DNA from: Bacteroidota bacterium
GTDB taxonomy: Bacteria; Bacteroidota; Bacteroidia; Chitinophagales; Chitinophagaceae
Length of the DNA: 32,369 nucleotides
Assembly: GCA_018267545.1 (NCBI GenBank)
Contig: JAFDYG010000220.1
Span: 1-32,369, forward strand
Reading direction: 5' to 3'
Shown: positions 1 through 32,369 of the stretch, piece by piece
Position numbering within the stretch: the first letter of the stretch is position 1
Layout of the letters: the number at the start of each line of letters is the position of its first letter
Notes under the pieces: generated by a model
Databases searched by the model: none
The model's input: the letters and a program-made list of their open reading frames with translations, nothing else
Told to the model about the DNA's origin: nothing
Translations under genes and position numbers: made by a program

Positions 1-920
1 AAGGTTTTGGATTCGAAGGAATTTCTGTCGCGTTCGTAGAGCTGGGCGATGAGGTATTCCCAGCGGGCCTGTTCTTCGTGATTTTCGGCGGCGGGGAGGG
101 CCTTTTCGAGATAGGCCGCGGCGCTGTCGTAAATATTCCTTTTATAATACCATAGGGCTTTTACTTCATTCAGGCTGGGCTCGAGGCGGGCTGGGAATTC
201 GGGGTCGTGGGAGAGGACCTCGATGAGGGCTGATGCTTCTCCGTATTGTTCTTTGGCAATATAGACGCGGACCTTCCAGATCAGGGCGTCGTTGCGGCTG
301 GGAGGTAAGGAGAAGGTTCGTTTGAGAATATTTCTTTTCTCTACTGTGGAGACGATATTGGCGTTTCCACCTTCCTCGGCGTTGGCGTTGCTGCCGATGG
401 GCTTGTCATAGCCATCGGATTCTTTGGGTGCGAAGGCGTAGTTGAGGAATTGGAGGGTGATAAAGGCGGAGTCGAAGTCTTTTTTGAGATAATAGGCTTT
501 GCCGATGAGCAGGTAGAGGTTGTCGATCCAGTCGTTACGGGTATCGTGGATGAGGATACCGGCGGTACATTTGTAGATGATGGAGTCGACCTCGCGTTTC
601 TGGGCAAGGGTAGCGTCAAGGGTATAGTTATAGAAGGGGAGGAGGCGGGTATAGTCGTCGCGGAACTGGCCTTTGGCCCGCTCCATGATCATTTTTAACT
701 TTTCGTTTGCGTTGAAATAATAGTTGTAATGGGTAATCGTGTTCTGGATGAAGCGGCGGCTTTTTTTGAACTTTTTGCCGTCATTGGACTTCTCGGAGGC
801 GAGGACGCGATTTTCGAACTTTTTGGGTTTGACGAGGTCATAGGCGACGCCGACCTGCCCGGAGGAGGCCAGGTAGAGGAGGGAAAATACCAGTAATAAT
901 AAAATCCTGCTGTACGTCAC
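1..920 (-). CDS. porW: PorW/SprE-like type IX secretion/gliding TPR protein (partial)
   Basis: Partial gene whose 3' end runs off the left edge; 306 codons are visible. The GTG at 920 is chosen because an in-frame TAG lies ten codons upstream and it places a hydrophobic signal segment (VTYSRILLLLVFSLLYLASS) at the N-terminus. No lipobox cysteine is visible. The body has TPR-like helices and segments typical of the PorW/SprE family: a stretch reading NTITHYNYYFNANEKL and later RNDWIDNLYLLIGKAYYLKKDF. In this family the protein is a periplasmic component of the type IX secretion/gliding machinery. A neighbouring bactofilin and AtpZ is an arrangement known in other Bacteroidota, which supports the call. 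Family assignment comes from motif recognition only; a generic TPR protein is the alternative. Confidence 0.7.
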   Translation of the reverse strand, partial: MTYSRILLLLVFSLLYLASSGQVGVAYDLVKPKKFENRVLASEKSNDGKKFKKSRRFIQNTITHYNYYFNANEKLKMIMERAKGQFRDDYTRLLPFYNYTLDATLAQKREVDSIIYKCTAGILIHDTRNDWIDNLYLLIGKAYYLKKDFDSAFITLQFLNYAFAPKESDGYDKPIGSNANAEEGGNANIVSTVEKRNILKRTFSLPPSRNDALIWKVRVYIAKEQYGEASALIEVLSHDPEFPARLEPSLNEVKALWYYKRNIYDSAAAYLEKALPAAENHEEQARWEYLIAQLYERDRNSFESKT

Positions 921-945
921 GTACGTCCGTTTACAAAGTTGCGCG

Positions 946-953
946 CAAAACTA
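946..953 (-). promoter_or_regulatory. Candidate -7 box for the porW-like gene
   Basis: On the minus strand the sequence TAGTTTTG matches the Bacteroidota -7 consensus TAnnTTTG exactly, 25 nt upstream of the GTG start. A TTTTTG lies further upstream (967-972), but only 13 nt away, shorter than the usual spacing near 20, so the -33 part is doubtful. Confidence 0.4.
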
Positions 954-1033
954 TGGGCAATAAACTCAAAAATCGAAGATTTATTTTGTTATCTTTATGG
1001 CAATCAGTCCAATTTATCCCAAGAATTCAGTTT

Positions 1034-1429
1034 ATGGCCAAATTCGATGCCAATTCCACTTTGAAACGTCTTCAGAACCGGTACCGTCTGGTAGTGATGA
1101 ATGATGATACTTATGAGGAAGTCGTGACCTTCAAGCTCTCCCGCCTAAGCGTTTATACTGTTCTCTGCACGATTTTTGTATTATTGACCGGACTTACGGT
1201 GGCGCTGATCGTATTCACGCCGCTGAAGCTGTATATCCCGGGTTATGGGGATGTGAATAATACGAAGGACCTGCGTGAACTAAAAATACGTACCGATTCG
1301 TTAGAGCAGGAGGTACGGTATAAGGACCAGTACCTGCAGAGCATTCGTAGTGTGTTACAGGGGAATACGACGGTCAAGCTGGATACGAACTCTCTGACGA
1401 TTCCGAAACCCGAGAAAATCAACGATTAA
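1034..1429 (+). CDS. Short single-pass membrane protein with coiled coil, upstream of bactofilin
   Basis: 131 residues from the ATG at 1034, chosen over an in-frame ATG at 953 because the extra 27 residues overlap the divergent promoter region and look non-coding. A basic N-terminal part (residues 1-37) is followed by one strong transmembrane segment (about 40-61), the sequence FTPLKLYIPGY, and a short charged coiled-coil stretch (about 78-100). The layout resembles the N-terminal membrane anchor of Bacteroidota M23 murein endopeptidases, which often sit beside bactofilin genes, but the peptidase domain is absent and a normal stop follows. It ends 38 bp before the bactofilin. A role with bactofilin at the envelope is inferred; the exact function is unknown. 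Confidence 0.75.
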   Translation: MAKFDANSTLKRLQNRYRLVVMNDDTYEEVVTFKLSRLSVYTVLCTIFVLLTGLTVALIVFTPLKLYIPGYGDVNNTKDLRELKIRTDSLEQEVRYKDQYLQSIRSVLQGNTTVKLDTNSLTIPKPEKIND

Positions 1430-1467
1430 TCCTATATACTTACGAAACGACTAAAATCCATATTTGT

Positions 1468-1926
1468 ATGTTTAACGGCAAAACCAAATCTAATGATTTC
1501 ACCATTGGCGGGGACGCTCCCGCCAGCGCGAGCGCGAGCCTGATCGGGGCCGGCACCACCATGAAGGGCGACATTACCAGCAACGGCGATCTGCGGATCG
1601 ACGGCACGCTGGTAGGGAATATTCACTGTTCGGCGAAGGTCGTCATCGGCGCAAATGGCGTCGTCCAGGGGGATATCAATGGCCAGCAGGCCGATATCAT
1701 GGGGAAAGTAACCGGAACCATCAAGGTAAAGGATCTTTTACAGCTGAAGGGCGGGAGCCAGGTCAACGGGAATATCCAGGCCATCAAGCTGCAGATCGAG
1801 CCTACTGCCAATTTCAATGGGGAATGCCACATGACCCCGGCAGCCGCGGCTACTGCTCCCTCCGGTAACGGAAAGCCAGCGGACATCAAGAAGGAGGTAA
1901 AGAATGCAGAATTCGCCGCCGGATAA
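1468..1926 (+). CDS. Bactofilin (polymer-forming cytoskeletal protein)
   Basis: 152 residues. The central part (about 22-120) is a repetitive right-handed beta-helix pattern typical of bactofilins, with recurrent G-D-I / G-N-I turns (KGDITSNGDLRIDGTLVGNI, then VVQGDINGQQADIMGKVTG). It has a polar N-terminal tail and an Ala/Pro-rich C-terminal tail. Bactofilins self-assemble without nucleotide into filaments at the inner face of the membrane and often guide cell-wall enzymes. The 3' end overlaps the next gene (AtpZ) by 23 bp, implying coupled transcription and probably translation. The ATG lies one base after CATATTTG, a near -7 box, so an own start site is conceivable. Confidence 0.93.
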   Translation: MFNGKTKSNDFTIGGDAPASASASLIGAGTTMKGDITSNGDLRIDGTLVGNIHCSAKVVIGANGVVQGDINGQQADIMGKVTGTIKVKDLLQLKGGSQVNGNIQAIKLQIEPTANFNGECHMTPAAAATAPSGNGKPADIKKEVKNAEFAAG

Positions 1927-2137
1927 TAGCGATCGGCGACGAGAGCTATTGAGATATGCGGGGCTGTCATCGCAAGTGGCGGCTTCGATAGGGTTTGCTG
2001 TGTTTATCGGTATAAAGGCGGATAAAGGACTGAAGGTTTCTTTTCCAATCCTCTCCTGGGGCTTACCTTTGCTGGTAATTGTGTACTTAATTATCAAACT
2101 GATCAAAGACAGCTCGAGGAAAAACGATGGAAAATAA
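1904..2137 (+). CDS. atpZ: AtpZ/AtpI-family membrane protein
   Basis: 77 residues: a charged N-terminus (DRRRELLRYAG) and two transmembrane helices (about 20-38 and 47-66) joined by a short loop with KADKGLKVSFPI, the usual two-helix AtpZ pattern. AtpZ/AtpI proteins assist assembly or ion supply of the F1Fo ATP synthase and usually stand directly before atpB. It overlaps the bactofilin by 23 bp and the next gene by 11 bp. The Fo genes themselves are not in this window. Confidence 0.8.
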   Translation: MQNSPPDNSDRRRELLRYAGLSSQVAASIGFAVFIGIKADKGLKVSFPILSWGLPLLVIVYLIIKLIKDSSRKNDGK

Positions 2138-2537
2138 GATCACCGCCAAGTCTTTTCTGCCTATTCTGCTTGTGTTATTGGTCTCCGGCCTCTTTATCTA
2201 CCTGGGTAAGTCGCTGCTGGAGGAATGGAATACGGATCACCGGGTCCTGCTGGTGGGCGACGGCCTTTTGTTCGGGGTGACGGCTATAAGTTTCTGGTTG
2301 TATATCAGGGCTTTACGTAATTCCAATATGCATGCTTTCCTGCGGGTCATGTATGGAAGCCTGCTGGTGAAGATGTTTGTCTGCCTGATAGCCACCTTTG
2401 TCTATGCTTCGGTAGCCGGCAGGAATGTCAACCGGAACGGGGTCCTGGGTTGTTTCATCCTCTATATCCTCTATACGTTTTTTGAAGTGAAGATTTTGAT
2501 GCAATTGAACAAGAAGGGTTCCTCTAAACATGCCTAA
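2127..2537 (+). CDS. Four-helix membrane protein of the AtpZ neighbourhood
   Basis: 136 residues with four predicted transmembrane segments (about 9-27, 41-60, 75-96, 104-125) and a lysine-rich C-terminus. No named domain is recognised by eye. Its size, topology and place directly after AtpZ match the uncharacterised membrane protein often found between atpZ and atpB in Bacteroidota, possibly an AtpI-like assembly factor; that role is inferred. It overlaps atpZ by 11 bp and the SprT-like gene by 8 bp, so the block is one tightly packed transcription unit. Confidence 0.75.
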   Translation: MENKITAKSFLPILLVLLVSGLFIYLGKSLLEEWNTDHRVLLVGDGLLFGVTAISFWLYIRALRNSNMHAFLRVMYGSLLVKMFVCLIATFVYASVAGRNVNRNGVLGCFILYILYTFFEVKILMQLNKKGSSKHA

Positions 2538-3150
2538 GAAAGAAGCTCCCCTGGATTATTTGCGCCGGTGGATACCAGGCGCGGCGGCGCCGCTGGTGCT
2601 GGAGTATCTCAACCATTACCAGGTGCATCTGACGATCACAAGGGAGCGAAAAAGTGTCCTCGGGGATTATCGTCATGCCACGCGGGAGCAGAATCACCGT
2701 ATCAGTGTCAATGGGAACCTCAATCCCTGGTCATTTCTGATTACGCTGATCCATGAGCTGGCGCACCTGGTGACATTTATGGAATATGGGAACCGGGTAC
2801 AGTCGCATGGGAAGGAGTGGAAGGCGGTGTACCGGAAGATGCTGGAAGAATTTATCGGGCTGAAGATCTTTCCGGCGGACGTGCTGGCGGCTTTGAAAAA
2901 GAACCTGCATGACCTGCCGGCCAGCAGCTGTGCGGATGAGGGGCTGATGCGGGTGCTTCGGAAATACGATGAGAATGAAGAAGGGCTTCTGCTGGTAGAG
3001 CAGATTCCTGATGGGGCCTGTTTTGTTCTGGAGGACAAACGGGTGTTCAGAAAAGGAAAAAAATTGAGAAAAAGATATCAATGTATGGAATTGGCCACGG
3101 GAAAATTGTATCTTTTCAGTCCAATTTATGAAGTGCGGCCTGCTTCATGA
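2530..3150 (+). CDS. SprT-like zinc metalloprotease-fold protein
   Basis: 206 residues. The zinc-site motif HELAH is at residues 75-79 (in LIHELAHLVTF), followed by a further histidine at 93 in SHGKEW, the arrangement of the SprT-like family. The C-terminal part (about 150-206) is basic and contains no clear CxxC zinc ribbon. Family members are related to the SprT/Spartan fold; the function of bacterial ones is poorly defined. It overlaps the preceding membrane protein by 8 bp, so it is transcribed with the bactofilin/AtpZ genes and occupies the place where atpB is often found. Confidence 0.85.
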   Translation: MPKKEAPLDYLRRWIPGAAAPLVLEYLNHYQVHLTITRERKSVLGDYRHATREQNHRISVNGNLNPWSFLITLIHELAHLVTFMEYGNRVQSHGKEWKAVYRKMLEEFIGLKIFPADVLAALKKNLHDLPASSCADEGLMRVLRKYDENEEGLLLVEQIPDGACFVLEDKRVFRKGKKLRKRYQCMELATGKLYLFSPIYEVRPAS

Positions 3151-3241
3151 TAATAAATACTTACTCCCCTGGTTTTACCCACCGTTATTTTACTTTATCC
3201 GTTGATTTGTGCCCGTTTTTAATTCTTCCCTTTAGTAATCG

Positions 3242-3265
3242 TCGCGCTGGCGCGAAGAGTTTTTG
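3242..3265 (+). terminator. Weak candidate terminator between convergent genes
   Basis: A 5-bp stem TCGCG/CGCGA (3242-3246 and 3251-3255) with a CTGG loop, followed after AGAG by five T residues. It lies between the convergent SprT-like and GNAT genes. The stem is short and the T-run is offset, so this is tentative. Confidence 0.3.
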
Positions 3266-3290
3266 GCCGTAGGGCTCTGGCTGACGAGTG

Positions 3291-3770
3291 TTAGAATTTT
3301 TTTAGCATCCAGATCGAACAGCCATAGTGTCCCGTATTACCCATGGGGCCGTCCAGGTATTGAAAGCCGAATTTTTCGTAGATGGATACGGCTTTCTGCA
3401 GTTCGGGCATTGTCTCGATGTACACTTGTGCATAACCGTGAGACTGTGCAAAGGAGAGGCATTCCTCGATGAGCTGTCTGCCTAATCCTTTCCCCCGAGC
3501 CTGTGGGGAAAGATACATTTTCACCATTTCACATACGCCATCCGGCAAGCCTGCCGAGGGGTAAATGCCTCCTCCGCCGCCAACCTGACCATCGATCAGG
3601 CCAACGTGATAGCGGCTTCCAGGGATTTGGAAACTGGCGAACATATCGTCTGTTGCGCTGTCGAAGTAGGCGGTGCCGGGTTTGTTGGCGCCGAATTCTG
3701 CGAGAGTATTGCGAATGGTGGAAGCGATAGCGGAGTTGTCTTCTGGCAGGATGGTGCGAATGGTAATCAT
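3291..3770 (-). CDS. GNAT-family N-acetyltransferase
   Basis: 159 residues. The acetyl-CoA pyrophosphate-binding motif QARGKGLG is at residues 90-97, preceded by the beta-strand EMVKMYLSP and followed by the typical helix and the C-terminal strand pattern YEKFGFQYLDGPMG. Length is normal for a single-domain GNAT enzyme. The substrate cannot be told from sequence. It is a stand-alone minus-strand gene convergent with the SprT-like gene. An exact TAnnTTTG box ends 4 nt before the start codon. Confidence 0.92.
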   Translation of the reverse strand: MITIRTILPEDNSAIASTIRNTLAEFGANKPGTAYFDSATDDMFASFQIPGSRYHVGLIDGQVGGGGGIYPSAGLPDGVCEMVKMYLSPQARGKGLGRQLIEECLSFAQSHGYAQVYIETMPELQKAVSIYEKFGFQYLDGPMGNTGHYGCSIWMLKKF

Positions 3771-3774
3771 CCTG

Positions 3775-3782
3775 CAAAGATA
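3775..3782 (-). promoter_or_regulatory. Candidate -7 box abutting the GNAT start
   Basis: TATCTTTG on the minus strand matches TAnnTTTG exactly, with only four bases (CAGG) to the ATG at 3770. No TTG is seen at the usual -33 distance. If used, the mRNA would be leaderless or nearly so. Confidence 0.35.
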
Positions 3783-3789
3783 GGTCAGC

Positions 3790-3873
3790 TTAGCTTATCA
3801 TCGCCATGAAGCAATATAGGATAGCGATCGTTGCGATGATGATGCCTATAAAGGGTTTGTCTGCGTTTTTCAT
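3790..3873 (-). CDS. Possible 27-residue membrane peptide
   Basis: An ATG at 3873 opens a 27-codon frame ending in TAA. It begins MKNADKPF and then forms one uninterrupted hydrophobic segment (IGIIIATIAILYCFMAMIS), so it would be a tiny single-pass membrane protein with a short charged N-terminus. It lies 19 bp upstream of the GNAT start on the same strand. Bacteroidota carry many such very short hydrophobic proteins, but here there is no sequence family to lean on; a chance open frame is quite possible. Confidence 0.35.
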   Translation of the reverse strand: MKNADKPFIGIIIATIAILYCFMAMIS

Positions 3874-3975
3874 GCTGTAGTTTTATAAGTTCACGAAGAC
3901 CGGATTGATATGCGGACGTATATCCGGTTTAACGCAATAGGAAAGGCAATTAGTATGCCTGCGGCGGGAGAAGTT

Positions 3976-4551
3976 TTAAGCGTGTACAGAAGATTGCTCA
4001 CTGTGGGGAATCGCTGCCTGTACGGTATCGTTGAAGCTATCGCGGGTGCAGCAATAGACGGCCGACCGGTCCGTATTTTCCGAGATCCGGGTAAAGCCGG
4101 ATTTTTCCAGCAGCATAGTCCGGGCGTCGCCGGGAGCCACGTGGTTCAGGGTGGTCAGGATGCTGCCGATAGACGGGTAGTTGAACAGGGAGGAGATGCA
4201 GGTCCGGAAGGCCGGCAGGTTTATATTTTCCTGGATGGAATGATGGAAGCAATAAATGCCGATGGCTCCGGGTTTGGAAAGAAATTCCACACGGAGATCC
4301 ATTTGGAAAGCGGGGTGGACTTCCAGCAGGAAGAGAATATGATTGCGTTCGGAGACGAGGTAGGCGCCAAATGCGTCGGAGGTCTCCATGCGATCATAGA
4401 TTTCCCAGAGCCCTTCGTCGGGGTATTGAACCTTGGTGTTGCCGTAGAACTCGCGGCGGAAGATTTCCCGGATAAGGGAACGGTCCGTGGCTTTGTTGAC
4501 GGGTCTGACGGAGAGGGTCCCTTGTTCGGGATGTTTAGTTAGAGCGAACAT
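3976..4551 (-). CDS. GNAT-like acyltransferase-fold protein, function unknown
   Basis: 191 residues starting at ATG 4551. The pattern of strands (SVRPVNKATDRSLIREIF, then GAYLVSERNHILFLLEVHPA) and the late segment MLLEKSGFTRISEN look like a diverged GNAT fold, but the usual R/Q-x-x-G-x-G/A acetyl-CoA motif is not visible, so catalytic activity is uncertain. It stands alone, with 102 bp to the possible small peptide on its 3' side and a 218-bp AT-rich gap upstream in which I see no convincing promoter. Its substrate and role are unknown. Confidence 0.75.
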   Translation of the reverse strand: MFALTKHPEQGTLSVRPVNKATDRSLIREIFRREFYGNTKVQYPDEGLWEIYDRMETSDAFGAYLVSERNHILFLLEVHPAFQMDLRVEFLSKPGAIGIYCFHHSIQENINLPAFRTCISSLFNYPSIGSILTTLNHVAPGDARTMLLEKSGFTRISENTDRSAVYCCTRDSFNDTVQAAIPHSEQSSVHA

Positions 4552-4769
4552 AAGTAGGATGGTTTGGTAAACAGTTCTTAAAAATTAGTAACTGTACCAC
4601 CAATCATTAGCCTTAAGTCGTGTGAGGAGTCTTAACCAGCGTGTGTGTTTCCCGTGGTGAATCTTGTGTGAGGCACGAAGGTGCTATAAAAAACGAAATA
4701 AAGGAAATCCGGGCAGCAATTTAAATAAATTCTGTTTAATTATTTGTAAATAAAAATAAGGGTTAGCAC

Positions 4770-5543
4770 TTAAAGATCGGAATACTCTGCTGGGTGAAGA
4801 AAGACAATGTCGATGTGGGAGACGTTGTGCTGGTATTCGGCCTTGCCGGAAAGCTCTTTCCAGTAGGGGTCGGCGCCGAAGGTCTTCCAGTGGGCTTCGC
4901 GGGAAGCCATATTGTCGAAGCTGGTCATATACATGAGGTTAGGCATGTGGGAGCCTGCGAGGACGCTGGCGTAGAAGACCGCGTTAAAGCCCAGGCGCTG
5001 AAAGAGGGGCACCTCTCCGCCTTCGTTGAACATCCTGACTTTATTGGCAAAGTATTTCTCGGAGGGGCCTTCGTAGCTGCGTAGCTCGTAGATTCTTTCT
5101 GATTTGGGGCCCTGGAGGGCGGTTGGGACGGCGTGGCGGGGCATCTCCGGGAAGGCTTGCAGGAGAATGGATTCTATGCGGACGTAGGACGGGTCGTCGT
5201 AGTTGACGTCGAGGTAGTCTTTTCCATCGGTGAGGTATTGGGCGTCTTTATTAAGGGCGGCGGTCAGGCCGGTAAATTGCTCCAGGGTTTTTAATGGGAT
5301 GAGCACATAGATCTTGCGGATGGACGCCGTATCGTTGCCGATGGGCTTGAAAACGCCTACTTCGGAGATGCCGGAGCGGTGGAGGGCGGGGAGAAGGGCG
5401 GATTGCAGATATTTTTCGACCCGGGCTTCCTGTTCTTTGTTTTTGAGCTGGTAAACGCGGATGGAATAAAATTCTTGTTTGGGGGCAGTGGCTGATACAC
5501 AGAGACTTAGGATGAGTGCGCCGGCAAGTAGGAGTGTTCGCAT
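4770..5543 (-). CDS. Secreted NIPSNAP-family protein
   Basis: 257 residues with a type I signal peptide (MRTLLLAGALILSLCVSATA). Two ferredoxin-like NIPSNAP repeats are visible: the first starts at EFYSIRVYQLKNKEQE (about residue 24) and the second at SERIYELRSYEGPSEKYF (about residue 149), each followed by the typical NEGGEVPLFQRLGFNAVFYASVLAGS-like pattern of this family. NIPSNAP proteins are dimeric alpha/beta barrel proteins of unclear role; exported versions are common in Bacteroidota. It is transcribed divergently from the gene at 5661 and has a good promoter candidate upstream. Confidence 0.85.
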   Translation of the reverse strand: MRTLLLAGALILSLCVSATAPKQEFYSIRVYQLKNKEQEARVEKYLQSALLPALHRSGISEVGVFKPIGNDTASIRKIYVLIPLKTLEQFTGLTAALNKDAQYLTDGKDYLDVNYDDPSYVRIESILLQAFPEMPRHAVPTALQGPKSERIYELRSYEGPSEKYFANKVRMFNEGGEVPLFQRLGFNAVFYASVLAGSHMPNLMYMTSFDNMASREAHWKTFGADPYWKELSGKAEYQHNVSHIDIVFLHPAEYSDL

Positions 5544-5561
5544 GGAAACAATTTTTCCTGA

Positions 5562-5595
5562 TAAATGTAAAGTACTATTGTCGTTTTAACAAAAA
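5562..5595 (-). promoter_or_regulatory. Promoter candidate for the NIPSNAP gene
   Basis: On the minus strand TTTTTG (5590-5595) is followed after exactly 20 nt by TACATTTA (5562-5569), one base off the TAnnTTTG consensus. The start codon at 5543 lies 18 nt further on. Spacing fits the Bacteroidota housekeeping promoter. Confidence 0.5.
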
Positions 5596-5660
5596 CTTGA
5601 GGCGGGGGTGGTCTGAATACCAGGCAATAAGCCTAATTTGGCGCACTCCTGATTTTACTT

Positions 5661-6374
5661 ATGCGATATTTGACTTATCCATTCGTCGTCTTTTTACTAT
5701 TGTCCGCTTTTGAAGGCCGGGCGCAGCAGTTTCTTACCGGTAAGGTTTTTAAGAAGAACAGCACCGAGATATTGGTGTCGGTGAGCATCCACAATATTAC
5801 CGCGCAGCGATACGACCTGTCGGAAGAGAGTGGGAGCTATCGGATCCAGGTGGCGCCGGGAGATCATGTCTCTTTTTCTTCGGTAGGATACATGGCCGAT
5901 ACGGTAACGGTAACGGCGGCGATGCTGACGGGGGACTTTCCGGTGTACCTGGACGTCCGGGCTCAGACCCTGAAGGCGGTAAGGGTGGGGGAATTTAGCA
6001 ATTACCAGCTGGACTCGATGGACCGGCGTAAGGAATACTCGTGGGTCTACGACCATGGCAATACGCCCCGGGTGGATCATAACCGGCAGGGAGATGGGGT
6101 AGGGGTGACCCTGAATATCTTCCGGAATGCTTCCGCAAAGGAGAAGCAGCGGGAGCGTTTGGAGAAGCGGCTGGCGAAGGAAGAAGAAGAATACTATATC
6201 GACTCGCGCTACAACAAGGATAATGTTACGAAGTATACGCACCTGAAGGGGGACAGCCTGCAGCAGTTTATGCAGAAGTACAGGCCTTCGTACGAGTATT
6301 GCCGCCGGGCGGCGAATGTAGACATCCTCGTCTATATCAATGATAGCTACAAGCAGTATATGAAGGGTGATTAA
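5661..6374 (+). CDS. Secreted protein with carboxypeptidase-regulatory-like domain
   Basis: 237 residues. A signal peptide (about 1-21, ending EGRAQ) precedes a CarboxypepD_reg-like beta-sandwich (about 22-100: FLTGKVFKKNSTEILVSVSI ... DHVSFSSVGYMADTV). The rest is charged, with a Lys/Glu-rich helix (about 155-185) and no recognised catalytic motif. Such domains occur at the N-terminus of TonB-dependent receptors, but no receptor barrel follows, so this is a free-standing periplasmic or surface protein of unknown role. It is monocistronic by position. Confidence 0.82.
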   Translation: MRYLTYPFVVFLLLSAFEGRAQQFLTGKVFKKNSTEILVSVSIHNITAQRYDLSEESGSYRIQVAPGDHVSFSSVGYMADTVTVTAAMLTGDFPVYLDVRAQTLKAVRVGEFSNYQLDSMDRRKEYSWVYDHGNTPRVDHNRQGDGVGVTLNIFRNASAKEKQRERLEKRLAKEEEEYYIDSRYNKDNVTKYTHLKGDSLQQFMQKYRPSYEYCRRAANVDILVYINDSYKQYMKGD

Positions 6375-6437
6375 AATAAATAAGTTTTTACTGAGCGTCG
6401 TATTGTCTGGCGATAATTGAATATCTTCCGTTCTGCC

Positions 6438-6458
6438 GAATTGGACGGAGTCCAATTC
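6438..6458. repeat. Inverted repeat, 9-bp arms, upstream of dehydratase gene
   Basis: GAATTGGAC (6438-6446) and GTCCAATTC (6450-6458) form a perfect 9-bp stem around GGA. No T-run follows, so an intrinsic terminator is unlikely; an operator site or an mRNA hairpin is more plausible. Confidence 0.6.
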
Positions 6459-6473
6459 CAGACATTAATGGTG

Positions 6474-6513
6474 TTGCGAGAAAAAATTATATTTTTTCAA
6501 TTTTTTCTCGCAA
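6474..6513. promoter_or_regulatory. Perfect 15-bp inverted repeat before sugar-acid dehydratase
   Basis: TTGCGAGAAAAAATT (6474-6488) and AATTTTTTCTCGCAA (6499-6513) are exact reverse complements around a 10-nt AT-rich loop. The repeat ends 19 bp before the ATG at 6533. It could be a repressor operator for the dehydratase/permease pair, or a hairpin in the 5' leader. The pairing is directly visible; the function is inferred. Confidence 0.6.
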
Positions 6514-6532
6514 TTCAAAATAACGTTGCTCA

Positions 6533-8251
6533 ATGAAAGAACTTAGAAGTCGCAACTGGTTCGGCAAGACCGATAAGATGGGTTTTATCTATCGGAGCTG
6601 GATGAAGAACCAGGGCTTTCCGGAAGATATGTTCGATGGCCGGCCGGTCATCGGTATTTGTAATACCTGGTCTGAACTTACTCCCTGTAATGCACACTTA
6701 AGAGAGATTGCCGAAGTGGTGAAGCGCGGCGTTTATGAAGCCGGGGGATTTCCCCTGGAGTTCCCGGTCATGTCGCTGGGGGAGACGCTGCTCAAGCCGA
6801 CGGCGATGCTGTTCCGCAATCTGGCAAGCATGGATGCCGAGGAGTCGATCCGGGGTAATCCGCTGGATGGGATAGTGCTGCTGACGGGTTGCGATAAAAC
6901 TACGCCTTCTACCCTGATGGGGGCATGCAGCGTCGACTTGCCGACCCTGGTGGTGCCGGGCGGGCCTATGTTGAACGGAAAGTTCCAGGGGCACGATATC
7001 GGCTCGGGGACGCACGTGTGGAAATTCGATGAAGACAGGAAGAAGGGGGTAATGAGCGATGCGGACTATCTGCATGCTGAGAGCTGCATGTCGCGCAGCC
7101 CGGGGCATTGTATGACCATGGGAACGGCTTCTACGATGGCTTGTATGGTGGAGTCGCTGGGGCTCACGTTGCCGGGCGCCGCGGCGATACCGGCGGTGGA
7201 CTCGCGGAAGAAGCGGCTGGCGCATCTTTCCGGGCGGAGGATTGTGGAGATGGTGAAGGAAGACCTGAAGCTATCCAAGATATTGACGCGTTCTGCTTTT
7301 GAAAATGCGATCAAGGTAAATGCAGCCGTTGGCGGCAGCACGAATTTCATCATTCACCTCACGGCGATTGCCGGCAGGATTGGCGTGCCGCTGGCGCTGG
7401 AAGACTTCGATCAGCTAGGCAGTCAAATCCCCTTATTGCTGAACCTGATGCCTTCCGGTAAATTTCTGATGGAAGACTTCTTCTATGCGGGAGGGCTGCC
7501 GGTGATTTTAAATGAGCTGAAGGAACAGCTGCATCTGGATGCGCTTACGGTCAATGGAAAGACGCATCGTCAGAATATAGAAGGGAAAGAAACCTGTTAT
7601 AACCGGGAGGTGATCGCTTCTTACGAGCAGCCGCTGATCCCTCACGCGGGGATTGCGGTGGTAAAGGGAAACCTCTCCACGAATGGAGCTGTGATCAAGC
7701 CTTCGGCGGCCACGCCTGCGCTGATGCAGCACCGCGGCAGGGCCGTGGTATTCGAAAATATCGAAGACTATCATGCAAGGGTCGACGACCCTGCTTTGGA
7801 TATCGACGAGAGCTGCGTGATGGTGCTGAAGAACGTTGGTCCGGTGGGATACCCGGGGATGCCGGAGGTCGGGAATATGGCCTTGCCCAAGAAATTATTG
7901 GAGAAAGGGGTCACGGATATGGTGAGGATCTCCGATGGGCGGATGAGCGGGACGGCATATGGAACGGTAGTGCTGCACGTATCGCCGGAGTCGGCGGTAG
8001 GCGGAGCGCTGGCGCTGGTGAAGAATGGGGACTGGATAGAGCTGGATGTGGCCGGACGCAGGCTGCACCTGGACGTGCCGGAAGAAGAGCTGGAGCGGCG
8101 GAGGGGTGAGTGGAGCAAGGTTTCCGTGTCGGGGACGCACAGGGGCTACGTTCATTTGTATATCAACCATGTGCAGCAGGCCGACAAGGGTGCTGACCTG
8201 GATTTCCTGGTGGGTGGTTCCGGCTCGGAGGTGAGCAGGGATTCGCATTAA
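6533..8251 (+). CDS. IlvD/Edd-family sugar-acid dehydratase (arabonate dehydratase-like)
   Basis: 572 residues. N-terminal IYRSWMKNQGFPEDMFDGRP and GICNTWSELTPCNAH resemble sugar-acid (L-arabonate/D-xylonate type) dehydratases rather than biosynthetic dihydroxy-acid dehydratase. Three candidate iron-sulfur cysteines stand in the family positions: C52 (TPCNAH), C120 (LTGCDKTTP) and C193 (PGHCMTMG). The C-terminal beta-barrel part includes NVGPVGYPGMPEVGNM and ISDGRMSGTAYGTVV. The reaction would be conversion of an aldonate to a 2-keto-3-deoxy acid. The adjacent GntP-type permease, 8 bp downstream, supports a role in uptake and catabolism of a sugar acid. The exact substrate is not determinable. 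Two inverted repeats upstream suggest local regulation. Confidence 0.88.
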   Translation: MKELRSRNWFGKTDKMGFIYRSWMKNQGFPEDMFDGRPVIGICNTWSELTPCNAHLREIAEVVKRGVYEAGGFPLEFPVMSLGETLLKPTAMLFRNLASMDAEESIRGNPLDGIVLLTGCDKTTPSTLMGACSVDLPTLVVPGGPMLNGKFQGHDIGSGTHVWKFDEDRKKGVMSDADYLHAESCMSRSPGHCMTMGTASTMACMVESLGLTLPGAAAIPAVDSRKKRLAHLSGRRIVEMVKEDLKLSKILTRSAFENAIKVNAAVGGSTNFIIHLTAIAGRIGVPLALEDFDQLGSQIPLLLNLMPSGKFLMEDFFYAGGLPVILNELKEQLHLDALTVNGKTHRQNIEGKETCYNREVIASYEQPLIPHAGIAVVKGNLSTNGAVIKPSAATPALMQHRGRAVVFENIEDYHARVDDPALDIDESCVMVLKNVGPVGYPGMPEVGNMALPKKLLEKGVTDMVRISDGRMSGTAYGTVVLHVSPESAVGGALALVKNGDWIELDVAGRRLHLDVPEEELERRRGEWSKVSVSGTHRGYVHLYINHVQQADKGADLDFLVGGSGSEVSRDSH

Positions 8252-8259
8252 TTCTGATT

Positions 8260-9576
8260 ATGCATTTATTGATTGTTCTTTTGGGTATTCTTTTGCTGGT
8301 GGCCCTGATCTCCTGGGGGAAGGTCAATGCTTTCCTTGCTTTCCTGGTCGTAGCGATCGTTACAGGTCTGTCGCTGGACATTCCTTTCGGCTCGATCACC
8401 AAGAGCGTGTACAAGGGTATTGGGGACACGCTGGGGCAGCTATCGATTGTGATCGTGCTGGGCGCGATGCTGGGGAAGATCGTGGCGGAGAGCGGAGCGG
8501 CGCAGCGTATCGCTACGACGATGATGAACGTTTTTGGCGAGAAGTACATACAGTGGGCGTTGATGGTGACGGGGTTTATTATCGGGATACCGCTTTTTTA
8601 CAATGTGGGATTCGTCCTGATGGTTCCGTTGATTTTTTCGGTCGTTTACAAATACAAGCTACCGGCTGTCTATATCGGGGTGCCGATGCTGGCTTCCTTG
8701 TCGGTGACGCACGGCTTTCTGCCTCCGCATCCGGCTCCGGCTGCGCTTGTTGGACAGTTTCACGCGAATATGGGGAAGACACTGCTCTATGGGATTACGA
8801 TTGCCATTCCGGCGATCATATTGGCCGGGCCGGTCTTTGCCAAAACTTTGAAGAAGGTGGCTTCGTCTCCACTGGAGGGGCTTGTTGCGGCGGAAAAGCC
8901 GGAGTCGCAGCTACCGGGAATGGTTACCAGCCTACTTTCGTCCCTGTTGCCGGTTATCATGCTGATGGTGACGACCGTATTACCCCTGGTGTTCGACCTG
9001 CCGCCGAATATAAAAGCCATTGTCGATTTCTTCGGAGACCCTTCTATCATCCTGCTGCTGGCCATCGGGGTAGCGACCTATACGCTGGGGATAGACTGTG
9101 GCATGAGCATCAAAAAAGTCATGAAGACGTATGAGGATGCGGTTAAAGATGTGGCGTTGATTTTACTGATCGTGGCGGGAGCTGGCGCGCTGAAGGAAGT
9201 GTTTTCGGAAAGCGGGGTCAGCAAGGAAATTGCGGCTGTTTTGCAGGAATGGCCGATTCACCCCCTGGTGCTTGGCTGGCTGATGGCGGCCATCATCCGG
9301 GTCTGTCTGGGTTCGGCTACGGTGGCCGGGCTGACGGCTGCGGGGATCATCCTGCCGCTGATGACCCGGATGCACGTGGACCCCAATTTGATGGTATTGT
9401 CCGTAGGGGCGGGTAGCCTGATGTTTTCGCACGTCAACGACAGTGGATTCTGGCTTTTTAAAGAATACTTCAACCTTTCTATCAAGGATACGATCCGGTC
9501 CTGGTCGCTGATGGAGACGATCGTGTCGGTGGTCGGGCTTATCGGTGTGCTTTTGTTGAACCTTTTGGTTCACTAG
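8260..9576 (+). CDS. GntP-family gluconate:H+ symporter
   Basis: 438 residues, highly hydrophobic throughout, with about twelve membrane segments. Signature stretches of the GntP family are present: VIVLGAMLGKIVAESGAAQRI, IGIPLFYNVGFVLMVPL, SVTHGFLPPHPAP, and near the end LGSATVAGLTAAGIILPLM and SHVNDSGFWLFKEYF. GntP members import gluconate and related aldonates with protons. It follows the dehydratase by 8 bp and is surely co-transcribed with it, forming an aldonate uptake and dehydration unit. The short hairpin at 9615-9627 downstream lacks a T-run on this strand. Confidence 0.93.
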   Translation: MHLLIVLLGILLLVALISWGKVNAFLAFLVVAIVTGLSLDIPFGSITKSVYKGIGDTLGQLSIVIVLGAMLGKIVAESGAAQRIATTMMNVFGEKYIQWALMVTGFIIGIPLFYNVGFVLMVPLIFSVVYKYKLPAVYIGVPMLASLSVTHGFLPPHPAPAALVGQFHANMGKTLLYGITIAIPAIILAGPVFAKTLKKVASSPLEGLVAAEKPESQLPGMVTSLLSSLLPVIMLMVTTVLPLVFDLPPNIKAIVDFFGDPSIILLLAIGVATYTLGIDCGMSIKKVMKTYEDAVKDVALILLIVAGAGALKEVFSESGVSKEIAAVLQEWPIHPLVLGWLMAAIIRVCLGSATVAGLTAAGIILPLMTRMHVDPNLMVLSVGAGSLMFSHVNDSGFWLFKEYFNLSIKDTIRSWSLMETIVSVVGLIGVLLLNLLVH

Positions 9577-9640
9577 GGCTTGATATTTGCAACAAACGTT
9601 TCGTGGGGAAAAGAAAAAGCGCCCAGCGCTAAGTAGAATC

Positions 9641-9674
9641 CTGTAATATTATCTAATTTCATTCTCTGTAATAT
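9641..9674. repeat. Direct repeat CTGTAATAT, 25-bp period
   Basis: CTGTAATAT occurs at 9641-9649 and again at 9666-9674, just before the TTG start of the sigma-like gene. It may be a regulator site or chance in AT-rich sequence. Confidence 0.3.
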
Positions 9675-9677
9675 AAG

Positions 9678-10172
9678 TTGTTTCAAAAGCTTACTATTTT
9701 GGAGAAAACTATTACGAAAGATATTCTAAAGAGCGAGCTATACGCCGGACAGCGGCCCGCTGCCGAGTTATTATATACCCGGTACAGCAGCATGCTGTTT
9801 AGCTATATACTGCAGTTTGTACCGGATAAGGAAGAGGCGAGCGGCTTGCTGGTGGAGATATTTTCCAGACTGACTCCGCAATTGCAAAAGGCGTTCGATT
9901 CGAGCCTGAGCATCTATTGCTGGCTTCAGGTGGAGTCCCGGAAAATTATCCTGGAGCATACACAGCAGGAGAATCAGCCGGAGAAGCATGGGAGAGATTA
10001 CTATTTTTCTTTATTGGGGGAATGCTCTCCGGAACACCAATGGATATTTCGGGAGCTATTTATTTATGGACGAAAAAAAGAAGAACTTGCGGCACAGTCG
10101 GGCAAAGACCTGGCTTACATTAGCGGAATCCTGCGGGACTGTCTGCTGATTATCAGAAAAAACCTCGTGTAA
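9678..10172 (+). CDS. Diverged ECF-type sigma-like protein
   Basis: 164 residues if the TTG at 9678 is the start; no ATG or GTG fits better at the N-terminus. The N-terminal part (AAELLYTRYSSMLFSYILQFVPDKEEASGLLVEIFSRL, residues about 28-66) matches the sigma region 2 pattern of ECF factors, and the C-terminal part (GRKKEELAAQSGKDLAYISG, about 132-151) the region 4 helix-turn-helix, though both look degenerate. Whether it still directs RNA polymerase is uncertain. The next gene, 3 bp downstream, encodes an anti-sigma-like membrane protein, which supports the call. Confidence 0.6.
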   Translation: MFQKLTILEKTITKDILKSELYAGQRPAAELLYTRYSSMLFSYILQFVPDKEEASGLLVEIFSRLTPQLQKAFDSSLSIYCWLQVESRKIILEHTQQENQPEKHGRDYYFSLLGECSPEHQWIFRELFIYGRKKEELAAQSGKDLAYISGILRDCLLIIRKNLV

Positions 10173-10175
10173 CCT

Positions 10176-10655
10176 GTGAATATTGAGCTGTACATACAAA
10201 GCGGAATCGTAGAAAGCTATGCCCTGGGATTGGCCTCCTCTTTGGAAGTGGAGGAGTTCGAGCAGCTGTTGCCGCATTATCCGGAACTCAAAGAAGCCCT
10301 ATCGGATTTCGAATATCACCTGGAACTTTTTGCGATAGAGAATGAAGTACCTCCGCCGCCGGGGACAAGAGAGCGCATCCAGGCGAGGGTTCGGGAGATT
10401 CCGAATGTGCCGGAGGTGGCGAGGGGTGAGGGGAAGAGCTATCGCCGGCAGAAGAGCGGGCCGGAGTATATTCCGGTAGTTGTAAGCTCGCCCTATATAA
10501 AAGTGCATAAGAACTGGAGAACGTTTTTGATTGCTGTGTTTATTCTGGCGAAGGTTTTGCTGGCGATATCGATCTATTATTTTTTGGAATACAGGCATAC
10601 GCAGAAGCAGGTGCTGCAGCTGGAAGAGCAGCTGGGGAAGGGGGCGGAAAAATAA
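10176..10655 (+). CDS. Membrane anti-sigma-factor-like protein
   Basis: 159 residues with a GTG start. The N-terminal zone (ESYALGLASSLEVEEFEQLL, about residues 13-32, followed by PHYPELKEAL) is the pattern of RskA-type anti-sigma domains. After a Pro-rich linker comes one transmembrane helix (about 116-137) and a short C-terminal coiled coil on the far side. It presumably holds the upstream sigma-like protein at the membrane. There is no extended periplasmic sensor domain, which is unusual. Its stop codon lies only 2 bp before the histidine-operon -33 element. Confidence 0.65.
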   Translation: MNIELYIQSGIVESYALGLASSLEVEEFEQLLPHYPELKEALSDFEYHLELFAIENEVPPPPGTRERIQARVREIPNVPEVARGEGKSYRRQKSGPEYIPVVVSSPYIKVHKNWRTFLIAVFILAKVLLAISIYYFLEYRHTQKQVLQLEEQLGKGAEK

Positions 10656-10657
10656 AA

Positions 10658-10689
10658 TTTGGCTTATTTGGGTTTGGCCGTTAATTTTG
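10658..10689 (+). promoter_or_regulatory. Histidine operon promoter
   Basis: TTTG (10658-10661), a 20-nt spacer, then TAATTTTG (10682-10689), an exact TAnnTTTG -7 box. The leader-peptide ATG follows 9 nt later, so the transcript would start only a few bases before it. Layout and sequence closely match the promoter before the Trp leader at 18190-18221. Confidence 0.65.
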
Positions 10690-10698
10690 GTCTCGCAA

Positions 10699-10752
10699 AT
10701 GAAACAAAACAGACAACATCATCACCATCATTTTTACTTACCGAGAGGGTAG
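10699..10752 (+). CDS. hisL: Histidine operon leader peptide
   Basis: Seventeen codons reading MKQNRQHHHHHFYLPRG, with five consecutive His codons at 10717-10731 (CAT, CAT, CAC, CAT, CAT), then TAG. It directly precedes an intrinsic terminator and hisG, so it is a classical attenuation leader: low charged tRNA-His stalls the ribosome on the His run. No Shine-Dalgarno is visible, in keeping with the phylum. The stop codon lies inside the 5' arm of the predicted antiterminator, so a ribosome that finishes translation would block it. Confidence 0.93.
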   Translation: MKQNRQHHHHHFYLPRG

Positions 10753-10820
10753 GCCGGTGATGTTTTGTCTAAGACATAAAACGTATTAAGGGCTTACCGC
10801 AGGTAAGCCCTCTTTTTTTT
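10720..10820 (+). promoter_or_regulatory. Histidine attenuator (antiterminator/terminator switch)
   Basis: Three mutually dependent pairings are visible. Terminator: AGGGCTTACC (10789-10798) with GGTAAGCCCT (10802-10811). Antiterminator: GGTAGGCC (10748-10755) with GGCTTACC (10791-10798), 8 bp including one G-U. Early hairpin: CATCACC in the His codons (10720-10726) with GGTGATG (10756-10762). Stalling on His codons leaves 10748-10755 free to form the antiterminator; a ribosome at the stop codon covers it and the terminator forms. The pairings were found by eye. Confidence 0.85.
10789..10820 (+). terminator. Intrinsic terminator of the histidine leader
   Basis: A perfect 10-bp stem with GCA loop, followed by C and eight T residues, ending 15 bp before the hisG start. 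Confidence 0.92.
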
Positions 10821-10835
10821 ATTAAATATTGAGCT

Positions 10836-11693
10836 GTGAACAAACTAAAGATCGCTATTCAGAAGTCCGGCAGATTGTATGACGATTCGGTGAAGCTGCT
10901 AAAAGACTGTGGCATCGACCTGAAGAACGGGGTCAACAAGCTAAAGGCGGAATGTGACAATTTCCCCATGGAGATCTATTTCTTACGGGATGACGATATC
11001 CCGCAGTACGTGGAAGATGCGGTAGCTGATATCGGCATTGTGGGAGAGAATGTGCTTTATGAGAAGAACAAGAAGGCGGAAATTGTCGAGCAGCTGGGAT
11101 TTGGGAAGTGCCGTCTGTCTGTGGCGGTGGGCAGGAGCGAGTCTTATGATGGGGTAGGCTATCTGAACGGGAAGAAGATCGCGACGACCTATCCTACGCT
11201 GGTCCGGCAGTTCCTGGAGAAAAATAAGGTCAAGGCCGAGATCCATGAGATCAGCGGGTCGGTGGAGATAGCCCCGGGTATTGGCCTGGCGGATGCGATC
11301 GTGGATCTGGTGAGCAGCGGCAGCACCCTTTTTATGAATGGACTGAAAGAAGTCGATACGGTGCTGAAGTCGCAGGCTGTTCTGATTCGGAATGAGCGGC
11401 TTGGCGCGGACCAGCAGCAGCTGCTGGAGAAATTCCTCTTCCGCATCCGGGCGGTGAAGAAGGCGCGCAACAATAAGTATGTGCTGCTGAATGCTCCGAA
11501 CGATCGGCTGAAAGAGATCATTGGGTTACTACCAGGGATGAAGTCACCTACGGTGCTGCCGCTGGCGGAGCCGGGGTGGAGCAGTGTACACAGCGTGCTG
11601 AGTGAAAACGATTTTTGGGAAATCATCGAGCGTTTGAAAGACGCGGGGGCCCAGGGGATTCTTGTTATTCCAATCGAAAAAATGGTCATCTAA
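10836..11693 (+). CDS. hisG: ATP phosphoribosyltransferase, long form
   Basis: 285 residues with a GTG start 15 bp after the leader terminator. It catalyses the first step of histidine synthesis, joining ATP and PRPP. Family features: KIAIQKSGRLYDDSVKLLKDCG at the N-terminus, the ADIGIVGENV segment (about 64-73), and the PRPP-binding loop DLVSSGSTLFMNGL (about 157-170). The extra C-terminal domain (about 205-285) makes this the long hexameric form, which binds histidine for feedback inhibition and needs no HisZ. It is first in the hisGDC block and is controlled by the leader attenuator; its stop lies 1 bp before hisD. Confidence 0.97.
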   Translation: MNKLKIAIQKSGRLYDDSVKLLKDCGIDLKNGVNKLKAECDNFPMEIYFLRDDDIPQYVEDAVADIGIVGENVLYEKNKKAEIVEQLGFGKCRLSVAVGRSESYDGVGYLNGKKIATTYPTLVRQFLEKNKVKAEIHEISGSVEIAPGIGLADAIVDLVSSGSTLFMNGLKEVDTVLKSQAVLIRNERLGADQQQLLEKFLFRIRAVKKARNNKYVLLNAPNDRLKEIIGLLPGMKSPTVLPLAEPGWSSVHSVLSENDFWEIIERLKDAGAQGILVIPIEKMVI

Positions 11694-11694
11694 G

Positions 11695-12978
11695 ATGGAA
11701 GTTATCAATATTCAAACGGGGACGAAGCCGGTCGATGGCTGGCTATCCCGTCCGGTGATCGACACCCGGTCGCTGGAAGAAACGGTTGCGGCGATCCTTT
11801 CTACGGTAAAGCTGGAAGGAGATGCGGCGGTAAGGGACTATTCCCTGCGTTTCGACAAGTCGGCGCCTGAGAGCTTCGAGCTGAATGAGTCGGCCATTGT
11901 GGAAGGAGCGGCGCTGGTCGGCGAAGAGCTGGGGGCGGCCATTAAAATGGCCTATGCCAATATCCTTGCTTTTCATGAACAGCAGCGTGCTTCCGAGTCT
12001 GTGGTGGAGGTGATGCCTGGGGTAAAATGCTGGCGCAGGTCGATAGGGATAGAAAAGGTTGGGTTGTATATTCCGGGTGGAACGGCTCCTTTGTTCTCGA
12101 CCTTGCTGATGCTGGCGATCCCGGCTAAGATTGCGGGGTGTAAGGAAATAGTCCTGTGTTCGCCTCCGGATGCGCATGGGCAGCTGCACCCGGCGATCTT
12201 ATTTGCGGCGCGGCTGGTCGGTGTTACGCGAATTTTCCGGATCGGCGGTGTTCAGGCGATCGCGGCGATGGCGTATGGGACGGAGTCGGTGCCGAAGGTG
12301 TATAAGATCTTTGGACCGGGGAACCAATATGTTACCTGTGCGAAGCAGCTGGTGCAGCGGGAGGGAACGGCGATAGATATGCCCGCGGGACCCAGCGAGG
12401 TGGCGGTATATGCCGATGAGAGCTGTGATCCTTTATTCGTGGCGGCCGATCTCCTTTCGCAGGCCGAGCATGGCGCGGACAGCCAGGTGGTGCTGGTGAG
12501 CAATTCCGAGACAGTGGTGACGGCGGTGCTTGCGGAAGTAGAGCGGCAGGTCTCGCAGCTGCCGAGGTCGGATATTGCACAAAAGGCGCTTCTGCATAGC
12601 AGGGCTTTTATCGTGCGGGACAGCGGGCAGGCGATGCAGCTGCTCAACGAATATGCTCCGGAGCATCTGATCCTGGCTTGTGGTGATGCGGAAAAATTAG
12701 CCGGACAGGTGGTGAATGCGGGCTCGGTTTTTTTGGGGCATTATTCGCCGGAGAGTGTAGGGGATTATGCGAGCGGGACGAATCACGTGCTGCCGACGAA
12801 TGGGCATGCGCGGGTGTATAGCGGCGTTAGTCTGGACAGCTTTGTCAAAAAGGTTACGTTTCAGCAATTGTCCCGGGAGGGTTTGGATTCCATCGGCATG
12901 ACGGTGCGCCGGATGGCGGAGGCGGAGGGATTGGAGGCGCATGCGCGGGCGGTAAGTTTAAGAATGGAGAAAAAATAA
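11695..12978 (+). CDS. hisD: Histidinol dehydrogenase
   Basis: 427 residues from the ATG at 11695, one base after the hisG stop; an in-frame upstream ATG at 11662 lies inside hisG and is rejected. It performs the last two steps, L-histidinol to histidine, with NAD and zinc. Visible family segments: GLYIPGGTAPLFSTLLMLAIPAKIAG, RIGGVQAIAAMAYGT, KIFGPGNQYVTCAKQ, DMPAGPSEVAVYADE, and AEHGADSQVVLV, with the zinc-binding Gln/His of LLSQAEHG. Near the end, NHVLPTNGHARVYSG carries conserved histidines. Length is normal. Confidence 0.97.
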   Translation: MEVINIQTGTKPVDGWLSRPVIDTRSLEETVAAILSTVKLEGDAAVRDYSLRFDKSAPESFELNESAIVEGAALVGEELGAAIKMAYANILAFHEQQRASESVVEVMPGVKCWRRSIGIEKVGLYIPGGTAPLFSTLLMLAIPAKIAGCKEIVLCSPPDAHGQLHPAILFAARLVGVTRIFRIGGVQAIAAMAYGTESVPKVYKIFGPGNQYVTCAKQLVQREGTAIDMPAGPSEVAVYADESCDPLFVAADLLSQAEHGADSQVVLVSNSETVVTAVLAEVERQVSQLPRSDIAQKALLHSRAFIVRDSGQAMQLLNEYAPEHLILACGDAEKLAGQVVNAGSVFLGHYSPESVGDYASGTNHVLPTNGHARVYSGVSLDSFVKKVTFQQLSREGLDSIGMTVRRMAEAEGLEAHARAVSLRMEKK

Positions 12979-12982
12979 TTTT

Positions 12983-14029
12983 ATGTTCGACTTAGAGAAG
13001 CTTTTAAGGGACAATATTCGGCAGCTGGTGCCTTATTCATCGGCCAGGGATGAATTCAAAGGAGAGGCGCAGGTTTTTTTAGACGCCAATGAGAACAGCC
13101 TGGGTTCACCGCTGACCAAGTGGTACAATCGCTACCCGGACCCTCATCAGTGGAAGGTCAAGGAAGCAATCAGCAAGATCAAGGGAGTACCGCCCCAGCA
13201 CATTTTCCTGGGGAATGGGAGCGATGAATGTATCGATCTTTTGTTTCGGGCCTTTTGTGTACCGGGTAAGGACAATGTCATCATCAACCCGCCTACCTAT
13301 GGAATGTACGAGGTAAGCGCGCATATCAATGACATAGAAATACGCCGTGCGACGCTGCTCGACGATTTTCAGCTGGACCTCGTTCACCTGGAGAACCTGG
13401 TGGATGAGAATACGAAGATCATCTGGATTTGTTCGCCCAATAATCCGACGGCCAACTCGATGAACCGGCAGGATGTCGAGATAGTCCTGAATAACTTTCC
13501 GGGGCTGGTGGTCGTAGACGAAGCCTATATCAACTTCTCCCGTCATAAGTCCTTTATCCAGGAGCTGAGCGACTATCCCAACCTGGTGGTCCTGCAGACG
13601 ATGAGCAAGGCCTGGGGGCTGGCGGGGCTGCGGATGGGTATGGCCTTTGCGAGCGAAGCTATTATTAAAATTTATAATAAGGTGAAACCTCCCTATAACA
13701 TCAGCCAGGTTAATCAGGAGCTGGCATTGAAGGCGCTGGAGGAGGTAGATCAGGTCAATGATATGATACGGCAGCTGGTGGGCATGCGGGAGGCGCTGGC
13801 CAGGGAGCTGGCGGCTTTGCCGATAGTGCGGGTGGTGTATCCGAGCGATGCTAATTTCCTGCTGGTGAAGATGGATAATGCGAGGGGTGTATATGAAGAT
13901 TTATTAAAAGATGGGATTGTAGTGCGGGATCGGAGCAAGGTGGAGCTTTGCGAGGGATGTCTGCGGATAACGGTAGGTACGGAAAAGGAGAATATGGAGC
14001 TGCTGGAGGCGCTGGCCAGCCTAAGGTAA
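12983..14029 (+). CDS. hisC: Histidinol-phosphate aminotransferase
   Basis: 348 residues; start 4 bp after hisD. A fold-type I PLP aminotransferase that converts imidazole-acetol phosphate to histidinol phosphate. Visible: DANENSLGSP near the N-terminus, the LGNGSDECIDLL segment that holds the cofactor phosphate, CSPNNPTANSM (about 150-160), VVVDEAYINF (about 176-185), and the Schiff-base lysine K209 in MSKAWGLAGLRMG. It ends the first contiguous his block; 66 bp separate it from the sugar dehydrogenase. Confidence 0.96.
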   Translation: MFDLEKLLRDNIRQLVPYSSARDEFKGEAQVFLDANENSLGSPLTKWYNRYPDPHQWKVKEAISKIKGVPPQHIFLGNGSDECIDLLFRAFCVPGKDNVIINPPTYGMYEVSAHINDIEIRRATLLDDFQLDLVHLENLVDENTKIIWICSPNNPTANSMNRQDVEIVLNNFPGLVVVDEAYINFSRHKSFIQELSDYPNLVVLQTMSKAWGLAGLRMGMAFASEAIIKIYNKVKPPYNISQVNQELALKALEEVDQVNDMIRQLVGMREALARELAALPIVRVVYPSDANFLLVKMDNARGVYEDLLKDGIVVRDRSKVELCEGCLRITVGTEKENMELLEALASLR

Positions 14030-14095
14030 AAATTAGTAAAGGGTTGGGGATTTTTCATTTAAATTACGCTCTGTTAATCTGTTAACTCATCTACC

Positions 14096-15418
14096 ATGCA
14101 ACAACTTATCACTAGAATGAATGTAATAGCCCGAAAGTCCCTGTATCTCGCTGCGGGATTGTGCTTTGCCGGTTTAGTCGCCTCTGCGGGTGACGGCGGC
14201 GGCAAGAAAGGCAAGGAGAAACCTGCAAAAGTATCTGATGCCAATACACAGCTGAAGCTGCCTTCGGGTTTTAGCGCCGTAACGTTGGTCGACAGCATCG
14301 GCCGTGCCCGGCATATTGCGGTGGCTCCTAACGGGGTAGTTTTCATCCGGCTGAACCGGTCGAAGGGCGCGACTAAAGGCGTTTACAGGCTCGAGGATAC
14401 GAATGGGGATGGGAAAGCGGATAAGATAACCGGTTTCGGCAGTTTTTTCGGAACGGGCGTTGCTATCGGTAATGGTTATTTGTACGCCAGCTCCGACGAA
14501 GAAGTGTACCGTTTTAAGCTGGACAAGGACTACAATGTCGTCAATCCCGATAATCCGGAGAAAGTCGTTACGGGGCTGTTGAACCGCCACGAGCATGAGG
14601 CCAAGGCGATTACGCTCGATGGAAAAGGAAACCTGTATGTCAATATCGGCGCTTATTCCAATGCCTGCCAGCTGAAGGACAGGACGAAGGGCTCTCCGGG
14701 GGACATGCCTTGCAAGATCCTGGATTCTGCGGGCGGTATCTGGCTGTTCAAGGCGGACAAGCTCAATCAGACTTATGGCGATGGCGTTCGTTATGCTACG
14801 GGGCTTCGTAATGTAGTGGGCCTGGATTGGAACAAGCAGACCAATTCGCTGTTCGTGATGCAGCATGGCCGTGACCAGCTCCACGATCTTTTCCCCGATA
14901 TGTGGGATACCAAGCAAAGCGCTGAGCTGCCTGCCGAATGTATGTATGAGCTGCACCAGGGTTCCAACTGCGGATGGCCTTATATTTTTTACGATCAGAA
15001 CCAGCACAAGAAGATCCTTGCTCCCGAATATGGCGGGGATGGAAAGAAGACGGGCGGAGAGAATGCGCAGGATCCTGTGGTCGCCTTCCCGGGTCACCTG
15101 GCTCCCAATGGCCTCTTGTTCTATACCGGCAATCAATTCCCCGAGAAATATAAGAACGGCGCCTTTATCGCTTTCCATGGCAGCTGGAACAGGGCTCCTG
15201 AGCCTCAGGCGGGTTATTTTATCGTCTTCCAGCCTTTTAAGGATGGGAAGCCGAGCGGTCAGTGGGAGGTCTTTGCGGACAATTTCTCCGGCGGTCCGGA
15301 AAAAACTGCTTCGGGTCGTGTAATGTATCGTCCTTGTGGTCTGGCACAGGCTCCCGATGGTTCGATCTATGTAACTGACGATAGCAAGGGTGCAATTTGG
15401 AAGATTTCTTACAAGTAA
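14096..15418 (+). CDS. Secreted PQQ-dependent sugar (sorbosone-type) dehydrogenase
   Basis: 440 residues with an N-terminal signal segment (MNVIARKSLYLAAGLCFAGLVASA begins at the second Met, residue 8, which may be the true start). The body is a beta-propeller of the glucose/sorbosone dehydrogenase family: repeated blade motifs HIAVAPNGVVFIRL, DTNGDGKADKI, ATGLRNVVGLDW, FPGHLAPNGLLFYTGN, GAFIAFHGSWNRAPE and RPCGLAQAPDGSIYVTDDS. Such enzymes oxidise sugars in the periplasm and pass electrons to a cytochrome, and the next gene is exactly that. Its place between hisC and hisB is odd. Its codon choice (more C-ending codons, such as ATC and GGC) differs from the G-rich his genes. The real substrate is unknown. 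Confidence 0.88.
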   Translation: MQQLITRMNVIARKSLYLAAGLCFAGLVASAGDGGGKKGKEKPAKVSDANTQLKLPSGFSAVTLVDSIGRARHIAVAPNGVVFIRLNRSKGATKGVYRLEDTNGDGKADKITGFGSFFGTGVAIGNGYLYASSDEEVYRFKLDKDYNVVNPDNPEKVVTGLLNRHEHEAKAITLDGKGNLYVNIGAYSNACQLKDRTKGSPGDMPCKILDSAGGIWLFKADKLNQTYGDGVRYATGLRNVVGLDWNKQTNSLFVMQHGRDQLHDLFPDMWDTKQSAELPAECMYELHQGSNCGWPYIFYDQNQHKKILAPEYGGDGKKTGGENAQDPVVAFPGHLAPNGLLFYTGNQFPEKYKNGAFIAFHGSWNRAPEPQAGYFIVFQPFKDGKPSGQWEVFADNFSGGPEKTASGRVMYRPCGLAQAPDGSIYVTDDSKGAIWKISYK

Positions 15419-15425
15419 TAAAGTG

Positions 15426-15890
15426 ATGAAAAAAAGAAATTTAGTTTTTACAGTAGCCAGTAGCTTATTACTGGCTACTGTGCTTATGTCGCAAACGAAG
15501 AAGCCAGCCGCTCCGGCAAAGACGGCCGGCGCTACTGCGTCCGGCGGTGCGTCTGCTTCGATCACGCGTGGAAAGCAGGTGTATCTCGAGCAGTGTCTGG
15601 CCTGTCATCAGGTGGATGGGGCGGGTGTGCAGGGAATGAACCCGCCGCTGGTCAAGACGAAGTTTGTGCTGGGGGATAAGAATACGCTGGTCAAGATCGT
15701 CCTGAATGGCATGCAGGGTGTCGAGGTGGAAGGCGAGGAGTATCATGGCGTGATGGCGCCGCATTCCGATCTCACCGATGCGCAGATTGCGGATGTGCTG
15801 ACGTATGTCCGGAACAGCTTTGGGAATAAGGCCAAGGCGGTTACGGCGGCGGAAGTAAAGGCGATTCGAGCAAAGAATAAACCGGCGTAA
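15426..15890 (+). CDS. Secreted monohaem cytochrome c
   Basis: 154 residues from the ATG at 15426, 7 bp after the dehydrogenase stop; an in-frame upstream start overlaps that gene and is rejected. Signal peptide (about 1-23), an Ala/Lys/Pro-rich linker (24-46), then a class I cytochrome c domain. Haem attachment CLACH at residues 57-61, the likely axial Met110 in [13 protein letters not shown], and the closing helix [14 protein letters not shown]. It is probably the electron acceptor of the adjacent dehydrogenase. The gene ends 20 bp before hisB. Confidence 0.93.
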
Positions 15891-15895
15891 TAGCG

Positions 15896-15903
15896 TACAT
15901 TTG
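15896..15903 (+). promoter_or_regulatory. Candidate -7 box before hisB
   Basis: TACATTTG matches TAnnTTTG exactly and lies 7 nt before the hisB ATG. No TTG is visible about 20 nt upstream, so it may be a weak internal promoter or chance. Confidence 0.35.
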
Positions 15904-15910
15904 CGGTTCA

Positions 15911-17050
15911 ATGAAACGCATCTTATTTATAGACAGGGATGGCACCCTGATCAAGGAAGCCCCGCCAACTTACCAGATCGATAGTTTCGAGAAGCTGGAG
16001 TTTTATCCGGATATGTTCGAGTACATGAGCAGGATCGCTCGTGAATTCGACTATGAGCTGCTCATGGTGACGAACCAGGATGGGCTGGGTACAGAGTCGT
16101 TTCCGGAGGATACGTTCTGGCCGGTTCAGAATTTTATCGTTCGAACTTTGGAAGGCGAAGGGGTCCGGTTTAGCGGTGTTTATATCGACAACTCTTTCCC
16201 CGAGCAGAAGCTGCCTCCGCGCAAGCCGGGCACGGGGATGCTGACGAAATATATCGACAACGAGGAATATGACCTGGAGCATTCGTTTGTGATCGGAGAC
16301 CGGATTACTGACGTACAGCTGGCGAAGAACCTGGGATGCAAGGCGATCTGGCTGAACAATGAGCCGGGGTTAGGAGGCGCCGAGGTCAGCGATTCGCAGC
16401 GGGAGCTGACGGAAACGGTGGCGCTGGAGACAACGGAGTGGAGCAAGATCTATGAATTTCTGAAGCTGGGATTGCGCAGGGTGGTGCATGAGCGGAATAC
16501 GAACGAGACGCAGATCAAGATCGATTTGAATATCGACGGCAGCGGGAAGGCTGGCATCATTACGGGCCTGGGCTTCTTCGATCATATGCTGGAGCAGATT
16601 GCCAGACACGGAAAGATGAACCTGTCCATCCGGGTCAATGGAGACCTGCACATCGACGAGCACCATACCATCGAAGATACGGGGATTGCGCTGGGTGAAG
16701 CGTTTGCGCAGGCCCTGGCGGACAAGCGCGGTATGGAGCGATATGGTTTCGCCCTGCCGATGGATGAGGCGGATGCGAAAGTGCTGATCGATTTTGGCGG
16801 GAGGAATTGGATTGTGTGGAATGCGGAGTTTAAGCGGGAGCGGATTGGAGAAGTGCCGACGGAGATGTTTTTTCACTTTTTTAAATCGTTTTCGGATGGC
16901 GCTCGTTGTAATTTGAATGTGGAGTGTAAAGGAGAGAATGAGCATCATAAAATAGAAGCCATCTTCAAGGCTTTTGCAAAGGCGATACGGATGGCGGTAC
17001 GGAGGGACCCGTTGAGCAATTATCTGCCGAGCACGAAGGGTGTTTTGTAG
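15911..17050 (+). CDS. hisB: Bifunctional histidinol-phosphatase / imidazoleglycerol-phosphate dehydratase
   Basis: 379 residues. The N-terminal HAD phosphatase domain (about 1-165) has the nucleophile motif DRDGT (8-12), VTNQDG (53-58) and the RKPGTGML stretch. The C-terminal IGPD domain (about 187-379) has FFDHML (222-227), [10 protein letters not shown] (249-258) and [16 protein letters not shown] (343-358), with the C-terminal LPSTKGVL. It catalyses steps six and eight of histidine synthesis. The cysteine cluster that binds zinc in the E. coli phosphatase domain is missing: the matching loop (about 91-110) has no Cys. It is separated from hisC by the dehydrogenase and cytochrome genes. 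Confidence 0.97.
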
Positions 17051-17082
17051 GGTCTGCGTAGGGGCTGCGCGGGCGGCGTGCT

Positions 17083-18171
17083 TTAGACCCGGAAGAAGAT
17101 CTTCTTCCGGTACAGGAAATAGCATAATCCCCATTCACAGGCGAAGATGACGAGGGAGGCGATGATGGGTGCGAGACCCAGCCCGCCGGTAATGGCAGCA
17201 ACGTAGCCGTTGAGCCAGTGTTCTCCTATAAATCCAAAGAACAGATAGATAAAGATCGAATTCATCCCGACGATGGTGAAAAACTCCAGGTGACGGCGAT
17301 GACCTTTGCTATCGATCCACCAATAGCAGGCGGCCAGGACCCATAAGCTATAGCCGAGCGATACGAGCGTAAAAGAGGTGGTAGCGATCCTTTTGATGAT
17401 CGGCGTAACATTGAAAAGATCGAGGGCATAGCCAAGAACAAAGGCGATCAATCCTCCTATTAAGAATGTGCGGATGGGATGGGTTTTACTCAGCAATACC
17501 TTGCCTGCCAGCGCGCCGCCGATCGTATGTACGGCGGTAGGAATGCAATTGATGGCGACCCATCCACCCTTGTTGATCTTGTGCATCAAGATCCAGTCTA
17601 CATAATTGCCGAAGTTGTGCTGGTCGACGAAGGGCTGGTCGAAGCCCGGAATATTCGTCCCGCGGTACAAGATCTCCGTTATGATCAGCAGGCCTGCGCA
17701 AACGGCTATCTGTGCCGGGACAGACCACTGAAAGATCAGGAAGGCGATCAGCGTTGTGAAGGAAAGCTGGGTCAATACATTCCAGAGCTCGAACGATAGG
17801 CCGCTTCGTTTGACGGCATAGAGCAGCACCCCCCAGAAGAAGAGCCATGCGCATCTTTTTAAAACTTTTTGGAAGCGTTTATTCCAGGTCATTCCTTTTT
17901 CCTGTTGTTTTTGCAGGGAAAGAGCCATGGCGACGCCGGCCATGAACATAAATGCCGGCTGGACGAGGTCCCAGAGACGGAGGCCGTGCCAGGGATGATG
18001 GAAAAATTGCTGTGTCAGCGGGTAGAAGACGCCGCCTTCCGCGTTTTCCGACAGGTGTTCGTAGAGACCGGTGGATTCGAGAGTGAGGAGGATCATGATC
18101 AGGCCCCGCATGAAGTCGAGGGAGAGGAGGCGCTGGGGGGCAGTGGTGTTTGGCATGGCGGTGTCTGGCAT
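17083..18171 (-). CDS. Multi-pass membrane acyltransferase (DUF5009/HGSNAT-like)
   Basis: 362 residues, about ten membrane segments. The opening LLSLDFMRGLIMILLTLEST and the early HPWHGLRLWDLVQPAFMFMAGVAMALSL are hallmarks of the bacterial relatives of heparan-alpha-glucosaminide N-acetyltransferase (DUF5009). These proteins probably transfer acetyl groups across the membrane to sugars. The start may be Met1 (18171) or Met6. The gene is convergent with hisB and diverges from the Trp leader, so it separates the two amino-acid blocks. Its last codons form a 22-bp perfect palindrome. Confidence 0.88.
   Translation of the reverse strand: MPDTAMPNTTAPQRLLSLDFMRGLIMILLTLESTGLYEHLSENAEGGVFYPLTQQFFHHPWHGLRLWDLVQPAFMFMAGVAMALSLQKQQEKGMTWNKRFQKVLKRCAWLFFWGVLLYAVKRSGLSFELWNVLTQLSFTTLIAFLIFQWSVPAQIAVCAGLLIITEILYRGTNIPGFDQPFVDQHNFGNYVDWILMHKINKGGWVAINCIPTAVHTIGGALAGKVLLSKTHPIRTFLIGGLIAFVLGYALDLFNVTPIIKRIATTSFTLVSLGYSLWVLAACYWWIDSKGHRRHLEFFTIVGMNSIFIYLFFGFIGEHWLNGYVAAITGGLGLAPIIASLVIFACEWGLCYFLYRKKIFFRV
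17089..17110. repeat. 22-bp perfect palindrome at gene end
   Basis: The half-site CCGGAAGAAGA is followed directly by its reverse complement TCTTCTTCCGG. It encodes the RKKIFFR end of the acyltransferase and sits near the convergent hisB stop. No T-run follows on either strand. Confidence 0.6.
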
Positions 18172-18189
18172 ACTTTAAATATAAAAAAA

Positions 18190-18221
18190 TTTGGCGGTTT
18201 GGGTTTTCCCGTAGATATTTG
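18190..18221 (+). promoter_or_regulatory. Tryptophan operon promoter
   Basis: TTTG (18190-18193), a 20-nt spacer, then GATATTTG (18214-18221), one base off TAnnTTTG. The leader ATG follows after 7 nt. The sequence parallels the histidine promoter, sharing AAATTTGGC, TTTGGGTTT and CAATGAAACAA-like stretches. Confidence 0.6.
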
Positions 18222-18228
18222 CCAAGCA

Positions 18229-18288
18229 ATGAAACAAGTAATTAATCAACAGTGGTGGTGGCATACGAACTCCAAACGGGGCAAGTAA
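18229..18288 (+). CDS. trpL: Tryptophan operon leader peptide
   Basis: Nineteen codons reading MKQVINQQWWWHTNSKRGK, with three consecutive TGG codons at 18253-18261, ending in TAA. An intrinsic terminator follows 32 nt later, before trpE, so this is an attenuation leader that senses charged tRNA-Trp. Like hisL it begins MKQ and has no Shine-Dalgarno. Confidence 0.93.
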   Translation: MKQVINQQWWWHTNSKRGK

Positions 18289-18350
18289 GGCTATTATCAT
18301 AGTTGTTACAACCATATTGGGGCCCCGATTTTCGGGGCCTTTTTCTTTTT
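18277..18350 (+). promoter_or_regulatory. Tryptophan attenuator (antiterminator/terminator switch)
   Basis: The leader's CGGGGC (18277-18282, in the Arg17-Gly18 codons) can pair with GCCCCG (18322-18327), the 5' arm of the terminator. Stalling at the Trp codons leaves it free, giving read-through; a ribosome at the stop codon 18286 covers it, and the terminator forms. A small hairpin GTTG/CAAC (18302-18305, 18309-18312) lies between. All pairings were found by eye. Confidence 0.8.
18321..18350 (+). terminator. Intrinsic terminator of the tryptophan leader
   Basis: GGCCCCGA (18321-18328) and TCGGGGCC (18332-18339) form a perfect 8-bp stem with a TTT loop, followed by TTTTTCTTTTT. Confidence 0.92.
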
Positions 18351-18357
18351 AAGCCTT

Positions 18358-18456
18358 AAGCCGCCACGGGCGGCTTGTCCGAAGGACAGACATTAGCGTT
18401 TTGCTGGAGATGCGCTAATTTTTGTGGAAGTGCATCTCCAGCACATTTTAAGCCGC
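18358..18456 (+). promoter_or_regulatory. Structured leader region between Trp terminator and trpE
   Basis: Three perfect hairpins lie in tandem: AAGCCGCC/GGCGGCTT (18358-18365, 18369-18376), TGTCC/GGACA (18376-18380, 18384-18388), and TGCTGGAGATGC/GCATCTCCAGCA (18402-18413, 18432-18443). Alternatives exist: ATTAGCG (18392-18398) with CGCTAAT (18413-18419) followed by T residues, and GCGGCTT (18370-18376) with AAGCCGC (18450-18456), 9 nt before trpE. No such region exists in the his leader. Function unknown. Confidence 0.55.
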
Positions 18457-18465
18457 TCATGCGCC

Positions 18466-19884
18466 ATGAAAAAAATAGAAATCAAGACGAATTGTAAAAA
18501 GCTGTTATCGGACATCTACACGCCGGTAGGCATCTATCTACGGCTCCGGGACCGGTTCCGGGATACGGTCCTGCTGGAAAGCACGGACTATCACGCAGCC
18601 GAGAACAGCTACTCCTTTATCTGTATCAATGCGATCGCCGGCATGGAAATCACCGATACGAAAAGTATCGAGTTCAAGCTGCCAGGGCAGAAGCCGGAGC
18701 GGGTGCCTCTTAAGAATCTGTCGGACACGCCGAAGCTGCTTTGGGAATTTATGCAGCGGTTCGACATAGAGGCGGCGGCGGAGCGGCCGGTTCGCGCGAC
18801 GCAGGGGCTGTTTGGATATACGACCTTCGACGCGGTGCAATTTTTCGATACGATCAAGCTGAAGGAGCGTGGGACGGCGATACCGCTGATGCGGTACCGG
18901 TTGTACCAGTACGTGCTGGCGATCAATCACTTTAAAGATGAGCTATACATCTGTGAGAATAAGATCAGCGGTATAGAATCGGAGCTGCCGGTGGTGGAAT
19001 CGCTGATCCGGAGCAAGGATGTGCCGGTCTATCCTTTCCAGACAGTAGGAGAGGAGACGTCGAACCTGACGGACGAGCAGTACCGGCAGATCGTGAAGCA
19101 GGGGATTGCCAGCTGTCTGCGGGGGGACGTTTTTCAGATCGTATTGAGCCGGCGTTTTCAGCAGGGTTTTAGAGGGGATGAATTCAACGTCTACCGGGCA
19201 TTGCGGAACATCAATCCTTCGCCCTATCTCTTCTTCTTCGACTATGGCGATTATAAATTGATGGGGTCTTCGCCGGAGTCGCAGATCATCCTGCAGAATG
19301 GCGAGGCGATCGTACATCCCATCGCGGGCACGTTCAAGCGGAGCGGGGATGAGGCGACGGACCGGCAGATGGCGGACAAACTATTAAAAGACGCCAAGGA
19401 AAATGCGGAGCACGTCATGCTGGTCGACCTGGCGCGGAACGACCTGAGCCGGAACTGTGACGATGTAAACGTGGCGCACTACAGACAAGTGCAATATTAC
19501 TCCCACGTCATTCACCTGGTGAGTGAAGTCCGGGGTAAGCTGAGGGCGGGGCACAATCCGTTCGAGCTGCTGGCTACGACTTTCCCGGCGGGGACGTTGA
19601 GCGGGGCGCCGAAGTTCAAGGCGATGGAGCTGATCGATTCTTATGAGCCTACGGCGAGGAGCTACTACGGAGGCTGTATCGGCAGCATCGGATTCGACGG
19701 GAGCTGCAACCATGCCATCATGATCCGCAGCCTGCTGAGCCAGAACAATACCCTGACCTACCAGGCCGGCGCCGGTGTAGTAGCGGCGAGTCAGCCGGAA
19801 AGCGAATTACAGGAAGTGAATAATAAATTGGGTGCGCTGAAGTCGGCTATTCTTTATGCGGCGCAAATCATTGAATCAAAATAA
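18466..19884 (+). CDS. trpE: Anthranilate synthase component I
   Basis: 472 residues from the ATG at 18466; an in-frame GTG at 18424 lies within the hairpin region and is rejected. It converts chorismate plus ammonia (from TrpG) to anthranilate. The tryptophan-binding LLES motif is at residues 36-39, so feedback inhibition is expected. The chorismate-binding domain has FQIVLSRRFQ, HPIAGTFKRSGDE, LVDLARNDLSRNC, TFPAGTLSGAPKFKAMELID and SYYGGCIGSIGFDGSCNHAI. Length is normal. It is first in trpEGDCFBA, under the leader attenuator, 9 bp before trpG. Confidence 0.97.
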   Translation: MKKIEIKTNCKKLLSDIYTPVGIYLRLRDRFRDTVLLESTDYHAAENSYSFICINAIAGMEITDTKSIEFKLPGQKPERVPLKNLSDTPKLLWEFMQRFDIEAAAERPVRATQGLFGYTTFDAVQFFDTIKLKERGTAIPLMRYRLYQYVLAINHFKDELYICENKISGIESELPVVESLIRSKDVPVYPFQTVGEETSNLTDEQYRQIVKQGIASCLRGDVFQIVLSRRFQQGFRGDEFNVYRALRNINPSPYLFFFDYGDYKLMGSSPESQIILQNGEAIVHPIAGTFKRSGDEATDRQMADKLLKDAKENAEHVMLVDLARNDLSRNCDDVNVAHYRQVQYYSHVIHLVSEVRGKLRAGHNPFELLATTFPAGTLSGAPKFKAMELIDSYEPTARSYYGGCIGSIGFDGSCNHAIMIRSLLSQNNTLTYQAGAGVVAASQPESELQEVNNKLGALKSAILYAAQIIESK

Positions 19885-19893
19885 ACGATCGCG

Positions 19894-20460
19894 ATGCGTA
19901 TTCTTGTTTTTGACAATTACGACTCTTTTACTTATAACCTGGTACACCTGGTCGAGAAGCTGTTGCAGCAAAAAGTCGAGGTTCATCGCAATGACCGTAT
20001 TCCTCTTGAAAAGGTAAAAGACTATGATAAGATCATTCTTTCACCGGGGCCAGGGGTTCCTTCCGAGGCGGGGCTGTTATTGCCATTGATTCGCGAGTAT
20101 GCGGCTTCGAAGCCGATCCTGGGGGTTTGCCTGGGACATCAGGCGATTGGAGAGGCGTTTGGCGGGAAGCTGGTTAATCTAAGCACTGTTTATCATGGCG
20201 TGGCGACGCCGGTGAAAATTTTAAAGCCGGGGGCTTTGTTCGAGGGATTACCTGAGACGTTGGAAGTGGGGAGGTATCATAGCTGGGTAGTGAGTGAGGA
20301 AGGTTGGCCGGACGAGCTGGAAATAACGGCGCGGGATGAAAAGGGATTTGTAATGGGGCTGCGGCATAAAAGCCTGGACGTGCAGGGAGTTCAATTCCAC
20401 CCCGAGAGTGTATTGACGCCGATGGGAGAGAAGATATTGGCTAACTGGTTAAAACAATAA
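19894..20460 (+). CDS. trpG: Anthranilate synthase component II (glutamine amidotransferase)
   Basis: 188 residues. A class I glutamine amidotransferase: NYDSFTYNLVH at the N-terminus, LSPGPGVPSEAG (49-60), nucleophile Cys79 in GVCLGHQAIGEAFGG, and the His169/Glu171 pair in VQFHPESVLT. It supplies ammonia to TrpE. It stands as a separate gene, not fused to trpD, with a 1-bp gap to trpD. Confidence 0.96.
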   Translation: MRILVFDNYDSFTYNLVHLVEKLLQQKVEVHRNDRIPLEKVKDYDKIILSPGPGVPSEAGLLLPLIREYAASKPILGVCLGHQAIGEAFGGKLVNLSTVYHGVATPVKILKPGALFEGLPETLEVGRYHSWVVSEEGWPDELEITARDEKGFVMGLRHKSLDVQGVQFHPESVLTPMGEKILANWLKQ

Positions 20461-20461
20461 C

Positions 20462-21454
20462 ATGAAGAAGATATTACAATACTTATTCGAGCATAAGACC
20501 TTTGGCCGGGAACAGGCCAGGGATGTGCTGGTCCGCATTGCCCGCGGGGAATTCAACGAGAGCGAGCTGGCGGCATTTATCACGGTCTTTCTGATGCGCA
20601 GCGTTACGATCGATGAGCTGCAGGGGTTCCGGGATGCGTTGCTGGAACTTTGTGTGCGGGTCGATCTTGACGGACAGGAGACGATCGATATCGTCGGTAC
20701 GGGCGGAGACGGCAAGAATACTTTCAATATCTCGACCCTGGCTTGCTTTATCGTTGCGGGGGCGGGCCATAAGGTGACCAAGCATGGAAACTATGGGGCG
20801 AGCTCGATCAGCGGGGCTTCCAACGTCATGGAACAGCTGGGATACCGGCACAAGAATGACCCGGGTCAGCTGCGCAGGGAGATCGAACAGGCGGGTATCT
20901 GCTTTTTGCATGCGCCCTTGTTTCATCCGGCGTTGAAGGCGGTAGGGCCGATCCGGAAGAACCTGGGGGTGCGTACTTTCTTCAATATGCTGGGGCCGAT
21001 GGTCAATCCGGCCTTTCCGTCGACGCAGCTGGTCGGGGTGTATAACCTGGAGATGGCGCGGATCTACAACTACCTTTTGCAGCAGATAGAGGGGAAATTC
21101 ACCATCATCCACAGCCTGGACGGTTACGACGAGATTTCGCTGACGGGGGATACGAAGGTGATTACCAATAAGGGGGAAAAGATTATGACGCCGGAAGAAT
21201 TAGGGAAGAGAATGGTAAATGCTACCGATATTTATGGTGGCAATACCGTGGAGGAAGCGGCAAAGATCTTCACCCGAATCCTGAAGGTAGAGGGCAGCTG
21301 GGCGCAGAATGCCGTTGTGCTGGCGAATGCGGCGATGGCCTTACATGCAAGCGGCGGATTTGCGGACTATAATGCGGCGTATGGGGCGGCGGTGGAGAGC
21401 CTGGAAAGTGGGAAGGCCTATGGAGCGCTGGAAAAATTAATAGCATTACAATGA
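20462..21454 (+). CDS. trpD: Anthranilate phosphoribosyltransferase
   Basis: 330 residues. It joins anthranilate with PRPP. The glycine-rich PRPP-binding motif GTGGDGKNTFNIS is at 79-91, with KHGNYGASS (107-115) and the GVRTFFNMLGPMVNPA stretch that marks the anthranilate site. It starts 1 bp after trpG and overlaps trpC by 4 bp (ATGA), so translation is coupled. Confidence 0.97.
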   Translation: MKKILQYLFEHKTFGREQARDVLVRIARGEFNESELAAFITVFLMRSVTIDELQGFRDALLELCVRVDLDGQETIDIVGTGGDGKNTFNISTLACFIVAGAGHKVTKHGNYGASSISGASNVMEQLGYRHKNDPGQLRREIEQAGICFLHAPLFHPALKAVGPIRKNLGVRTFFNMLGPMVNPAFPSTQLVGVYNLEMARIYNYLLQQIEGKFTIIHSLDGYDEISLTGDTKVITNKGEKIMTPEELGKRMVNATDIYGGNTVEEAAKIFTRILKVEGSWAQNAVVLANAAMALHASGGFADYNAAYGAAVESLESGKAYGALEKLIALQ

Positions 21455-22236
21455 ATATCTTAGAAAGAATCGTCGAGCATAAGAAGAAAGAAGTGGCCGA
21501 AAGGAAGGAGCTAAGACCGGTAGCGGTATTGGAAAAAGAAGCGTTTTTTACGAGGGAGGTGCTGTCGCTTCAGCAATTTTTGACCGACCCTGCGAGGACG
21601 GGTATCATTGCCGAATTCAAGCGGCGCAGTCCTTCGAAGGGAATCATCAATGACCAGGTGAAGGTAGAGGCTGTGACGAAGGGATATGCGGCGGCGGGAG
21701 CCAGCTGTCTTTCGGTCTTGACGGACGAGCAATTTTTCGGAGGCACCAGCGAAGATTTGCGGCAAGCCCGGGTGAATGAGATTCCGATCCTGCGGAAAGA
21801 CTTTATGATCGATGAATACCAGATTGTGGAGGCCAGGGCTATCGGGGCGGATGTCATTTTATTGATTGCGGCCTGCCTTACTCCTTCCGAAGTGCGCCGG
21901 CTGGCCCGGTTTGCGGGCTCTCTGGGTTTGGAGGTGCTTTTGGAAATACATAATGAAGAAGAGCTGGAGCATATTTGTGAGGAGACGCCGATTGTGGGCG
22001 TCAATAATCGGGACCTGAAAACTTTTACGGTTGATGTGGAACGCTCGATTCGGCTGAGCAAGCAAATCCCATCGGGAAAGCTGCTGGTGGCGGAGAGCGG
22101 CATCAACGAAGTTGCTACGATACTACATATGAAAAAGGCTGGATTCCAGGGCTTCCTGGTAGGAGAACATTTTATGAAGGAAAAAGACCCAGGCGCTGCG
22201 TTTGGGGCCTTTGTCCGGGAATTATCGGGAAATTAA
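21451..22236 (+). CDS. trpC: Indole-3-glycerol-phosphate synthase
   Basis: 261 residues, TIM barrel. Visible: IIAEFKRRSPSKGIIND with the catalytic lysine region, CLSVLTDEQFFGGTSEDL, ILRKDFMIDEYQIVEARAIG, LEVLLEIHNEEEL, VGVNNRDLKTFTVD and LVAESGIN. It closes the indole ring from CdRP. It is separate from TrpF, unlike the fused E. coli form, and lies 6 bp before trpF. Confidence 0.97.
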   Translation: MNILERIVEHKKKEVAERKELRPVAVLEKEAFFTREVLSLQQFLTDPARTGIIAEFKRRSPSKGIINDQVKVEAVTKGYAAAGASCLSVLTDEQFFGGTSEDLRQARVNEIPILRKDFMIDEYQIVEARAIGADVILLIAACLTPSEVRRLARFAGSLGLEVLLEIHNEEELEHICEETPIVGVNNRDLKTFTVDVERSIRLSKQIPSGKLLVAESGINEVATILHMKKAGFQGFLVGEHFMKEKDPGAAFGAFVRELSGN

Positions 22237-22242
22237 AAACAT

Positions 22243-22887
22243 ATGAGAGTAAAAGTATGCGGCATGACCGAGCTCGACCAGGTCAAACAATTGGACGCCA
22301 TGGGTGCGGACTTTGCGGGCTTTATCTTCTATCCGAAGTCTCCCCGTTATGTGGTGCGTCACCTGGCGGGTGAACAATTGAAGAAAGCGAAGCTTCGGCT
22401 GGGGAAGGTCGGCGTATTTGTCAACGCGACCTATGACGAGGTGATGAAGCAGGTCGATGCCTATGGGCTGGACATGGTGCAGCTCCATGGGGATGAGACG
22501 CCGAGGTTCTGCGAACAGCTCTCCAACTATATCACGGTTATCAAAGTATTTCGGATGGGTGAAAACGATCCCATCGACTGGCTGATCCGGCCTTACCAGG
22601 ACTTTTGCGATATGTTTTTGTTCGATACCGAGGGCGTGGGTTATGGCGGCACGGGGAAGAAGTTCAACTGGGATACGCTAAAGCCTTCTCATATCGATAA
22701 GCTGTATTTTTTGAGCGGGGGTATCGAGCTGTCGGATGCAGACAGGTTGAAGGCTTTTTCGAAGGAGCCGGTAGCCCGCAAGCTCTTTGCGATCGACGTC
22801 AATAGTAAATTCGAGACGAGTCCGGGGGTAAAGGACCTGAAGAAAGTCAGGGCTTTGCTGGATTCGGTAAAATCTCCCAATGCGTAA
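22243..22887 (+). CDS. trpF: Phosphoribosylanthranilate isomerase
   Basis: 214 residues, TIM barrel. Catalytic Cys6 in [12 protein letters not shown], the [12 protein letters not shown] segment, VQLHGDET, and the catalytic Asp in [20 protein letters not shown]. It performs an Amadori rearrangement like that of HisA, which is encoded about 2.6 kb downstream in the same apparent operon. It precedes trpB by 11 bp. Confidence 0.96.
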
Positions 22888-22898
22888 ATAAAAAATTT

Positions 22899-24095
22899 AT
22901 GGCGACTTATCAATCCCCGGACGAGCGGGGCTATTATGGAAAATTCGGCGGGGCTTTTATCCCCGAGATGCTATATCCCAATGTGGAAGAATTGCGCACA
23001 AGGTACCTGGAGATCATGCACGAGGCGTCTTTCCAGAAGGAATTTCAAGGTTTGCTGAAGGACTATGTGGGGCGGCCTTCGCCGTTGTACCTGGCGAAGC
23101 GGCTCAGCGCAAAGTACAATACCGAGATCTTTTTGAAAAGAGAAGATTTGAATCACACGGGTGCGCACAAGATCAACAATACGATCGGTCAGATTCTGCT
23201 GGCGCAGCGTTTAGGCAAGCGAAGGATCATCGCCGAGACAGGAGCTGGTCAGCATGGTGTGGCGACGGCGACCGTCTGCGCCTTGAAAGGGATCGAGTGC
23301 ATCGTATATATGGGGGAGAAGGATATCGAGCGGCAGGCGCCGAACGTGGCCCGGATGAAGATGCTGGGCGCCAAGGTGGTGCCGGCTACGAGCGGCAGCA
23401 AGACGCTAAAGGATGCTACCAACGAAGCGATCCGGGACTGGATCAACAACCCGGTGGACACGCATTATATTATCGGGAGTGTGGTGGGACCGCACCCTTA
23501 TCCGGATATGGTGGCCAGGTTTCAGAGCGTAATCAGCGAAGAGATTCGTCAGCAGCTAAAGGAAAAGACGGGCAGCGAGCTGCCAACCCACGTGATCGCC
23601 TGTGTCGGCGGCGGCAGCAATGCGGCCGGGACTTTTTATCACTTTCTGGACGAAGGAGAAGTAGAGCTGATCGCGGTCGAAGCGGCGGGACATGGCGTGC
23701 ACAGCGGGCATAGCGCCGCCACCACGCAGCTGGGCAAGCCCGGTGTGCTGCATGGAAGCCGCAGCTATGTGATGCAGACCGAGGATGGGCAGGTGGTGGA
23801 GCCGCATAGCATCTCTGCCGGCCTGGACTATCCGGGGATCGGACCCTTGCACGCGCATTTGTTCGACAGCGGGAGAGGGACGTTTTTGAGCGCAACCGAT
23901 GATGAGGCTGTTGCGGCTGCTTTCCAGCTGACTCGCCTGGAGGGGATCATTCCGGCTTTGGAATCTGCACATGCTTTGGTCGCGTTGGACCAGCTGGAGC
24001 TAAACGAGAAAGATACGGTCGTGCTTTGTTTGAGCGGAAGGGGGGACAAGGATATGGCTACTTATATGAAGGCGATGGAGGAACAAACTTTTTAA
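22899..24095 (+). CDS. trpB: Tryptophan synthase beta chain
   Basis: 398 residues. PLP enzyme that joins indole and serine. The Schiff-base lysine is K91 in HTGAHKINN; the phosphate-binding loop is [24 protein letters not shown] at the N-terminus and [13 protein letters not shown] are typical of the standard TrpB1 class. The trpA ATG lies 2 bp after the stop, fitting the need for equal alpha and beta subunits. Confidence 0.97.
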
Positions 24096-24097
24096 TC

Positions 24098-24868
24098 ATG
24101 AGCAGAATAGCTGAACTTTTTAAACAAAAGAATAAGCGGGTATTGAATGTCTATTGTACGGCCGGTTTTCCCAAGCTGGACAGCACGATGGAAGTATTGA
24201 AGGCCTTGCAGGAGAGCGGAGCGGATCTGATCGAGCTGGGGATGCCTTATAGCGACCCGCTGGCGGATGGGCCTGTGATCCAGGCCAGCAGCACCAGGGC
24301 GCTGGAGAATGGGATGACGATGTCGACGTTGTTCAAGCAATTGAAGGAGCTGCGTCCGGCGGTGAAGACACCGGTGCTGCTGATGGGATATATGAACCCG
24401 GTGCTGCAATATGGTTTCGAGCGGTTTTGTGAATCGGCGGCTGGGGTTGGTGTGGATGGATTGATTTTGCCCGATCTGCCGATTTACGAATTCGAGACGG
24501 AGTATGGTCCCGTGATGCGGCGGTATGGATTGGATTTTGTGTTTTTGGTGACGCCGGAGACTTCGGAGGAGCGCGTGCGCAGGGTGGACGCGTTGAGCAC
24601 AGGCTTTTTGTATGCGGTATCTTCTTCTTCGACGACGGGTAAAGACACGAATATGAGCAATCAGCAGGGGTATTTCGAACGTCTGGAGAAGATGAACCTG
24701 CGCAACCCGGTGCTGGTAGGTTTTGGTATCCGGGACAAGGCTAGCTTCGATGTGGCTTGTCAGCATGCCAATGGCGCGATTATCGGGACGGCCTATATTA
24801 AGGCGCTGGAGAATGGGAAGCCGGTAGCTGCTGCGACAAAGGAATTTTTGGATGGGGTTTTAAAATAG
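24098..24868 (+). CDS. trpA: Tryptophan synthase alpha chain
   Basis: 256 residues from the ATG at 24098; the longer frame into trpB is rejected. It cleaves indole-glycerol phosphate. Catalytic Glu46 and Asp57 are seen in LIELGMPYSDPLADGPVIQ; LLMGYMNPVLQYG and GVDGLILPDLPIYE follow, then FGIRDKASF near the end. Only 4 bp separate it from hisH, so the trp block runs directly into his genes. Confidence 0.97.
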   Translation: MSRIAELFKQKNKRVLNVYCTAGFPKLDSTMEVLKALQESGADLIELGMPYSDPLADGPVIQASSTRALENGMTMSTLFKQLKELRPAVKTPVLLMGYMNPVLQYGFERFCESAAGVGVDGLILPDLPIYEFETEYGPVMRRYGLDFVFLVTPETSEERVRRVDALSTGFLYAVSSSSTTGKDTNMSNQQGYFERLEKMNLRNPVLVGFGIRDKASFDVACQHANGAIIGTAYIKALENGKPVAAATKEFLDGVLK

Positions 24869-24872
24869 GAAT

Positions 24873-25484
24873 ATGGGACTGGCAATCGTAAAATATAATG
24901 CAGGAAATATACAATCGGTTCTGTATGCGCTGGAGCGTATTGGGCGGCAGGCGGTGGTGACGGATGACCCGGCGGTCTTGCGTTCGGCCGATAAGGTGAT
25001 CTTTCCCGGGGTTGGGGAGGCTAGCACGGCGATGGAGTATTTGAGGGCTCGCGGACTGGACGAGCTGATTGTGGGCCTGAAGCAGCCGGTGCTGGGGATT
25101 TGTCTGGGGATGCAATTGATGTGCAGCTATAGTGAAGAGAATGATACGTCGTGTTTGGGGATATTCGAGACTTCTGTTCGGAAATTCGATGGGAGAGGGG
25201 CGGAAGTAGGCGTGGGGGCGGGGTTGAAGGTGCCGCAGATCGGCTGGAATAATGTGTTCGACCTTCGGTCGAAGCTGTTTGATGGAGTACCGGAGAATAG
25301 CTATTGTTATTTTGTGCATGGGTATTATGCGGCATTGAGTGAGGATACGATCGGGAAGACCAAGTATGGACTGACGTATAGTTCGGCGCTGCACAAGGGG
25401 AATTTTTACGGTGTGCAGTTTCATCCTGAGAAGTCGGCCCAGGTTGGGGAGAGGATACTGCAGAATTTTATCGATGGGGTATAG
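24873..25484 (+). CDS. hisH: Imidazole glycerol phosphate synthase, glutaminase subunit
   Basis: 203 residues. Nucleophile Cys77 in GICLGMQLM and the His184/Glu186 pair in VQFHPEKSAQ. NAGNIQSVLYAL and FPGVGEASTAM are typical of HisH rather than TrpG. It supplies ammonia to HisF. It starts 4 bp after trpA, so it is probably transcribed from the trp promoter. A 47-bp gap with an 18-bp palindrome separates it from hisA. Confidence 0.96.
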   Translation: MGLAIVKYNAGNIQSVLYALERIGRQAVVTDDPAVLRSADKVIFPGVGEASTAMEYLRARGLDELIVGLKQPVLGICLGMQLMCSYSEENDTSCLGIFETSVRKFDGRGAEVGVGAGLKVPQIGWNNVFDLRSKLFDGVPENSYCYFVHGYYAALSEDTIGKTKYGLTYSSALHKGNFYGVQFHPEKSAQVGERILQNFIDGV

Positions 25485-25505
25485 TAGTGTTTTTGGAAAA
25501 AAATG

Positions 25506-25523
25506 AATTTGTATATACAAATT
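25506..25523. promoter_or_regulatory. 18-bp perfect palindrome upstream of hisA
   Basis: AATTTGTATATACAAATT is its own reverse complement. It sits in the 47-bp hisH-hisA gap, 8 bp before the hisA ATG, the widest gap within the trpE-hisIE run. A regulator binding site is possible; nothing identifies the protein. Confidence 0.5.
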
Positions 25524-25531
25524 GGATTTGC

Positions 25532-26254
25532 ATGAAAATGGAAGTTATTCCGGCCATAGACATCATAGACGGAAAGTGTGTCAGGCTCACGCAGGGTGAT
25601 TATTCGCAGAAGAAAATTTATAATGAAAACCCGCTGGAAGTGGCGATGGAGTTCGAGGACGCGGGGTTGAAGAGGCTGCACCTGGTGGACCTGGATGGGG
25701 CGAAGGCAGGCGCGGTGAAAAACTGGAAGGTGTTAGAGGTGCTGGCGGCGAAGACGAAAATGGTGATCGACTTTGGCGGGGGAATCAAGACCGCAAAGGA
25801 CGTGGAGATCGTTTTTAATTCGGGCGCGGTGCTGGCAACGGTGGGCAGCATAGCGGTGAAGGACGGTGCGCTGTTTGTGAGCTGGTTGGAATCCTATGGT
25901 GCGGACCGGTTTTTATTGGGGGCGGATGTAAAAAACGAAAAGATTGCGGTGGGGGGATGGCTGGAGACGACGGACCGCTGGGTTTATGATTTTATACAGG
26001 AGTATATCGGGAAGGGCGTGCGGCAGGTATTCTGTACGGATGTGAGCAAGGATGGGCTGCTGCAGGGACCTGCGCTCGATTTATACAAGAATATCGTTGG
26101 GAAATTCCCTGACCTGCACTTTATCGCCAGCGGCGGTGTAAGCGGGATGGATGACGTGCTGAAGCTGGAAGAAGCGGGCTGTAAGGGAGTTATTATCGGT
26201 AAAGCGATCTACGAAGGACGCGTGACACTACAAGAACTATCGAAACTATGCTGA
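25532..26254 (+). CDS. hisA: ProFAR isomerase (5'-ProFAR to PRFAR)
   Basis: 240 residues from the ATG at 25532 ([14 protein letters not shown]); Met3 is an alternative, and the longer in-frame start would include the palindrome. The half-barrel repeats of the family are visible: [36 protein letters not shown], and the second-half [15 protein letters not shown] and [12 protein letters not shown]. Catalytic Asp is in PAIDIIDG (residue 10) and the second in FCTDVSKDG. It overlaps hisF by 7 bp. Confidence 0.96.
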
Positions 26255-27006
26255 CAAAACGAATCATACCTTGTTTGGATATCAAGGATGGCCGAACGGT
26301 CAAGGGGGTCAACTTCGAGAATATCCGGGATGCGGGCGACCCGGTGGAGCTTGGGGCGCTGTATGCGCAGCAGGGAGCGGATGAATTGGTGTTCCTGGAT
26401 ATTACGGCGACCAATGAGAAGCGTAAGACGTTGCGGGAGCTGGTGAATCGTATTGCGCATCATATCAATATTCCGTTTACGGTGGGCGGGGGGATCAGCA
26501 GCGTCGAGGACGTCAGCCTGCTGTTACAAAATGGAGCCGATAAGATCTCGGTAAATACGTCGGCCTTCAAGCGACCCGAGCTGATCTCGGAGCTGGCGAA
26601 GGAATTCGGCAGCCAGTGTGTGGTGCTTGCGATCGACACGAAGCAGGAAGAGGATGGACAGTGGTATGTATATCTGAATGGCGGGAGGGTAAAGACGGAC
26701 CGTCTTTGTATGAATTGGGCAAGAGAGGGAGTCGACCGGGGGGCGGGAGAGATTCTGCTGACCTCGATGAACAATGATGGAACGAAAAAGGGATTTGCCC
26801 TGGATATAACCAAAGAACTGGCAGGTTCTTTGAGCGTACCGGTCATAGCTTCCGGCGGGGGTGGAACCAAAGAGCACTTTGTCGACGTGTTGGGAGCCGG
26901 GAAGGCAGATGCGGCGCTTGCGGCCAGCATCTTCCATTTTAAGGAAATCGGAATCCCGGAGTTAAAAGAATATTTACAGGAGCATAATATAACTGTTAGA
27001 CTATGA
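26248..27006 (+). CDS. hisF: Imidazole glycerol phosphate synthase, cyclase subunit
   Basis: 252 residues, TIM barrel. Catalytic Asp11 in [16 protein letters not shown] and the second Asp in [21 protein letters not shown] and [15 protein letters not shown] are the phosphate-binding loops. It works with HisH. It overlaps hisA by 7 bp and hisIE by 4 bp. Confidence 0.97.
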
Positions 27007-27611
27007 GTCAATTGTCAGTCAATTTTCAGAAATCGCCGGATGGGCTTGTGCCGGCCATCATACAGGACTCGGACACTTGTAAGGTGCTGATGCTGGGATA
27101 TATGAATAAAGAGGCCCTGGAGCAGACGCAAAAGGAGGGCAAGGTTACTTTCTTCAGCCGGAGCAAGCAGCGGCTCTGGACCAAGGGGGAGGAGAGCGGG
27201 AATTTTCTGCTGGTGAAAGACATTGCGGTCGATTGTGACAACGATACGCTGCTGATCAAGGCCGAGCCGCTGGGACCGGTTTGTCATACGGGAGCCGATA
27301 CCTGCTGGGAGGAAAAGAACCACCGGGAGGATTTTCTAGCCGTCCTGGAAGAGACGATTGCGGAGCGCCGGCTGGAAGCCGACCCGGACAAGTCCTATGT
27401 AGCCAGTCTTTTTAACAAGGGAATCAATAAGATAGCTCAGAAAGTCGGAGAGGAAGCCGTGGAGCTGGTTATCGAGGCCAAGGATCATGATGACAAGCTG
27501 TTCTTGAGTGAGGCGGCAGACCTTTTGTTCCATTATTTAATCCTTCTTAACGCAAAAGGGTATAACTTACAGGACGTAACCAATGTGTTGCGTGAAAGAC
27601 ATAAAAAATAA
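27003..27611 (+). CDS. hisI: Bifunctional PR-AMP cyclohydrolase / PR-ATP pyrophosphatase
   Basis: 202 residues, the fused HisIE form. The HisI part (about 1-100) has [31 protein letters not shown], the metal-binding DCDNDTLL, and [10 protein letters not shown]. The HisE part (about 112-202) has [38 protein letters not shown] and [13 protein letters not shown]. It performs steps two and three. It completes the gene set: hisGDC, B, H, A, F and IE are all present in the window. Confidence 0.96.
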
Positions 27612-27618
27612 CGATTAT

Positions 27619-28719
27619 ATGAAGTTGCTTTTTGGTGTATTGCTGGCGCTGCCTGTATTTGGAATGGCGCAGGTCGGTGGAGGTGGTAATGGATTCACCA
27701 TTGCGGGAAATGTAAAAGGGGTGGCGGACAATTCGAAGATATTCTTAACGGATGCGTCCAATCCTACGGATACTCTGGCAGAGACGGTAGTAAAGGGAGG
27801 AGAGTTTAGTCTTAAAGGAAAGATTTCCGAGCCCAATCTGTACGAATTAAATTTCGGCGCTATCAAGAAGAAGGCTCCGTTGTTTATCGGAAGTGATAAG
27901 ATTACCATTACCGGTTCGACCGAGAACCTGAAGGAATTGAAGGTAACTGGTTCGCCTTCGCATGATGACTTCGTAGCCTTCCAGGAAATGTTCAATCCTT
28001 ATTTTGCGAGGATCAACGCGGTGATGACGGTGGCCAATTCGCCGGCGGGGGCTCCCAAGAGGGACTCTTTGTTTCGTGTGTATAAGGGTATTACGGATAC
28101 CATTTTCGTTGCCGTGGATCAATTCATCGAAAAGAGGAAGAGCTCCTATGTCTCGCCCTTTATCCTGGTGGTAGTGAATCAGCTGACTGAGGATGTAACG
28201 GCGCAGGATAAGCGTTTGCATTCGCTGTCGCCCGAAATACAAAAGGGGTATTATGCGCAATATTTGCAGAAGGTCGTCGACGAAGCCAAGATCGGCGCGA
28301 TAGGTACAGAGGCGATCGACTTTACGCAAAACGATACGTCCGGTCACGCGATAACCCTTTCGTCCTTCAAGGGTAAATACGTGCTGGTGGATTTTTGGGC
28401 CAGCTGGTGCGGGCCCTGCCGGATGGAGAATCCGAACGTGGTGAATACGTATCAAAAATTCAAGAGTAAGAACTTTACGGTCCTGGGTGTTTCGCTGGAT
28501 AAGTCGAAGGAACCCTGGATCAAGGCGATCAAGGATGATGGGCTGGCCTGGACGCAGGTGAGCGATTTGAAATACTGGTACAATGAGGCCGCGGCAAAAT
28601 ATCATATCCAAAGTATCCCGCAGAATTTGCTGGTCGACCCGAATGGGAAGATCGTAGGCAGGAATCTCCGGGGACCCGACCTGCAGGCAAAGCTGTGCGA
28701 ACTGCTTGGCTGCAATTAG
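27619..28719 (+). CDS. Exported TlpA/ResA-like thioredoxin with DUF4369 domain
   Basis: 366 residues from ATG 27619; the longer frame overlaps hisIE and is rejected. Signal peptide (about 1-18, LPVFGMAQ), an N-terminal DUF4369-type beta domain (about 25-112), a helical linker, then a thioredoxin-like domain (about 232-366) with the redox motif CGPC at 264-267 (DFWASWCGPCRMENPN) and the cis-Pro region SIPQNLLVD. It probably reduces or oxidises disulfides in the periplasm. It starts 7 bp after hisIE, so it may be read with the trp-his transcript, though it has no evident tie to that pathway. Confidence 0.92.
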   Translation: MKLLFGVLLALPVFGMAQVGGGGNGFTIAGNVKGVADNSKIFLTDASNPTDTLAETVVKGGEFSLKGKISEPNLYELNFGAIKKKAPLFIGSDKITITGSTENLKELKVTGSPSHDDFVAFQEMFNPYFARINAVMTVANSPAGAPKRDSLFRVYKGITDTIFVAVDQFIEKRKSSYVSPFILVVVNQLTEDVTAQDKRLHSLSPEIQKGYYAQYLQKVVDEAKIGAIGTEAIDFTQNDTSGHAITLSSFKGKYVLVDFWASWCGPCRMENPNVVNTYQKFKSKNFTVLGVSLDKSKEPWIKAIKDDGLAWTQVSDLKYWYNEAAAKYHIQSIPQNLLVDPNGKIVGRNLRGPDLQAKLCELLGCN

Positions 28720-28798
28720 GAAAAAGGATACCGCCGTCCGGAAGTTTCATTCCTTTTAGGGCATGTTTTCTGTTTATTTTGCTGGCAACAGCAATTCT

Positions 28799-29551
28799 AT
28801 GAAACAGAATATATACGTTCTTGCCTCTATCCTTTTTATTATTTCAGGCTGCAGACGGCATGTCGATCCTCCGGGCGGTGATCATGGGCCGACGCCGGAT
28901 TCAAAGCTCAGGCTAAATTCCACCAGTGAGTTTATGTATGTCTACGATAGCCAGGGCCGGCTATCCAAATCTCTTTATAGCAATAGCCTGCCGGCGGGGA
29001 TGGAGTATGTCTATACGGACAAAACGATTACGGGCAAGGATGTCGGTACGGATGGGAAGCCATACTTCGATCGTATCGTTTATACTCTCGGTAGCAATGG
29101 ACTGGCAGTAAGTGATAAGTATGTCCTGGGTGATAATTCGACTGCGCAGATAACAAATTATACCTATAACACCGACCGGCAATTGGTAGAAGAGATTGCC
29201 GGTGAAGAGGGGAAAGCGCCAGTCAGCCGGACGGTTTATTACTACAATAAAGGAAATAGGGACAGTCTTAAAACCTTTTCCCTTAAAGACGGCAAGCTAC
29301 TGACGTTTATACGGTTCGAGTACTATACGGATAAGCCTGCTGTATTGACCTACGAAAATAATGGCATCACCTACCTGGGCGCCAGCAATGCGAATCTGCT
29401 GAAAAAATACGTCCAGATCAATCCTGGCGATACAACGACTATGGATATTTCATACGTGCTGGACGCGCAAAACCGTCCTGTAAAGGGACATTTTGTCCAG
29501 AATGGACTTGCCCTTTCGGATGAAATCTATACATATATCGAACTGCCTTAG
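28799..29551 (+). CDS. Hypothetical lipoprotein
   Basis: 250 residues from ATG 28799. A lipoprotein signal ends at Cys18 (FIISGC). After a Pro/Gly-rich spacer the protein has repeated beta-strand turns of the type YVYDSQGRLSKSLYS, ITNYTYNTDRQLVEEI and SYVLDAQNRPVKGHF, resembling YD/RHS-like short repeats common in surface proteins of Bacteroidota. No enzyme motif is recognised. Its stop overlaps that of the convergent next gene by 3 bp (29549-29551 against 29548-29550). Confidence 0.82.
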   Translation: MKQNIYVLASILFIISGCRRHVDPPGGDHGPTPDSKLRLNSTSEFMYVYDSQGRLSKSLYSNSLPAGMEYVYTDKTITGKDVGTDGKPYFDRIVYTLGSNGLAVSDKYVLGDNSTAQITNYTYNTDRQLVEEIAGEEGKAPVSRTVYYYNKGNRDSLKTFSLKDGKLLTFIRFEYYTDKPAVLTYENNGITYLGASNANLLKKYVQINPGDTTTMDISYVLDAQNRPVKGHFVQNGLALSDEIYTYIELP

Positions 29552-30660
29552 TTGATATCCTTCCCTTGCTGCAGCATCGGCACCATCTTTTCGATATTGG
29601 CCTTGTTGACGGGGTCGGGAACCTGCGCCTGCGCTTTCTTCAGGTAATCCAGCGCTTTTTTGTAGTCGCCGGTGGCGGAGTAGCCGCGAGCCATGCCCAT
29701 ATTAGTCGTGAACTCGTTGGGGTGGCGGTCATAGTTCAGCTTAAAGGCGTCGAAGGCTTCTTTGGATTTCTTTTGTTGTAACAGCTGCCGGGCGTATTGG
29801 TGTATTTCCCCGATTTTTCCAAGCGGCAGTGCTTCCTTCATGACCCCGTCGGCTTCTTCTTTCCGGTTGAGCAGGGTAAGAATCTGGGCCTTGGTTGAGA
29901 GAGTCTGGAAATTTTTATCGCCAAGCACGTTGGGGTTCGTAGCGGTATCAGCCCAGGCCAGGGCTTCCTGGAGGTTGGTATTGCGCTGGGCGCAGAACTG
30001 GGCGGCCTGCATCCAGGCATTCCAGTTGAACCCCTTGTTGCTACGGAGCTCGCGGCGATAAGAGGCTATCTGATCCTTGACGTAGTCTACTTCGATTTTG
30101 AAGGGAATGCTGAGCTTTTCCCACTCGAGGGCGACGGTGGCGGAATTTTCTTTCTGGTCCATGAATTCGTATTTCAGCCATTCTACCCCTTTATCCATCG
30201 CGACGGGTTTTACTTTTACGCGCAGTGCATCTTCCTTGGGGTCGTAATAAAAGCTGCCCCAGGAAGTATAGTTATGTGAGAAGATGAGGGTGCATTCGGA
30301 GGGGCCGTAGGCGATGAAGAAACCGTATTTGCCTGCGGGAAGCGATTGCCCCTCGATGGTGACGTCGTTTGCGAAATCGAAGATGGTGTTCTCGTTTGCT
30401 CCTGCGCGCCAGGGTGCGGCTTTGGTGGTGCCGAAGCCCTGGTCGGAGAAGCCTTCCGGGACGAGCTGTCCCCAGATCTTTCCTTCACGGCCTTTGACGG
30501 CGGGACGATCGTAGCTGATGGTAATATCGGTTAGGCCTATGCGCTCGGTAACGGCGGCGTGCTTGTTGCCTCCACTGGGTAGGGAAGTGAGCTGGGCATG
30601 AGTAGCAGCGGTTGTGAAGAGCAGGGCCAGCAAGATGCCGGCAGCAGGAGCGTTTCTCAT
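29548..30660 (-). CDS. Secreted DUF2911 protein with C-terminal TPR
   Basis: 370 residues. Signal peptide (about 1-22, ending THAQ), a DUF2911 domain (about 30-175: ITISYDRPAVKGREGKIWGQL, then WRAGANENTIFDFANDVTIEG and AGKYGFFIAYGPSECTLIFS), and a helical C-terminal half with TPR-like units (about 225-360, e.g. NMGMARGYSATGDYKKALDYL). The DUF2911 function is unknown; the protein is probably periplasmic. It lies 89 bp downstream of pdxJ on the same strand. Confidence 0.9.
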   Translation of the reverse strand: MRNAPAAGILLALLFTTAATHAQLTSLPSGGNKHAAVTERIGLTDITISYDRPAVKGREGKIWGQLVPEGFSDQGFGTTKAAPWRAGANENTIFDFANDVTIEGQSLPAGKYGFFIAYGPSECTLIFSHNYTSWGSFYYDPKEDALRVKVKPVAMDKGVEWLKYEFMDQKENSATVALEWEKLSIPFKIEVDYVKDQIASYRRELRSNKGFNWNAWMQAAQFCAQRNTNLQEALAWADTATNPNVLGDKNFQTLSTKAQILTLLNRKEEADGVMKEALPLGKIGEIHQYARQLLQQKKSKEAFDAFKLNYDRHPNEFTTNMGMARGYSATGDYKKALDYLKKAQAQVPDPVNKANIEKMVPMLQQGKDIN

Positions 30661-30749
30661 ACTGGAGTTTTTAGCGGTTAATGATGTTATTAAATATACG
30701 CTCTTGCTCCGCAGGCGGGGAAATTTTTACACCGATGGTCAAGATTTGG

Positions 30750-31466
30750 CTACTGAAGCTGTCGTTTATATAGCTGAATGGTGTTTTCGTAGCCCAGGTA
30801 GAGGGCGTCGGCAATCAGGGCATGACCGATGGAGACTTCGTCCAGGCCGGGTATGTTTGCGGCAAAATACTGGAGGTTTTGGAGGTCGAGGTCGTGGCCC
30901 GCGTTGAGGCCAAGGCCGAGCTGGGTGGCACGCTGCGCAGCGGTGCGGTAGGGAGCGATGGCTTTTTCGCGGTCGGTGTGGTAACCATGCGCGTAGGCTT
31001 CGGTATAAAGCTCTACCCGGTCGGTTCCGGTTTCGGCGGCTCCTTCGATCATGGCTATGACGGGGTCGACAAAGATGGAGACGCGGATGCCCGCCTTTTT
31101 GAATACCCGGATGATATCGGTGAGATAGTCTTTGTGACGGATGGTGTCCCAGCCGTGGTTGGAGGTAATCTGTCCGAGAGCGTCCGGAACCAGGGTGACC
31201 TGGGCCGGGCGGACGTCGAGGACGAGGTCGACGAACTTCTGCTCCTGGGAATTCCCTTCTATATTGAATTCGGTGGTGATGATCTTTTGGATGGCATATA
31301 CGTCGGCGTAGCGGATATGACGTTCGTCCGGGCGGGGATGGACGGTAACGCCGTCGGCGCCGAAGGCTTGTGCGTCGATGGCGGCTTTTACGACGTCGGG
31401 ATTGTTGCCGCCGCGGCTATTGCGGAGGGTTGCGAATTTGTTGATGTTGACGGAAAGCTTGGTCAT
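30750..31466 (-). CDS. pdxJ: Pyridoxine 5'-phosphate synthase
   Basis: 238 residues from the ATG at 31466; a TTG two codons upstream is possible but unlikely. Last step of the deoxyxylulose-5-phosphate-dependent vitamin B6 pathway, condensing amino-acetone phosphate and DXP. Visible: [76 protein letters not shown] and [13 protein letters not shown]. The standard barrel length is present. An exact TAnnTTTG box ends 3 nt before the ATG. It is divergent from the GntR regulator. Confidence 0.97.
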
Positions 31467-31469
31467 GCC

Positions 31470-31477
31470 CAAAGTTA
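31470..31477 (-). promoter_or_regulatory. Candidate -7 box abutting pdxJ start
   Basis: TAACTTTG on the minus strand fits TAnnTTTG exactly, only 3 nt before the ATG. No TTG is seen at the -33 distance. If used, pdxJ mRNA would be leaderless. Confidence 0.35.
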
Positions 31478-31494
31478 AAAAAAGAAAAAATATG

Positions 31495-31512
31495 TACTGG
31501 TATATACTGGTA
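31495..31512. promoter_or_regulatory. Direct repeat TACTGGTA x2, candidate GntR operator
   Basis: TACTGGTATATACTGGTA: the 8-bp unit occurs twice with a 10-bp period, one helical turn, in the gap between pdxJ and the GntR-type gene. It lies at about the -33 zone of the near -7 box TACTTTTA (31525-31532), 4 nt before the regulator's ATG, so it could serve autoregulation. Confidence 0.45.
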
Positions 31513-31536
31513 CAGTTTTTTTATTACTTTTAGGTC

Positions 31537-32369
31537 ATGAAGGAACGGCCGGTAACCGATATCATCCAGATCAATCCTGCCCTGACCACGCCGGTCTACA
31601 AGCAAATCGTCCAGTCCATCTCCCGAAATATCGACAATGGGATACTTCACAAGGATGACCGGCTGCCTTCGGTCAACCAGGTGTCGGCGGAGTTTTCGCT
31701 GGCGAGGGGGTCGGTGTTTACGGCCTATAACGAGCTGCGATCGTCGGGGATTATCGATTCCATTCCAGGCAAGGGCTACTTCGTCCTGAGCACGGAGACG
31801 AGACAGAAAAAGAAGATATTCCTGCTCTTCAGCACGTTTACCCCTTACAAGGAGACGCTTTACAACTCTTTATTGAATCATCTGCCGGAAGGCTGTACGC
31901 TGGATATTTATTTTCATCACCATAGTATCCGGGTATTCGAGAGCCTGATCCGGGAGCAGTCTGCGTACTACAATACCTATATCATCATGCCGGAGGTGCA
32001 CGAGCATACGCCGGCGATCTTGTCCAAGCTGGACCACAAGCATACTTTCCTGCTGGATGTCGGGTGGAAGGAGTATCGGGAAGACTACCCGGGTGTCTAT
32101 CAGAATTTCGAGAAGGATATCTTTTCGATACTGGTGGATTCGTCGCCGATGGTCCGTAAGTACAAACGACTGTTCCTGCTGTTTCCGGATGGGGTGCGGA
32201 CGAGGGACATTGTAGGTGGCTTTGGGCTTTTCAGCCGCAAGAAAGTGGTTCCGACCGAGGTGCGGAATAGTCTTTCCGGCATTACCATTCAGAAGGGGGA
32301 TGCGTTTATCGTGGTAGACGACAATAACCTCGTGGATATTATTCTGCTTGCCAGGGAGCGGGGCTGGCA
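31537..32369 (+). CDS. GntR-family regulator with sugar-binding-like domain (partial)
   Basis: 277 codons are visible, open at the right edge. Residues about 19-83 form a GntR winged helix: PVYKQIVQSISRNIDNGIL, LPSVNQVSAEFSLARGSVFTAYNEL, and the wing SGIIDSIPGKGYFVL. After a basic linker (RQKKK) the rest (about 93 onward, IFLLFSTFTPYKETLYNSLL ... VVDDNNLVDIILLARERGW) looks like the periplasmic-binding-protein-like effector domain found in Bacteroidota GntR regulators of sugar use. The effector is unknown. The regulated genes probably lie beyond the window. Confidence 0.87.
   Translation, partial: MKERPVTDIIQINPALTTPVYKQIVQSISRNIDNGILHKDDRLPSVNQVSAEFSLARGSVFTAYNELRSSGIIDSIPGKGYFVLSTETRQKKKIFLLFSTFTPYKETLYNSLLNHLPEGCTLDIYFHHHSIRVFESLIREQSAYYNTYIIMPEVHEHTPAILSKLDHKHTFLLDVGWKEYREDYPGVYQNFEKDIFSILVDSSPMVRKYKRLFLLFPDGVRTRDIVGGFGLFSRKKVVPTEVRNSLSGITIQKGDAFIVVDDNNLVDIILLARERGW

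Follow-up and report, generated by a model that had tools for sequence, protein, structure and literature searches.

In the aromatic supraoperon of Bacillus subtilis, one his gene (hisC) is located behind the trp genes, under protein-mediated (TRAP) control. Within the Bacteroidetes, a paper of 2021 describes trp genes lodged in the his operon of Thermoflavifilum thermophilum and Filimonas lacunae (PMC8305728), and therefore the trp-inside-his gene order is in itself not new. Section 3.2.6 of that paper deals with these two genomes, without leader, promoter or attenuation analysis. For Flavobacterium psychrophilum, leaderless mRNAs have been found to make up only 5.5 percent (PMC9723704).

The window analyzed here is a stretch of 32,369 nucleotides of a Chitinophagaceae genome, in which his genes flank the trp genes on both sides, in the order hisGDCB / hisHAFIE. 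New, when compared with the known gene order, are the lack of a consensus promoter just before hisH, the covariation in the leader, and a leader that is not purely Trp-coded. As judged from the sequence comparisons described below, trpEGDCFBA-hisHAFIE is probably one Trp-attenuated transcription unit. Since the trp genes are nested in the his genes, here and in many relatives, a Trp-sensing RNA switch seems to turn on the second half of the His pathway.

Gene order in the window

The gene identities agree with the NCBIfam profiles, both for the trp genes followed by hisH, hisA, hisF and hisIE and for the upstream hisG, hisD, hisC and hisB. The his genes, trpD, trpC, trpB and trpA score past an NCBIfam cut-off; for trpE, trpG and trpF these are the best NCBIfam matches, yet below the model cut-offs. 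The array consists of the following genes:

18466..24868, + strand, trpE, trpG, trpD, trpC, trpF, trpB and trpA (trpA at 24098-24868; for trpE, starts at 18424 or 18466 are possible)
24873..25484, + strand, hisH (TIGR01855, 198.7 bits, cut-off 105.4)
25532..26254, + strand, hisA, read from the ATG at 25532 (TIGR00007, 234.8 bits, cut-off 228.95)
26248..27006, + strand, hisF (TIGR00735, 357.6 bits, cut-off 294.55)
27003..27611, + strand, hisIE (NF002747, 280.7 bits, cut-off 187)

The trpA stop at 24868 and the hisH start at 24873 are separated by 4 bp. The widest gap inside hisHAFIE is the AT-rich stretch of 47 bp between hisH and hisA, and overlaps are found for hisA/hisF and for hisF/hisIE. 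These identities and short distances confirm the proposal of the initial annotation that trpEGDCFBA continues into hisHAFIE as a tight array. The very short spacing of a putative single transcript is seen at trpA-hisH but not at hisB-trpE, where the distance in the window is 1.4 kb and holds one gene on the reverse strand, located between hisB and the Trp leader.

A palindrome is seen between hisH and hisA (25506-25523), the inner 14-mer of which occurs at five places in the genome (control 0). This palindrome is at most a candidate operator, because the three other sites that were read are all in or at long ORFs.

The upstream his genes are preceded by their own leader:

10658..10689, + strand, promoter-like site of the His leader, TTTG-N20-TAATTTTG, 10/10 scored positions
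10699..10752, + strand, ORF of the His leader peptide MKQNRQHHHHHFYLPRG
10790..10820, + strand, His attenuator terminator, read by eye: hairpin 10790-10810, then a T-run
10836..17050, + strand, hisG (10836-11693), hisD (about 11695-12978), hisC (12983-14029) and hisB (15911-17050)

The promoter-like site of this leader is the sole 10/10 site within 9000-29000. The His leader is present in all 17 of the scanned hisG upstream regions of relatives, and a Trp run, as would be the reciprocal design, is absent from the His leaders of these 17 relatives and of the window. The earlier statement that hisGDCB lies behind a His-sensing leader stands in so far as a leader ORF with its own terminator is present, but the gene set is not compact, as a GSDH-type dehydrogenase and a cytochrome c separate hisC from hisB.

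The Trp leader and its attenuator

The region before trpE contains the following elements:

18190..18221, + strand, promoter-like site of the Trp leader, TTTG-N20-GATATTTG, 9/10
18229..18288, + strand, ORF of the Trp leader peptide MKQVINQQWWWHTNSKRGK, with the Trp codons at 18253-18261, a His codon at 18262-18264 and the antiterminator segment CGGGGC at 18277-18282
18289..18300, + strand, post-stop element, the pairing partners of which are the Trp-Trp codons plus the initial base of the His codon
18320..18350, + strand, Trp attenuator terminator: GC hairpin with arms 18321-18327 and 18333-18339, then a T-run

When the box position of -12 to -5 is taken from PMC9723704, transcription is expected to start at about 18226, 3 nt 5' of the leader ATG. 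The post-stop element is a possible pause hairpin.

A terminator is detected in 67 of the 70 parsed leaders of the family (Chitinophagaceae), and in 63/67 the leader segment pairs with the 5' arm of the terminator better than in shuffled leaders (mean -13.9 vs -7.5). Covariation was assessed with 52 aligned leaders; 19 of the 71 family leaders are excluded, 11 by name (mostly for a divergent form) plus 8 of the remaining 60. In this alignment the terminator has 33 cells with two-sided changes, compared with 6.1 in shuffles (reached by 0/500), and the antiterminator has 14, compared with 5.9 (reached by 5/500). The percentage of paired cells of the antiterminator (79.1) and its covariation score are not above shuffles, being reached by 163/500 and 77/500, respectively, and when the antiterminator is shifted upstream by one column or by two, the two-sided cells rise to 19 and 25, with far fewer pairs. 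The terminator covaries clearly, and the antiterminator moderately. The two helices have one arm in common.

Found here are thus a tandem-Trp leader ORF before trpE, a covarying intrinsic terminator between the leader and trpE, and a competing antiterminator, the freeing of which by ribosome stalling is modelled. Trp and His leaders are among the families of Rfam; at the curated score, there is no Rfam match in the window, and this Trp leader would work like ribosome-mediated leaders yet belongs to no Rfam family by match. The description of the attenuator as Trp-sensing agrees with the presence of the Trp leader, the antiterminator and the terminator, but the leader reads WWW-His and is therefore not codon-pure for Trp.

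Linkage among relatives and shared transcription

The trpA-hisH junction, for which a search of related genomes had been proposed, is indeed found again. The trp genes are linked to hisHAFIE in 39 of the 53 HisH-centred Chitinophagaceae loci, which were hand-chosen from among the matches listed, and in 26 of 27 further loci of the same genus, the 27th (L075) being cut by the contig end. The distance from trpA to hisH, measured between alignment ends, is at most 30 nt in 35/65 and at most 100 nt in 58/65 linked relatives. Because the identical order and the leader recur across the family, the arrangement is more than chance. The hisB end is at most 300 bp from trpE in 13/65 linked relatives, and His-leader transcripts could therefore read into trp there; a single block hisGDCB-trp-hisHAFIE is seen in two named Chitinophaga records and one MAG (L260, L263 and L270, the last from C. 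vietnamensis). In f16, a second family belonging to the same class, 19 of the 20 linked loci checked have 0.8-3.2 kb separating hisH from trpA, which makes co-transcription less sure in that family.

A promoter-like site of the Bacteroidota type (at least 9/10) is found within 160 nt 5' of hisH in 0/64 linked loci, compared with 1 in shuffled sequences, these loci being the window and 63 relatives, all those with a trpA-hisH gap below 300 nt. Within 400 nt 5' of trpE, such sites are found in 47/57. The scan uses one consensus and covers, in the relatives, the regions just 5' of hisH and of trpE. The window has 7 sites in 20 kb, compared with 2.3 (sd 1.5) in shuffles; two 9/10 sites are inside trpC (21579 and 21910), and none is at trpA-hisH or at hisH-hisA. 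For this consensus and the region just 5' of hisH, the comparison bears out that there is no clear promoter between trp and hisHAFIE, and supports shared transcription.

It is improbable that most hisHAFIE transcription starts at an internal promoter, located in trpC-trpA or before hisA, such that the Trp leader hardly matters. The sites inside trpC and the AT-rich gap before hisA would agree with such a promoter, but no site is found within 160 nt 5' of hisH in the 64 linked loci, and without the two leader sites, 5 remain in 20 kb of the window, compared with 2.3 in shuffles. A considerably stronger contender, though still somewhat below even, is that operon insertion left the trpA-hisH junction behind as a frozen accident, with no gain from shared control; this is compatible with co-transcription. 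Joint control might make sense in view of PRPP, the glutamine amidotransferases and the similar isomerases, as the initial annotation argues, but the trp-his arrangement may simply be one operon inserted in another, in agreement with the occurrence of hisGDCBHAFIE without trp in 14/53 of the HisH-centred family loci and with the lodging of other genes in the clusters, for example the dehydrogenase and the cytochrome of the window and, in f16, a DAHP synthase and a biopterin-dependent hydroxylase. Against an accident stands the tightness of the junction, which many genera of the family have retained. Of the proposal that half of the His pathway is read under Trp scarcity, the shared transcription with a conserved attenuator is supported by the comparison, but a Trp-only answer is less clear, because of the conserved His codon at a predicted anti-termination stall and because of the closeness of hisB and trpE in 13/65 relatives.

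The His codon after the Trp run

A His codon directly follows the Trp run in 54 of the 56 parsed linked leaders of the family, and is found at the same position in 7 of the 14 unlinked ones (Fisher p 8e-5); G172, the leader of which reads WWH, is left out of this set. With ten genomes added, the counts are 57/59 and 12/21 (p 5e-5), the latter becoming 10/19 (p 2e-5) without G107 and G149, which are possible contig-end cuts. In f16, His is present in 24/34 linked and 40/63 unlinked leaders (p 0.51) if genomes are counted as unlinked when their trpE and hisF are on separate contigs, and in 24/34 and 12/23 (p 0.18) when considering the same contig only. The automatic parse took the wrong ORF for G518 and skipped G549; both have His when re-read, giving 26/35 linked (p 0.37), and the f16 profile and tree keep the automatic parse. 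Five linked and three unlinked f16 genomes are absent from the leader count, the partial trpE match G584 is excluded, and 6/35 other class loci have no parsed leader. A linkage-specific His codon, for which the family counts were at first strong, is not claimed, because of the f16 value of p 0.51 and because control positions are also 'significant' in the tree test described below.

Two explanations of the codon are considered, of which the first is rather unlikely: the Trp leader would be a two-signal switch, in which His-tRNA shortage at the His codon also blocks termination, compatible with the one-unit explanation. This would agree with the near-constancy of His in linked family leaders and with its presence in 64/97 f16 leaders, where the top residue of other non-Trp positions is never above 0.42, and also with the occurrence of both His codons. 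With a modelled stall on the His codon, the antiterminator segment stays free in a fraction of 0.97, 0.97 and 0.91 of the 67 family leaders when the footprint is set to 9, 12 and 15 nt, respectively, and on a TrpE tree of 178 leaders (33 were dropped, with TrpE short or the leader missing) the fit improves when His is made dependent on linkage (p 0.0017; p 0.011 for the full dependent model). However, this tree test is unspecific, with p < 0.05 at 6/10 control positions, and parsimony makes His ancestral, lost about 25 times and gained 1.5 times. The switch is also at odds with the His codons of the unlinked leaders in both families, with the His leaders, which have no reciprocal Trp run, with the drop of sensitivity with the fraction of regulatory codons described in PMC1183508, and with the disagreement between genomes that have hisF elsewhere (Gln in G116 and G018; His in G067, G083 and G160). 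It is doubtful that two amino acids are sensed by the Trp leader in Chitinophagaceae and f16, through a conserved His codon at the margin of the stalling zone, and that HisHAFIE thereby keeps a His signal in spite of the inserted trp operon.

The other explanation, which is somewhat more plausible though also short of an even chance, is that the codon is kept for pairing and not for sensing: its CA and the Trp codons pair with the TGCTAT-like post-stop element, and this helix would probably be a pause hairpin keeping polymerase and ribosome in step. Pairing beats shuffles in 62/70 family leaders, with CA paired in 53/70; the pair at the C of the codon holds in 48/52 and at the A in 41/51 aligned leaders. 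The own His codon is at mean percentile 0.79 of 61 codons (61 family His leaders), and CAA, which keeps CA, is present in 4/9 non-His family leaders. Less in agreement are the changes, which are one-sided only, the 89.3 percent of paired positions, which is the same as the mean of the shuffles (88.4 after a slide of -3), and the almost negligible cost of swapping partners between genomes. Moreover, the best duplex of the window leaves the A of the His codon unpaired, and in f16 the rank is 0.70, with CA paired in 43/97. CA also permits Gln, yet His vs Gln is 61 vs 4 in the family and 64 vs 4 in f16, although parsimony gives 17.5 exchanges of one His codon for the other and 7.2 replacements of His by Gln. 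A strictly RNA-only reason for the codon is supported in part only.

Proposed mechanism and history

On the preferred reading, that of one Trp-attenuated unit, transcription would begin at the Bacteroidota-type promoter, a few bases 5' of the Trp-leader ATG. With plentiful charged Trp-tRNA, the ribosome would reach the leader stop and mask CGGGGC within the leader ORF, so that the downstream GGCCCCG and CGGGGCC make the terminator. A ribosome stalled in the Trp run, or in the next one or two codons, would leave CGGGGC free to pair with GGCCCCG, and with this antiterminator formed, transcription would continue via trp into hisHAFIE. We infer that the trp operon entered hisGDCBHAFIE between hisB and hisH and carried its attenuator along. 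Extra HisH-A-F-IE during Trp shortage would be expected to do almost no harm, because the flux would be gated by HisG, which is behind a separate His leader, in keeping with the known feedback of the His pathway.

The attenuator of one pathway thus appears to govern half of another in a widespread natural case, which makes it possible to measure what cross-pathway control costs or brings. The conserved WWWH leader offers a simple test of one attenuator sensing two unrelated amino acids. With leader peptides that are predicted to be almost leaderless, it may also be asked how attenuation is initiated in a phylum for which Shine-Dalgarno sequences are reported to be lacking.

Comparison with known systems

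As in the Bacillus subtilis supraoperon, a his gene would be transcribed behind trp genes, but here these are hisH, hisA, hisF and hisIE behind a ribosome-mediated leader, instead of hisC under TRAP. The further comparison refers to the open-licence literature. The genomes of PMC8305728 also have trp between his genes with short spacers, for which a single operon has been suggested, and differ from the window, which has a reverse-strand gene between hisGDCB and trp. Flavobacterium psychrophilum belongs to the same phylum and has the TAnnTTTG promoter box and leader attenuation before amino-acid operons; the portions of PMC9723704 compared here do not mention a trp-his junction. The tandem-Trp leader ORF and the mutually exclusive antiterminator and terminator are shared with the enterobacterial trp attenuators, as described in PMC1183508. 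When compared with these, the antiterminator segment is here inside the leader ORF, just before the stop, the leader is predicted to be almost leaderless, a His codon is conserved after the Trp codons, and hisHAFIE would also be read.

Gene layout of the window and of related loci

The window is one entire contig of a 7.3-Mb genome, in which, by their NCBIfam identities, trpE, trpG, trpD, trpC, trpF, trpB, trpA, hisH, hisA, hisF and hisIE are co-directional, with 4 bp between trpA and hisH, and hisG, hisD, hisC and hisB lie upstream of the trp block. This is in agreement with the initial annotation, which had read a trpEGDCFBA block running into hisHAFIE over a 4-bp junction. The other features of the region are the following.

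10699-10752, His leader ORF, encoding MKQNRQHHHHHFYLPRG, with its own terminator
14096-15890, GSDH-type (glucose/sorbosone dehydrogenase) gene and cytochrome c gene, between hisC and hisB
17083-18171, reverse strand, gene between hisB and the Trp leader, with a NagX-like NCBIfam match below cut-off
18221-18231, region from the -7 box to the ATG of the Trp leader
18229-18288, Trp leader ORF, encoding MKQVINQQWWWHTNSKRGK, followed by a hairpin and T-run
25503-25535, 10-codon ORF in the hisH-hisA gap, its stop overlapping the hisA ATG
27619-28719, thioredoxin/AhpC-TSA-like gene, beginning 7 nt past hisIE

The 7 nt after hisIE leave no space for a terminator, so that the thioredoxin/AhpC-TSA-like gene may be on the same transcript; this gap is similarly short in the locus L057 and hundreds of bases long in other relatives. 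Dehydrogenase matches directly upstream of hisB are also seen in relatives (for example in the loci L014, L030, L049 and L064). Beneath the 10-codon ORF lies a perfect 18-bp palindrome (25506-25523), whose inner 14-mer is found at five places in the genome.

The trpA-hisH junction, for which a search of related genomes had been suggested, is present in 39 of 53 Chitinophagaceae loci, which were chosen, not randomly sampled, from the matches listed when 195 family genomes were searched with HisH; 14 of the 53 have a plain hisGDCBHAFIE without trp. Named relatives that share the junction identify the family as Chitinophagaceae. The junction is also present in 26 of 27 further genus loci (the other genomes with a TrpA match among the 33 genus genomes searched), and the remaining one ends at a contig edge. 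In these 65 linked loci, trpA and hisH are separated by no more than 30 nt in 35 cases and no more than 100 nt in 58, with a maximum of 975 nt. A same-strand hisB is located upstream of trpE in at least 35 of the 65, and within 300 bp in at least 13, both counts being lower bounds because many loci end first. Among named records, a single hisGDCB-trp-hisHAFIE block is found in Chitinophaga sp. nbed36b11 and C. vietnamensis, and in a MAG (L260). The order is shared by Pontibacter ruber, where trpA and hisH are about 4 kb apart. Two tandem trpF-like matches are seen inside the trp operon of the loci L022, L031, L036 and L264.

In f16, a second large family of the class, trpE is followed by a same-strand hisF at a distance of 8.4 to 21 kb in 39 of the 113 genomes with trpE that were used. 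The trpA-hisH distance is 0.8 to 3.2 kb in 19 of the 20 linked genomes read and 254 nt in one, and the insert includes a DAHP synthase-like and/or hydroxylase-like gene in four of five cases inspected (confirmed by Pfam for genome G563). The f16 loci L371, L374, L359 and L360, having a DAHP synthase, a biopterin-dependent aromatic hydroxylase or both between trpA and hisH, are a larger aromatic-his cluster. In L143 and L282 (Fibrisoma limi), hisIE is the only one of the his genes sought that follows trpA, and the leader again carries WWWH.

The Trp leader as a probable attenuator

The Trp leader is probably a compact attenuator, with the antiterminator segment, which pairs with the 5' arm of the terminator, inside the leader ORF; in the window this segment (CGGGGC) ends one codon short of the leader stop. 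Of the 70 family leaders that were parsed, 67 have a terminator, and the pairing of its 5' arm with a segment late in the ORF (mean -13.9 kcal/mol, versus -7.5 kcal/mol in shuffled leaders) beats the shuffles in 63 of these 67. In an alignment of 52 leaders, two-sided changes occupy 33 cells of the terminator, versus 6.1 in shuffles, and the terminator exceeds the shuffles on the other measures too. For the antiterminator there are 14 such cells versus 5.9, the percentage paired and the covariation score being no higher than in shuffles, and sliding it upstream gives more two-sided cells and fewer pairs.

When the ribosome is modelled with a footprint extending 12 nt downstream of the A site, the segment stays free in at least 0.90 of the leaders if the stall is on a Trp codon or on either of the two codons after the run, and in 0.21 if it is one codon further on; a footprint of 9 or 15 nt shifts this edge by one codon. 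A ribosome sitting at the leader stop codon would cover the segment. Apparently, this is a ribosome-mediated trp attenuator that reaches over half of the his operon.

Predicted promoters

Between 9000 and 29000, seven promoter-like sites are found in the window (at least 9 of 10 matches to the Bacteroidota consensus, -33 TTTG and -7 TAnnTTTG), versus 2.3 in shuffles. One is ahead of the His leader (10/10), one is ahead of the Trp leader (9/10), and five are elsewhere, two of these within trpC. The trpA-hisH and hisH-hisA junctions have none. The initial annotation had seen no clear promoter from trpA through hisIE. None of the 64 linked family loci with a gap below 300 nt, the window included, has a Bacteroidota-type site within 160 nt before hisH (shuffles, 1). 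Such a site is present within 400 nt before trpE in 47 of 57 linked family loci.

Of 70 family leaders, 60 have a -7 box (at least 5/6 match, looked for in the final 26 nt) whose end is 2 to 14 nt upstream of the leader ATG, most commonly at a spacing of 7 (30 of 60). When both families are considered, such a box precedes the leader in 134 of 167 upstreams, versus 47 in shuffles. If the box occupies -12 to -5, its mapped position in Flavobacterium (PMC9723704), the mRNA is predicted to begin some 3 nt upstream of the leader ATG, and by this analogy the trp-leader-peptide mRNAs of the family would be nearly leaderless.

The His codon after the Trp run

Among the linked family leaders that were parsed, 54 of 56 have a His codon immediately after the Trp run; among the unlinked ones the figure is 7 of 14 (Fisher p 8e-5, calculated without a tree). 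The corresponding counts are 24/34 versus 40/63 in f16 (p 0.51; the linked count becomes 26/35, p 0.37, once two further leaders read are added) and 2/2 versus 7/27 in the rest of the class (p 0.09). His is uncommon at other leader positions, except at the residue preceding the run in the family (0.16). On a TrpE tree of 178 leaders, the model in which His depends on linkage is preferred (p 0.0017), with p 0.011 for the full dependent model and p 0.07 for linkage that depends on His. This tree signal is not specific, as p <0.05 is also reached at 6 of the 10 control positions. By parsimony, His was lost about 25 times and gained 1.5 times.

The Trp-Trp-His codons can also pair with a TGCTAT-like element past the stop, better than shuffles in 62 of 70 family leaders. 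In the aligned leaders this putative helix has no two-sided change and is not above the column-shuffled control, and the best duplex in the window leaves at least one base of the His codon's CA unpaired. It is possible that the conserved codon is kept for His sensing, for RNA structure, or for both.

Implications for the his pathway

On the initially proposed reading, the only signal for a rise of HisHAFIE would be Trp shortage; that no other signal counts is less clear, given the conserved His codon. Because HisG is under feedback control, such a rise would be cheap. What is harder to explain is how HisHAFIE increases when His alone runs short, for which three answers remain. Basal read-through could be enough, or the Trp leader could sense His as well, via the conserved codon. 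Where hisGDCB adjoins trp, transcripts from the His leader could continue through the trp genes; this is not obvious in the window, where the intervening reverse-strand gene means that they cannot simply do so.

Concerning the leader at the trp-his junction, or its control, no publication was found in searches of open-licence literature. The gene order itself is already reported: PMC8305728 describes Thermoflavifilum thermophilum and Filimonas lacunae as having a his operon interrupted by trp genes, and proposes, without expression data, one transcription unit for this cluster.
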